Assembly: GCA_910890315.1 (NCBI GenBank)
Contig: CAJVGD010000010.1
Location: forward strand, 372,001-436,000
DNA: 64,000 nt
Source: Serendipita indica DSM 11827
Taxonomy: Eukaryota; Basidiomycota; Agaricomycetes; Sebacinales; Serendipitaceae
Reading direction: 5' to 3'
The notes beneath the pieces were generated by a model. It ran no database searches. It was not told the DNA's origin and worked only from the letters and a program-made list of their open reading frames with translations. Of this stretch, positions 1 through 64,000 are shown piece after piece (position 1 is the stretch's first letter; every line of letters begins with the position of its first letter). The translations under genes were made by a program, and so were the position numbers.

Positions 1-53
1 GCAGGCATTGCCACTACTACTACAAGGTCAAAGAATACAGATCTAAGGAGCCA

Positions 54-1415
54 TCACGTAGCTCTACGTCGAATCGTCTTATTTCGTTCCTCATCCGCAT
101 CATAATCCACTTCTCCAACCTCAGTACTCGTCGTCGTTGGTGACAGAGAATCTGATGGAGGTGGGTCAACTGTAACGCGTATGTCCGGGAGATGCGTCAA
201 AACTCGTGAATCCATCGTTATCTGCGCCGAATGTTCACTCGGTGCTCTATATGACTCGTCTTCAAAGCGAATCGACCGGTTCGAGCTGTGGAGCGAACGA
301 GGCGGTGGTGGCGCGAGGTAAGCTCGATCCTGCGAGGACACATAGGAATGTGATATCGATATATCGATAGACGGCTCGTTGTGGCCCTGTATTGAGCCCA
401 GGGGGTCTGTAACCTGCAAGGATGGCTGATATGACTCCTCGTAGACAGAAGCCTCTGAAGGGAGATAGGAGCGTGGAAGATAAGACGACTCGTAGTCACC
501 TATTTCGTTGTCGTATGGTCGTTGAGAGGATATCATCGACGGTGCTGGACCTAAATCTTCCAGTCGAGTACGTCGCGTGCGAATAGTAGATGCCATATCG
601 TCATACTCCTCTTCCATAGCCTCTTGGTTCACCTTCGACACCTCCAAAAGTTCCCACTCATCTTTGGAGACATCGGAGAGTCTCCAGAGTACTGATAATG
701 CACCAACGCACAGTTCCTGGCCCGCAACGGGAGGAGCCGAGTCATGCACTGTGCCACGGACACGTTTCTCTCTCCTAGTTTCCGACGGCATGGCGATCAC
801 ATAGGCCACTTGTACGGGAAGAGAGCTCGGGTGCCCTCGTTGCCCTTCGGGCAGTTCAGGTGCTCCAAGAGGATTGCGGTTGTTGGAGCGAAGGTATCGA
901 GCAATCTGGACGCGCGAGCGCACATTCGACGTGAAAAATGATGGCGTCCGCAATAGGTGTAACAAATATCCGTCTGGAGGGATCAACGAACTTGGGAGTA
1001 ATGTCAAAGATAATGGCTGTAAAGATGTCAGTATTAGATCCTCGAACGAATGCGTGCTACTTGCCAATGTCTGTGGCAAGCTCAAACCATTGCGTTTCGT
1101 GGGACTCCCTCGGATGTCCAGCATCTTTTCCTCCATGACGGGTTTCTGATTAGGATGAACCTTCTTGCCAGATCGTCGCTGCTCCTCTGTCCCTTGGTCG
1201 ACCGTAAACGTAACCCGCGCGTGGCCACTGTCAACGGCCCGAATGAATCGCCTCCTATATTCCCTCCTTCTAAAGCATCCCCGTAGAGATAGCGCGGTCA
1301 CAGACCCAAGAATTAACCCGCCGACGACGATGGAGAGAATGTAAAACGGTTGTGCAACGGCACCCCACCCCCCCGCGTTCGTGTCTTTCGGCAAAGGATA
1401 GCGTGAACTAGTCAT
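54..1415 (-). CDS. Single-pass membrane protein, function unknown
   Basis: An uninterrupted reading frame with no family I recognise. Taking the ATG at 1415 as start, the protein begins MTSSRYPLPKD and has one clear membrane segment near residues 22-45 (ILSIVVGGLILGSVTAL), followed at once by a basic stop-transfer stretch rich in Arg. The remaining 400 or so residues are hydrophilic, rich in Ser, Pro, Glu and Tyr, and look disordered, as in fungal plasma-membrane proteins with a short outer N-terminus and a long cytoplasmic tail. The frame stays open upstream to an ATG at 1616, which would add 67 residues including a second hydrophobic patch; I prefer the shorter start because the added part is basic and low in conserved features. 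No catalytic motif is visible. Confidence 0.55.
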   Translation of the reverse strand: MTSSRYPLPKDTNAGGWGAVAQPFYILSIVVGGLILGSVTALSLRGCFRRREYRRRFIRAVDSGHARVTFTVDQGTEEQRRSGKKVHPNQKPVMEEKMLDIRGSPTKRNGLSLPQTLASSTHSFEDLILTSLQPLSLTLLPSSLIPPDGYLLHLLRTPSFFTSNVRSRVQIARYLRSNNRNPLGAPELPEGQRGHPSSLPVQVAYVIAMPSETRREKRVRGTVHDSAPPVAGQELCVGALSVLWRLSDVSKDEWELLEVSKVNQEAMEEEYDDMASTIRTRRTRLEDLGPAPSMISSQRPYDNEIGDYESSYLPRSYLPSEASVYEESYQPSLQVTDPLGSIQGHNEPSIDISISHSYVSSQDRAYLAPPPPRSLHSSNRSIRFEDESYRAPSEHSAQITMDSRVLTHLPDIRVTVDPPPSDSLSPTTTSTEVGEVDYDADEERNKTIRRRAT

Positions 1416-1989
1416 CGGTAATAGTCTTTGATAAAACTTTCTGCAAGAATGGGCTATGAGCAAGGCACCGAGAAGAAGGCGAAAAAGGCACAACGATAAG
1501 GAAGTGCGGTTACAATCTGCTCGCCTTGCGGTTTTATAACGATAATTAGGCAGTTTTCTCTCAACGGCGCGTTGGAATTGGCATCGCGCCTCGAGGAGGA
1601 AAGCGGTCGAGCTCAAGTTTGGAACACGCTTGGATGCCTCTCCTCATGCCAGCCACGCCTCCCGCTTTACACGAGTTGTATGGACCAAATAGCCTCACTG
1701 CTTTCGAGTTGAGAGCGTAATTACGCATCTCGTGTTCGTTTTGTCCTGCATGTTGTGGCGTTTTGCACATTCCGACAGGTTAACTCAGGAGCGACGAGGA
1801 TCTTTTTGTCATAGCTGCCGCAGTTGGAACTTGACCAGCTATTGATACACCCACTTGGTATGCACGCATGTCCACTCTCACGAGCAAGGCCACTAGGAAT
1901 CGATAGGACACACCCGAAATACTTCAAGTACGTTATCCATATGAAATAAAGATAGATTCGGTGGAGGAATGGGCTGTGGACATTGAGCT
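1416..1989. other. Intergenic region, no gene seen
   Basis: This holds the upstream region of the membrane-protein gene and the 3' side of the complex I gene. Short open frames exist on both strands but none has recognisable content. The string CCAAATAGCCTCA at about 1685-1697 matches a box found upstream of the three DJ-1-like genes in this window; a single match of this length may be chance. Confidence 0.5.
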
Positions 1990-2703
1990 CTATTGCAAAA
2001 CTCCCCAGTCTACCCGGTTTGCAGCTGGTCGCTGAGCCTCTTCTTTACGAGGATGCAAGATAAACTTGCCGTCCTTTTCCTCGAGTACATACGACTCCTT
2101 GGGCACGCCAGACTTTCCACCGACGGTAGAGGCCTTGGCCACTGTACGCTCAAGAAGTGAGACGTTCAGGGCACCAGCAGCTCCCAGCGACTTGTTAATC
2201 TCTGCCTGTCGCTTCATCTCTGCGACACCTTCTGCTTGGAGCTTTTGAAACTCGCGTCTGATGGCTTGTTCTCTTGCGCGCTGCAAACAACAAAATATTA
2301 GATGTTGAGTAATAGGCCATATATACGGGTTAGAACAGAGGACTAGGTGAAGGGAAAAGATACGTCAAACACGAGTTATTACGGATACTGACCGCTTTGC
2401 GATGGTGAAGACATTCGTTATAGTCTTCTTTGAATAGTGTGCATTTCCCAGGTCGATCCGTTTCAGCATAGCACTGCAGAACCGTCAGCCAGCAGGTCGA
2501 AACTAACCCGTCGACGGCATACTTTGACAACGGCCTGCCAAAAAGGAAAGCAACGACTCTGTCCTGCAACATTTATGAGCAAAACAGTCTTCTCAAGGGT
2601 TGTCGGGGGGATATGTACCGCCGTTGATGCCGTAGCCGGACTGTTATCGTTAGAAAGCGATTAGCAGGAAAATGGCGGGAATAAATAGAGATCCTACACT
2701 CAT
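1990..2703 (-). CDS. NDUFS5: NADH:ubiquinone oxidoreductase 15-kDa-type subunit (NDUFS5)
   Basis: Five coding exons on the minus strand, 2703-2698, 2640-2619, 2563-2523, 2473-2393 and 2280-1990, give 146 codons with consistent GT-AG introns. The first coding exon is only six bases (Met-Ser) and the second 22. The protein starts MSSGYGINGGQSRCFPFWQ and has the twin CX9C arrangement of NDUFS5 family members: the first pair is CFPFWQAVVKC, the second spans CTLFKEDYNEC, followed by LHHRKA and a basic helical tail. Family knowledge: this is an accessory subunit on the intermembrane-space side of respiratory complex I, imported and oxidised through its cysteines. It is divergent with GET5, with 72 bp between the ATGs. 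The C-terminal tail, about 97 residues, is longer than in animals, as is usual for fungi. Confidence 0.85.
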
Positions 2704-2775
2704 TCGTTGCTTTCTGTGGCAATCTTCTAGTCTAACAAAGTCGTGGTCGGGTCCAGAGAGTGGGTAAAACAAGGA
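2704..2775. promoter_or_regulatory. Compact divergent promoter, NDUFS5 / GET5
   Basis: Only 72 bp separate the start codons of two divergently transcribed housekeeping genes, so both promoters and both 5' leaders must lie here or inside the neighbours. No TATA box is obvious. Confidence 0.5.
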
Positions 2776-4063
2776 ATGACCTCGACCACGACTGCACCGT
2801 CGAGCACAAACAGCACAAACGCCGTCGACGAGGCGATTTTCAGGTCGCATATTGAATCTCTCAAATCGCTCCCCGTCGTCTTTTCCGATTCCTATCAGGC
2901 GCCGCCACAGTACCTCCCCGCGCGCATCTCCGTCTTTGGAGTGAGTTACATCTCATCAACCACAGCTCTATTGCTTGCGTAGATACATTACATCTGCTCG
3001 TAATGCTCTGCCGCCGGCTAGATCGTCGTGTAGCCACTGGTTGATTATGGTCTGGATGCTGCAGATGCACTCTTACTAACATCTTTATTCTCCAGCTCGA
3101 CGTTCTTCCTCCGCCAGAAAAGGCTGTGAGCTCTGCCACCAGCCTCGCTGGTTTGTCCCTCCCTCTGGATCATCGATCACCGCTCTCTGACACGGACACA
3201 CAGACGTTCTCAACCTCACCTTTAAATCTCTCAAACCTGCATATTCCGGTACGTCTCGCCTCAGTTTTCTACCAGCGCCCATCTTCTGATTCTCTATATA
3301 ACCAGTGACCCTCCCGGTTCAACCAGCAGACTCTATCCTCTCCCTCAAAAATCTTCTCGCCGCTCAAGCATCCTCACCACTCTCCGGTGCGACTCCCGCC
3401 CAGCAAAAGCTCTTGCTCAAAGGAAAGGCCCTCGTCGACACCAAACTCGTCAAAGACTACGACATCAAAGACGGAAGCGTAATCACCGTAATGATGAGCA
3501 ACAAACCAACGACCACGTCCGAAACGCCAGCGCCCACGACAGCCTCTGCGCCCACGATGGACATCACCGCAGCGGATCGCGACCCCGTTCCACCCGTGGC
3601 ATCACCAAGCCTCGGGGCGTCCATTACAGCTCCAGGGCACAAACGACGTGTGTCGGATATCCCAGCAGTGACACTCTCACCTGCTGGTACACCCGCCGCG
3701 GGCACGACACCTCTCCTCCAACCCATAGCACTCGCGGCGGACCCACTCGCACACGTCCCACTCACCGCGTCGCCTATCATCTCGTCGAGCAACGCCATCC
3801 CAATCGACCTCGCGAGCATCCCGTTGCCCCTCGTGGCTACACAAGACGAGAGTGCATACCATCAGACCATGTCGAGTCCACAGTTTTGGAAAGATCTGAG
3901 GGCGTTTTTGGAGAAGCGGTTTGGTACCGATGCGGGTGGAAGACCTGGGGATGCGGACACGGCATTTGAAGAGTTTTTGAGAAGCGCAAAGGTCAACCTT
4001 AGTCCGCATGAGATTGCAAAGATCCGCGACGAGGTTGGAATCACGGGTATGGGCGGTCATTAA
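2776..4063 (+). CDS. GET5: Get5/Mdy2-like ubiquitin-domain protein of the GET pathway
   Basis: Four exons, 2776-2940, 3096-3150, 3204-3248 and 3306-4063, join in frame. The N-terminal part (DEAIFRSHIESLKSLPVVF, then a Pro-rich LPPPEK) resembles the Get4-binding segment of fungal Get5. A ubiquitin-like fold follows at about residues 73-145 (DVLNLTFKSLKPAYS, VTLPVQPADSILSLKNLL, KLLLKGKALVDTKLVKDY). A long Pro/Thr/Ala-rich linker leads to a C-terminal helical part (FWKDLRAFLEKRF and FLRSAKVNLSPHEIAKI) in the place of the Get5 dimerisation domain. Family knowledge: Get5 works with Get4 to hand tail-anchored proteins to Get3 for insertion into the ER membrane. The order Get4-binding, UBL, C-terminal helices is what decides the call; a different UBL-adaptor protein is the alternative. 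Confidence 0.72.
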
Positions 4064-5026
4064 GCCTCATGGTAATCGATGCAATGTAGGATAAACGAGA
4101 TTGATTGCAATCAATGCCTATGACACCAAGATATGATACAACTCGATGGGACCCCAGAGCCTGTATATCATGCTTCAGTACGATGTGGATGTAGGAAGAG
4201 AAGGATCAGAGAGGGTGCCCGAAGTTTGAGCTGTGGCGGGCATTTTCGTGCATGGATGTACGAAGACCGTCGTGTAAAGACATCATAGAGGTGATGGTAA
4301 TGAAGTAAACGATCACGTACAGTCATATCCATAACGATGGCTACAAGGTTTGAGAATATCTGTTCGAGGTGTCAGTACAGAACTCGGGATACGCGAAGAG
4401 GTTCAGTCAAATTATAAGTACAAACAGCCATGGAGATGTCGTCAAGGCTCCGAAAAGAGATTCAGGCGGTAACTCCAAGTAACATCCTTGGACGAAAAGA
4501 GGACGTAAATACTCACTGAAACTCGACGAAAATGTGTAATGACGATATGATATCTATAATTTACGCCCTGAAGACAGAGAAGAGGTCAGCTTGTGAGCAT
4601 AAAGGGAGAAAAAGAGGGGCAGGATCAGCGATTAAAAAACGAGATCAGGGCACTTGGCTCATATACTCTAGTTTGAAAATGTGTAGAGAGTCATCATTGT
4701 GAGTAGGAAGATGGTTTCTCACCCGCTTTCAACATTCAGGCGAGTTGCCACCGTCAAAGTAGTTCCAGTGGGACTGCACCGTGAAGCTTTATCCATAAAC
4801 CATGTCTCGTCTTCGAATCATAGCCTATCTGACTTGAACGCGAGCTGGCAAAGCCATTGCGAAATTTGGCTCGAGCTGGTCAGGGCAAAGTTTCGACCAA
4901 GCTCACTCCCCTACTTCGGTTGCTCAACTATAGCGTGGATCTCACTGTACAATTCCATAGTTCATCCCAATAAAATCAGGCAAAGTGCTATCTACATCTT
5001 GTATATCCATCATCCAGTACCATGGA
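4064..5026. other. Intergenic region between convergent 3' ends, no gene seen
   Basis: About 960 bp between the GET5 stop and the stop of DJ-1-like copy A. Open frames here (for example 4699-5064 on the plus strand) have no family resemblance and overlap the last exon of the DJ-1 gene, so I treat them as chance. Confidence 0.45.
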
Positions 5027-5878
5027 TCACGTCGAGGTCACGTTCCAAATCTGTATGTCGTTAGATTATCCAGACGTTCAACGTCAGAGAACACTGACCG
5101 CGCAGAAAGGATCCCAAGACGAATCTTTGTGAATCTCAATCTCAATAATGTTGGCTGCACGTTCAGCCAACGTTTCGTTACGCATCGCCTCTGCGACGAA
5201 AGCATAGGTGAGATCAATGCCTGCCGAGACACCAGAGCTCGTCCAAATATTGCCGTCCTTGACCCAGCGAGCGCATGGTACCTAGGTTCATTAGCTATTG
5301 GGAGACGTAAGAAAGACAGCACTCGCCCATTTGACTTTGGGTCCACTCTTGACCATCTCGTTCCAGCTAAACTTTGCCGTCGTCGCTCTTTTGCCGTCGA
5401 GTATTCCAGCCTTTGCCAAGATTTGAGCACCAGTACACGTCGAGAGAATGTACTGGAGAGACGGATACACGTTCTTGACATAATTGATGAGGTTCGTATT
5501 GTTATAGGCTATGCGACTTCCAGGACCACCGGGGATGAGCAATACATCAAGGGGGGTTTTATCGTAGATAGTATGAGTCGGTTTCATGAGCGTTATTGGT
5601 CCCCCTAGATCGCCTAAGACATGTGTGGGGATCGGATCCATTGTTTCAGCGATAATGGCCAACGTCATATTGGGAGTGAGAGTTTTGACAATGTTGAGCA
5701 TTTCGATGGGTCCATATGCGTCCAAGCCAACAAACTTCGGGAATCCAAGGATTCCCCAGCGCAGTGGAATGGGCCGTTGAGGAGGTGGGGGATGAGGTGG
5801 TCCAGGCGGGTGGGATTCAGGGGTGGCGAATGCTGTGGCAAGTAAAGTGAGTAGACCAATCAAGTTTAGAGAATGCAT
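5027..5878 (-). CDS. Secreted DJ-1/PfpI-family protein, copy A
   Basis: Exons 5878-5327, 5281-5099 and 5050-5027 give 252 codons. The N-terminus (MHSLNLIGLLTLLATAFA) is a signal peptide, followed by a Pro-rich linker and a DJ-1/PfpI (class I glutaminase-like) domain. The nucleophile elbow is STCTGAQILAKAGILDGKRATT, with Cys as the likely active residue, and PGGPGSR is the turn seen before it in this family. Several NxT sequons fit secretion. Reaction unknown: relatives include isonitrile hydratases, chaperones and glyoxalases. The first intron starts with GC (GCGAGT at 5326-5321) rather than GT, which is needed to keep the frame shown by copies B and C (Lys-Trp, then Val-Pro-Cys-Ala-Arg-Trp). 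Copies B (47.7 kb) and C (58.3 kb) share the three-exon structure with an exon 2 of exactly 183 bases in each. Confidence 0.85.
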
Positions 5879-6678
5879 GATGGGTAAGACGACTTGTCGT
5901 ACTGACCTACGCTCTCCAGGGGCTTATATGCTCTACCCGTTGAGACTGAGATGCGATTCCAGCTTGACACAGAGCTTCGGCAACTCTTGACGCATCTCGA
6001 AGCCAGATTTACCCCCGTGATCTCTCGTTTCATAGAAGCTGGTTTGTAAGCCAGTTTAGAGAATCGAATAGCCAAATGGCCTCATACAGGGTCGGTATGC
6101 GAAATTGGGAGGCCAGGATATTGTGCTGCTTGCCACGCAAGAATATGGGGAGTTCTCCGGAGGGTGGATGTGATGACCGTTAGAGCCGTTGAAGAGGCGC
6201 TAATTTTGTGTATTAGAGGGTCCCAGTGTCACGAGGTTGTTGATACCGATACCTTGGCGGTTCTTATATGAGAATTTTGGCGTGGTTTATTAATGACTGA
6301 AGTACCAAGGATATGCTATATCGGACATTCTGACACCAAGATCTCACGCCCGTGAACTCAAACTTTGAGCCGTAAGTTGAATGCCTAATTCATGATAATG
6401 CCACAAACAGTCCACTCCTTTGTCGGTGAGCGGAGACCAAACACTCTTGTTTAGCCCATGTCACTGAATGAAGTTGCATTCGAGCGGTTCAATGATGCAT
6501 TCATAGAGGACGTCCAATTGAGGGAAGACCGAGATTCTTATTCAGAAATCTCCGCATTGGATCTTTACGCGCCATGTCTTCTTGACGCGGAGTTTCGCAA
6601 CGACTATTGATATCGATCATAAAGAAACAGTTGAATGAATCTGGTTCCCGGCTGCTCAATAGCCTGTGGATGTTGAGA
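5879..6678. promoter_or_regulatory. Upstream region of DJ-1 copy A with two conserved boxes
   Basis: Box 1 at 6064-6084 contains AGCCAAATGGCCTCA. Box 2 at 6134-6193 contains CACGCAAGAATATGGGG, the palindrome CTCCGGAG at 6155-6162, and AGAGCCGTTGAA at 6182-6193. Both boxes recur, in the same order and orientation relative to the gene, upstream of copies B and C. The rest of this stretch shows nothing I can name. Confidence 0.5.
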
Positions 6679-7990
6679 TCACGCAACACTAAACATCTGC
6701 TCCAGAACGTGGTCAATTCCTGGTCGTGCTTGCGGTTCGTCGTTCATCAATCGTCGCACAAGATCATGGACGGGTGATGGTCATTTAATTTTCTCGCTGA
6801 GAAAGAGTAGCATCTTTCCACATGCCCATCTATCAGCCAGGATGGGGTTCCAGCTTTGACCCCTTGTTACGAATCGCGTGGCGGTTCGTCTGACAGGTGG
6901 AAGGCCCGGGTGGGAATGTACAACTCACGTAGTGATTATATTACTAAAAGAGAGTTTGCGAGAGGGTTAGAACGGAACGAAAGCAGATTCAGAACTAGCG
7001 CAATGTACACGCGAAAATCGGTCCTTATATACTGTTTCGAGACCCCCATCGAGTCATTTGCAATATCTACGGATATCAAACGGATATAAGAGTCAGCGGG
7101 CAGAGGGCATAGGGGATGGGAGACGATTGGCTGGTGCGGAGTAGCGGACGGATGACGAGGTGTCGACGTCGAATCCTCGTCGACCCTAACCCCACCCATA
7201 ATTAACATTCTATTTACTTCGGCTCCGTACGGTAGCGAGAGGTCGTCGGCCATATGCGACACCGTATGGTCCGCTACCGTCGAGCGGACCAGTCTATGGT
7301 GGCGCGTCAGCTTCTGGACGTGGCGCATGTGAGCCATTATGTCAATTCTTACTCTTCCTGCATAAATTTCACCGCGTTCCGCAACACCCTTTAGGATCTC
7401 TGGCGCCCTCCATCCTCTCGTCCCACACACGTCCTCTATAACACTCCTTGTTGTTGCACCCCTCTCAGCTACTCCAAAGTCGATAATGTATAGTGACCCT
7501 GAACCTCTGGACATGGATTTGGGGGAAATGTCGATGACAATGTTACCCAGCTTGAGATCAAGATGGCCGACCTTGTTAACATGCATAAAGGCTACGTCCT
7601 CGAGGAACTTCTTCTGAAACGAGTAGACGATTGGAGCTTCTGACAAGCGGTATAAAACCAGACGGAGCGGAACGTGATCCGGCATGACTATCAGCCAGTG
7701 GTCCTCGAAGTCCAGCAAATCCAACAGTTAAATTATGTGATTGTACGCTCCTCCATACTGTTTGAGGTGCTTCAAGATATCTACCTCTGCGCGATGTTTG
7801 ACGCGCTTGACGACGACATCCAGTCCGCTGCGCATCGTAGCTTCACGAATATTTTCAGGCATCTACACATGTCAGAAATTTCAAGGATGAAATGATTCGT
7901 CTCACTGGATAAAGCGGTTCTAAAGCGTCCTTTTCATACTGTGGAAGATGGTGCCATGCCAGAGTATAGCCTGCATTTTCTGGGTACCTC
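6679..7990 (-). pseudogene. Decayed protein kinase gene
   Basis: Read on the minus strand, kinase landmarks appear in order: the N-lobe lysine in VVVKRVKHRAEVDIL (about 7800), the catalytic loop HLDLKLGNIVI (about 7560), DFGVAE (about 7470), GTRGWRAPEIL (about 7410), and downstream DRWACGKMLLFLSEKI (about 6820) and HDLVRRLMNDEPQARPG (about 6750). An in-frame TAA interrupts the strand after NHII near 7730 and an in-frame TGA follows EKIK near 6780. Between GEIYAGR (about 7357) and the F-helix region (about 6880) lie some 450 bp that do not look like kinase and contain a TATA-like GTATATAAGG; this is either an unusually long intron or an insertion. The catalytic loop lacks the usual Arg (HLD). 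With two stops the gene is probably dead; the rest of the N-lobe upstream of 7990 was not recognised. Confidence 0.6.
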
Positions 7991-8688
7991 TTGCTCACCC
8001 AAGATTGTAAATCGCCTTAAACTGCACCGAGCTGCTCGCCCTTGTTTATAACACAGCATTCCCCGTATAAAACCTTCGCACTCCAAGAGAGGTCGAGTCA
8101 GAGAATCCCAATAGATTGCGCAATGGCGAGCCGCCATCTACGATGCACAGAAACAAGCTCTAGTATGTGAACAAGCAAGGTCAGGGGCGGGACAAAACAG
8201 GAAAAGACGAGACGACGGCGGAGCTATATCGACACAAAGCAGGACAAGGGGCAAGACGAATGATGGAGAAAGGGAGAGAGGGAATACGGCGGGGGCAGCA
8301 CTTGACGCCGCCGATGACCGTAGAATAGCAACGTATGCGTCGTGATGAGATGAAAAAGGTTTTTGTGGGTAGCAAAGGAGATGTATAATGCGATGAAAAA
8401 AAAAGGGCCAACGTATTTCGAAGACTTTTGGGTGCATCATGTGGGAATTTCGATTCACATACAAAAAACGCTTGGGAGATTTCGGGGCCGGTCCGTGGTA
8501 GCCTGCACTGGGTATCTTGTTTTTAAATTCAGATGCATGTAGTGGGTTCTGCCTAAGGAGCCACCAATATAAACGTCAGCAATGTGCGGCGCCACAGATA
8601 AGAAGAGAAAACGAACCAGAAAGAGATAAATAAGTAGAAAAAGAAAATGCACAGCAGAAGAATATATCCTATCCCCCTTAATCGATGC
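7991..8688. other. Intergenic region, no gene seen
   Basis: Downstream of the long RRM gene and upstream of the decayed kinase. Purine-rich on the plus strand between 8200 and 8420 and 8590 and 8650, which creates spurious Leu/Ser/Phe-rich frames on the minus strand. Likely the 3' UTR of the RRM gene plus spacer. Confidence 0.45.
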
Positions 8689-11600
8689 TCATGCACCATC
8701 ACCGACATTGACCGTCTGGAGCTCCTTGATGATGGACTGCCGTCTGGACGCATCTTCCGTCCAACTGGCCCTGCGCATTCCGCCCGCATCGCTTTCGATA
8801 GCAAGCGAGTCCCTGAATCCATTCGGTGTCCCATTCACCTTTAGGGCACCCGAATTCATCCCAAGTGCGGCCGCAAAGCCCGCATTCGCATTGGCGTTTG
8901 CGAGTGTGGAGGTTTGCCCACCGCTCCCTGGCAGACCAGACGTCGACATGTACACCATCGAACCAGACGACGAAGAGGGCGCTGTTCCGCCAGCAGAGAT
9001 CCCACCGTGACCACGGTAAACAAACGGTTCGACTGCAGTGCTCGGCGATCTCGTCACACCCGCACTACTCACCGCCGTTCCACCCCCGCCAGTATTGTGC
9101 GTTCCAATTGCCATCGAGGTGTAGCCCTGCATCAGGTTTATAGGAGGCGAGAATCGAGGCATCGAGCCGAGGTTGAGCTTCGGCTTTTTGCTGGCAGAAT
9201 GCGTCGGTCCTGTTCCTGGACTACCTGGAGATGCACTTCCAGCAGTCGCTACCACACTACCGGTCGGAGTAAAGGGTTTGGAACCAGTGCTACTCGTCGT
9301 CGACTTTGGACCATCCGAGATGGAGCGCTCGAGCGGTGGCTTTGAAGTTGCTGGTGGTGATTGCTTCAGAGATTTGATGCTCGCATTGTTGGGTAGATCC
9401 TCTGGAGTCGTCACCCAATCGGTAAGGCCTGTCCGACTGACCCCTTCGTTCGGCCCGTCGGGGATGCTCTCAGGCCTGGCGGAAAGTGTCGGGAATCCGT
9501 CTCTTCCGACTCCCACGGGTTCGAGAAATTGTGGCTCTTCGTCGAGTTTGGATGCTGTAGTATCCGAACCAGAACCGCCCTTGATACTACCCTCGCTCGC
9601 GCTCGACGTGTCCTCCCAGCGACGCCGTCGGTCGATGCAAACTGGTACCTCCAAGGTTCATCGTTTGCAGAGCGCCAGTGAGAGATGCCGTGATGGGCAT
9701 AGGAGGGAAATAATCTGGAGCCTCCGATCCGACAGTGGCAGCCGTCAAATCGAAATAGGGTGTGACTTGGCCATTCGCGTTGATCATCGCCGATCCCATC
9801 ATGCTACTCGGAGCCAACCCACTGGGTAGCATACCAACTCCAGAACCAATCACGCCATTATTCGCAATGGCATTGGCATCACGATGATAGTGAACGGTAG
9901 GACCAGGCGAGAGGTTGAAATATGGGCTCGTCGAGCTATAGAAACCCGGTGGAGCTTGCGTGACGGGCGAATAGGCACCCATACTTGCAAATGGCCCTTG
10001 AACAGGTGGTGTGGGTAGTGGCTGCATAAAGCGGAAAGAAGGTATCGACGGTGTAATGGGAGGGAGACCATGCATGGGCGAAAGCTGGGGCTGAGGAAAC
10101 GCGCCAAGGCCAGGACCTGGAAGAGAGATCGTCCCAGGAGGTGGGTTTCTGAGTGAACCCGTCGAGGCTGTTGGACTAGTAGAAGAAGTACCCGCGGCCG
10201 TCGCAGCTTGTGCGGTGGTAGCATTCGCGGCGGATGGTGGCGCGTTTCCGTTTGTTGCTCTCGTTGGCGAGGGAGGATGATGCCATGTCGAATAGCCATA
10301 GACGTTGGCGCCAAGCGGGGGTGGATATGCCGTGGAAGGAGAAGCAGCAATCGGAAGGTACGCCATGGGTGGCGGATATTGCTCATAGGGCGATCCAGGA
10401 GGTGAGGCGACGACATAACCAGAAGCCATTGGAGGTGACATGGCAAAGTAACCATAACTGTAAGGGTTCTCCGACTGGGTAGGCATCGCCGGGTGTAGCG
10501 GAGCGCCTGGTACGGCAGAGACAGTCGCAGTCGCAGTCGCAGTCGCAGTCACAGCTGATGGCATTTCCTCTGCACGCTGCGTTTGAAAGGCATTTGCAGG
10601 CGGCTGGCTGAGCAATAATTGATCACCGTTCCCAATCTGGAGCACCAAGGCACGTCCCAAGAGTTCAACCCTATTTTCAGATCGAATAAAAATGTCAGAT
10701 TAGTCACCGAAATATGACTCCTCGGGGACAATGTGATAGCCGCCGGGGATCTTGGGAAGAGGGACGCATTAAACGATGGCGACATACCCATTATACTTGG
10801 CCACGGCTTGTTTCGCTTCATGATCGCTGGAGTAGATGACAAATGCGTGACATTTGCTCTCAAGTCGACTTGGTGGCCGTACTTCAACCTTGATAATCTT
10901 GCCGATGCTCTGAAACTCTTGCTCTAGCTGAAGAGCATTGTATTGAGATGGCCACTATGATCCGATCAATGGCTGATAGAGAAACGAGAATAGATGGACT
11001 GACATTGGTGATATGAACCGTTCGAGTAGAGGCATCGTGAGACGTCGTTGCACCAACGGGTAAACTGCTTTGCCCAAAGGATGACGTCGCTACCGATGGT
11101 GCGAGTGCATCTGGTAGAGCTACAGGTTTCGATGAGGCGGATGGAGCTTTGAACGCCGTCGGAGATCGCGAAATGTCTCCGAGAAGGCTAGAGCGGGCTG
11201 AATCCGGGTAGACCATTGGGTCAGGCATCGACGTTGCATTGGCAGAGCTCAAAGACAAGCCTTGTTGAGTAAGTGAAAGTGCATTATGTGCTTGAGTCAG
11301 AGGTGCAGTCAATCCCGCAGCAGCAGCAGCAGCAGGGAATGACGGTCGAAGCCACGGATGCTTGCGGTGCAGGCATTGCATATGAAAACGTAGAAGAAGT
11401 TGCAGTAGTCGCGGTGGCATAAGGAAGTACTTGAGACGTCGGTAGTTTGCCTATCTGAGCCGCAGCCGAAAGGTCAAAGTCGTTGGGCAGTCTGTCCGGT
11501 CGAACTTCGAGGGTACGCGTCTGCCAGACGTAGCCGTTGAACATGTCTATAAGCGCCAGGTTAGAAGCGGAAGTCTTCGCATAACGTACAAAGCAAAATA

Positions 11601-12337
11601 GCGAGCCGACTTACCAATGGCACGGCCGGCGTCCTCTGCAGAAGCCAGCAAAACGGTTCCATAACCTCGACTGCGATTATCGGGTCCGAGAGAGACATCT
11701 GCTCGGAGGACGGTGCCTCCAGCCTTTCGGAAGAGATCCTTGAGGTCCTGCCATCGAACTCTATACGGTAGCTAAACAAGAGAGTCAATAGATGATCCGA
11801 TGGCCCATGCTTGGATGCCGACGCACGTTTCCTACAAACAACTGTGTGCGAGTGTCACGGCCAATGACTGGAGAGCGGCCACCGTTTGCAGCCCTCGCGT
11901 TTGCCGTGGCTTGTTGGATGACTTGCTCTATTGTCTCATCTGAAGGAATATCCCTGCTGGGCGAGGCACTCCTGGCTGTGGCAGCTGGCTGTGTGAAGCA
12001 AGTGGACAAGCGTCCTCAACGTCAGCGACGGCGTCACGCAAAAGGGCGCAAAATAAATGACTACGAACCGAATCTGATCGAAAGGACGCTGCCATTGCCC
12101 TCGTCAGAGATTTAGCCTGACTAAAAATTTTTGGGCAAAAGAGAGAGAGAGAGACTGTTTGTTAGCCGCTTGGCCTTGCTGGGCACGAGAAAGAGGGACG
12201 TACATGGAATTTTCTGGGTGTTTGTTATATGTACTGCACGCTGCACGAGATGCCTGGTGTGCAGCAAAATCACGAGCGTAGACGGTGGTGGCGGGCAGAG
12301 ATGATCTGGCTACGGGGGCAACAGACGTAGAATCCAC
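8689..12337 (-). CDS. RNA-binding protein with two RRM domains and long Pro/Ser/Gly-rich tail
   Basis: Multi-exon minus-strand gene. From the ATG at 12337, short exons lead to RRM1: RNP2 is QLFVGN, an intron follows, then LPYRVRWQDLKDLFRKAG, RNP1 SRGYGTVLLAS and FNGYVWQTRTLEVRPDR. RRM2 starts at TVHITN, an intron, WPSQYNALQLEQEFQSIGKI, then KCHAFVIYSSDHEAKQAV, an intron, and GVELLGRALVLQIGNG. The first RRM resembles the Gbp2/hnRNP M type used in mRNA handling. A tail of over 600 residues rich in Pro, Ser, Gly, Ala and Tyr follows, with one more intron near 9646-9553 (GTACCA donor, CTACAG acceptor) needed to stay in frame. A 70-nt intron (GTACTT to CGCAAG, about 11431-11362) explains the frame change before the poly-Ala run. 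The start exon is the least certain part. Confidence 0.78.
10522..10551. repeat. Hexanucleotide microsatellite in the RRM gene
   Basis: Five tandem copies of CAGTCG (the last is CAGTCA). On the coding strand this gives alternating Thr and Ala in the low-complexity tail of the RRM protein, so length changes would keep the frame. Confidence 0.85.
11317..11335. repeat. GCA trinucleotide run in the RRM gene
   Basis: Six GCA units; on the coding strand they read GCT/GCA-type alanines between the two RRM domains. Confidence 0.85.
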
Positions 12338-13463
12338 TAAATATCCACAGAAGAGTCTGGAATCACTGTGTGCTCACTCAGTACTCGTTCCGAGGTCGCA
12401 GCGTGCTTCAGCCTGCGATCTGGGGTCGGCTTTACTGATCGCTGTGTGCTCGTGGATTGGCCGCGGTTTCCTGTCGACTCGATACGCTTGTTTAAAATGC
12501 CGTTTTGCCGTCGTCACTGGCGGACTGGCGGACTGGCGGGCGTCGAGGGCGGCGCGGGGTCCAAGTTTGGGAGCAATTGGAGATCCGGAGTGTGGAGCCG
12601 TCGAGAGGAATTTGTTGCGATGCCAAAGGTTGGACTGGTCGTTTGCCTTGTTCACCGTCACGACGTCATCCGGCCAGTCTCGGCATTTGTGCACAAATAA
12701 CAAGTCTAGTCTAAGAGGTATCTAGGAATCACTACAACCGATAGCAAACCAGACCAAGAAACAAACGTCCGGCGACTCTACGGATATCATATGCGGTCTG
12801 TAATCCGAGCAAGGACCTTGTCAACTTTGATAGCGGTCGATAACCCCGACAGGGCCAGAGAAAGATTTTATCCCGATAAGCTGACCATCCCATACCCTAC
12901 GCCACTGCCATCCCATCGCCTTGAGGCACTAACAAACATCTAATAGCCCGATCCATGCATTTCTCCGGTCCACCATGGCGAGTTTCTCCATCCCCCCATC
13001 CCATCAGATGAATCATGGTTCCAAAACAGAGAAACAGGCAACGCTGGGTGGAGGTATGGTGCACCCGACCGATAAGGATTCTTCGCACCGGTCCAGGTGG
13101 GTGGATGTGCGCGATCCGAACCACCGTGTTTGCTTTTTCTGCGCGCTACGCTCCTTCGCCACGCGTCCAACAGGGTGCCGGTGTTTCCGATTTGATGATG
13201 TGAAATTTTAGCCCTGAAAGGTGCGCGCGCACAGAGCTCCTCAGTCCCGTAAAGCCAACCGAGATGAGATCGTTTGAGGGGCGTCGGTATACATTAAACA
13301 GAAAACTGGTTCATCGTCCATCCCATGCATGGGTGCGCATCGGGCGGGAGAAGGAACACACTCGAGCCGTTCCGTCGGTTCCTCCTGTCAATCAATAGGG
13401 GTGGGTGTCCTTTGCGATGAAAGACGAAGGCACGAGGCAATCATTCCTCCGACCGCCGGCGCT
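12338..13463. other. Intergenic region, no gene seen
   Basis: About 1.1 kb between the start of the RRM gene and the stop of the carrier gene. Overlapping open frames of 65-146 codons occur on both strands around 12.3-12.7 kb, none with recognisable motifs. Probably the promoter and long 5' leader of the RRM gene. Confidence 0.45.
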
Positions 13464-15747
13464 CTAGAGCCTCGAAAGCTCCATTCCAAGGAAGACGTAT
13501 ATAATAGTGGTGATGGGTGTCACCACACAATATGACCAGAATATCGTCTTGCTGATAAGACGCTCAAATGCATCACCAGATGCTGCTTGTGTAATCTGTT
13601 CCGAACAGCGAATCAAGGGCAGAGGGTACCACGGTTTGAATAAAGGAGACTGGTCAGCACTAAATGTCATTTGTCTCAGATTGGGGACACGAACCTGTGC
13701 TAGCGTCAATGCAGGAGGGCTGGACACGAAAAGGACGTTTGCAACCACGAACACAGGGCTGTATATCGAGTCAGCATACAGATCGCACGTCTGATAAGAA
13801 AAGAGACTGGCTCGGAGGCACGGCCCAAAAGTCCTGACCAGCGCAATCGAGATTCAGTCCGGGTAAGCAGATTAGACTCACTCATCGAATAGCCGCATAG
13901 TCGTTTGAGTCATCACCAGTGCCATGATTGGAAGAATGATCATTGGGGTGATGATCATTCGACTGAGTATCGCCACCAACACGGTCCGCGCCTCACCCTT
14001 GTGTTCGCCTTTCCTCGTCATTATGGGCCGTGGGATCGAGCCATCTACGCCATTCTCCTCTCCAGTTGCGTCAGAGTCGAGATGATTCGAACTCTTCGCC
14101 GCCTTGAAACGCTTTTTCAGCCCCTCCCACGACACACCGGTTGACGAGGTGCTGGCGCCAACGAGCGTCGTTGCATCGCTGACCGGTCGACTCATCGCTC
14201 TATGTTCTACCCCTCCATCTGCCCTTGAACGTTCTGGTACCATTGTGGTACGCTGTTGCGGGAGGTCCGTTTTCAGCCGATCGGCTGGTTCACTCGCCTC
14301 GTCGGTGCCCTCTCCTCTCCAGAAGTATCCGCCGAGCACGACAAGCGTGATAGGAATGGAACAATTTCCGGCCATGTTGATTGCTCCCTTGACGGGCTGC
14401 ATATGCACGTCCAACGTGTGTTGGAGAGGGGGAATGCATGCGACAATCAGAGACGCCAATGCAGAATAGAGTGGAGGTGTCATAAACTCTTTGAATCCTT
14501 TCCAAAAGCGTGCCATCCGAACTTTGGTCGATGCTACTACGTTGGACAGTGTCATACGCAACTTGGACACAGGAGCCGGAGCAGAAGGAGCCACCGGCGG
14601 TGGTGACTGAATTCGAGAAACCGGTAGGGATGTATGTGACATATTAGGGGTGTTAGGGAAGGAATAGAAGAAATGAGACTGTTTATTGACCAGTGGTGGG
14701 CGAGCAAATGGCATTGCGAGTGGCCGTGGTAGGCCTACTGGTTCAGCCGGCGGAGGGATAGAGCCACTGGATCGCTGCTTCATCGATTGTCTAAAGCGGT
14801 CCGCAGCAGTGAGTGTATCTGTGCTCTCAACCCCTTCATCGCCCGTTGAAGTAGTAGAGACTTGAGAACGTAGCGTCGTACTCGAGTAATCTCGGCGATG
14901 CATCGTGTCTGCTAGGAGTGGAGACCGCTCGCTCGATTCTGACGGCGAGTGAACAATTGGTGTTGGCGGGGCAGGCGCAACTTCTGGTTCGTCGTCTGCT
15001 TGGGCGAGAAGCTTGACACCGTAGCTCCATCGTAGCATCATTCCGAGAGTCGAATGCAAGACGAGATACGTAAGTGCGCGACCGAGCATTCCATCACGAG
15101 TATCGTCCTTGCCCCACTTTAATCCGTGAACAGTGACGACCAAGGACTGCATGAGAGCAATTGGGAGCGAGTTCGAGTTCATAAACATGGACGCGGCAAT
15201 GGCAAACGACCTATAGAGAACGGGCTCAGCGCGGAGAATGCACTCGGTCTACAGTGATTCATACCTCTGAGATCTCTTCAGTCGACATGCTTTCGCAAGA
15301 CCCCAGCTGACGGCCCAGCTTGTGAGGGTGACAATCACGAAAATGAGTGGCACAATCCACAGCTCCTTTAGCTTTGCCGGAGATAGGAAGAATGCGACTT
15401 TGGAGAAGAGGAGTGCGGGCGTGAATAGATTGATATTGAGGATGTTTAATTTCTAAGTGAATTCGTCGATCATTAGCACAAGTCAGAGCTCAAGCGCAGG
15501 ACAAACCTTTTGTGTCTTCTTGTCAAGCAGATTTCTCCTTGCAAGAATCCTTATCGGATGTCAGAACGACCCTCGGAAGAGCGCTGACACTTACCATCCA
15601 GCGAAACAAAGGATAAACACTTCGAGAATGGACTGGATTCGTTTGTCAATAAATTCACCGTATATAGAGTAGTGATTATACCTGGAAAACTGTCTTCAAC
15701 AATGGCAACGTCGTGTCTTTTGGGCCCTCCGAGACGGTGCGCGTCAT
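13464..15747 (-). CDS. Auxin efflux carrier-type (PIN-like/Ecm3-like) membrane transporter
   Basis: Seven or so exons from the ATG at 15747. The N-terminal half has helices SILEVFILCFAGWILARR, LNILNINLFTPALLFSKVAF, IVPLIFVIVTLTSWAVSW, SFAIAASMFMNSNSLPIALM and LVLHSTLGMMLRWSYG; the C-terminal half has PLYSALASLIVACIPPLQ, GAINMAGNCSIPITLVVLGG, the MIITPMIILPIMALV helix, PVFVVANVLFVSSPPALTLA and WSYCVVTPITTIIYVFLGM. The two bundles are split by a long hydrophilic Ser/Pro loop, the layout typical of fungal members of the membrane transport protein family (PF03547). The NSNSLP and NCSIP turns are the characteristic broken-helix positions. In yeast and Schizosaccharomyces, members sit in ER or other inner membranes; the substrate here is unknown. 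Exon junctions keep the frame throughout. Confidence 0.8.
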
Positions 15748-15989
15748 AGCGGTTCGAATATGCCGTAGCGCAGAGAAGTCTTCGTTCTACGTGTAGGGGA
15801 CTTGAAGAATATACTAATACAAATGAATGAGGATAAAAGCACGTCTGGTGGTCGGGACCAAGTTCAGAACCGATGAGCGAAAGCCAAGCAAACGTGTGTG
15901 GAGAGCCTAGACGCGGCTCCGTGTTCGCGAGCCTGCAAGCTATTACGCCAGTCCTATAGATACGTCAAAAAGTATGTACATTGATATTC

Positions 15990-17267
15990 TCAGATATCGT
16001 CCCAGTCGCCGTTGATCATATCCCAGCAAGTATACACACGAGAAGGCTGTTCTCGTACCCAACCATCCCGAAGAATCCAAATATGTCGATATGTACCGTC
16101 AATATGCACCTTTCGAAGATTTTTGTGCAGAAATATCATCTCCTGAAGCAGTGAAGAAGTCCAGGGGTCGGGGAAACGACTATCAAAGAGGCCGGTAATG
16201 TCGAGCGACTCGAGGCGGCGTAGCATCGAGAAGTCGGCCAGTGCCGAGATAATCTCATGTTTCTGCAGCCATGAGCGGGAGGTAAGGGTGAGATAGGAGA
16301 CGACTTACCCCAGCCTGTCGCAATACAATGCGACCCAGATGGCGGAGATTACGAAACGTGTCCGGGAACAGACGCATCGAGCACATCAGCTCCACATGAA
16401 CGTCGTGGAAGCTCAGATACGTAAGCTTCAGAGTTGAAGCGTGCGCGACGATCCCTCTGAATATCTCCGGTGAGACCGTGGATGTAACACGTGATATGTT
16501 TCGGTGAGCGAGGGTGGCCATGGACAGATTCATGTCGTGTATATCGAGTGTAGCGACGTTCGGCGGGATGTCCTCGATTTGGAATCCGTCTAGTGAATTG
16601 ATCCTCCACGACAGATAGGTTACCGTCCGCATACACGGCGCCCTAAGTATCCTAGTGAACTTGTTGTCTTCATTTGGGCTATTGCAGTGACAATGGACCG
16701 TCGACCGGCGCAGCTGAAATGGACCGTTGGCGAGATAAGAATGCCTTCCGACCGCCGTCTCGGCCATACTCAAACAGAGGACACAGTAGATGTCTAGGTC
16801 CTGTAGCTTTGGAAGGTGCATCAGGGCCTCTCCAAGCAAGGCGTCGAGTCTGTCACACCCGCAGCGCCGATCGGCCTCGGTTCCGCCTCGTCGACAAGTT
16901 TTGGCGGCCCATAGTTTGATTTCAAGTCTGGTAATGTACGACGCGATCCTCGACGTCTGTACCGTCTGCAAGAAGCGCACCTGGTCTGGGTAGCACTTCC
17001 ATCCCATTAGGCGTATTTCTGCCAGCAGACGGGTTGTGCTACAAGCGAAAAGGTTCGAGACACTCTCGTAAGCGAGCGCAGGTCCTTCTTGTCAACATAG
17101 GTCACGATAAGTATCAGTAACTCGGTCGGAAGTGTCGGTCCTTTGCGTTTCGGAGGAGCTACAAGGCATAAAATATCGATAAATAGTTAACAGTAACACT
17201 ACGTACGCTTGAGGCTGAAATGTCGTGACTTGAGTAACCAAGACCTCAGTCGTTCGAGGAGGTTCAT
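15990..17267 (-). CDS. F-box-like protein with leucine-rich C-terminal part, possible frame break
   Basis: Exon 1 (MNLLERLRSWLLKSR...) starts at 17267; after a short intron comes an F-box-like segment (LPTELLILIVTYVDKKDLRSL, then TRVSRTFSLVAQPV). The large exon that follows (about 17007-16310) and the last exon (KHEIISALADFSMLRRLESL to the stop at 15990) contain irregular leucine-rich stretches of the type seen in basidiomycete F-box/LRR proteins, which recruit targets to SCF ubiquitin ligases. Near 17030 the frame of the F-box and the frame of the downstream part (LLAEIRLMGWKCYPD) differ by one base and no intron of normal size bridges them. This is either a recent one-base deletion, an assembly error, or translation from the internal Met at 17007. 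Confidence 0.55.
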
Positions 17268-17494
17268 GCTAATTTTTGAGTCCAAAGCGCGATCACTGCC
17301 ACCAGCAACCTGTCAAGCCCATTGATACGTTCAAGTTGTTCAACCAGAGCTCAGTAACATCTCATAATCAAGTACATCCTACAGGATTGACTACCAAAAC
17401 TTGCCAAAAACGCTCGTTCGACCGTACAAACTCGCCACCGAAGACCCTCCGAACAACATACCAACGCCTTCCTGTATCGCAACGCTCACCGGCC

Positions 17495-19945
17495 TCATCG
17501 GAGCACTATCCCATACATGAGGTGCCGGCTCAACCAACGTCTCGTCAACCCTTGCTCTCGTCCCGTTCCGAGCAGTCGTCGCAACTCTGCCTGTCCTGGA
17601 TCGACAGCGGAAAGATCTCGTTCGAGTCTTGACGGCTGTCGTGGGCCCGAGCGCGCAGCCGATAGCTCATCCCAATCTGGTGAATAGAAAGCGGCTTTTG
17701 CTGCCTGTAATCGCTCGAGTATGTTCGTGTACAGCTCAATTTCCCCATTGAGATGTTCCAATGTCAGTCGCTCAAAGTCCTCCTGCTTTTGACTGTGGTA
17801 GGTTGAGAATTCAGACATGGTCGTATTGAGGACCGTCTCGCATCTCCCGGATATCTCGTCCACAGGTTCGGCGTTCTTCAGGGCACTCTTGTATCGGGAC
17901 AGGGTCGACTTATGAGTGTCAATCACGGGCTACGAAATGTTAGCAAGATGTGACGAAAGGTCGACGACACTTACGGCGTATAAAACTGCAGGGTGGGCAA
18001 CATCCTTGAGCGATTCATGTGTCACTAACTGTGTTCGTTTAGCCTATGCATAGTCAGTACTTGCATTGGCAAGCAACGACTAAATACATTGTCCTCTTGA
18101 AGATCTGCAATCGTTTGCAGTGCTTCTGCCGTCTTTTGTATCGCTTTGGTCAGTCTTAGGCACTCTGTAGTGAGTTAGAAGATGAATGGAAACATCTGAG
18201 ACTGACCATCGCAGTGCTCTCGCCAGCACCACGCTCCTTCGGCATTCAGCAAGCCAGCTCTCGAGGTATCCTCCTCTTCTTCCTCGTCCTCCAGATTCCC
18301 GTTGTTTTGCGAAATTTGCGGAGTTGCAAGAGGGGTTGACGTGATCAGTGACATGAGTGAATACGAGAATAACCGCTGGTATCTTGCAAGTTCTGCAGCG
18401 TCACTCGTCAGATTTGCCGAGGATCACGATATTGATTTACCCATGCGAGCCATCCTTAGACTAGTAAACATACCGCGAAGGCCTTGGACGCCCTTTCCGA
18501 CTGCCTTGAGATGTCGACTGAACCTTTCGACCGACTCGGCTGCATCTTCTGCGTCTAGATTGAAAGCAGGATGGAAGACCTTGGCATAGAACTGAGGACC
18601 CGCTGGTGGGAGGGCAAGATGATGCGGGAGCCTCTTTCGCCACTCCTTTGAAATGGGTAAGCAAGGGTTTCCAATCAGCAGAACTTACAATCTCGCTCTC
18701 GCAACTGAGGAAGAAGGTCAAAACTTCAGCATAGCGGGCAATAGGATGGCGAATGACCCGGTTCAAGTAGCGCTCGAGGTCGCCGCGTCGTGCTTCGACA
18801 AAGTCTTCGCTGAATCGACCAGCGTACTGCTTCTCCGGAAGTGGAGGTAGTGCGATTCCAGGTAGTCGCTTGGTAAGAGCAGTATGCAGGAAAACGAAAT
18901 GTGAGAATCGACGATGAACGGATATGCGCTTCGGAGAGCCGGGTGGCTCGTCCTCTTCTTCCTCGTCTTTCTCTATCCCCTCCGGCGGGGATATGAAAAC
19001 GGATGTGACAGTGTATACAGTGTACGAGCCGGAGAGTGTTGACGAGCGCTTGGAGGGCGAGTGCACCAACACCTTGAATTCTGGAAGCTTTGGTTTCCAA
19101 ACTGGACCTTCATCGACAAAATGCTGATCAGCTTCTTGCGACGCTTCGGCTTGGATTCGTTCTTCCTCTTGCTCGGCGTCGGTGAGCTCTCGTTCATGTC
19201 GAGGCGAGACGTGCGAAGGAGAAGTGGGACCAATGTCTTGTGCAGATCCATGAAGAACCCATTCCTCTGCGCCAGAGGTGACGAAGCTTGAGAACCGGTT
19301 CAGGCTTTTGCCACCCAGTAGACTCTGGCGGAAGTTTGGGAGGCCATATGTCCATTCTCCTGTTCGTTGATTCGCAAGCGGGGGTGGCGTTGTCGACCGT
19401 GGTGTAGAGTCGTTCGGGCCTATTGTGTTATTTGAGCCGTCTTTCTTGTGTAATGTTGTGAAATCTGTCGTAAACTAAAGTTATCAGTACCAAAGTTGAT
19501 GATTGCAAAGGAATGCAGGCTAAGAATGAAAACTGCGCTCGCTCACAGTATAATATGTAGCTGGGACTAGTCCGGCTTCACCATCGATCGTCACAAGACT
19601 CCAACCGTCTGGTAGACTCTCCTTGAGTACAATAATATTGTCTCCAGCTTTCATAGTTCTGGCAGTGGCCAAGAATCAGAGCCACAGCGACCCACTGGCG
19701 GGCGAACTTGCTCACAGTTCACGGAAATCGGCCCTCCCTTCGAAATCATACAACGCTCTTGCTGGTCTTCCTTCTGGTACCGGCTCTTTCTCATCATCAG
19801 AGACGGATTGGTAGGTTGATGTCCTCTCGAGATGCTCTGTCCATGCGGTGGATGCATTGAGACCAGCGTCGAATTCGGATCCTGGTCTCAAGAACGTGTT
19901 ATCTGCTGCGGGAGGAGTCAGTAGCTGGCCAGCCTGGTTCTCCAT
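17495..19945 (-). CDS. Sorting nexin with SH3, PX and BAR domains
   Basis: From the ATG at 19945: an SH3 domain split by an intron (ARALYDFEGRADFRELTMKA, then GDNIIVLKESLPDGWSLV and GEAGLVPATYY), a Ser/Thr-rich linker, a PX domain (SGSYTVYTVTSVFISPPEG, then the phosphoinositide pocket VHRRFSHFVFLHTAL, LPPLPEKQYAGRF and RRGDLERYLNRVIRHP), then an alpha-helical region starting YAKVFHPAFNLDAEDAAESV and running to DEISGRCETVLNTTMSEFST that fits a BAR dimer. The order SH3-PX-BAR is that of the SNX9/18/33 group, which bind PI(4,5)P2 or PI3P membranes and bend them during endocytosis. About 140 bp separate its start from the divergent oxidoreductase gene. The exact exon ends between 18460 and 17926 are less certain. 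Confidence 0.78.
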
Positions 19946-20085
19946 GCGGGCCGCCTGTGGGCGAGGTCAAGAACAGGTTGCTCCCTCCCTTGCCCCGCAC
20001 ACATTCCTCGAGGGGTTCTGCGATTGACCACACCTATTTATCTACTACTTAATTGTTCATAACATCAAGGATATCCTTATTTAGC

Positions 20086-21645
20086 ATGCATATCTCTCAA
20101 GGTGACGAATTTGCTCAGACCTAGGTTTACCCGTTCACTTATACTGCGCATAGATGAGCTGGATGCAGAAATCATCGCATCACAGGTCCAACTTCCATGT
20201 GGAATTCGAGTTCAAAACCGCCTTGTCAAGGTGCATTACTCCCTAAAATTTCTCAGACTGGTGATTCACGGGCTCAAAACAGGTTGCAATGTATGAACAC
20301 TTGGCAAAACTAGGGTCTGGACCTCCTAATTATCGGCACCTCGCGCTTTACTCTACCTGGGCCCAAGGCGGATGGGGCATGATTATCACCGGCAATGTCC
20401 AAGTCGCCCCAGACCATCTTGGTCTTGGTGCCGATCTCTGCATACCTCGTCTCGGATCTCAGTACGACATTGCACCGTGGACGCAACTAGCAATTGCAAG
20501 CCATGCTTGTCCGTCAAATGAGCAGCCGGCAGTCGTAATCATGCAGCTTTGTCATGTGGGTCGACAGTCACCTCGCTTCATTGGGGGTAGGTGGCCTTGG
20601 TCGCGTCCTTTGGCTCCCAGCGCGAGGAAAGTCGGCGATAGCCTCTCGGAGCCTTTCATTTCAAAAGCTCTCTACTGGGCCTTGTTCCAGGAGCCAAAGG
20701 TCATGGATGAAACAGACATAGAAATGGCGATAGAGCAGTTTGTATTCGGTGCGAAAATCGCTTTAGAGGCAGGTTTTGACGGCGTCCAACTCCATGGGTC
20801 GCACGGTTATCTCATCACTCAATTTATATCACCAAAGGTACGCGTCATCATTCGTCCCTACATGGGCTCACTCCGTCAAGACGAATCAGCGGACCGATGC
20901 GTACTCGAATCCCCTTCATTTCCTACACAGAATCGTCAAACGAATCCGTGCAATTGTTCCGCCGACATTTATCCTTTCTGTGAAGTTGAATGCTGCGGAT
21001 TATGTCGAGGGTGGCTTGACTGAAGATCAAAGCCTCGAACACATCAAGGAGATAGCAGCGTGGCAAATGTTTGACATGATAGAGATTAGTGGCGGAGATT
21101 ATGAGAATCCTGGTATGCGCTTCTCTACTATCTGGATCCCTTCGCTTGACGTCGCTCCTTTAGAATTCATGGCTTCCAAACGTCAAGCCTTTTTCTCGCA
21201 GTTTGCACGGCTTGCGAATGAAGCAGTATCCAAGCCCCCCAAACTTCTAGTATCCAACTCGTATAAGCCGCCTCTTATCCTGTTGACGGGCTCGCTACGA
21301 GGGCGATCATCTATTGCGGCCGTGCTCCACAACCAACACGCCTCACTCATAGGCCTCGCCAGACCATCTGTCGTACTCCCAGACTATCCACGCTACCTCA
21401 TGGACTCTAGTTGCCCCTCGGCCCACGTCCCAACTCCCTTCGAACCAACCTTGCCCAAGCTGTCCATTTCAAAACTAGCAGGCGCCAGTGTCAATACCAT
21501 GTGGTACTGTTATGAGATGGGTCGACTTTCCCACCTGGGTAGTTCTGCATACCGGCCATCAAAGGTACCTGCGCTGTGGCGCGTCGTACATTGTTACCTG
21601 ACCGCGTTATTTCTATGGCTGCTCCACTGGTTTCGAGCTATATAG
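20086..21645 (+). CDS. Old Yellow Enzyme-like NADH:flavin oxidoreductase
   Basis: Exons 20086-20101, 20154-20230, 20283-20837, 20881-21112 and 21164-21645 give 453 codons; the first exon is 16 bases and its intron (20102-20153) rescues the frame (M-H-I-S-Q-D-E-L). FMN-binding TIM-barrel landmarks: NRLVKVAMYEHLA, WAQGGWGMIITGNVQV, VIMQLCHVGRQSP, GFDGVQLHGSHGYLITQFIS (His active-site region), TNQRTDAYSNP, and the late phosphate-binding strands LILLTGSLRGR and ASLIGLARPSVVLP. Family knowledge: these flavoenzymes reduce activated C=C bonds of enones with NAD(P)H. The C-terminus ends in a hydrophobic segment (YLTALFLWLLHWF), which suggests a membrane anchor, an uncommon trait for soluble OYEs but seen in some fungal relatives. 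Pathway unknown. Confidence 0.82.
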
Positions 21646-21742
21646 AGGAGATGGCACATCGCATTATATGACGCAGTTTTTTTTTTTTTACATAAACCCG
21701 AGGGATAATGGAGAAAGAATACGAGCGGATACAGAGGAACCA

Positions 21743-24235
21743 TTATGACAAACGTGGTGATGGCATGAGTGGATGAATCGAGACGGGTTCGTGGTACTCC
21801 AACATATCTCTCTCCCTCTGGCGGCTTCTCCCTGTGTCTGCAGTTGCAGGACGTCGTTGGGAGCTGTAAACTTCAGAGCTATTCGAGCGACCACCATTAG
21901 CGGATGATCCCAGGAGACTACCCTGTCCGATATCTCCACTTGCGCTATTAGATCGTCGGGTTTGCAAAGGTCGCGTTCCGGATCCCACATCGTTGAAGCG
22001 CCTACCGGTGGCTTCATAGGCATTATTGTCTTCAAATATGGTCACCGTAGTCTGTCGGTGGATATGAACAGGGGCACTGGGTGGCATGGGAGTGTTTTTT
22101 TGCGTCCAAGATAATCGCCGCATCGGTGTATGAGGCGATAGTGTGCGTTGGGGTGGGTACAATGCACCTCTTCTCTCTTCGTCTTCTGGAGTATGAAGAC
22201 GATTCGTATAGGCATGATTGAGAGTGGGAAGGGCATACTCTTCATCTTTGTCGTTCTCCTCCTCCATAAAGTCCTCCTTGGTCTTGGTATGAAGAGCAAT
22301 CGCATCATTGTCGGTAGTACTTTGATGGGATTTGGTCTGACCCGATGAGTGTGACTGTGTATTGCTCGATGGGAACACGGAGCTACGACTTCCAGTTCCT
22401 GTAATCACAACACCTGCGCCCGCACCACGAGGGAGTACGACCATGCCCCCACCACTCCCAACCCCACCACTGAGCCCTCGCGAGTGGGAATTGGAACTCG
22501 AGGCGCCGATACGAGAATTAGAAAGTCCCATTTGGGATCCTCTCACGACTTCTTGCGAGGTGACCATTCCGCGGAGGGAGAGTACGAGGCGTGTGCAAGC
22601 GACTGATGTGATGGGGACGATAATGAGGCCGTTTGCGAGAGGAAAGTACATCTAATAATAAAATTAGTCTATAGTCCTGAATTCATGAACTCATACTCAC
22701 GCCGCCGGCAAACGGTGCCAACATTGTGACGGCAAGGATCACTGCGTCAAGTCAGCGCAATTAGCTGAGGGAGAGGGTTCAAACGTACTCAGTACGATAA
22801 AGTAGTAAAATGTTCCTCTACATTGTTATGAGTCCCACGCAGAACGAAAAATGGAAATTCTCACTGTTTGAGCAAAGCAGTCAAGATTGGCGTTCGAGCT
22901 GCACTCCGTGACTTTTCCCATGCTTTGTAGATTAGCATGGAGAAGAAGATGCTCTACAAATATGTCATCAAACAACGACATGGAAGGTGAATTATACTCA
23001 CCTCTGCAATGCAGACAATCCCGTAAATGAAGAACATCTCCCCGGGCGCCGGTTTCGAGCAACCATTTTCACCATATGATGCTATTGAGAGTAAGCTTCG
23101 CATTCAATTGCTGCTAAGGAGGATGGACCCACGCGGTCGAACAAAGGGGAGGTTTGTCTGTGTGCGCAATAAGCCACATGGAACAAAGAAGGTGGCGAGA
23201 TGAGACATACGTGGGGTTGGAGATACTTTACGGCAAGAGCCAACGCGAGGGCGACGGCGTAAAACGACCATAGCGCAATGCCTACCCATTTATTGCGGGA
23301 ATAGATAACCCACACGCGCAATAGAAGAATGATCTCGACGACAGCGACGTTGATCTATTTGTCCAACCGTCAGAATCATCGCTAGAAATGCCAGAAATAG
23401 AGATAAGAATGGGAATACGCACCACACCCGTGAATCCGGTCGTGCTGAGGAGTCGAAAGTTGCAACTAGTTAAGGTTTCGATCAGTAAACGAGGCCTCGG
23501 AGACACATCTTCGGATGTGGCGATACGTACTCCTTTATGGTTCCGGAAGAGGGCCGTCGAGATATGGGGGAACCCGTAACGCGTGAATTACGAATGCGAG
23601 TCGAGTGGGTGGAGGGCGAAATAGAGTCGGGAATGGCATCCAGGCACGACGAGTATCGGCGAAAAGCGGCATGCGACAGGTCGTTGGACATGAGCATCAA
23701 GGGTGATCTGAATAGATAGCAACCAGGACGTACAAGTGGGTTATGGATGGCCCGAGAGAACACGCTGAAGCGTGCAGACAGGGTGAACAAGGGAAGATAG
23801 CGGTTCTAGTTTGGGGTGTCAATGTCATGTCGAAACAGGTCGATTGGAGGAATGCGAGGTTCTCGTGTGATTTCTACCGGCGATTCCTGTCCGCCGCAGG
23901 AGGAGAAACTTACCAGAGCGAACAGGACCTTGACGGTGCGTAGACGTGGTTTCTGTTTCCACATGTAGTTCCATTCGTCTTCACTACGATGAGAGGTGAG
24001 ACTTTTAGATCACGGTTAATAGCCACGATGGACTGACGCCGTACAGAACCAATCGTAGATGAGAAGGGCAATCCCCGCAACGAGAAGCTATCGAAACATG
24101 CAGGATTAGCCATAGCTCCGCCTACTAGAACGATATACATACGTATTGGCCTGCCTTTGAACGAGATACAAAGAGCTCTAGATCTTGCAAAGAGATGCCA
24201 AGTTTGGCCAGTGTCTCCTCTTCGTATGTTACCAT
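21743..24235 (-). CDS. Seven-transmembrane DUF6533-type protein
   Basis: A many-exon minus-strand gene. The N-terminal exons read MVTYEEETLAKLGISLQDL, then LLVAGIALLIYDWFCT, SEDEWNYMWKQKPRLRTVKV and LFALNRYLPLFTL, the usual order of the basidiomycete DUF6533 domain. Further hydrophobic helices follow (VVEIILLLRVWVIYSR, GIALWSFYAVALALALAVKY, EMFFIYGIVCIAE, YYFIVILAVTMLAPFAGG, LANGLIIVPITSVACTRLVL), so the total is about seven. The last exon is a long cytoplasmic tail rich in Ser, Gly and Thr, ending at 21743. An upstream in-frame ATG at 24313 is possible. These proteins have a GPCR-like layout but no proven ligand or role. The gene is convergent with the OYE-like gene, 97 bp apart. Confidence 0.7.
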
Positions 24236-25410
24236 TCGGTCAGCGGTTACTGAGGATAAAAGAGGTCGTCTAGTGGTTTGACGACAAGGCCCTGAAGAGA
24301 GTACCGGGGTCACCGAGTTGGTCTCCGAACGAGGGATCCACGAGCAGGAGCAAGGTTACAGTACAGATGGTATATGGGTGAGCTGGGTGGAGTGAGGGGG
24401 CGACAGGTAACCATCCACGCCTTTTGTATGAGGGATAGAAATGACAGACGCATGGGCTTGATTTCTGGGCACGGAAGCCGACTGTCAAGGGGGATTTGAC
24501 GCCCGGCGGTGCCTAGAGTCAAGTTGATTACATCGAGGCAATAGGAGGGACGTCTGCAGTGGAAGACGAGGATTGGACTTAGAAGATATGGCTTCCATGA
24601 GGCTTCTGGTACATCATATGACTGGTGCTGATCCTTCGCCGAGGCATGACTTGCAGAGCTTCTGATGTTGTTTCCTCGACGAAACCCAGATATAGACGCC
24701 CCTGAACAACTTGACAAGGGCGAAAATCTGCCGGGGGATAAGAGATCAGCCGCCTAGGCAACCCAAGACGGGATGGGACCAAGTCCGAGATTGCCAAACG
24801 AGGGCGCCGCACCAGGTTCGCCTCCGAAGCAGTCAAATTACGCCAGGCCTGCATGGAGATTCATTTTCTGGGGTTGAATGTGCAGCTGATCCCCCGGCAG
24901 CCTCCTTGTGGACGGTTCCTTGGGTCCATACGACAAGTCATCCTCGGCGTCGGATCAGTCTTCTATAAGTGATCGCGCTCCTAGATTAAACCTAAAAGTC
25001 GCAGATGGAGCAGTGGCAACTCTATTGGCTGCCACCGTACACGATACGTCATTCTGATCTCGACTATATAAGCCCTTGGCTACCGACTAGAAACAGATTG
25101 TTATTTGCCCTCTTAGTTCAAAACATATCTTGTTTGACTACTAGAACCCATCTCCCTCTCTCTCCGAGACGCTCAAGGCTTCAAGACGCCGAAATGCGAT
25201 GGAATGCAGACAGTCTGGACTCCCTTAAGGATGTTGACACCTCGACCCATCTAATACTCAATACTGGCAGAGTGATTTTGACACAATGTCAAGCCACCAC
25301 CCGTCCCACCCGGGTATATTTATCTCGTTTTCCAAAAGATGTTGAGCCAACTCTCTTGTGGACTCTCCCCGACTTTACAAAAAGGCAGACGTTAGCAGCC
25401 CAAAGCCATA
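24236..25410. other. Divergent intergenic region, no gene seen
   Basis: Between the 7TM gene and the first cystathionine gamma-synthase-like copy. The last 150 bp contain CACCACCCG and TATATTTATCTCGT, which recur in the same position upstream of the second copy (28.58-28.62 kb), so the promoter was duplicated along with the gene. Confidence 0.5.
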
Positions 25411-27530
25411 ATGTCGACGTCGACCGTGACACCTCTCGTCGCAGCGTCACCCCTCGGACGCCCTTTGCCCTTTGCACCACACGCTGTCTCTGTATCGCTT
25501 CCAGCATGGCAGGACAATGTGGATTACCAAGAATATGTACCCCGAGTCATCGACGCGATGAAAACAGGCTACCCTCGCTTTTTCATCCATCGTTCAGTTC
25601 AAAAGGTGCGTCAGCTCCTACTCACCATCCAATCCACTCACCTATCTAGCTTGCCAGCATGTGCGAACGCAAGCTTGGTCAAGAGGAGCGTGCAATGCTC
25701 TTCCCTTGTAGCACATATGCCAACGCATGTAGCGACTTTATCTTACGCAACGAACCCAACGCTAGCGTCCGCATTGTGCAGTTTCACATTTGTCCCCCTG
25801 GTACCCAGTCAACTACCATTTCAGCACCAACATCGCTCAAAAAAGAAGAAATAAACAGACAATTGGTACATGGCATCGATGTTTACGTCGTACTCTTCAA
25901 GCAAGAGCAATGGAGCCTGGCCAGAGCCTTTTGGCAGCATACCGGGATGGGTATCTCAAGTCGTCTCGTGGAACAATGTCTTCATCTGCTTGATCCAAAT
26001 GCCTCTAATGTAAATGGGTCGGCTGCCTCTGAAGAATCCTCCGTCCATGGCGAAAACCAGTCCCACTCCGCAAAGGGTCTCCCAGAAGCATCGAGCGTCA
26101 TTCCAAATGGTCTCGACCGCGAGAAGGACGAAATGAACGACGAAGGATCTCTATATTCAGAAATATGAGCAGGATTCCTCTCCTTTAGGAGTCGACGAAG
26201 CGAAACGACATCCGGGAGCGCATCGTTGGGTTAATTACAGAGGATGTTCTGGAACCAAACGAAAAGACCTATCCGGATGGTAAAGCATTTAAACCTTGAA
26301 GGCGTTGGAAAGCTTATACCTCACAGGGGGATCCAGTTCTAGGACACGTCGAGTCCCAAACCTTTCGCCAGAGGATGTATTCTTGTTTCCTAGTGGAATG
26401 TGTGCTATATGGCATACGCACCAGCTCCTCCTCAAGGTACTCGGTGACCAAAAGAGCGTCTGCTGGGGGTATGTTCAAGTCTCATCGCCAACTGAACTGA
26501 CCCAATCTGTTTTAGGTTCCCATACGTTGACACGCTCAAAATTCTCCAGAAATGGGGCCCTGGATGCTTCCTCTTCGGGCATGGAGACGAATTTGAGGAG
26601 CTCGAGGCGCTATTAAAGACTCAGAAGGAAGCAGGGACTCTATCCTTTCTCTCTTTTGCGAATGTCCGTCGAATCCTCTCTTGCGAACTGCTGATTTCGC
26701 TCGCCTCCGTGCCTTGGCAGACGAGTACGAGTTTGCGATCGTCGTCGACGACACTGTCGGCAATTATGCAAACGTACACGTTTTACCGTATGCAGATGTG
26801 GTCTGTACCTCATTTACAAAGGTATTTAGTGGGGCAGCAAACGTCATGGCTGGCGGGTGCGTTCTTTGAACTCAAAACGCCCTTGCCTTGACACTTTCGT
26901 AGCCTGATACTTAACCCGCAAGGATTGTTCTATCAAAGGCTTCGTCCGATCCTAGAGTCCTCTTACGAGGACACATTTTGGGGTGAAGATGCACTCGTCC
27001 TCGAGCGCAACTCTCGCGACTTCAAATCACGAGTATATAAGATCAACGAAACTGCCGAAGCCGTCTGTGACCTGCTCTACGCTCATTCCTTTGAAGGACA
27101 GAATCCGTCCAACTGCCAACCCACGTCGTCCCTCACCATCACCAAAGTCCCAGTCATCAAGAAAATATATTATCCAAAATGGATCACCCCCGACCTTTAC
27201 AACAGCTTCAAGACACCCAAAGGTGGCTTTGGAGGTCTCTTCTCCGTGACATTTACCTGTGACACCGCGGCAGTCGCGTTTTACAATGCACTAGGTTGCG
27301 AAAAGGGGCCTAGTCTGGGCACAAACTTTACGCTCGCTTGTCCATTTGCCGTTCTTGCACACTGGGCCGAGTTGGAATGGGCAAGAGGATACGGCGTGGA
27401 TCCTTATCTAGTTCGACTCAGCGTCGGTTTGGAAGAGACGGAGAAGGTGATTGGTTGGATTGAGAATGCACTTTGTGCTGCGGAAGCTGCCATGATGGAG
27501 CAGGAAAAGATGGTCAAGCCAGAGGTGTAG
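25411..27530 (+). pseudogene. Cystathionine gamma-synthase-like copy 1, frame-broken
   Basis: Starts MSTSTVTPLVAASPLGRPLP and follows the downstream copy exon for exon: [90 protein letters not shown], the PLP-lysine segment [15 protein letters not shown] and the C-terminal [18 protein letters not shown]. Compared with copy 2 the frame changes at three places: near 26160 and near 26205 (linker between the N-terminal part and the aminotransferase fold) and near 26640 (after KTQKEAG). No introns of normal size and signal explain these. Motifs remain well conserved, so decay is recent or the copy makes only partial proteins. A sequencing or assembly cause cannot be excluded for each single break, but three is a lot. 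Confidence 0.7.
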
Positions 27531-28708
27531 TTCCTGCGGATATAAATCTCTGCCTCGCTATTTGAATCTGCCTTTGAAGCTAAAGGATCCTTCTTGATGT
27601 GCCAGATATCACCCTGTTGTCCAGTAAGGTTACTATTCGCGAGGCAGACGATGCAGAGGCTGTAATTTGGGCACACCTCTCGAACACAGATGCGTATATA
27701 TATCAAATAATTTTCCAAAATAATCTTGAAGCCAAGCTTCTACTACATCGATTAGGGTCTTATCTCTGCGGGTGCGCCCGGGATATCACGCCCTTTGCTG
27801 TTGCCTTTCATGCAATCCTAGTTAAACCACTCGCAAGAAAGTAGAAATCTCGCTGAGATAGATTCCATCATCCACTGTTTCTCAAGAAGCTCCGCTGCTC
27901 GAATAATCTAAAGCGGGGCCATCATGTGACACAAAAAGGCACATGGCACAATCTATCGGTTGTATAAGAGTGCTTTATTTATGTTATAAGGTAGGTCTCG
28001 TGCCTTTATGGTTAGCGCTTGTTTACCAAAGCGATTCAAAGCCTCGACCGCTTATTGGCCGCCACAAGGCCAGTGACGACGGCACGATTGTGCCAATTCA
28101 AAGACTAATTGACGCCATAGCAGATCATTCTGTTCTCATATCGCGCAATCACCCCCCAAGCCAAGGAGACGGAGGCAGGCTTCTGGACCTTTTGCCCTCT
28201 TTCAGCGATGAGAGTTTAGATTAAACTTACTAGTTCACGCGTGGCGTATACAGTTATGCGCCAACTACGGTTTGGTTGCCGAATTCACCCCTTCCGTCGG
28301 TCCCGGCGCTGGCAGGTGCTTTATTTCGTGGATAATTCGTGTCTTGGTAGGTTCTCATATGTCTGTATCCTAAAGATGGAGCCAATAGGTCTCCCAAAGA
28401 CCCACGAGAGCGACCGAGCAGCTGAGTGTTTGCATTGGAAAGACCTGGTTCGTCGCATCTGACCCGTCTCTATACTGATTAAACTCTGAAGAAGCGTCAT
28501 AGATTATATGAAGACCTACGTAAATGAATGCAGTACCGGATTCCGGTGGCTGGTGGCGATCGGCCGAGCCGACTTTTCTTCCTCCACCACTACCCGACCC
28601 AGTCACGCATATTTATCTCGTCTCCAGCAGACCTCCCAACTAGACTCCTTCCTGGGATCTCCCAGTTTCCACGATAAACGAGCATCAACCGTCCGTGAAG
28701 CAGAAGCA
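27531..28708. other. Spacer between the tandem cystathionine gamma-synthase-like copies
   Basis: No gene seen. The last 130 bp are similar to the promoter of copy 1 (CATATTTATCTCGT near 28607). The remainder appears unrelated to the spacer upstream of copy 1. Confidence 0.45.
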
Positions 28709-30918
28709 ATGTCAACGTCGACTCTATCCATCGTGGCAGCGTCGCCTCTCGGATCTCCTGTGCCGTCCTTCCTCCCACATGCTGTCTCTGTCTCGCTTCC
28801 GACGTGGCAGGACAATGTCGATTACGAAGAAGGAGCCCCACGGGTTGTCGATGTGATGAAGACAGGCTACCCTCGCTTTTTCATCCATCGTTCCATCCAG
28901 AAGGTGCGTCAACCGCTTTCCCAGATACTCATTTTCAAGTTTTCACTGACATCACATATTGTGTTCCTTTCTTGATAGCTCTCGGCAATGTGTGAAGCAA
29001 AGTTTGGCCTGGACGAACGAGCAATGCTCTTCCCATGCGATAAATACGCTAACTCATGCCGTGACTTCATCATACGAAATGAACCCAAAGCCACTGTTCG
29101 TATCGTTCAGTTTTACATCTCTCCCCCTGAAGCCAGGGTCACATCTACAAGAGCCGGCGTATCGTCTCCCGTGGTCACTGGACAACGTACCACGTCCAAT
29201 GGAGTCAAGTCCGGTCCATCACCCACTAGCAATGCAGGGGCAACTGAACGACCAGTGCTATGTGGAGACCTCCACATCGTGCTCTTCAAACAGGAGCAAT
29301 GGGGACTAGCCAAAGCATTTTGGCAACACACTGGAACTGGAATATCCAGTCGCCTTGCGGAGCACTGTCTTCAGTTGCTCGAACAACAGACCATGTCCAA
29401 AGATGAGTTACTCGCGTCGGCCAAAGAAGCCTCGCTCCGCGGCAGGAACAGGCATTACTCTGCAAAGAGTCGCTCGTCTTTATCGAGTCCTGTCCTTAGT
29501 GATGCTGACCGCAAGAGAGAGGCGGTGCGTGAGGAGGAGACCAGCTATCTCGAGGAGAGATACGGGCGGAATCTCCCCGCGTTGGCGGTAAAGGAAGCCA
29601 AAAGAACATTGAGGGAGCGCATCGCCGGAGTAATTTCAGAGTGCAGGAACGGGCAGACATGCCAACCAGGTGAGTTTTTCAACGTCGTTGAGTCCCAATG
29701 GCTGATGTAGTGTAGGCATGGTCGGACCTAGCACGCGTCGAGTCGCAAATCTCTCAGCGGACGATGTCTTCTTGTTCCCTGGTGGAATGTGTGCGATATG
29801 GCACACACACCAGCTCCTCCTCAAAGCCTTGGGCGATCGAAAGAGTATCTGCTGGGGGTGTGTTCAATTTCTTAGGTATAAAATCTCATGAGCTGACAGT
29901 TTTCCTCCTTTAGGTTCCCTTATGTGGATACCCTCAAGATCCTCCAGAAATGGGGCCCCGGATGTTTCTTTTTCGGTCATGGTGATGAGTTCGAGGAACT
30001 TGAGGTACTCCTCAAGACTCAGCAGGAAGCTGGATCCCCGATTCTCGCGCTGTTCTGCGAATGTACCTCGAATCCTCTCCTGCGCACACCCGACCTCGCT
30101 CGCCTCCGATTGCTGGCGGATGAGTACAAGTTTGCGTTGGTGGTTGACGAGACTGTCGGAAACTTTGCGAATGTAGAGGTCTTGCCATATGCAGACGTGG
30201 TATGCAGTTCGCTCACCAAGGTATTCAGTGGAGAGACAAATGTGATGGGCGGAGGGTGAGTTTACTTCAACGCAGAAGAGTCCATGTTGATTTCTTTCAC
30301 AGGCTCATACTCAATCCGCAAGGACAGTTCTACCGAAGGCTCCGCCCGGTTCTCGAGTCGTTTTACGAGGACACATACTGGGGCGAGGACGCGCTCTTCC
30401 TGGAGCGCAACTCTCGCAACTTTAAGTCACGCGTATACAAGATCAATCAAAACGCCGAAGACGTCTGTGATTTGCTCTACGCTCATTCCCTCGACGGTGC
30501 GGCCTCGTCTGAAGGCAAATCGCTTACAGTCACCAAAATACCCGTCATTAAGAAACTCTACTATCCAAAATGGATTACTACCGATCTTTACAATAGTCTC
30601 AAGACACCCCAAGGCGGATTCGGAGGACTTTTTTCAGTCACATTTACATCTGAGGCTGCGGCACGCGCCTTTTTCGATGCACTGGGTTGTGAAAAGGGGC
30701 CCAGTCTTGGCACAAACTTCACCCTGGCCTGTCCATTCGTCATTCTGGCTCACTATACCGAGCTGGATTGGGCGAGAGGTTACGGTGTGGATCCTTATTT
30801 GGTCCGAGTTAGCGTTGGGCTGGAGAAGACGGAAGTGTTAATTGGGTGGATTGAGAATGCGCTCCGTGCCGCGGAGAGCGCCATTGTGGAGCAGGGAAAG
30901 TCGGCAAATCTGGCTTGA
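28709..30918 (+). CDS. Cystathionine gamma-synthase-like PLP enzyme, copy 2 (intact)
   Basis: Exons 28709-28903, 28979-29669, 29716-29857, 29914-30255 and 30303-30918 give 661 codons with proper GT-AG introns. The N-terminal fungal extension has [20 protein letters not shown] and [18 protein letters not shown]; the fold-type I part has [49 protein letters not shown] (Asp contacting the PLP ring nitrogen) and [17 protein letters not shown], where the Lys (about residue 445) should bind PLP. It closes with [14 protein letters not shown] and a C-terminal domain. Family knowledge: fungal enzymes of this kind join O-acetylhomoserine or O-succinylhomoserine and cysteine in the transsulfuration route to methionine. 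The exact substrate cannot be read from sequence. It is the intact member of a tandem pair. Confidence 0.85.
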
Positions 30919-31003
30919 ATGGCTTCACAGGACGGAGGTTGTAAAGATAGATGTTATAGATGCGCTGCTGCTCCAACGCACAGGCGCTTGTTTCGGTATC
31001 GCT

Positions 31004-31155
31004 GATCCAACTCTCGATCTCGAGCGGGATCCAACTCCCATACTCTATGAGTAACCATCTCGGATCCAACTCTCAGATCAAATGGAAAGCCTTCCAACAA
31101 GGTGAAGATCCAACTCTCAACAACGCTTGCAACCTGCGTTGAGGATCCAACTCCT
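31004..31155. repeat. Five spaced copies of GATCCAACTC
   Basis: GATCCAACTC occurs at 31004, 31028, 31063, 31107 and 31144, all in one orientation, mostly followed by TC. Spacing is 24, 35, 44 and 37 bp. This lies 3' of the cystathionine gamma-synthase gene and 3' of GID9, between convergent transcripts. Confidence 0.85.
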
Positions 31156-31257
31156 GTGCTCTGATTCGAAGCAAGTAGTGTCGCATTTGTTCTTATAATA
31201 CACGAATGATTCAAACTGATACAAAGGGTGAAATAAACTGATGAGAGCACAGAATGC

Positions 31258-32739
31258 TCATGTGATGTACACCTTTTGGAGGCTTGACAATTCCTGTTCT
31301 ATTCCTGTGCGAGGACACTTGACCTTTCCATTGTGCTTTGCTGCCATCTCCTTCAGTGCCTCGAAAGAGGTTAGTAAACGTCCTGCATCCGTGGCGTAGC
31401 GTACCTCGGAAGAATAGACATTCCCATTCGAAAAGGCCAGCGGTGGGTTGTCTTCGTTCATTATTTTACCACTTATCCGACAGACAATCGTCGAATTCCC
31501 GTGGTGACTGAACGGAACCTCCTTTGCAAGCACACCGAGCCTGACGCATCGCAGACGGGGCAATCGACGTTGTAGCATGTCTCGTCTGTGCATGCTGATA
31601 CTTTGAGGGATGTGAGCCCCGCAGAGAGCGCATAATATAGCAATGGATCAGACGGGAGCGCATGGAGCTGGTATATCGCCTTTCGGAAGAAATGGACAAG
31701 GGCCGTCCATCGTTGCTCGCTGTAGTATTTCTGTAGGTGGTTTAGCGCTTTAACTAGACTCAGAAGAGATCAGACATACCTGGTAAGATTTGCATTTCCG
31801 AGACGGGCTCATCGCGAGGAGTCCGGCGGCTTGCTGGATTCGCGCAAGATGGGTTTCTTGCCATGGCTGAAGATGCTTCCTCCAGTAGACGAATGCTTCC
31901 ATTGACTTTTCATTTCGGGCTAGCTCGATAAATTCCTGCAGCCGGAGTTCAAACTCGAGGGTGCACTAAAATAGATCAGAACAGTTGGGAGAGAGAAATT
32001 TCAGCTAACCTTGTTCTTTCTCAGTGCATTCTTGTTGTCGCTACACCATGCTAGGGCCTCGGTGCAGCTTTTGGCTGCGAGAGCTTGCTCGATGCGGGTA
32101 ACCTCGGCGAATAGAGAAGTATCGACAAAATCCTGGACTAGAGATGAGAGAGAGCACAAGTTTCACGTTGATCAGACCTCAATTTTGCGCTGTTCAGCTA
32201 TCGCGGCGGCGGTTCGCGCATGGCCGTGCCGTAGGCTCCAGTCGACAAGCCAGCGGTCTAAGCGGGTATCCATCCAAAGTTCTTGCTCGCTCTCATCCAT
32301 TTTTTCCAGTTCATCTAAATGGTGAGACCGGCTTCGTAAAGCGGCAATATTCGGAGTTGTTCCCTTCTCGTGCACGTCGGACAACTGATTGTTAATCAGT
32401 ACTTTGGTTTCTTTCGAGTTTCTAGAAATGCATACCTTCTGCTTCAACCCCTCGACTTTGGCAATCATCGCGTCCAACGCGGCAATTGCATCCTGCTGAC
32501 TTTGTCCGCCCTTCTTGGACAGTTCGCGGGCATTATTCTTCAACCCTGTCATATCTCTCTCGACGTGCTTTTGCATAGCTCGAAACTGGCGCCTCAAACT
32601 CTCATTCGGTGCCTACAGGCTTCGGATTAGTCAAAATTTGACGCATCCAGAGCTCTCATACGCGTAAAAATGGCTGCTCGAGCATATAAACCCCTTCTGG
32701 GACTGCTGCTGGCGTGGTCATTGGTGCGGCTCCGGACAT
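31258..32739 (-). CDS. GID9: Gid9/Fyv10-like subunit of the GID/CTLH ubiquitin ligase
   Basis: Starts at 32739 (MSGAAPMTTPAAVPEG; exon 32739-32662), next exon from 32612 (APNESLRRQFRAMQKHVERD), a coiled-coil region, LisH (RLDRWLVDWSLRHGHARTAA), a CTLH/CRA region (EVTRIEQALAAKSCTEALAW, EFELRLQEFIELARN, MEAFVYWRKHL) and at the C-terminus the degenerate RING of this family (STIVCRISGKIMNEDNPPLA and GKVKCPRTG). That order matches Fyv10/Gid9 (MAEA in animals). Family knowledge: with Gid2 it forms the catalytic RING pair of the GID E3 ligase, which degrades gluconeogenic enzymes in yeast. It is divergent from RPC31. Confidence 0.85.
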
Positions 32740-32791
32740 GGTTGGAAGAGAAACTTGGGCATCGCCGCCTTGTAAACTTTTGCAACAAACC
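32740..32791. promoter_or_regulatory. 52-bp divergent spacer, GID9 / RPC31
   Basis: Only 52 bp lie between the start codons of two divergent genes, so the promoters must overlap the leaders or coding ends. Confidence 0.5.
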
Positions 32792-33708
32792 ATGTCTCGC
32801 GGACGGGGTGGAGGTGCTGGAAGAGGCTCTGGACGTGGGAGAGGAGGATCCAATGCGCTCCCAGCGGGGTTTTCATTTGAGGATATGCTAGCGGCATCAC
32901 AGGCTCGAGAGCCGGCGCCATTGTATCCTGTAAGTCTAGTTTCGAGTATTTCTACGAGAAATTGAAATAAAGATAGACTGACGTGTGGAAAGTAGGCTTA
33001 CGATGACCTCCCGGCGCTCACAAATGTCACTGAAAAGGAGCGGTTGGTCTGCAAGTATCAAGATGGATTTGCCGAACGTTTTCGCAAATCTCCCTACTAT
33101 CTCATTGATACAAGTAAAGCCGACAAGACGAGTCTGTTTGATACTGCCCTGCTACAGTCGTTTTCTGACTAGGTGCCCTATAGATCGCGTTGCGCGCTAC
33201 TCGGATCGTTACAATATTACAACTGTGAAGCATCCAACCCTCGATGCATCAAATTTGGACCGAAAGATGTTCCCAAAAGCGATCTGGGATCAATACTTTG
33301 AAGGCCGAGACGGTATGCTCTGCCTTGAGCCGGTTTGTTGATCTCATGTTGCTCTAGCTCCAAAGCAGAAGACCAAGAGGCGGCCAAAGATGACAGCCAA
33401 GCTAAACTTGGATGCATTGGAGAACCAGGAGCGTGAAGAAGGTGACGAAGAAGACAAGCCCGCAGAGGTGAAGAAATGCTAATTTATGCTTCATGACGCT
33501 GATCATCCAACAGGCGTTTGAAGAGGGCGAAGAAACGGGGGACTACGACGACGACCAAGAAGAGTATGGCGACGACGATTACGTCCAAAACTACTTTGAC
33601 GACGATGAGCGATATGCAGACGACGACGTTGGCGGTGAGGACGAAGGTGGTCCGTACCATTCATTTCCATTTCGCGCTGTTTTCTGATTCCACTTAGGCG
33701 GTGACTGA
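32792..33708 (+). CDS. RPC31: RNA polymerase III subunit Rpc31/RPC7-like
   Basis: Exon 1 (32792-32929) gives MSRGRGGGAGRGSGRGRGG and FEDMLAASQAREPAPLYP; exon 2 starts at 32996 with AYDDLPALTNVTEKERLVCK. Further exons give RVARYSDRYNITTVKHPTLD, FPKAIWDQYFEGRD, a basic KTKRRPKMTAKLNLDALENQ and a very acidic C-terminal tail (DYDDDQEEYGDDDYVQNYFD), ending at 33708. A Gly/Arg-rich start, a short conserved core and an acidic tail are the hallmarks of the Rpc31/POLR3G family, which with Rpc34 and Rpc82 makes the Pol III initiation subcomplex. The protein is about 195 residues. The intron after LIDT uses the acceptor CTATAG just before ATCGCG; an earlier acceptor would run into a stop. Confidence 0.75.
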
Positions 33709-33850
33709 GTCTAGCTCCAAGGAAAGACGATATTATATTGCAAAAAAGACGTTGATAATGTGGTTTATGTTAAAAATGAGTGACGCAGTTAGTCATATTT
33801 AATCAGCAACAGTCCTCCGAGCCTACTGTAGGACGCAGCATTGCGCCATC

Positions 33851-35335
33851 CTAGAACGAGTAGGTATAGCAGAGTGGGAAAGCCTCCGTCCTGAGCGTGA
33901 GCGCAACGGGGATATCAGGCCCGAAGCCAGAGAACGGCAGCAAGTCGGTAATTTTGGCGTCGTTCTGTGTTGGGTCGGAGATGTTTGTGCTTCCTCCATA
34001 GTCGTACTGATGTCCGGGGGCTTGCTGCCACTTCCAGAACACGGCGTCGACATACTATCAAGAATCAATCAGCAAAACATTCTCTTCTGCAAGAAGACGA
34101 CGTACAGCGTGGTGAGGGAAGAATGCAGGATCATTAGGAGCCGTGCTCGCGAAGGGGAAGTACTTGGTATTGGCAAGCCATCCTGGTCCGTACCAATCAC
34201 CATTGTTGTTAAAGTGGACGGTGTTATGGACACCGAGGGACATGGGTGCGCCAATACCATCGAGAACCTTTTCAAAGTCCCAGAACGTCTGTGCGGCGAG
34301 CGTCGTCTGGACCTGCTGGGGCGAAACCCAGTTGCCAAAGGCTTTGCCGTACTGCTGGTTTGGATCGCTATCTTTCCAGAGTGTAAAGTTGCGGGTGAGG
34401 TAGTGAGGCTCGGGAAGATTGACCTAGTAAATTGGTAAGCGGTACTTTGGGAATTAGCGACCGTGACTTACGAAAAGGTTGGCAAAGGCGCCATTGTCGA
34501 CTTTGTATCCCGTAGCGCCAGTCATGGCCTCGTAGGGAACAGTTCCGTGGGTGCCAAAGCCAGTCTCGGGCTCGGTGAAGAAGGGCGAGGCAAAGAGGTC
34601 TTTGTAGTCCATGGTGTAGTTCCAGTACCTGTCAAAGATGAGTACTGGCAAGACTTTAGAGTGACGACATACGGGGTAGGACCAGAATATCCGCATTGCT
34701 CACGAAGGGTGACTTCACGGAGCCAGACGAACCAACGGTGCCACACTGGGAACTGGGCAAGAGTAAGCAGGGAAAAAATTGCCAAAATAGACACATACAG
34801 AGGCAGTAGCGTGGAAACCGAACCAGTTGTTCTCGTGGATCTACAGGACGATTAGAAGTGGCTTTGAAGACTTGATGGTGACTGACGTAGACAAAGGCAT
34901 CGTACATCCTAAAGGCAGGTCATGAGCGCCCAGTTATATAGTTACTAACCCAAATACTCACTTATCAGAGATGGGCGAAATGCCATAGTCTGGCTTGGAC
35001 TGAAGGCACTTTGTTGCCTTGATGTACGCCCTCTTCTCCGCCTTGGTGAGTTTACGCCATTCCTTGCGGACGGACACGCGTGGGCAAGTAGGGAGGAGAG
35101 AACGCTTCTTCGCAGCGGTACCAGGCTCGACGAGTCCTCGGCGCTCGAGGTCCTCGGTGAGGGCAGCGTCTGCAGCCTGCTTGATGGCTTCGTAGTCGAG
35201 GAAGGGAACGAGTTCCTCAGTAGAAGGATCCTGACGTCTGACGTGGTTTGCACCCGCAGAAGGGTTAGCGACCACCGAAGTGGCGAGAGCCGTAAAGAGC
35301 GTGAATGTCGAGAGGAGCGAGAACACGGGTGCCAT
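33851..35335 (-). CDS. Secreted tyrosinase-type copper protein
   Basis: The start at 35335 gives a signal peptide (MAPVFSLLSTFTLFTALATS), preferred over the ATG at 35404 because it puts the hydrophobic core right at the N-terminus. Cys/Arg motif CPRVSVRKEWRKLTKAEKRAY is typical of tyrosinases. The CuA site is spread over a short exon with HENNWFHATASF and PVWHRWFVWLREV; the CuB site is GVHNTVHFNNNGDW with FFPHHAYVDAVFWKW. YWNYTMDYKDL and LWKDSDPNQQYG lie between, as expected. Family knowledge: type-3 copper enzymes oxidise phenols to quinones; fungal secreted members act on lignin-like phenols or in pigmentation. The last residues FPLCYTYSF before the stop at 33851 suggest no C-terminal lid domain of the mushroom type. 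Confidence 0.8.
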
Positions 35336-38300
35336 CGTGTGAGTGCTGGAAAGGAGCAGCTGATGGCTTGGGAGGACAGTTGCTGGTCGAAGGGAAGAGA
35401 GCAAGAGGTTGAAGTTCGGACAGAGGGAGAGAAACCGGGAGTTTATATCTGTGCTTGGAGACTTCAGGGGGTTCTCTGCTCGAGGTGTCTACCACTCGTA
35501 CCTTGGGAGCCCGAGCGAGAGAAGGAGAGCAGCTGGCTGGGCGGGCTTCGAAGCATTTAGTCGCCGAATACGAAACGGTTGTAGCGAGAATGTCGGAAGT
35601 GAAGGAGGCCTGGGTGCCGAATCAAACGGCCCTTGGAGGATGGGCCATAGCTCCTAATGGTTTCAAGCAACAGACTGTGTAGTTGCAACGAGTATTGCAC
35701 CCACGTTCCTTTTTCTCCAGATCGTGAGAAGATGTAACGTCCTGGCTACTCGATGGCCAAGCCTTCAGGGATGGACGAAAGAAGCGACGTTGACAGCCCA
35801 ACAATCAGACGCCTTTAAAGGTCCGATCAACACTGGTCGTCATCTTCTCCGCCGTACTTCATGATCTCAAATATGTCGGGATAAACCTTTAGGCTACTTG
35901 ACTCGGAGACTTTCGCCACGGATTCAATATGATTTGGTTACAAATGACACTTTCTTGAAGTGTAACTACGTCTGAATTTTGACAAGGGGCTTCTGTGTCA
36001 TCCACAGTGTGTGTGTGATGTCCCAGATGGACAGAGAGGAGTGCTCGTCGACGACTTCTGCAGTGTGTCGGCTAGCAGCGTCGGCAGGGACAGATTCCAT
36101 GGCCATTTTGCTGGGTTCATCTCACGATTCCCATCGTGTTTCGTGGCGTCGGCCTTGATAATGGCTCATAGTCATCAAATTGTGTCTATTCCCGCTCTAG
36201 TTTCAAACATAATTTGGGTCTTGCCATTTCATTTGTGAGGTCCAAGGTTGCCAACCCATCTGGACCCGCCCTCGTCGGCAGGTTCAGTCGCGACACCGTC
36301 GGCATGCTCGACAGCTAGCCAAATGCCATTGGACATGCCATTATTTACTCTCCACGCGCCAGGGACCATCGCATCCAACCGCCGTGTCTTGCACAGCGCA
36401 TCCTCTCCTTCATCGCAAGGCAGAGGGCAGTCTCACATTCAGCTCAGTCATCCTCTGAGACGGTTGGATTGCCGCCGTCTCAGCAATATGGTGCTCGATC
36501 AAGTTGCTTCATCTCGCAGGCTGCAACATATTTTTCGGCATCTTTCCATCCACCTTTGCCATTCAAGAGAACAATCAAGATCTCCAACTGGCAACGTTCT
36601 TCACGCTGGATAAACTGGATTCATCAGAGGCCAACGTTTGCTCAGCTCGTTTCGAGGGTGTGGGCGGCAAGTAAGCCAATGATGGGTACAGACGAAAGCT
36701 GAACCCACGACTTTGTGTCAAAGTAAAGCAGTGAATAGACGAAAGAAATGCTGACCTAAGATTTTGGCCAAAGGAAAGCAGAACGATGAAACCAAATGCC
36801 AGGCGAATTGTGTAACCGGGGGCTTATAAGGAGCTATCGCTCCGGGGCGTGCAAGTAGTCTCGCCGCTGTCCAGCGTTCTTCAACGGGTCGCTGGCGGTT
36901 GGTTGGGGAGAACGCACGTCTGATCTGAACACTGCGCAAGCGTGCGACGATCGAAAACTGGCCTCGACGGGGTCTCTGGTAAGGATCCGTTGGCGAGCAG
37001 TGTCCTACAACGCCAGAGGAATCGTCGACGGCTGGTGCGGAGGCTGTTTGCTGGATGTGGATATTGATGTACGAGGTCACACTTACTGGATGCGTTGGAT
37101 GGAGATAAACACGAAGAGCGTGTTTTGACGATGTTGCAACAACGACTAATGCCAATACGCATAGAGAGTCAGACTCTTCGGAACTCTGCGCTCTCGCCAT
37201 TTGACAATATGGTCGTCGATCTCGGCCACTCGACATCTTCTCTCTCAAGTCTTACGCAAGTCGGTCGCTCACGCCCATGCCTGTTTGGTGTTCTCCTGGG
37301 AGGACTAACCGCGTATCAGGGTCCCGGGGAATATGTTAGAACGATCATTCTATCCCCCGTTTCGTGGCTCTGGTGTTCGCGAGTGGCGCAGAGGATTCGC
37401 TTGTGCTATCATGTTAGTTGTAGAAGATGTCGAGACCGAGTTCGCCCTTCACGGAAGGGTTCCTCCGTAATTTTTCGATCCCGTCTTACCCAAGACGACT
37501 CTATTGTACATTTATATCTATTTTTGACTAATCTAGCTTCATTCAAATTGATTTGCATACTCTGAACCCTCAAGCACCTCTTGCCAGGCGCCAACGCCCA
37601 TCCATCTTGATCTCGCCCACGTCCGCGGCTAGTGGACGAGACAACTGTTAGGCCTTTCTATGGCTCTCGAATGGCTCTTAGATGCCTGGATACGTCTTGA
37701 TATGCCCCAAGAGGACGACTATCGCATCCAATGGCTCATTGCCGATAGCTCTGCAACAATGAATCGACAGGCGACACCAATTATAGCATACGGTTTTACG
37801 AGCTCTCTTTCTCGCAAGCTGTCTCGTCGAACTTCCAGAATCGTTGGTCGTCGCCTTGTCTAAGTGCGTACGCTCGGAACACGGTAATGCGAGACCTGTT
37901 CATACCAGACGAGTGGATGCCGTTCAGCGTGTGTTATGGAGCATACGCGTTGCAGAGCTGGAGGTAGTTGATGTACGAGGTCGTTGGTGGACTCCCAGCA
38001 ATCAGGCTATCCAATACACCCGGGGCGGGGTCGCTGGTTCGTACGAATAGGAAGTCGATCTTGGTCGTGCTTCTTCATTCGGGCTACGGCTCCCGGTTTC
38101 GGTCTAGTGTCTTCTTTGGCGGCTGTGGTTGATCGCTCGCGTCCGGCGCTATGGCGTACTCTTCTATCAGGAGGGTGTCGCACGTTAGGGTCAAGGGAGT
38201 TTTGTGTTGGTCAACGGGAGAATGGGAAGTGTGCGAAGAGGATTGTCTTTCTGGTGTTGCACTCAATCAAATCACCGTGCTACCTGTACGGGGGTCACCT

Positions 38301-39318
38301 TGGAGAGGATATCGCTCAACAAAGTGCCAAAAACTCTATAGCGCTGTCTGCGCTCTAAGTCGGCGATGATCTTTTTCATCTATGATTTGGAGCGTAGGGG
38401 CGGTTCACTAGGAGTCTCGGTCGTAGTGCGATTTCGTCTGGGATCCAGGTGGCCTGTTGCTTGAGTTGGTATCTCAAGGGGCCTTCCAATATCTTCGCTA
38501 TTTGCTATTCAGCCATGGCTAGGCACACCCAGTCAAGGCTCTGATGCTGCAATCGACGTAGAGGCTCAACAGCAAGCTCGGTACCGCCATAAGATGCATT
38601 CGGGACGGGACCCCTCTTCACAGAGGGCTCTTTTTCAACCCTCAATTTTTCATATTGTTCCACGTGGAACAACGGGCTTCGGGCCCAACGCTGTATGCGC
38701 TTGTGGCCGCTCCCTGGAGGCGATACTCCGAGGTACGCCGTTATCAATGCACACAATCATGCTTACGTCTTTTTTCTCAGAGATCAGGGTGATACTCCCC
38801 CTTCTCGTGATCGAACCGCTGTTCCGAGGTGCTGAAATACGGTCGGTCCCTCCGGGCATGGTTGGATCTACAGGTCGGCTATCAGCGACTGATTTCAGTG
38901 AAACTGATACCACGTTTGGTAACGCGTGTGCTGTGACGGGCTCGAGCGGCCGTTCCAGATCAATAGTCGGTACCGCCTAGACAGACAAAAATCTATATAC
39001 CCATGTAAAATTTGTCATCTCATTTTCCTCGGTACAAACCGGCTATGAGAGCACCCTTCGGAGCTCGTCCGCTGCGTGGGGGCTGCGCCGAAGACTGAGA
39101 GACTAAAGCCAAAGTGTCGTGTTGAATGACTGAAAGTCTGTCTGAATTTTGTAGAATTTGCTCCGGAGTTCTGGTGCGCAGCCCTGCAGCAGAATCACGG
39201 GCAGGCGACAATCACGTTCAGTTGACGGTGGCCTATATCTTTGGAGCTCGCCACGCCTGCACTCTGCACCGATAAGCACTTTACAGCACAACTTACAGCC
39301 AAAGCGTGATTCAAAGCA
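35336..39318. other. About 4 kb without a recognisable gene
   Basis: The longest gene-poor stretch of the window. Open frames of 60-176 codons exist (for example minus 36718-37248, plus 37095-37565, plus 38594-38980) but they overlap each other, lack splice-consistent partners and show no motif. The first 400 bp are the tyrosinase promoter and the last few hundred the perilipin promoter. An 18-bp perfect palindrome lies at 38655. The rest could be old, unrecognisable repeat sequence or a non-coding locus. Confidence 0.5.
38655..38672. repeat. 18-bp perfect palindrome centred on CACGTG
   Basis: TTGTTCCACGTGGAACAA is its own reverse complement and contains the E-box core CACGTG, the target of bHLH factors. 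It lies 650 bp upstream of the perilipin-like gene. Confidence 0.8.
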
Positions 39319-40708
39319 ATGGCTACAGAAACACAGTCCGCACCACCGTCTTTGACGTTCCCCTTGCGTGTTCTCCAGATCCCGCTGGTACACTCCAGCC
39401 TCGATACGATCCATAACACGCTCTCCAGCTCGCCATACACAAAGTCCGCCTACCAGACATCCACCGCGTTCGCCCACACTGCACTGGATACCGCTGCCCG
39501 TGTCACTGCGCCCGTCTACCCAAAAGTACTCCCCATCGTCACGGCTGCAGATGGTTATGCGAACAAAGGTCTTGACACGCTTCAATCGCGCTTCCCCTAT
39601 CCGTTCGAGTCGTCCCCCGAGACGATGTACAATGACCTCAAGAAGGCCCCAGAGGATGCACGCAACGTCGCCTACAAGACAATTGATGAGCGTATCAAAA
39701 CGCCAGCCTATGGGCTCGCAAAGGATGTTGATGCCGTACGTCTACTCTCACCCGCGCACGTTTCATCCTCTTATCTGACGGATTCTCTTAGCGTCTCGCA
39801 CCCCTTGTTGACCTTCTCGAGTCTCTTTTGATGCGAATTCACGTTGCTCCAGAGCCCGCGCCGCTCTCGTCGCCTGGTGCTTCAACCTCGACGGCCATCT
39901 CCGATAAGGCCCAGGTCACTCGTGCAAAGGAGCTCGTGTTTGGGGCCAAAGATCACATCATTGACCTCACTACCGAGCAGGCAAAGACGCTAAGGAATCA
40001 GAACATTTACATGTACGTGCATACTTCTGGCGTAATGGCCACCCCATCCCCAAATCTTATTCGACGCGATCACTTCGGCCGCGTTGGATGCCCCATTCTC
40101 ATGTACGCCATCTCTCACACTGACGTCTTTTCATAGTCAACGGGCTGCCGAGCAAGCTGAATCTATCAATGCCACCCTCACCGCTCAGTACCAAAACGCG
40201 CAAGCCGGGATCTCCGCCTACAAGGGAAAGGGAGTCGAGTTGACAAGAGAAGCACAAGCTCGCGTCCATGCACTAAGCCACAACCTCATCACCGAACTCG
40301 AAAAGGTCCAGGTACGTCTTCTCCATTGGGCGTAGTCGAACACTCTATCTAACGCTGTTGTAGAGTACAACCGCCTCGCTTCCCGCCCACATCCAAGCCA
40401 CCTTCAAGCCCTTGACCGATGAAATTAGCTCGACGCTCGCCGAGATTAAAGGCGTTCTGACATCACAAGAGGAAGGAGTCACCTTGAGCGAAAAGACATC
40501 TCGTGTTGGTGCTGTCATCAAGGAGAGGTACGTGTCTTTCATGGATAGGAGTGTAAACATGGCTTACCTTGACCTTAGGATCGGCCCCATCGTTGAGCAA
40601 GGCAAAGCGCTCTACGCCACGGCCATCGATAAATTTTCAGTCAAGAAGGATCAGGCTGTGGCGACGACGGCGGATACGGCAGAGCATCTTACGAATGGGA
40701 CTACCTAG
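39319..40708 (+). CDS. Perilipin-like lipid-droplet protein
   Basis: Exons 39319-39735, 39792 onward, then from 40138, 40365 and 40580 to the stop at 40708; junctions keep the frame. The N-terminal segment (TFPLRVLQIPLVHSSLDTIH, then a Thr/Ala-rich stretch and YPKVLPIVTAADGYANKGLD) is a PAT-type region of fungal perilipins; LDTLQSRFPYPFESSPETMY follows. The remainder is a series of amphipathic helices rich in Ala, Glu, Gln and Lys. Family knowledge: fungal relatives (Cap20/Mpl1 type) coat lipid droplets and control triglyceride turnover. No enzymatic motif is expected or seen. The protein is about 340 residues, normal for the family. Confidence 0.75.
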
Positions 40709-41149
40709 GCATGCCTCGCAGACTTGCTTTTCAGGCTCGCCGACTCGTTGCATGATATCAGTGCCTCTATAATGCACGCATGGCCCGCTCTATGACATTT
40801 TTTCCCGTTCCCGATAGACTTTGATATGATGTTCATTTGACTACTTTTTCAAACTTCAGTGCATACGATAAGGTGGAAAAGTCGCAGAAAAGCCATTAGG
40901 AGTATCTTTTTTTCGATAGACTAGTATGGTGTACATTTTGGAGTGGAAGCCAGGGCTGCCGCCTCGTTGGTGGTTCAAGCATAGTCTCTCACTTTTCGAA
41001 GCCCAATAAGAGAACGCTGGGAATTTTCTTACGTCCTTTCAGTGAACTTCATAGAGGGAATCAAGAGGATTCACAATGACCGATTATGCAAGGGAACATG
41101 ATACACTCAACGGTCTATAGGCAAATGAGAGCAGATTTAAAACACAACG
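40709..41149. other. Spacer between convergent genes, no gene seen
   Basis: Holds the 3' sides of the perilipin-like and phosphotransferase-like genes. Nothing recognisable. Confidence 0.5.
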
Positions 41150-43101
41150 CTACCAGCCTGCATCCTGGTCACGCTCTACAATAAAGTCCAAATCACGTGC
41201 GATGTCCACACGTGGAGTCTCCCAGAATGCCGTCCATATCGAATCGGGAGACAGCGTCGAGGGCGGAAGAGAAGAGTTCATCCCTTGAACAAAGCAGAGC
41301 GACGATGGATTTTGAGGTGGTTCGACTTTTGGGGAAGGGATGTCGAAAGAGAGTTCCGAGCATGGTGATGGAGCTGTGAGCTGAACGATTGGCGCACCCA
41401 TGTGCGGCAAGGGAGGTGGCTCAAACGACAAGGCAAACTCCTCAAAGTCAATGTCGTTCTCGACAACACTCTCTTCGTCACTCTCCTCGTCGTCTCCATC
41501 GTCACTCTCTTCACTCCGCTCGTACTGCCAACTGGGAGGAACGAATGGAGCATCTTTCTTTTGGTTGCTAGCTACCCATGGCGGAAGCTGTACGGCCATC
41601 TCGATCGGGGTTAAGGGACCAGTGGAGGATTCTGCAGTCGACGGTGAGGGGCATCGTCCGATTGCTGGCCGTTGAATCTCCCCATCCGAGTACGATAGGT
41701 CGATTGCGTTTCGACCGTCGTTGCGCGGATAATCGTCCGAGCGATGTCGAACAGTGACCACGCCTCGAGCCCAGGCACACGCCCGTTCTAGTTCGTGCCA
41801 CTCGCTCAAGCACGCTTTCCACATCGTTCGCTTGTCCGAGGCATCGTGCTGAGTTTGACTCTGGTCGTCCCAGGAGACTGCGCTGACCCATGTCGTCCGC
41901 AGCTGCTCTAGCTCGTCGGTGGATCCATAGGGCGACTCGTCCTCTTCCGTCTTCCATCCACCCTCAGACCATGTGGGCAGAGACTCGTTGGTAATCCAAG
42001 TGGGTGGCGCGAGTGCAAGCCACTCGGGAACAAAGCCGGAGAACTCCCAATCCACGATACCAGTCACTGCTCCCGTCTCCTCGTCGACGAGAATATTTTC
42101 TGGAGACAGATGAAGATGCGCCAGGACAAATCGATCATCCTCCTTGTCCTCGGCATCCAGGATCGTCTGCGCGAGGTCACCCAACGCTCGCAGTTGCTTG
42201 CGGTAGACGGCGCTTGTCGTGCTGGCAAACGATACATCGGTCGGGATCTCGTCCTCCATCCCACACTGTCTAAGTCGTACCATGTTCATGTTGAAGCACC
42301 GCGCTGCCGGCCTCTGGTGTTGGCGGAGGAAAGCCACCTCCGACTCGACAGCCCAGCGCATAAACGAACTGGCCGAGTCGTGCCCACCAGAACCCATTCG
42401 AGGCGACTGATATGGTCGCATATTGTTGGCTCCGGTTCGGCGAGGGAGCGAGAGCTGGACGCGCGAGACGCCTGACTTGCTGCCAGAGGCAGCGGCGTTG
42501 GCGAGCATTGAGCCAATCTCGTCTGCAACCATGAAACGTGAGAGTTTCCGAGTGAGGGTTCCCAAGTCTTCGATGGTGCGCTGCTTCTGCTTCATGCCGA
42601 AATCCGACCAGCATTCTGCCACTGGACATCCAGCGACTCGGGTCATCGCGACCCATCCCAATCCAAATTCCGTGCTCTCTGACGCATCGTATGCCAGTAT
42701 CTGTGGAACTCGGCGTCGCACCTGCTTGGGGGCAGATTCTAGACCGCCAGGGCGTCAGTGTCCACATCGACGGTTATCAGTACACATCACTCACCATGAA
42801 TAAGGGTGAGCGTCCCCACATATACACGGATCTTCTTTCTTTCTTCATCGATAGCGACGTCATTGTACACTGGTCGACTTGAGATTCTTACGATGACGGC
42901 TGATCTGCGTGCGCCTGAGATGGTGTCGCTGGCTGCCGTGGTCGATGGTGATGATGCAGATGAATGCTCTATCAGCTGGTATACGGATGCATATGCACCT
43001 CGGTCGACGATACGTGCAGAGACGAATCGACGATCCAATATTTTGCTCATCCGGCGTGCAAGCAGGACCGTGTCCACGCTCGAGTAGGATTTATGCTCCA
43101 T
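41150..43101 (-). CDS. Aminoglycoside-phosphotransferase (APH)-like protein, catalytic Asp replaced
   Basis: Exon 1 starts at 43101 (MEHKSYSSVDTVLLARRMSK) and contains a kinase-like N-lobe (FVSARIVDRGAYASVYQLIE, RSAVIVRISSRPVYN). A single intron (GTGAGT to TCTAG near 42787-42738) leads to the large exon ending at 41150. The C-lobe has the APH signature in the form FVLAHLHLSPENILVDEETG followed by GIVDWEFSGFVPEW. In ordinary APH enzymes the loop is HxDxxxxN; here it reads HLHLSPEN, so the catalytic Asp is His. The metal-binding DWE is kept. The final 180 residues are acidic and low-complexity (EESDDGDDEESDEESV). Fungal APH-like proteins are numerous and mostly uncharacterised, and this one may be a pseudoenzyme. 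Confidence 0.72.
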
Positions 43102-43350
43102 GATTTGATAGATGGTATCTACAGACTAGATCTAGATCTAGCTGCTTGTCTGGCGAGCGTAGGAGGGCTGTTGTCGACGAGTTTTTCGGTGAGAAATTGA
43201 CTGCGAGGGCTGGGACGATTGGAAGAGCGAGCTGGAGGCTGATAATCTCGAATTGAATGTTCTGAGAGTTGTTGATGGCGATAGTTTGCATAACAGTGGT
43301 GTTCCAGCGGTCGTGGGCAGGTTCAAGTTTGTCCCATAACAGCGTCTGAC

Positions 43351-43936
43351 TCAACAGCGCGCATATTTTCCGCGAAGGGCTGTGAGCCAGACGGGCCATA
43401 GGCGATGAGAATTCACATGAACATAGGAATATCCAATTATATTCGAGTTGTTACCAAGGAACACCGACGCTTGCTCAACTTCCAACTCCTGTTGGTATTG
43501 GGGAAATATCCGTTTGAAGACAGTTGCACCGTTCGACATATTCGACTCGCATGTACTGCACGTAAGTGAACTCCGGAAGCTACGCCTAAATAGGCACCCA
43601 GTCAAGGACACCCACAGGGTACCCGCTTTCGGGATCTACAAGGATGCATTGTGGTGTGATAACCTCATCCGTGAGACAGAAAGGATAGTTAGGACGAAGC
43701 CTCGTCGCTTTTAGCACTCGCAGACGACACGGTTTATGAGATCGACGAGCTATCTCCCAGGAAATAAACCACCGTAGCCAAACACAAGATATGGTTCTGT
43801 GTAAGTAAATATCTTCGGTGACGTATTGGAACGGATGGGCGCGTGGAGGAGAAAAGATCAAGACGAAATCGACTAGGTCTTCACTGAGAGTACCGCATAT
43901 AAGCGCAGACCCACAGGGAGAAACCTCTTTGTTCAA
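43351..43936 (-). pseudogene. Fragment of a phosphotransferase-like gene
   Basis: Two overlapping short frames. The upstream one contains FCLTDEVITPQCILVDPESG and YPVGVLDW, which resembles the catalytic and metal-binding strands of APH-like proteins, but the expected HxD is absent. The downstream frame continues as GATVFKRIFPQYQQELEVEQ. No start, no N-lobe and no clean exon chain could be found, so I read this as a decayed relative, next to the larger APH-like gene on the same strand. It could also be an unrelated small gene. Confidence 0.35.
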
Positions 43937-44136
43937 GTTGCGTCTGGCGTGCTGTTATGGATGGGCGAAAGTGCTGATTCGACCAATCCAGATTGTCAGA
44001 TATTTCGAAGAGCTCCGTCAGCCAATAAAAGAGCTCTTGGCTCAAGGACCAGTGGATACATTGAATAAACATACACCCAAGTGAAACGCATACTTTGACC
44101 CAATACGTCGAAGCAAGATTGAAACTCGACCACACA

Positions 44137-47050
44137 TCAAGAATAAGATAACCCTTCAATTCCTCCTTTAACCTCTTCCGGCGTTGAAGATTCATGATTC
44201 TTTGCGATGGCGTCTAGACACACCACGATATCCTCTATGCTAGGCCGCACCCAGGGATCGTAGTCCCAACAGGCATTGAGGAGATTCCAGAAAGGGGATT
44301 CGACACCAGCGGATACATTTGCCCCATCGCCTTGTGTCGCTGGTTTCTGTCCACAAAAAAGAGCCTCTTTTAAGTCGACGCGCTTAATAACGTTTCGGTA
44401 TGGCTCCACCTCCTCTACAAACTAGTTTAGGTTGTAGTCAGTGCGTGAGCAACTATATGTTAAGAGCCTACCTCCAGTGCCACGCACCCAAAAGCCCAAA
44501 TATCACTTTCCTTCGTCGCCTTTGCGCTCTCGTTGTCAAACACCTCTGGAGCCATATATATCTCTGTACCCATGTACGCAGAAGGTGTTGTCATCCCACG
44601 AGGCCCCCATCCGTCCTCTAAGCCTACAAGACCAAAATCAGCGAGAAGTGCATTGCACTGGTCGTCGATAAGAATGTTTTTCTAGTAGTTATCAGCCACT
44701 TCGGCGCCATCGACGACAGACGTACGGGCTTAAGATCGCCATGGATGATTTTGAGTCCGTGTAAATATTGCAATCCCGACGCCACTTGCCGCGTCTATAT
44801 GGGTAAGTATAAGCCTATCAGGACATAAAGCTTACTAGTCTTAAACGTTCTGCTAATGATACCGACTCCTGGGTTGTCAAGTAGGCTTCCGCGTGCCCGT
44901 GTTCACACCACTAACAAGAGCATTAGAAACACGACACGATCAAAACAGGCACTTGCCGGTGACACCATAGAACAAAAGTCGCCATGATTTGTTGTGAATC
45001 CAAGAAAGGGCAGAATATGAGGATGAGATAATGCTGCCCACACTTTAATCTCGCGATCAGTGCGCTGTTTAATATGAGCTTGAGCGTTCACGTAATAACG
45101 GTTTTGGGCTCACGCGTGTCAAAAGTTCCTCATGGCGATTTGGTTTTTTTTGGTTCTTACTCCTGCGAAACTTTAGGACCTTGATAGCAACCTGGAGCAG
45201 TTTCAGATGGCGTATAAAGACGGGAAATAACTAACCTTTTCTCCAAGATATTCAACAGGGTATACATTCGCATAGCTGCCGCTTCGTAGCAGTTTTGTTG
45301 TGGAATCCAAGCTCACTTCACCCGTAAGATCTAGAGGCGGTCGAAGTCGCATCAGTTGCTCCAATGGACCCTCTTGGATAGAGATCGAGATAGGCTCGAG
45401 TTGCTGCTCTTGAATCCGTGATTCGGTGTCTTTAGAACCTATGCGCTGGAAGAAGGGACCCCGGAGGTCTTCCATAGGCCCATCCCACTCCAATGAGATC
45501 AAGTGATCGTATATATTCTCGGGTGAATTCATGTTGGTATCTTCGGTGAGCATTCGGCACACAGTGGCCGCTCGAATGAAGCCCCCGTTTGCCTTCTCGA
45601 TTAGTCGTTGCCTTTTTTCCTTGGGTAGGACACCGTCTAACCTCTGATGCACATATAATGCAATATCGTCGAAGTTATCCTGGTATTTGATATCGTGGAG
45701 GCGGTTTTCCATCTTTGCCGCAATCGATAGCGACTGCAAAACTGCTTCAGTGACAGGGTCGGGTCGACCTGTAATGAAAATCCTGAGGTTTCGATTCTCT
45801 CGGGTAGCTGTAGCAAGCATCTCGAGAAGTACCTTCCGCTGCGATCCGGACTTGCATTCGTCGATAGCGTCAATGACTAGGACCACGCGCTTTTGCTGAT
45901 ATTGGAGTGGACCGATGACGAAGGCGCGAAACTGTTCATCAAATGAACTTCGCATGATAGCCGGATTGCCCTTGATAGCTTTGGCAATGTGAGGTGCGAG
46001 TTCAGGTATGTGATAGGCGAGTTCCCTGGCCATAGTTGAGCAAAACCTTTCCGTATTCGACGCTTCGCTGTCGCCCATCGAAAAGAAGAACTGCCCCCCG
46101 AGCATTTTCCTCGTTCTCCAAGATTCTGATGCGGACATTGCAACAGAGGATTTGCCAGAACCTGCTACATCGCATAGCCAAAATATTGGTTTCCCCGGCT
46201 CATCATCATCAGCCCATTGGGAGATAGTCTCAAGAACGATCTGACGCGTTCCTTGTATACAAGCAGTGTGTATCGAGGATGGGACAAATGTGACCGATGG
46301 GAGCTGAAGCAAGAGAGACTTTTCTAGTTAGGAGATGAGCAACGTCGTCATCACTCGAACTTCATTTTACCGTCAGCCTCTGTACTTCGTGCAACGACTT
46401 GGAGACGGTATGCCGCGAGTAGGTCCTATTCTGTGGATAAGATTATGGGTATATAATAAAAAGTTCCGTACAGTGAACACCCTGTGTCTCTCCTCGATCT
46501 CAAGATCCAGTTGACGAACTAGTTTCGCATCCTTCTTAGATATTCTTGATGCTTGAAAGACGTTCATTCTGCTACTGCTGGGCTTCTCCATCATCTTGGC
46601 GAGTGTATCGCGCATGTGTTTGAGATATCTGTATCGGTCAATTTACTGGGAGAAATTTGGATTGATCACATACCCTGCATGCTCGAATAGTGGTTGGATG
46701 AATGATTCATCTCTCCGCCTTTCCTCTGGGGAGTACTTTTCAAAAAGGTCGACTTCCTTCTTGGTAGCAGCCATATAGTCATCCAAACGCTGCCTTAGGT
46801 CGCCCCAAGCTTTTGTATTGTTGTCATCAGCCTGTCATATTTATCAGACAAAGGTATATCTATCTCGCCAACTCACTTGGCGGGCATCGAGGATCAGTTT
46901 CGTAGCTCGGACAGCTCCCTTTAAAGGAACTAGTATATCTGACACCTCGAACACATTTTGAAATAGATCAAGAGTCATGATGACTGTGTCCAACTGTTGA
47001 CCGTTGCTTGATGACCTTCTCCCGGAAGGCGATAATCCTCGTGGATTCAT
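44137..47050 (-). CDS. NLR-like protein: helical N-terminus, NACHT NTPase, C-terminal protein kinase
   Basis: About 11 exons and roughly 800 residues. Residues 1 to about 185 are helical (LDLFQNVFEVSDILVPLKGA, DDNNTKAWGDLRQRLDDYMA) and resemble four-helix-bundle N-termini (MLKL/HeLo-like) of fungal NLR-like proteins; that likeness is inference. The exon at about 46303-45234 holds the NACHT domain: IFWLCDVAGSGKSSVAMS (P-loop), KRVVLVIDAIDECKSG (Walker B), NLRIFITGRPDP, FIRAATVCRML. The same exon continues into the kinase glycine loop (STTKLLRSGSYANVYPVEYL). Later exons add VAIKVLKF (Lys), DREIKVWAALSHPHILPFLG, LKIIHGDLKPKNILIDD, ALLADFGLVG, EIYMAPEVF and ACWDYDPWVRPSIEDI, all residues of an active TKL-type kinase. 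No WD40, ankyrin or TPR repeats are seen. One intron uses a GC donor (GCAAGT at 44956). Confidence 0.85.
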
Positions 47051-47694
47051 AATTGTATCAGTAGATATATCCGAATCTCACAGCGAAAGTATGAAGATGG
47101 ATGGCTCCAAGATGCGCTCGGCGTCTGAGGTCTAGACCTCTGCATTCACGCACGCCAGCTACATGAGGCGGGTACTACCCCGCAAACTGCTTCTCATACT
47201 ATGCTTCTTAGCGTGCTTCTTATTCACGCATTTTACAAACGACAAGGTGGTGGAACATTAGAATTGAAAGACTCGAAGTAAGCCATTTCAACGCATGTCT
47301 GACGCCTTCACTGGCAAATCAGAGTGCTTTCGTAATGAAATGGAACTACGGCGCGTGATTATGACTGCCAAGGTGTCACCCAATCTCGTCACATTGACGC
47401 GCGCATAATTGGTGCCCGTTCAACGGCTCTACCGGGCCTCATTTCGATCCTCCGGAGAAATGCCCATATTCTCGCGTGGTGAAGAGTGTTGTGTCCGAAA
47501 TATTTAGCCCAGATGGTTGAGGCTATTTAGCCATTCGACCTCCATACGATCAGGTTATCGGAGGCTCGAGGTCATGAGGAGAACCTGCCCCGCGCTTTAC
47601 AATCTCTGACTAAGGATTCACACTCTATGAGCGGCGGTGAAAACCAATAAAGGGCCCGGGAGACGAATCCATTGTAAGCGCGAATCGCCCACCC
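47051..47694. promoter_or_regulatory. Upstream region of DJ-1 copy B with the two shared boxes
   Basis: On the plus strand, TTCAACGGCTCT (47419-47430), CTCCGGAG (47450-47457) and CCATATTCTCGCGTG (47464-47478) form box 2, and TGAGGCTATTTAGCCATTCG near 47518-47537 forms box 1. The order and orientation relative to the gene match copies A and C. Nothing else is recognised in this divergent region. Confidence 0.5.
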
Positions 47695-48524
47695 ATGCGC
47701 TCCTTCGTCCTGCTCCTTACAGCAAGTGCACTCACCCTGAGTGTGTTGGCCACTCCGCAATCACCTCATCCGCAGCGCCTCCCACTCCGCTGGGGGATTC
47801 TTGCGTATCCTACCTTTGTTGGACTGGATGCATTTGCGCCCATAGAAATACTAAACATCGTCAGGATGTTGACCCCCAACATGACGATAGCTATTATTGC
47901 CGAGACGATGGATCCTGTTCCTTCCCATGCCTTGACCGACATTGGTGTCCCTGGGACGTATCTACGCCCTACTCACACAATTTACGACAATATTCCTCTT
48001 GACGTGCTGCTCGTGCCTGGTGGTGGCCCTGAGAGTGCTGTACAGTTCAACAATACACGTCTCATCAACTATGTCAAGCGCACGTACCCTTCCCTTCAGC
48101 ATATCCTCTCCACGTGCACCGGTGCACAATTCTTGGCCAAGGCTGGCATTTTGGACGGTAAGAAGGCGACGACGTCGAAATTTAGCTGGAAGGATATAAT
48201 CAAGACCGGCCCAAGAGTAAAATGGGCATGTGTTTGCGTTTCGCCTGATTGTCGAGCTCATCCCTGTCTAGGTTCCTTGCGCTCGCTGGGTCAGGGACGG
48301 AAATATTTGGACCAGTTCTGGAGTCACTTCTGGTTTTGACTTGACCAATGCTTTTGTCGAACAAGGCATGCGCAATGTGACTCTTGCGAACCTTGCCACC
48401 AATATCATTGAGTACGAGACCCACGAGGATCCTTCTTGGGACCCTTTCTGCAAGGTTTGCGTCTCTTTTAATCTTTGCAAATCTGTCTCATCCTTGTCAG
48501 ATCTGGAATGTGACAGCCGCGTGA
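47695..48524 (+). CDS. Secreted DJ-1/PfpI-family protein, copy B
   Basis: Exons 47695-48225, 48272-48454 and 48501-48524 give 245 codons. Signal peptide MRSFVLLLTASALTLSVLA; the DJ-1/PfpI domain starts LRWGILAYPTFVGLDAFAPI. Nucleophile elbow STCTGAQFLAKAGILDGKKA with Cys. Compared with A and C it has PGGGPESA in place of PGGPGSRIA, one residue longer at the oxyanion turn, which could alter substrate use. The first intron starts with GC (GCATGT at 48226), as in copy A. It ends with IWNVTAA, like the -WN(V/A)T ends of its paralogues. Confidence 0.85.
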
Positions 48525-48591
48525 CACGAAATGGTTGACAGAGGTTATGTAATGTCTCTGTATCGCTATTTATGCCACAATCGTGCAAGTA

Positions 48592-49092
48592 TTATGATTT
48601 GATGACTTGATATCCTCTCCCAGCTTCCGTTAATGGTAACTGAGCCGCTCCAAATGCTTTCAAGGTCTCCTCGAGCTTGTCCGCGTCCGAACAGTCTACG
48701 ATCCGAGCGTTGTGTAGTTTATAAATTGCCTCTTTTGCCCATACACGACAGGAGAACATGGACTCTTTGGAGCCTTTTGGAATCGCCATGGGAATCCGCT
48801 CGAGGATCTCCCTCACATGAACGGTAGTTGTCTGACCATCCAACATGCCTTTCGAGTAGTTAGGAACCGACGATGTGAAAGAAACTCGGCTTACCCAGCT
48901 TATAGACTATGCAGCAGTTGATGGAATTGGTGATCGTTTCCTCCACTTCCTGAAACGCCCAAGGGCCGACCAAATTTGCTGCATGAAGCTTCAAAACCGA
49001 GTAGTTGTGATCCCAATGCAGAGCGCCCAATGAAACTTTTGATCGTGTCGCGCATAGAGAACAATGTAGATTGCGTTGGGTTCGACCTCCAT
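48592..49092 (-). pseudogene. Small uncharacterised basidiomycete-type gene with a frame break
   Basis: From the ATG at 49092 the protein reads MEVEPNAIYIVLYARHDQKF and HWALCIGITTTRF, then a TGA; two bases later the frame continues KLHAANLVGPWAFQEVEETI, an intron, MLDGQTTTVHVREILERIPM, FSCRVWAKEAIYKLHNARIV and a stop at 48592. I recognise the layout from small fungal proteins of unknown function whose late part has CRxWxKxAI followed by a conserved Cys; I cannot name the family with certainty. The shift near 48995 is not bridged by any intron of normal size. The gene is either newly broken or affected by a sequencing error. It is divergent from the coiled-coil gene by 94 bp. Confidence 0.5.
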
Positions 49093-49186
49093 AATAGACT
49101 AGTGGGTCGAAGGCAGCAAGTACCCTTTCGTGAGTCTGTATCAGGGTAAGACGACGGTCGTTTAGTCCGCTTCGCTAATAATTGGG

Positions 49187-51184
49187 ATGGGCGTCGTCGT
49201 TTTTGATAGCACCCCCAGCGAGAAAGTAGCAATTTATGCACAAGCTAAAGCTTTCTGTGACGGTGAATTTTTTTTGGTCAAGCGCGAGTCGTCCAAGGAC
49301 AATTGCCACATTGTTCCTGACCTTGTCATGGGCATTCTGGATCCATTCCAACGAATAGACGCTCTGATTGCGCAATACCAACCAGAGACCTCGAACATAC
49401 CCAATCACCTCACAAGCGCTGCCTTTGTCGACGCCGTCGCGAATGCGCCCAGCACCGACTTTATCCGCGCTGCCAATCCCTCGCAGGCAGCGGTCTATAA
49501 TGTAGACGTCAACCAAACGGCTCTCAATCGACCCAATGAACTCGAAAAGATGGAGATCAAGCGAAAAACGATTGGCGTGGCGACGCCACTGAAGAAAGGC
49601 GAAGGACGGAAACCACGTCGCTCGCGTGTTGCGGCTATATTTGACGACGAGAATGACCCAGAGGTTCCCTTGCGCGCAGCGCTAAAGCTCATCGATCTAT
49701 AGTATGTTCTCATCCCTCAATTGCCCGGATCTGATGGCATATCAGCCCTAATGCTGTCTCTTCAGACGTGAAAAATCAGATTCTGGAATGGATAGAAGAC
49801 GATAAAGCTCAGGCAGAGCGAATACGCTCACTGGCAAAGCCAAAGGTGGTCACCCATCCCTGAAACTTTGCGTTATACTGATTATTCTCCAGCAACATGC
49901 AGCTCTTGATAATGACGAAGCGGGTCGTCTCTCTCAAATTGAAGATGAAATACGACAACTCGAGGACCAGAATGTCAAACTTCGTCAAAAGGTACTCTTC
50001 AACAGTGTCTATATAGCCCACTCTTACATATGAAAGTTAAACGCTAGGATGCAGGCCGAAGCTGCGCGGCATTTTGATGCAGCCGACGACTCGATGATGA
50101 GCGAGTCTTCGCCCATAGTCCAGCGGACTATTGGCAGATCACGGCCTCTACGTCATCGCGACAAGTCTCCGGATGGAGACGAAACTGTGGATTTTAACAG
50201 GCTCAATCTAGTCGACAACTCGTTACTGATGGAGACGGACACGCCGGACATATCTCAACTGATGGCACAAACTCCAATGAAGCTTGATTCGTCTGGAAAC
50301 TGGGAGAAAAGGAAGGCCGCATCTTCATCTTCGTACGTCGACTTCTCAGGAGCGCGTACTCCACCGCGGACAGAAGAGGAGTATTCCAATGAGACTCCGC
50401 GCGCATATGGATATGACGACGACTATGGTGAAGAGGCTTATGACGAATCAGCAGAAGTCGAACCCGAGGATGCAGACGAAACTGTGCTACTGCAGGAGCC
50501 AGAGGATGACAACCATGTGCTGGGAGATAGTCCAATTAACGTGGAAGAGCCACTAACCAATGAATCGAGCGATGAAAAACGGAATGTGTCACTACAAAGT
50601 CCAGAACCTGTACCCCAAGCGACCATTCAACGTCCGACCACGGAGGACGATCTTGAGTCCGCTCAAGATGCATCAAAGATGCGTAGTTTCACCGTACGTA
50701 GACCCGAATCGCTACCATGATCTAACCGAAAGTACAGACGAAAATCTGGTCCATTGCAGGCGATGTCCTTGTTCCTGGCAATCAGTACGAGGCGAGCAAA
50801 GGTGATGGAACAGAACCGACACCGACCTTTAGAGAGACTAAGTAAGTGGTGCCTTCGAACAATCTCTAGTGAATAATCCACTTCCTTAGGCAGATGCTGC
50901 AGTCTATCTCAAAGTCACGGCCATCCTCGGTAACACCAGATGACGTTATTCGCATTCTAACAGCCTCATTGTTGTACTATCTCACCGGGAGAACAACAGA
51001 CGTTGTGGGCGACTCAGGAGATGCCTTTTCTTCCGGGACCAGTGAGGCAAAGGATCTACTTAACAAGGTGATCGATGAAAATGGATGGGATCGGACACTC
51101 TGTACCAAGGTCATCTTTATGTGGACGGGAAAACGGCTCCTCAAGAGTGAAGGTGGTAGAAAGATTCGCTGTATAGTGGATTAG
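49187..51184 (+). CDS. Coiled-coil protein of unknown function
   Basis: Starts MGVVVFDSTPSEKVAIYAQA at 49187; the exon runs to about 49700, then joins YPNAVSSDVKNQILEWIEDD, QHAALDNDEAGRLSQIEDEI and LNARMQAEAARHFDAADDSM with consistent introns, through a long acidic exon to about 50693, and ends TKIWSIAGDVLVPGNQYEAS, QMLQSISKSRPSSVTPDDVI to the stop at 51184. A coiled coil is likely near SQIEDEIRQLEDQNVKLRQK. A basic patch (KKGEGRKPRRSRVAA) precedes it. The middle is acidic and disordered. The last 90 residues are globular and helical (PDDVIRILTASLLYYLTGRT). I do not recognise a family; a nuclear structural protein is a guess from composition only. Confidence 0.55.
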
Positions 51185-51533
51185 CGTTCATTATCCATCC
51201 GTGCGGACTAATTCATCATAAATAATCGATTATAGACCCGGATGATGGCCCTCTACTCTGCTGCACAAGTAACTTCCGGGAGAAAGTGACGGCGGCCTCC
51301 TATCTTTGACTGAACTACGGTCACGCACGCAATCCCCGAAGTCTTCTAACCCAGGGTAGTGGTATTTCAATGAGCATTAGTCACCAGGACACCCTCCACA
51401 ATCGTATGCGGGGAGCTGTCAGTTTCCGAAGAATCGCCGTCGGCATGCTCGAGGCAACTCGCAAGTTTAAAAAGAACTAATTAGCATAGACAAGCTCTGT
51501 AAGCACTCTTTCCTGTCCATTTCCTTCCTTTAT
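51185..51533. promoter_or_regulatory. Intergenic region upstream of the MFS gene
   Basis: About 350 bp with no gene; it presumably carries the MFS promoter. Confidence 0.4.
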
Positions 51534-53053
51534 ATGAGCTCTACTTTGCTTGAACAGGGCCCTGACCGTGGAGACGACACCAGTCGAGAGAAGGATGTCA
51601 TAAAGGACGCAGTTAAGAGGAAATATAAGATCAATCTCGCCTCACTGTTCTGGTGCTTCTTCATGTATGGCATCAACGATGGTACACTGGGGCCTCTCAT
51701 ACCCGTCTACCAACGATATTACAAGGCAGGCCGAGTTACTCCATTTTCCGCTGTTCTGAACCGCATCTAGATTAGCTTTATCATTGTTTCGCTCATCTTC
51801 ATCTGCAATAGCGTCGTAAGTTCTACATTATCTATTCAGAAAAGACTGATTGTTCGGAGGGTTTCGTCCTGTGTTCTGTGCTCAATGTCTTTCTCTCTGG
51901 ACGCATCAACTTCTCCAAGGTGTGACAATTTCGCGTACATTATATATTAATTAACATCAAATGAAGTTGCTTGTGGTCTCTTCCATCCTACAAATCGCCT
52001 CATACGCCATCCTCTGCGCTGCGCCACCATTCCCGCTCGTATGGTACGTATCTCTTTCTTCCTGGTTACCTTTAGCCCACTAGGCCATAGCGTTGCGTAC
52101 TTTTTCGTCGGAGCCGGTCTTGCCCTTCTCAACGCACATGGAAATGGATTCATGTCGATGCTGAAGAACTCGTCCCAAATGGGGATGGCACATGCTATCT
52201 ACGGTAAGCCTTGATTATTGTATAGGGCGTGGATTATAATATACTATAGGTAGTGGCGCCTTGGTAGGTCCTCTAATCGCCACCCAATTCGCCCAATTTT
52301 CGGGACGAAAGTGGGCGTATCACTACTTTGTGCTACTAGGCGGTCTACTGGTCAGCTTTACATTGCTTGTGTTCGTCTTCCGCGGGAAAGAGTATGATGG
52401 TGAGGTGAAAGTCTCGTCACTTTCGTTGTCACTCAGGCTTGTTAGTGATATTGGGTGAGATGGGCTTAGTCCCGGCGACGTCCAGACAAGATACAGAAGC
52501 CAACTCTGTAACTAGCAGAGGACGTGAAGTTGCTGAGGAGAAATCTAGCGGCTTCGCTAAGATCATGAAGCAAGTAACCATGCACGTTATGGCCCTCTTC
52601 GTCTTTGTTTACGTCGGGGTCGAAGTCACGATTGGAGGTATGATTTAGCATCAGCGTGACGTTTTGACTAAGAGCCAGGCTGGATCGTGACGTTTATCAT
52701 CCGCGAGCGAGGAGGTGGGCCGTCCTCGGGATATGTGAGCTCTGGTTTCTTTGGAGGTGAGTGTGAGCGCGACTTTGCTATCCATGCTTATGGGTATAGG
52801 TCTCGCATTGGGCCGTGTCTTGCTATTATGGGTGAACCGAAAGATTGGGGAGCGTAACGTCGTGTTCTTGTACACTGTCATTGGCATCGGGTACGCCACC
52901 TTTACGCCACAAACTAGTCTCTTATTTCTTGCAGACTCGAATTCGTCGTCTGGTTTGTTCCCTCTCTAATTGGCGACGCGATTGCCGTCTCCTTTGTGGG
53001 ACTGGTCCTGGGGCCTATGTACCCTATTGTAATGTCTCAAGCGGGACATATTA
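51534..53053 (+). pseudogene. MFS transporter, 5' part (split by a transposon)
   Basis: Starts MSSTLLEQGPDRGDDTSREK. Exons give successive membrane helices: INLASLFWCFFMYGINDGTL, GPLIPVYQRYYK, ISFIIVSLIFICNSV, GFVLCSVLNVFLSGRINFSK, LLVVSSILQIASYAILCAAP, VAYFFVGAGLALLNAHGNGF, SGALVGPLIATQFAQFSG, YFVLLGGLLVSFTLLVFVFR, then a cytoplasmic loop, VMALFVFVYVGVEVTIGG, GLALGRVLLLWVNRKIGERN, WFVPSLIGDAIAVSFVGLVL and PMYPIVMSQAGHI. The family is the fungal MFS group near yeast Bsc6, of unknown substrate. The coding frame stops shortly after the insertion at 53054 and the last two helices lie beyond the element at 57.9 kb. The intron at 51726-51770 has a GC donor. Confidence 0.8.
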
Positions 53054-53131
53054 TGGCTGTTTCCGTTCAGGTTGGCGCGTTTTGAATTTTACATAGCCAC
53101 ATATGTTGAGCAGCCCCTATCTCCTCCCCAC
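53054..53131 (+). repeat. Left terminal inverted repeat
   Basis: The first 26 bp match the reverse complement of 57824-57849 without a mismatch. The next 50 or so match imperfectly; CTATGTTGAG near 57800 (reverse strand) corresponds to ATATGTTGAG here. Confidence 0.85.
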
Positions 53132-53372
53132 GTTGTCGTAGTGCAGCGATACTTAATACTGATATTTGTAAGATTTGAAGCTTTCTGTTTGGTGTACTTT
53201 AGCCGCAAAAATCAAATGTGGTAGAATGGCCCACTTTTGGACGTCCTCTATTGCTTGCCCACATTGCATTGACGTGAGAATCTTACTTGAAGAAAACAAC
53301 TGACAGTGTTATTAATCAGTCCATTAGCATAACTCACGTCGCCGTCATGTCATTCATATCTTGGACCGGACC

Positions 53373-54544
53373 ATGACGCGCGGACGGCCCATCTCAAATG
53401 ACCTTCGCCATGCGGTGGTCAAGATGCATCTTGAAAGGCTTGATACGAAGACTATTTCACGCTATCTGGGGATTAGAAGGCGCTCAGTCCAGCGTATCAT
53501 TGCAACAGTGCACTCTGATCAGAAAATCATCTCTAACGAGTCTCAACGTCGTGGCTCGCCTCGGAAAATGACAGATGATTGTATTCAGGTCTGTCTTCGC
53601 CCTAATACCCTGTCAGCAGCTCATAAAATCCAGTTTATTTTAGGACTTGTTCAGCAACGGCCGGACATGTACTTAGATGAAATACGAGCAGAATTGCTTG
53701 CTGGGATGGGTGTTTTGGTCTCTCTCAGTACTATTCATCGATCCTTACGCAAGGCTGGGCTTACAATGAAAGAGGCATGTCCAAGTCCTTGCCTTCGTAT
53801 TGGGACTTATGATTATAGGTTACCAAGGCAGCCCGAGAGCAAGATATAGACCGTCAAGCTGAATATTTCAATAGAATCTCACGCTAAAAACCCCATGAAC
53901 GAGTCTATGTTGATGAATCTCGCTTTGATCAGCGTACAAGCCAACGTACCCGTGCTTGGGCTTTCCGGGGACAGCGAGCACTTCAGAAGGTATTCTTCTT
54001 GAGAAGAAAAAGGTGAGCATTGTGCAATCTCTACTTCGCAGTCTAATTGTTCAGTTACTCTGTTCTACCAGCACTTTCCCTTTCGGGTGTTCTCCATGTC
54101 AAAGTCGTGGAGGATGCATTCAATATGGAAAGATTTAATCGGTTTATTGCAGAATTGCTCGAGAAGATGAACAAATATGATCCAGAGCACCATCCTCCAA
54201 ACTCTGTGATCATTCTCAACAATTGCCGGATTCACAAAGACCCAGAAATGATCCAGATGGTTCAGCAACGGTATGTATAGAGCATATAAAATAAAATTGT
54301 TCACTGATTCTGGTACAGCGGTATGCAAATTGAGTTCCTTCCACCATACTCGCCCGACCTGAATCCAATCGAATTATGCTTTGCAGGGATGAAAGCATGG
54401 ATTCGGCGACATATGGAGGAAGCTAAGGAATCATGGAATGACAATAATAACCCAAATCAGGCTCGCTGGCTACTGTATGAGATGACATTCTACCCAACTC
54501 CTTGGATGGCATATGCATGGTTTGCACGAGCAGGGATTGTGTAG
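53373..54544 (+). pseudogene. Tc1/mariner (DDE_3) transposase, inactivated
   Basis: MTRGRPISNDLRHAVVKMHL and TISRYLGIRRRSVQRIIATV form an N-terminal helix-turn-helix, followed by SLSTIHRSLRKAGLTMKE. The catalytic core has VYVDESRF (first Asp), VIILNNCRIHK (the second Asp position is Asn) and LPPYSPDLNPIE (Glu or Asp position). An in-frame TAA at 53885 follows FNRISR. Introns are needed near 53775-53818 (a GC donor), near 54013 and near 54275. The changed second catalytic residue plus the stop make this copy unlikely to be active by itself. It could still be mobilised in trans, since the ends are intact. Confidence 0.82.
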
Positions 54545-54572
54545 ATTCAGTTGATATATACAGAAAATGATG

Positions 54573-57500
54573 CTATATTGATACTACGTGTGTCTTGGAT
54601 CCAATTTTCTGATCAGTATCCTCACGGGCCCAGGCCTCAAGTCGTGCAGCAGTCCCCTTGGCAATGCCGCCAATACCAACAAGACCCTCTTTACCCAAGA
54701 GACAGATCTCTAATGTACTTTGTATATCTTCTGCTAAGAGCGGCTGCAAAAGTGCCTGATAGTTGGTGTTATCACCCTCAATACGCCCTCTGAGTGATGC
54801 CAGCCACTCGTTTATGGGAATATGCCTCTTCCCAGAGCCAATAGGTCTCCTGCGATTACTCTCAGATGGACCTAACTCGCCAGAAATAGGCACAGACTGA
54901 GAGCGGGCAAGGAATCGTTGAGGTGTTGGTGGACCAAGTGCTGTAAATGTGCGAGCAAAACGAGGTGTTTCGAATGAATTAGTGGCTGATGGAACAGGTT
55001 GAGATAGCTCAGCCTTTTTTGCAAGCATTTGGGAATAGCGGCGGGCAATTTGTCTGGCAAGGAGAGTATCAGGAGAGCGAACTGTAGCATTATTTGCAAG
55101 CTATAGAATTAAATATCAATTAAGGAGTAATACTCAATCAGTCAATACATACCACTTCATCAAGCCACATCTCAAACTCGGAATCAGTGATCTGGATGTG
55201 AAGATTGGCCTTGAGGTTTATTCCATAGGATGTTAAAGCTGCAGTATCACCTCCACAAGGGACCCAGCAGTATTTGCCACCATGCTGGTTGCATTGACGA
55301 GCCTGGGCAAGTTCCTTTGAGGCCGGCAAACGCGGCGCATTGATTATTTTACTCATATTCTCTATGTTCTTTTTGCGATCATGACTAGTACTCCCAGCCT
55401 AATTGTCATATTAGTTGTGAACGAGCTCAATATAGTACCAATTACACACCTTGAACCCTGCCTTGCTGCCGCTTTTTTTTTTTTTTTTTGTGTTAAGTAT
55501 TATTGTGCAGTGGCACCGCCAATATAGCACATTGTCTAACTGGAGCCCGCTTACTGGGTTACCCTCGGTTTCATTGGCGCGTGCATCTCCTTGTAGGCAG
55601 GCAGTTGTCGCTCTCCTCGCCGAGATCTCCCTCTGGGTGTGGCTCTGCTACGCTACTTTTGCTTGCTTTCGATCGCCTTGACTGTCTGTGAAGTTGGTTT
55701 GGTTTCGATACGCGTTGTCTCTCTGGTGAGTTGGTTACTCTCTTTCCCTTCCGTTTGTATCCTCCCGTCCCATCTTCAACCTCCCTCCTGATAAACTTCA
55801 ACGTCTCCTTGATTCCCTCCTTTGTCCCTAGTATCTCCGCTGGTTCTCTCGTCTTCTCACGCAATGCTCCTTCCCATTCGGCTCGCGCTGCATTGTACGC
55901 TGGGCAGATGTGGAGGAGATGAGTTATGTTTTCTGCATTTCCCTCTCCACAGTGTGGGCACCACGGTGCATCCGCTCTGTTGATGCGGTTCAGATGCTTG
56001 TTCAGTCCGATATGTCCTGTACGTAGCTGAATAAGTGCCGCTGCTTCTGCTCTCGTTAGCTCGTCTGTGATTTGGAGATATTTGTTGGATGGCATTGTCT
56101 CGTCGATGGGCCTGGTCCTGTCGTACCGTGCTGAAGATTTCCACTTGTCGTGTGCTGACTTCCTTGCTGCAAGTTTGAGTTCCTGTCTGAGTGCCGAGAT
56201 ATTCTGCGGGAGGGTGTCCTTCGTCCATGGTGGGAGTGTTGCTGCTGTGGATGATCCATCTGTGATGGCCTTCTTGGCCTCCTCGTCCGCTGCTTCGTTA
56301 CCCTCGATCCCTTCATGACCTGGGACCCACGTGAGAGTGATCTGAGTCGATCGATTGATCCTCGTCTCGTCATCGCTCGCCTCTACGAGTTCTTGTCTAC
56401 GCTTTTGATCGTTGTGCAGTTCGTCTATTGCTCTGTGGATCTTGTGGATGATGTGTTGGCCGGCTTTGGCACTGACGTTCTCCATTCCTTGTATTGCTGC
56501 CTGGGTGTTGCTGCCGCTTGCTTCTCTGATCCGGACGGACCACTCATTTGGTGTCCCATTTTTTCGATTTAGCTGGTACTGTCGATATTTGCGAGCCCAG
56601 GTAATGATATGCTCCCAATCTCTCTGCGAGTTGAAGTCCCTGAATGCTGACTGGTTGCGATCCTTCTCAATTTTGTACTGTAGTGGGCGTAAATCACGAG
56701 CTTCAATGCCTATGGCAAGTCCAAGTGCTCGTTTGACAGCAACATAGTCATCCGTGCTCTCGACTGCGACCAACACCTCGCGGCGTTGAAAAACAAACCA
56801 GATAGTGACTTCAAAAGCTAAATCTCATCTTGTTAGTGTAGCTAACACTCTTAAATCAAACGCACCAGTGCTATTTGCCAGGTTTAGCTGGTCAGTTGTG
56901 TTCTTTTTCAGCTTATGGCGACCTGTTCTCTGTTGAAAAACGAACTCTTCTATCCCACTCGACGTGTCTGATAAGGAAGGTGACTGGAACCATGCATGGT
57001 CCATAGCTGTCTCCCCTTCTTCGCTTGCAGTCTCATACAGGTCAGGATGGTTATCAGAGTTTTCATCCTTTTCATCTATGTCATCTTCTAGTGATTCTAC
57101 GCTTGTCTTGTACACCTTGGGCTGCACATGGATCCCACCTTTCGAGGCAGGTATGCCCTTGGAAGTCAGACAATCACTATGTTCTTGCTCTCTGACCGAT
57201 GGGAGCTGATGATTCCTTTGGAGAATGACTGCAGGTACAGTGCAAACTTCATGGTGAGCATTCTCCTGTATCTTCATGACGTCTGACTCACCAGGCACTT
57301 CTCTTATAGGTTTATTGAAACTCTTCAAAGGATCAATATTGATCTTTTGACGAGATGACCGAGTTTAACGAGGTGTCTGCGTGATCTGAAGCACCTGCGC
57401 CAACAGGCCTCGCTTGGAGAGTACAGTAGCAGAAGATGCGACCATATTTGATGCTTTTACGGTGTTTCGAGCCTTCTTTGGGGCATTGAGGGCAGACTGA

Positions 57501-57581
57501 TAGTACTAACAGCGTCCAAGAGTCGAAATTTTTGGAACGACGTCGAACCTTCCCACATCCAGTAAACCACAAACCTGTCAT
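54573..57581 (-). CDS. Second gene of the mariner element, unknown function, split by a LINE
   Basis: Exons 57581-57405, 57344-56867, 56817 into the LINE, out at 55462-55450, then 55398-55153 and 55100-54573. Leaving out the LINE and one copy of its target duplication gives exactly 584 codons with no stop until the end, all introns GT-AG. The first exon has MTGLWFTGCGKVRRR with CPQCPKEG and YGRIFCYC, a Cys cluster. A hydrophilic acidic part follows, then AFEVTIWFVFQRREVLVAVE and RDLRPLQYKIEKDRNQSAFR. Near the C-terminus is a Cys/His motif (CNQHGGKYCWVPCGG, then HIQITDSEFEMWLDEV), and last a helical segment (PINEWLASLRGR, LLQPLLAEDIQSTLEICLLG). No known enzyme is seen. Its stop lies 28 bp from the transposase stop, convergent. 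A DNA-binding accessory protein of the element, or a captured host gene, are the options. Confidence 0.7.
55473..56507 (-). mobile_element. 5'-truncated LINE (non-LTR retrotransposon) inside the mariner element
   Basis: Runs on the minus strand and ends in a 17-A tail (T run at 55473-55489 on the plus strand). It is flanked by TTGCTGCCGC at 55463-55472 and 56508-56517, a 10-bp target duplication. Inside, the coding part shows an RNase H segment (QAAIQGMENVSAKAGQHIIH, TWVPGHEGIEGNEAADEEAK) and a Cys-His knuckle (CPHCGEGNAENITHLLHICP), as in the C-terminal end of I/Tad1-like LINE ORF2. The reverse transcriptase part is missing, as usual for a truncated insertion. Confidence 0.85.
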
Positions 57582-57771
57582 TCCACATAAGCATACAGTT
57601 ATTTACTTCCAATATCATATACTAAACACTACTGCCAAACACAAGGGAATACTCTAGGACGTGACCAAATGTGACAATCATCCCACGTTTGAAATGCAGG
57701 CCTAAAGTGCTCACAAAAGGTAGACCCAGATCAAGTGATTCTAATGATATAATATTATTTGCCCTCTGATA

Positions 57772-57849
57772 ATGTGGGGAAGAGCTACAGGCCACTCAAC
57801 ATAGGTGGCAGTGTAAATTGACTCGCGCCAACCTGAACGGAAACAGCCA
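57772..57849 (-). repeat. Right terminal inverted repeat
   Basis: Outer 26 bp identical (inverted) to the left end; the inner part matches imperfectly. Flanked by TA at 57850-57851. Confidence 0.85.
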
Positions 57850-58146
57850 TATCCCACAGCACGTACGCCAGCAACTTGGATCAATGTACCTGCGCTAACT
57901 TTCGCTCAGCTGCTGACTGGGTCTATTGGATGGATAAGTGGTTTCGGTGGCACAGGAGGTGCCGTCGTTCCCTTTATGACTGGTGCATTGGCCAACCGGT
58001 TCGGAATTCGCTCATTGCAACCACTGTAAGCTTGTTTGCTCCAGACGCACGGGGTCAAGCTGACAGCCGGCAGTATTGTTGCCATGATGGCTGTAATGGG
58101 AGGCTTATGGTTCATAGTCCCAGCCCCTTCGAGACGCCAAGTATGA
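57850..58146 (+). pseudogene. MFS transporter, 3' part
   Basis: After the TA at 57850 the gene resumes: IPQH, a 46-bp intron, LLTGSIGWISGFGGTGGAVV, PFMTGALANRFGIRSLQPL, an intron, and SIVAMMAVMGGLWFIVPAP, ending with a TGA at 58146. These are the last two helices of the transporter whose first part lies at 51.5-53.05 kb. A clean rejoining across the element (CAT ATT ATC CCA) is visible, so the host gene was intact before insertion. Confidence 0.82.
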
Positions 58147-58249
58147 TTCGTGTGAGGATACATGGCAATATGGTCCCCTTTTTCGAGTAGACCAGGAAAT
58201 CAAAATGCTTCTTATTACTCATATTTATGAGTGCAGTCGACATTACGCC

Positions 58250-59127
58250 TCATATAGTGGCGTTCCAGACCTTAGGGGCGATAAGTACATGCTGTATGCA
58301 CATTTGTCAAAACGAACCTTGCAGAACGGATCCCAAGAAGGATCTTTGTGAATCTCGATCTCCAGAATGTTCGCCGCACGATCCGCGAGGGTTTCATTTC
58401 TGAAGATCTTCTTAATGAACGCATGAGTCAAGTCGATGCCCGCAGCGACACCAGAGCTTGTCCAGATATTGCCGTCGGTCACCCAACGAGCGCATGGTTG
58501 CTTGAATAGATATCAGACTCGTCGAGAAAAAATAATCTAAGGACGGACCCATTTCACGTTCGGCCCACTCCTGACCATCTCAGCCCAGCTAAACTTGTTC
58601 GTGGTCGCTCGCTTCCCGTCAAGGATACCAGCTTTGGCGAGCACCTGAGCGCCAGTGCAGACCGAGACGATATACTGCAGCTTGGGGTACACATTCTTGA
58701 CATAGTTGATGATGTTGGTGTTATTGTAGGCGATACGACTACCTGGGCCACCGGGGATGAGGAGGACGTCTAGTGTCACGTTGTCGTAAATGGTATGCGT
58801 AGGCTGCATCAACGTCGCTGGACCCCCGAGGTCGTTGACGACATGCGCCGGGACTGGGTCCATTGTCTCTGCGATGACGGCAATAGTCATGTTTGGAGTG
58901 AGAAACTTGACAATGTTGAGCATCTCAATGGGCCCGTATGCGTCGAGGCCGACGTATTTGGGAAACGCGAGGACGCCCCATCGGAGTGGGATGGGTTTTG
59001 GTGGCGGAGGTGGCGGAGGTGGAGGTCTCCCTCCTGCCACGACTACGGCGGTGCAGGTGGCTAGTAAAAGGAGGAGGGTGGACAGTAGCTGCATAGGAGG
59101 GGTCAGAGCCTGGGACTGATTCGCCAT
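58250..59127 (-). CDS. Secreted DJ-1/PfpI-family protein, copy C
   Basis: Exons 59127-58549, 58500-58318 and 58270-58250 give 260 codons. Signal peptide around MQLLSTLLLLLATCTAVVVA, a Pro-rich linker (PPPPPPPPKP), then LRWGVLAFPKYVGLDAYGPI. Nucleophile elbow SVCTGAQVLAKAGILDGKRA with Cys and the turn PGGPGSRIAYNN. The first intron has a normal GT donor (GTCCGT at 58548), at the exact place where A and B use GC. It is closer to copy A than to copy B in most motifs. Its 3' end faces the MFS gene, about 100 bp away. Confidence 0.85.
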
Positions 59128-59809
59128 CTATCCAAGCGCCCTTTTATCCCACCTCGGACTTTAAAGCTGTTAGTCCGATGTTTTTGTAGACGCGCTTATG
59201 CTAATGAAGCGGAAGTGGGCCACCGAATTTGAACCTTTGGCTTGACCCCGTGTAAGGCACTCGAGGCGAGTAATACCGAGTCTCAAATGGCCAAATAGCC
59301 TCATTTAGATACAAGTATTGTTTGTATCGGTGAGCGTACGTGAGAATAGAGGTGATTCTCCGGAGAGGGAAGATAGGCCGCGCTCGGTCGATCAACTTCG
59401 TGGTAAAGCACGAATTCTGCATTAGATACTTCATTATGAATAGAGGCGCGCAAAAGATTGGTCTACGGCCATTCAAGCTTGTATTTGTCGGTCCAAGGTG
59501 GCCCAAAGCACGTTCTGGTGGCAGCAGAGACAATAGAATTGACTGAGTGTCAATTTGTTATGTAATCGGGGTCGATGGAGGTCAGCTTGTCCAACACCCG
59601 CTGGCGGTTTGAGGTAGGCGAATGGGCTTGGCGGCAAACAACTCGGTTGGGTTTGCATCTCACCACGACCGCAACGTCTCACAAACACGACTCTGCGCGC
59701 TGGAAAGTGCTGCTTTACGACTATATCGGACAGTTATTCACGCTACACGCCCTGAAACTGGCGCAAATATCAAGTTCGACGGGTATTCGACGCCCCACAG
59801 AAAGGCAAG
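59128..59809. promoter_or_regulatory. Upstream region of DJ-1 copy C, divergent from the WD40 gene
   Basis: Box 1 (ATGGCCAAATAGCCTCA, 59287-59303) and box 2 with GAGAATAGAGGTGATTCTCC and the palindrome CTCCGGAG (59358-59365) correspond to boxes upstream of copies A and B. Nothing else is recognised in this stretch. Confidence 0.5.
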
Positions 59810-62800
59810 ATGGAGAATCGTAATGGTAACTCTACGTTAATGATTATACTCGTCATCGTGTGCTGATATTGCTATCTTTCTTTTCTCTTTGGATCGAAAT
59901 CGGATGTTGTCTGCATATTACTTGCCATTCTACCATCTTGAATCCCTCGTATGAACAATAGATATCCCAGGCACTCCAGGAAGGACAGGAGCAGCATCTC
60001 CGAGCTCTGGCGGGCGAGGAGGCCCACACCCAACCGCACTAAAGCGCAAGCTCACACTCCTACAACTCATTGACGAGCTATCTGCTCTCAAGGAAGATGA
60101 CCACGGTCTTCACGGTTCGCCTTTGCTCCGTCAAGCAGCCTACACACGCTGATGACATATATAGCTATCGAGGAGAAGCGAGAAAAGGGTGCGTTGCAAT
60201 CATCTTATTTGTTACAATTTCGTCTGAAACTCTTCATAGACCACTTCATCGAGGTCGACACAGGCGAAAACGTATCGAAAGAGGAAAGGGAAGGTGCCGA
60301 GATGTTTCGAAAGTTTGACAAGTGAGGGACGTCACATCCACAGAGATCCGAGCTCATATGCACTTCAGGAGTATCAGTAGTCTTGACCAAGGCCTGCTGA
60401 GTTTCCAAACCGCGGCTCGACAGCTTGGTTCCTCTGTAGGCTTGCTCGCATCTGCCCATCAACTCCGTACACGCCTGCATACGATTCAAGCACTCTTCCA
60501 CGAAAACGCTGCGGACATATTTCCAACTCAGATCAAAAGCAAGGCCATTGATATTGAACCGCTCAAGCCTAAAACGAAGCGGAACAAGAATAATCCGAGG
60601 GCGCGTAGCAATAGCAGAGCATTACTCCTGCGCAGATCCACCGTCACAGTTGCACCGGAACTAGATACCTTGCCAGCCGAGCTATTCGCTCTCTCGAGGT
60701 TTGTAATTGGCGGATACGCAAGTGCAAGTGGAAGCTGACCTCCTAAAAATAGAGACGTCAAAGCATTCTTAACACATCTCGAAGAGTTTCCCGAGTTTGT
60801 CGACGAGGCTCTTAACGAGTCCATTACTGCCTTTGAGATGGACTTGCAGTATCGCGCCGACTGTCTCTCCGAATACCAAGACCAATTTCGGTGGAAAGCG
60901 GTCCAAAAATACGTTCACGGGGTCAGCATGGAGATGACGCTTCACCTTGATATTATCACTCGCGCTCTCCAAGAGTTTGTGGCCAACGGAGTACCCGCCA
61001 TACGCTTCGCGCAGAAGCATAATGGGGACAATCTGCTCAACTTGTCGACTATAGCGACGTTTTTCAGTGGCGTCACCGCAACGGCAGCACAGTATTCGTT
61101 CGATAAAAGGGAGAAACCATTGGATCGGGTCACCAACTTGATGTTCTTCGGCTCGCTCGTCCTCAGTATCTCAGCCGCAATCAACAGTCTACTAGGTCTG
61201 ACGTGGAAGCGGGCGATGTAGTGAGTGCGATGACTCTCTCTGAGTAAACTTCTCAGCATTCCTAGTCGTTCCCCAAGACATCGCGTCCCTTGGTGGGTGG
61301 TACGTATCTTTGACTCTGGTATCCATGCAGGAATTCAGCGTACGATAGTTGATTTGGATCAAAAGATCTCCTTTGGTCCTCATGGTCATCTCTGTTGGAC
61401 TGTTTAGGTATTTCGGTTCGTCCTTCGTCGTCCTGTCTGACCCTATATTCAGTACAGGCTTGGTGTGCTTTTGCTACGCCACCCAACCCTTCCTCGTCTC
61501 CATCTTTGTCCTCGTCCTCACCTGTTTCTGTACCATGGGACTACTCGCGGTGTCCGCATGGTTCACCGCTGAGCGCTGGATTTACAGCAAACATAATGGA
61601 CTCAGATGGCTTTCCGACGTACTCAGCGACCAATGGGAGTCTTTCATCCGGTATCCGCCTGTCCGGTTCATTCGCTACATACCACGGCGGATACTTGCCG
61701 CATTCCGTAGACTCTTTGCACCGTGTTTACCCAACCAGGATGAGAGCATTATCGAAGACGGTCTGCCGTATGCAAATGGGGGTGACAATCGAGCTAGCGC
61801 CTCTCCATCTCCGATCAACTATAGACCGTCGGCACTGGACTTGTCGGAGAAGGGAATGAGTCCGTTGGACAGCCCCGTCGTCTCTTCACCGCGACTGGAT
61901 AGGGCTTCCGAAGACGATGTGGGGATCTCGTCCCCCGTACGCTCACCCGCGCGAATCTTTTCACTTTCAAGTGCACTCTCCGACTCTACGACCAGGATCG
62001 ATACTTCCGCCACGTCAACTGCTCCGCCCGCTCCTCCACCCCCGGCTCTCAGTAAACTCCGCCAGATTGCGTGGAAGGTGGCGGATAATCAAAAAGAGAC
62101 ATCTTCGATTGGGTCTAATCCTACAGCACGCTCTATGACCATCTTGGCGGACCAGGCAAAGCGACGGGAGACTGGAGACGGCAAGAGCAACGAGGTGGTA
62201 CGGCAACCGACTCGTATTGGAACGATACGGCCTGCTTTGAAAAAGCTTCAAGTTACCCATACGATATTTGATCATACCGGACTAGTGCGACATGTGCAGT
62301 TTAGCCCGAATGGCAAGATGCTCGCCACGAGTGGTTGGGATGGCACGGCACGTTTGTATATTGTCCCGACGGACCCAAATAGTGCCGTCGAACGCGGAAA
62401 GGTTATGGCGGTCTCTGAAGGGTTTATCAACCAGGTCGCATGGAGTCCGGATGGTAACTGGTTGTTGACGAAGAAGTCGCACGCGATTCAAGTCTGGTCG
62501 ACCGAAGTGAGTTTTGATTATCGGCTTCTACCCCAGTCGCTCAAGTTTTGCAGACTGCGGTGCGCAAGCATAACATTCGACGTGCGTCCAGTGTCGTCAA
62601 ATCTGTTTGTTGGTTCCCGTCGAGCAAGTGTAGGTTGCCTACTTGATTCGGTGACTTTGCGTTATTGATCCACATTGATCATAGCCTTCCTTTCCGTCGA
62701 GGAAAGTCAAGTGGTGCAGTTTGGCTTGGATGGCGAATTGCAAGAGACGTATGAACTTGACCGCCTCAATCTCTGGGATGTCGGCATCACCCCAGATGAG

Positions 62801-63759
62801 GAACGGATGCTCGGAGTCGCAGAGTTGACGAAGACCAAGAGTGGCCTGCAACCGAGAATGTCCAAAATCGAAAAGCGCGTTGTCGGTTCGTGTTCCGAGC
62901 TCTGTATCTGAAGAAGCTTATATCTGCCTAGTCTACAATCTGAAGGAGAAGAAGGTCGAAAGGTTCGTAAACATCCATTCTCCAGGAAAGCTTGACTGAC
63001 GTTGTGCAGTTTGGTGCCGGTGCTTGATGAGGTCAGAGACATCACCATTTCTCGTAGCGGTCAATACGCGCTTGTCAGTTCAGAGAACAAGGTTCGCTTT
63101 CTTGTTTGTTTCCGTGCCCTTCTGAGCTTATTAGGGTCCTCCTCAATTACTGAGAATGGATATTGTCAATGGCGTCGGGCGCTTGGTTCCCGCACAGACC
63201 TATCTACCGAAGCACGATGTCGACTTTGCTGGGCCATCTTACTTTGCTGGAGTAGACGACGAGCTTATCATGGTCCCAACAAAGAGCGGCGATATCCTTC
63301 TCTGGGACCGTCAAAGCGGAGTATGCTTAATCTTTCTCTTCTGGTTCTTACCTGACGACTGTCTAGCAACTTTTACATGCCTTGCGAAACAAAGACGTGG
63401 GAGAAAACGACCTGACGAGCGTGGCTTGGAACTACGCCTTACGAAGACCGATGCTCGCGTCTGGCGAGCATGATGGCTCCGTCCGAATCTGGATGTCCGC
63501 ATCATCTGAGCGAGAGATGAGTCGGGAAAAAGGGAGAACTTCAGAGCCGATCGCACCAATAATGTATCCGGATATACTTACTACCTCGCCGCCATCCACG
63601 TCTCGACAGCAAACGTCGACGACAGATCAGGTGGCACACAATATTATCGAAGTTCGAAGGCGGTCATCGATGGATGGGTCTGTTGATGGTGACCGAGGTG
63701 GTGGGAGGGCAAGGCGAGTTGATTCGCCTGTCCCTTCTCATTTTTCGACGGATCGATGA
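59810..63759 (+). CDS. Membrane-anchored WD40-repeat protein
   Basis: A 16-base first exon (59810-59825, MENRN) joins DIPGTPGRTGAASPSS and LKRKLTLLQLIDELSALKED; then helical exons (FIEVDTGENVSKEEREGAEM, LLSFQTAARQLGSSVGLLAS, VKAFLTHLEEFPEFVDEALN), a conserved block (YVHGVSMEMTLHLDIITRAL), and hydrophobic helices (VTNLMFFGSLVLSISAAINS, RSPLVLMVISVGLF, FLVSIFVLVLTCFCTMGLLA). A Ser-rich region leads to a beta-propeller: GLVRHVQFSPNGKMLATSGW with DGTARLYIV, FINQVAWSPDGNWLLT, DEVRDITISRSGQYALVSSE, and VAWNYALRRPMLASGEHDGS with VRIW. The propeller resembles WDR26/Gid7-like WD40s. The N-terminal part is a fungal family I know only as uncharacterised. It ends at 63759, with a Ser/Arg-rich tail. Confidence 0.7.
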
Positions 63760-63776
63760 ACCAGCCCTCCGAGCTA

Positions 63777-64000
63777 CTAGTCCAGTTTCTCGTCGTCGGT
63801 AGGATATACGGGTAATGTCTGTTCCTTATGGGTAATCAAATATTCTGTATGGCCTCCTATGAGCCAATAGAAATAGTCTGGCATTGGCATAATCAACATA
63901 AATCCATAGTTTCGAAGCCGCATGGCTATGAGATAGAAGGCATAAAATGATGAGGATAACATCTTGTATAGATCGGTTAGAACCATCCACAAAAATTCCT
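63777..64000 (-). CDS. 3' end of a gene running off the window
   Basis: An open frame continues past the window edge and ends at 63777. It contains SSFYAFYLIAMRLRNYGFML and PDYFYWLIGGHTEYLITHKE, rich in aromatic residues and plausibly a membrane or globular domain. The rest of the gene is outside the window and I cannot assign a family. It is convergent with the WD40 gene, 17 bp between stops. Confidence 0.4.
   Translation of the reverse strand, partial: EFLWMVLTDLYKMLSSSFYAFYLIAMRLRNYGFMLIMPMPDYFYWLIGGHTEYLITHKEQTLPVYPTDDEKLD

What the first reader, a model, noticed from the sequence alone, without database searches (positions are those of the whole stretch)
44137..47050. NACHT NTPase fused to an apparently active protein kinase, with a helical N-terminus and no repeat domain
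Fungal NLR-like proteins usually end in WD40, ankyrin or TPR repeats that sense the trigger. Here the exon with the NACHT core (P-loop AGSGKSS, Walker B VVLVIDAIDEC) reads straight into the kinase glycine loop, so the kinase takes the place of the repeat domain. The kinase keeps the β3 Lys, the αC Glu region, HGDLKPKN, DFG and APE. The N-terminus looks like a four-helix bundle; in animals such a bundle is joined directly to a kinase fold in MLKL, which kills cells. An NTPase placed between bundle and kinase would be a new arrangement of the same parts, possibly a programmed-death or non-self-recognition switch. Architecture is seen; the death role is inference.
Basis: partly seen in the sequence, partly recalled or inferred. 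Interest (0 to 1): 0.88.

Follow-up and report, generated by a model that had tools for sequence, protein, structure and literature searches.

The report
Mushroom NACHT protein ending in kinase
A mushroom gene joins a helical front part and the core of an immune-type NTPase to a protein kinase where most such fungal receptors carry sensing repeats; it looks like an unusual variant of a known receptor class, and its role in cell death is a guess.

Summary
One intact minus-strand gene (47050..44137, 11 exons, 10 short introns, 807 aa) encodes an N-terminus predicted helical, a NACHT/NPHP3_N-type NTPase core and a complete tyrosine-kinase-like (TKL) kinase. The kinase begins inside the NACHT exon, so two neighbouring genes have not been wrongly merged. 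Pfam found no WD40, ankyrin or TPR repeat and no winged-helix domain.

Corrections: the kinase keeps its Lys, Glu, catalytic Asp, Asn, DFG and APE, but one of three loop glycines. The NTPase P-loop has Asp for the first Gly. The MLKL/HeLo bundle is not shown: no Pfam hit, no credible PDB match, nothing significant from Foldseek on a poor model.

Pairs of these parts are already described in fungi: MLKL-like bundles on NACHT proteins, C-terminal kinases on otherwise complete NACHT receptors, HeLo-like bundles fused to kinases. The three together, without repeats and with a TKL kinase, did not appear in my literature listings, but no fungal proteome could be searched. I judge it a new variant of a known kind. 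Best mechanism: NACHT-driven clustering switches on the kinase (inferred, about 0.4). A kinase serving as bait is the main rival.

The parts
44137..47050 (-). whole coding gene, 11 exons: 47050-46877, 46831-46674, 46628-46472, 46425-46371, 46323-45236, 45191-45161, 45078-44957, 44910-44836, 44794-44726, 44681-44472, 44421-44137; 807 aa plus stop
   Evidence: splice model with open frame throughout, introns 41-82 bp (alternatives counted)
46371..47050 (-). exons 1-4, residues 1-181: N-terminus predicted helical, of unproven family
   Evidence: no Pfam hit; PDB best E 0.58; all-helical single-sequence model of pLDDT 52 made from exons 1-3 read through two introns
45764..46246 (-). NPHP3_N/NACHT NTPase core, residues 208-368
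   Evidence: Pfam NPHP3_N E 2.8e-23, NACHT E 9.8e-10
46145..46165 (-). Walker A AGSGKSS, residues 235-241; Asp in place of the first Gly of GxxxxGK
45854..45886 (-). Walker B VVLVIDAIDEC, residues 328-338
45236..46323 (-). exon 5: NACHT core, segment with GGFIRAATV (428-436), about 90 residues without a Pfam match, then the kinase glycine loop, all in one exon
44224..45289 (-). TKL-type protein kinase domain, residues 527-779, spread over exons 5-11
   Evidence: Pkinase E 4.2e-42, PK_Tyr_Ser-Thr E 3.5e-37; top PDB sequences TYK2, B-Raf, RIPK1, CTR1
45260..45286 (-). glycine loop RSGSYANVY, residues 528-536, one of three glycines kept
   Evidence: alignment to B-Raf
45180..45182 (-). beta-3 lysine K548 (VAIK)
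44726..44743 (-). catalytic loop HGDLKP (638-643), continued as KNI at 44681-44673; HGD in place of HRD
44631..44639 (-). DFG, residues 658-660
44911..44956 (-). GC-AG intron 7
   Evidence: keeps the hinge VSPWCEHG aligned with B-Raf VTQWCEGS; a GT donor 9 nt upstream would also keep the frame but drop three residues

Best explanation
It is an NLR-like (STAND-type) signalling protein, most likely of an Agaricomycete mushroom, in which the C-terminal repeat region, and apparently the winged-helix domain, have been replaced by a complete TKL-type kinase. Most likely mechanism: the N-terminal helical domain and the NACHT core bring several copies together when a trigger or partner is present, and crowding lets the attached kinase phosphorylate its neighbours or a substrate (induced proximity, in the manner of RIP-type kinases). 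The kinase is then the output of the receptor. Shown here: one gene, the domain order, the intact core catalytic residues, absence of detectable repeats. Inferred: oligomerisation, kinase activity, the trigger, and any link to non-self recognition or death.
For: Single open gene model with the NACHT core and the kinase glycine loop in one exon. NACHT/NPHP3_N and Pkinase hits above Pfam cut-offs. The kinase keeps K548, E564, D640, N645, DFG and APE and aligns over residues 27-288 of a 308-residue query with B-Raf, so catalysis has apparently been preserved. No repeat family and no winged-helix family was found, so no other known domain lies downstream of the NACHT core. TKL kinases are unusually numerous in Laccaria (PMC2838846, passages), and the related FslK kinases are nearly confined to Agaricomycetes (PMC3937382, part of section 4), giving a ready donor.
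Against: First P-loop Gly is Asp and two of three glycine-loop glycines are gone, so either nucleotide site could be weak. Without a winged-helix domain the usual STAND off-switch is missing. No relatives, transcripts, activity or partner known. A catalytically intact kinase can also sit in a receptor as bait. In the one fungal family with C-terminal kinases that I found described (Sordariales) the authors favour bait.
Confidence: 0.4

Rival explanations
1. Integrated decoy: the kinase domain copies a host kinase that a virus, bacterium or rival strain attacks, and its modification switches on the NACHT and the helical N-terminus. The kinase is the sensor, standing where repeats normally sense.
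For: C-terminal position. For nine Sordariales NACHT receptors with a C-terminal kinase close to CHK2/PRD-4 the authors propose exactly this (PMC12258605, passages).
Against: Here the kinase is TKL-type: no CHK2 is among the 60 best of 2686 PDB sequences matched. The Sordariales receptors keep a complete tripartite architecture besides the kinase. Catalytic residues are kept, which a decoy does not need.
Confidence: 0.25
2. A kinase with a scaffold: the NACHT core no longer switches (Asp in the P-loop, no winged helix) and serves only as a dimerising or localising module for an ordinary signalling kinase unrelated to immunity.
For: Strict GxxxxGK[ST] not matched; no winged-helix family found.
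Against: Walker B and the GKSS part of Walker A are intact. Variant P-loops are recorded among fungal NLRs (PMC4986451, passages).
Confidence: 0.15
3. Single-chain necroptosis-like machine: the N-terminus is a true MLKL/HeLo-type membrane-attacking bundle, the NACHT clusters it, and the attached RIP-like kinase releases it by phosphorylation.
For: Predicted all-helical with a helix order like that given for basidiomycete MLKL-likes (hG, h1, h2, h3, short hM, h4; against PMC9815663 section 12). RIPK1 is among the top PDB matches of the kinase.
Against: Model of pLDDT 52 containing 30 intron-derived residues, some inside the third long helix; no significant Foldseek match and no MLKL/HeLo protein in the 50 of 247 rows shown; no Pfam match. 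RIPK1 does not stand out from B-Raf, TYK2 or CTR1.
Confidence: 0.12
4. Recent chance fusion or gene on its way to decay, without a selected function.
For: P-loop and glycine-loop deviations; a transposase-like and an RNase H-like ORF lie 6-10 kb away.
Against: 11 exons with no stop or frameshift and all principal catalytic residues in place.
Confidence: 0.05
5. Annotation artefact: two neighbouring genes joined.
For: No transcripts were available.
Against: NACHT core and glycine loop share one exon without any stop; each of the ten introns has an in-frame solution.
Confidence: 0.03

Closest known systems
Fungal NACHT NLRs with HeLo-like, Goodbye-like or basidiomycete MLKL-like (BaMLKL) N-termini (PMC9815663; PMC4986451)
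   Same: N-terminus predicted helical, followed by a NACHT core
   Different: Those have WD40, ankyrin or TPR repeats or unannotated C-termini; here a TKL kinase. The N-terminal family match is not shown for this protein
Sordariales NACHT NLRs with a C-terminal PKinase, putative integrated decoys (PMC12258605)
   Same: Kinase C-terminal to a NACHT core
   Different: Those carry CHK2/PRD-4-like kinases on complete tripartite receptors; here TKL-type and no repeats found
MLKL and fungal HELL-kinase/pseudokinase proteins (PMC12881547)
   Same: Helical N-terminus (predicted) and C-terminal kinase fold in one chain
   Different: An NTPase core lies between, the kinase keeps its catalytic residues, and the bundle is not shown to be of the MLKL fold
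TKL expansion of Laccaria and the FslK kinases of Agaricomycetes (PMC2838846; PMC3937382)
   Same: TKL/TK-like kinase; CW(X)6RP part of the motif shared by TKs and TKLs
   Different: Only 16 of 241 FslK members have any additional domain according to that paper; membership of this kinase in FslK was not tested
Plant NLRs with integrated kinase domains (mentioned in PMC12258605; details recalled)
   Same: NTPase receptor with a kinase module
   Different: NB-ARC and LRR proteins of plants; presumably independent origin (recalled)

Membership tests
Fungal NLR (tripartite STAND receptor) | NACHT or NB-ARC nucleotide-binding core | tested here: met
   NPHP3_N E 2.8e-23 and NACHT E 9.8e-10, both above curated cut-offs; strict P-loop pattern fails at its first Gly
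Fungal NLR (tripartite STAND receptor) | winged-helix domain after the core | tested here: not met
   residues 257-520 gave five families, all P-loop NTPase, at E up to 10 (HMMER's filters drop most matches above about 0.1); about 90 residues lie between GGFIRAATV and the kinase match. Absence of a profile hit is not proof
Fungal NLR (tripartite STAND receptor) | C-terminal WD40, ankyrin, TPR or HEAT repeats | tested here: not met
   none among the 12 families listed at E up to 1; two ORFs just downstream (43589-43954, 43094-43450) gave no Pfam hit at E up to 0.01
Fungal NLR (tripartite STAND receptor) | known N-terminal effector domain | tested here: inconclusive
   no Pfam hit; many fungal NLR N-termini are unannotated by Pfam (PMC9815663, PMC4986451, passages)
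MLKL_NTD / HeLo / HeLo-like bundle | sequence-profile match | tested here: not met
   no Pfam family for residues 1-184 at E up to 1 or 1-205 at E up to 10. The CDD MLKL_NTD model was not available, and PMC9815663 reports BaMLKL sequences just below Pfam thresholds
MLKL_NTD / HeLo / HeLo-like bundle | four-helix bundle fold | tested here: inconclusive
   all-helical single-sequence model, pLDDT 52, pTM 0.45, with intron residues; Foldseek 0 of 247 matches at E up to 0.001
MLKL | bundle joined directly to a catalytically dead kinase fold | tested here: not met
   NACHT core in between; K, D and DFG present
TKL group kinase | best matches among TKL/TK kinases and CW(X)6RP motif | tested here: met
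   TYK2, B-Raf, RIPK1, CTR1 lead 2686 PDB sequences, 60 shown; CWDYDPWVRPSI at 764. No tree was made
FslK fungal kinase clade | position in the FslK clade of a kinase tree | not tested
   I had no FslK sequences to compare with
Active protein kinase | catalytic Lys, Glu, Asp, Asn, DFG, APE and glycine loop | tested here: inconclusive
   all but the glycine loop (one of three Gly) present; HGD instead of HRD. Activity itself needs a bench assay
Sordariales CHK2-type kinase decoy NLR | C-terminal kinase close to CHK2/PRD-4 | tested here: inconclusive
   no CHK2 among the 60 best of 2686 PDB sequences, which speaks against it; no direct comparison with CHK2 or PRD-4 was made
Sordariales CHK2-type kinase decoy NLR | otherwise complete tripartite receptor | tested here: not met
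   no repeat family found

The most novel reading that the evidence does not exclude
A one-protein necrosome: a membrane-attacking MLKL-type bundle, a NACHT clustering core and a RIP-like active kinase in a single chain, so that clustering, phosphorylation and release of the killer domain all happen inside one homo-oligomer without a separate sensor repeat domain.
Probability: 0.12. Interest if true: 0.85.

Novelty: new variant of a known kind. Interest (0 to 1): 0.42.

Why it matters
Fungal NLRs are thought to sense with C-terminal repeats. A repeat-less member with a kept kinase asks whether a kinase can be the output or the bait of a fungal NACHT protein, and whether the parts of animal necroptosis (bundle, kinase, oligomeriser) have been recombined in mushrooms. 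One survey that I saw in passages (PMC12258605) identified receptors by an NB domain plus canonical C-terminal repeats, so proteins of this kind could be undercounted in surveys of that design; that last step is inference.

Tried and rejected
Whole-genome search: not possible, no genome is held for this window. Relatives in viral contigs with the NACHT exon as query: none. Relatives in bacterial and archaeal genomes with the whole protein: one of four pattern hits was confirmed, a 33% match over residues 596-684 of the kinase in a Solirubrobacteraceae MAG (L001); not a useful relative, not used. Paralogues in the window: none; beyond the gene's own exons only weak kinase-loop matches at 7218-7595 (E 0.011) and 42020-42124 (E 0.46). 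PDB match of the N-terminus: one hit, a Mg-transporting ATPase at E 0.58, taken as chance. PDB match of the NACHT part: 0 hits at E up to 10. Structure of the NACHT exon: single-sequence AlphaFold2, pLDDT 35, not usable, no fold search done with it. Foldseek on it gave nothing significant: best E 0.2 with TM-score 0.27, and the 50 of 247 rows shown are assorted, mostly helical proteins (axonemal, PI3K regulatory subunit, BAR, alpha-pore-forming and others) at E 0.2-2.5, taken as generic. A window-averaged helix-propensity and amphipathicity scan of the N-terminus gave no clear domain picture. Bacterial-type promoter scan of the upstream region: 2 sites against 0.8 expected (sd 1.0), irrelevant for a fungus. 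Tandem repeats at 43000-50000: none. Considered and rejected: two genes wrongly merged (glycine loop in the NACHT exon); pseudogene (no stop or frameshift).

Literature: ten searches. The lists were complete, and capped (25 of 74 listed; 15 of 112; 12 of 13; 12 of 102). None of the listed titles and abstract starts, and none of the passages that I opened in seven papers, describes a NACHT protein with a C-terminal TKL kinase in an Agaricomycete.

Full report
WHAT IS THERE. The finding's coordinates frame one gene on the minus strand. I listed six-frame ORFs of 42500-49000 and read the minus strand of 43500-47300 in three frames, then built a splice model: ATG at 47050, stop at 44137, 11 exons, 10 introns of 45, 45, 46, 47, 44, 82, 46, 41, 44 and 50 bp, 807 residues. 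Nine introns are GT-AG; intron 7 (44911-44956) is GC-AG, chosen because it keeps the hinge VSPWCEHG in line with B-Raf VTQWCEGS. A GT donor 9 bases upstream would also keep the frame at the cost of three residues. Retaining any one of the ten introns alone meets a stop within 3 to 33 codons. An in-frame stop lies ten codons upstream of the ATG. In-frame splice alternatives exist at every intron (2 to 12 combinations each within 36 bases, the chosen one included), so exact boundaries are provisional; they alter the ends of exons and not the domain order.

ONE GENE, NOT TWO. Exon 5 (45236-46323) encodes residues 182-544 without a stop and holds Walker A (235-241), Walker B (328-338), the stretch GGFIRAATV (428-436) and the kinase glycine loop (528-536); the beta-3 lysine follows in exon 6. 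The open frame around it is the sixth longest of 1411 stop-to-stop frames of 30 aa or more in the window. The join of NTPase and kinase is therefore in the DNA itself and does not depend on a predicted splice.

DOMAINS. Pfam gives NPHP3_N 208-368 (E 2.8e-23), NACHT 235-376 (E 9.8e-10), Pkinase 527-779 (E 4.2e-42) and PK_Tyr_Ser-Thr 524-781 (E 3.5e-37). Of the other eight of 12 families listed at E up to 1, all below their curated cut-offs, seven are P-loop or kinase-like names and one is TCAD9, matched at the catalytic loop; none is a repeat. Residues 257-520 gave five families, all P-loop NTPases, and no winged-helix or repeat family at E up to 10; HMMER's filters drop most matches above about 0.1, so the effective limit is lower. 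The N-terminus gave no Pfam family (1-184, 1-205) and only a chance-level PDB hit, E 0.58. The NACHT part had no PDB match at E up to 10. The kinase matched 2686 distinct PDB sequences at E up to 0.001; the 60 shown are led by TYK2, B-Raf, a MAP-kinase-kinase-like protein, RIPK1, CTR1 and Raf, mostly TK and TKL kinases. Its motif CWDYDPWVRPSI fits the CW(X)6RPXF pattern that PMC3937382 finds shared by TKs and TKLs (part of section 4 read), with Ile for the final Phe.

RESIDUES FOR AND AGAINST ACTIVITY. Kept: VAIK (K548), REIKVW (E564), HGDLKPKN (D640, N645), DFG (658-660), APE (687-689). Not kept: two of three glycines in the glycine loop (RSGSYANVY) and the Arg of HRD. In the NTPase the GKSS and Walker B are kept, but the strict pattern GxxxxGK[ST] finds nothing, since Asp stands at the first Gly. 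Fungal NLRs with variant P-loops are on record (PMC4986451, passages). 'Apparently active' is fair for the kinase and less sure for the NTPase.

THE N-TERMINAL BUNDLE. A read-through of exons 1-3, which contains two 15-residue intron inserts (about 59-73 and 127-141), folds as all helices at pLDDT 52 and pTM 0.45: 16-34, 37-55, 61-77 (mostly intron-derived), 79-105, 108-113, 115-124, 133-155 (its first part intron-derived), 158-167, 172-192 in model numbering. Leaving the intron-derived parts aside, this resembles the order that PMC9815663 gives for basidiomycete MLKL-likes: an extra helix ahead of the bundle and a short helix between the third and fourth (section 12 read). It is weak: Foldseek found 247 matches at E up to 10, none at 0.001, and none of the 50 rows shown is MLKL or a HeLo protein. 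The most hydrophobic 19-mer of the N-terminus is residues 23-41, mean Kyte-Doolittle 1.35, below the 1.6 that I recall as the usual membrane-span cut-off. So the MLKL/HeLo identity is neither shown nor excluded. That such N-termini are frequent on basidiomycete NLRs raises the prior; this comes from the paper, not from a test of this protein.

NEIGHBOURHOOD. Thirty ORFs of the window, picked by hand mainly for length, were scanned with Pfam, ten each. Of the 30, 17 had a hit at E up to 0.01 and 13 had one above its curated cut-off. Hits include an APH-like phosphotransferase (41153-42754), three DJ-1/PfpI copies (5294, 47641, 58540), a Tc1-like transposase piece (53328; all seven families below cut-off), an RNase H piece (55574), WD40 (61349; 63367 below cut-off), DUF6535 (60739, below cut-off) and two Cys/Met PLP enzymes (26892, 30148). 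No second NACHT-kinase gene was found in the window. Short introns, the DUF6535 match and the kinase type point to an Agaricomycete; this rests on recall, since no taxonomy was given and no genome is held.

WHAT IS KNOWN. PKinase is listed among N-terminal domain classes of fungal NLRs (PMC4986451, passages). In Sordariales 12 NLRs have a PKinase, nine of them C-terminal on NACHT receptors that otherwise keep a complete canonical tripartite architecture, the kinase resembling CHK2/PRD-4 and proposed as an integrated decoy (PMC12258605, passages). A review of 2025 mentions HELL domains integral to proteins with kinase or pseudokinase domains (PMC12881547, passages and section 18). [quoted passage not shown] TKL kinases are unusually numerous in Laccaria bicolor (PMC2838846, passages). 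Of 241 FslK kinases 6 are from chytrids and the rest from Agaricomycetes, and only 16 of 241 have any extra domain (PMC3937382). Ten literature searches, four of them with capped lists, showed no NACHT protein with a C-terminal TKL kinase in a mushroom.

HOW IT MOST LIKELY WORKS. The N-terminus and NACHT core cluster the protein; the kinase, held at high local concentration, trans-phosphorylates itself or a partner. I put this at 0.4. The decoy model, in which the kinase is the sensor and the N-terminus the output, stands at 0.25. A scaffolded ordinary kinase has 0.15. The single-chain necroptosis-like machine, the bold reading, has 0.12. All of them rest on inference beyond the domain order. 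The finding is real and worth a proteome search, but it is a recombination of parts already known to combine in pairs, so I lower the interest from 0.88 to 0.42.

Noticed in passing
5294-5923 (-), 47641-48336 (+), 58540-59127 (-): Three DJ-1/PfpI-family copies, 66-84% identical in protein over the main aligned parts; each ORF includes a hydrophobic stretch that by eye looks like a signal peptide. One of them starts divergently, about 0.6 kb from the kinase gene.
   Followed up: partly
6133-6208 and 47404-47479 (inverted): A 76-bp stretch, 80% identical, lies a similar distance upstream of two of the DJ-1/PfpI copies; perhaps a conserved promoter element.
   Followed up: no
26339-27509 and 29728-30900: Direct duplication, 75% identical over about 1.2 kb, covering two Cys/Met-metabolism PLP-enzyme ORFs.
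   Followed up: no
41153-42754 (-) and 43589-43954 (-): An APH-like phosphotransferase ORF downstream of the kinase gene, and between them a shorter ORF with an ending that by eye looks APH-like (ILVDPESG...GVLDW) but gave no Pfam hit; possibly a fragment of a related gene.
   Followed up: partly
6939-7727 (-): A partial protein kinase ORF with HLDLKL at its catalytic loop (Pkinase E 2.7e-14); only weakly similar to the kinase of the finding (phmmer E 0.016).
   Followed up: no
53052-53145 and 57760-57851 (inverted); 53328-53846 (+); 55574-56824 (-): Signs of mobile elements: an inverted 94-bp pair, a Tc1-like helix-turn-helix transposase piece (below Pfam cut-offs) and an RNase H piece.
   Followed up: no
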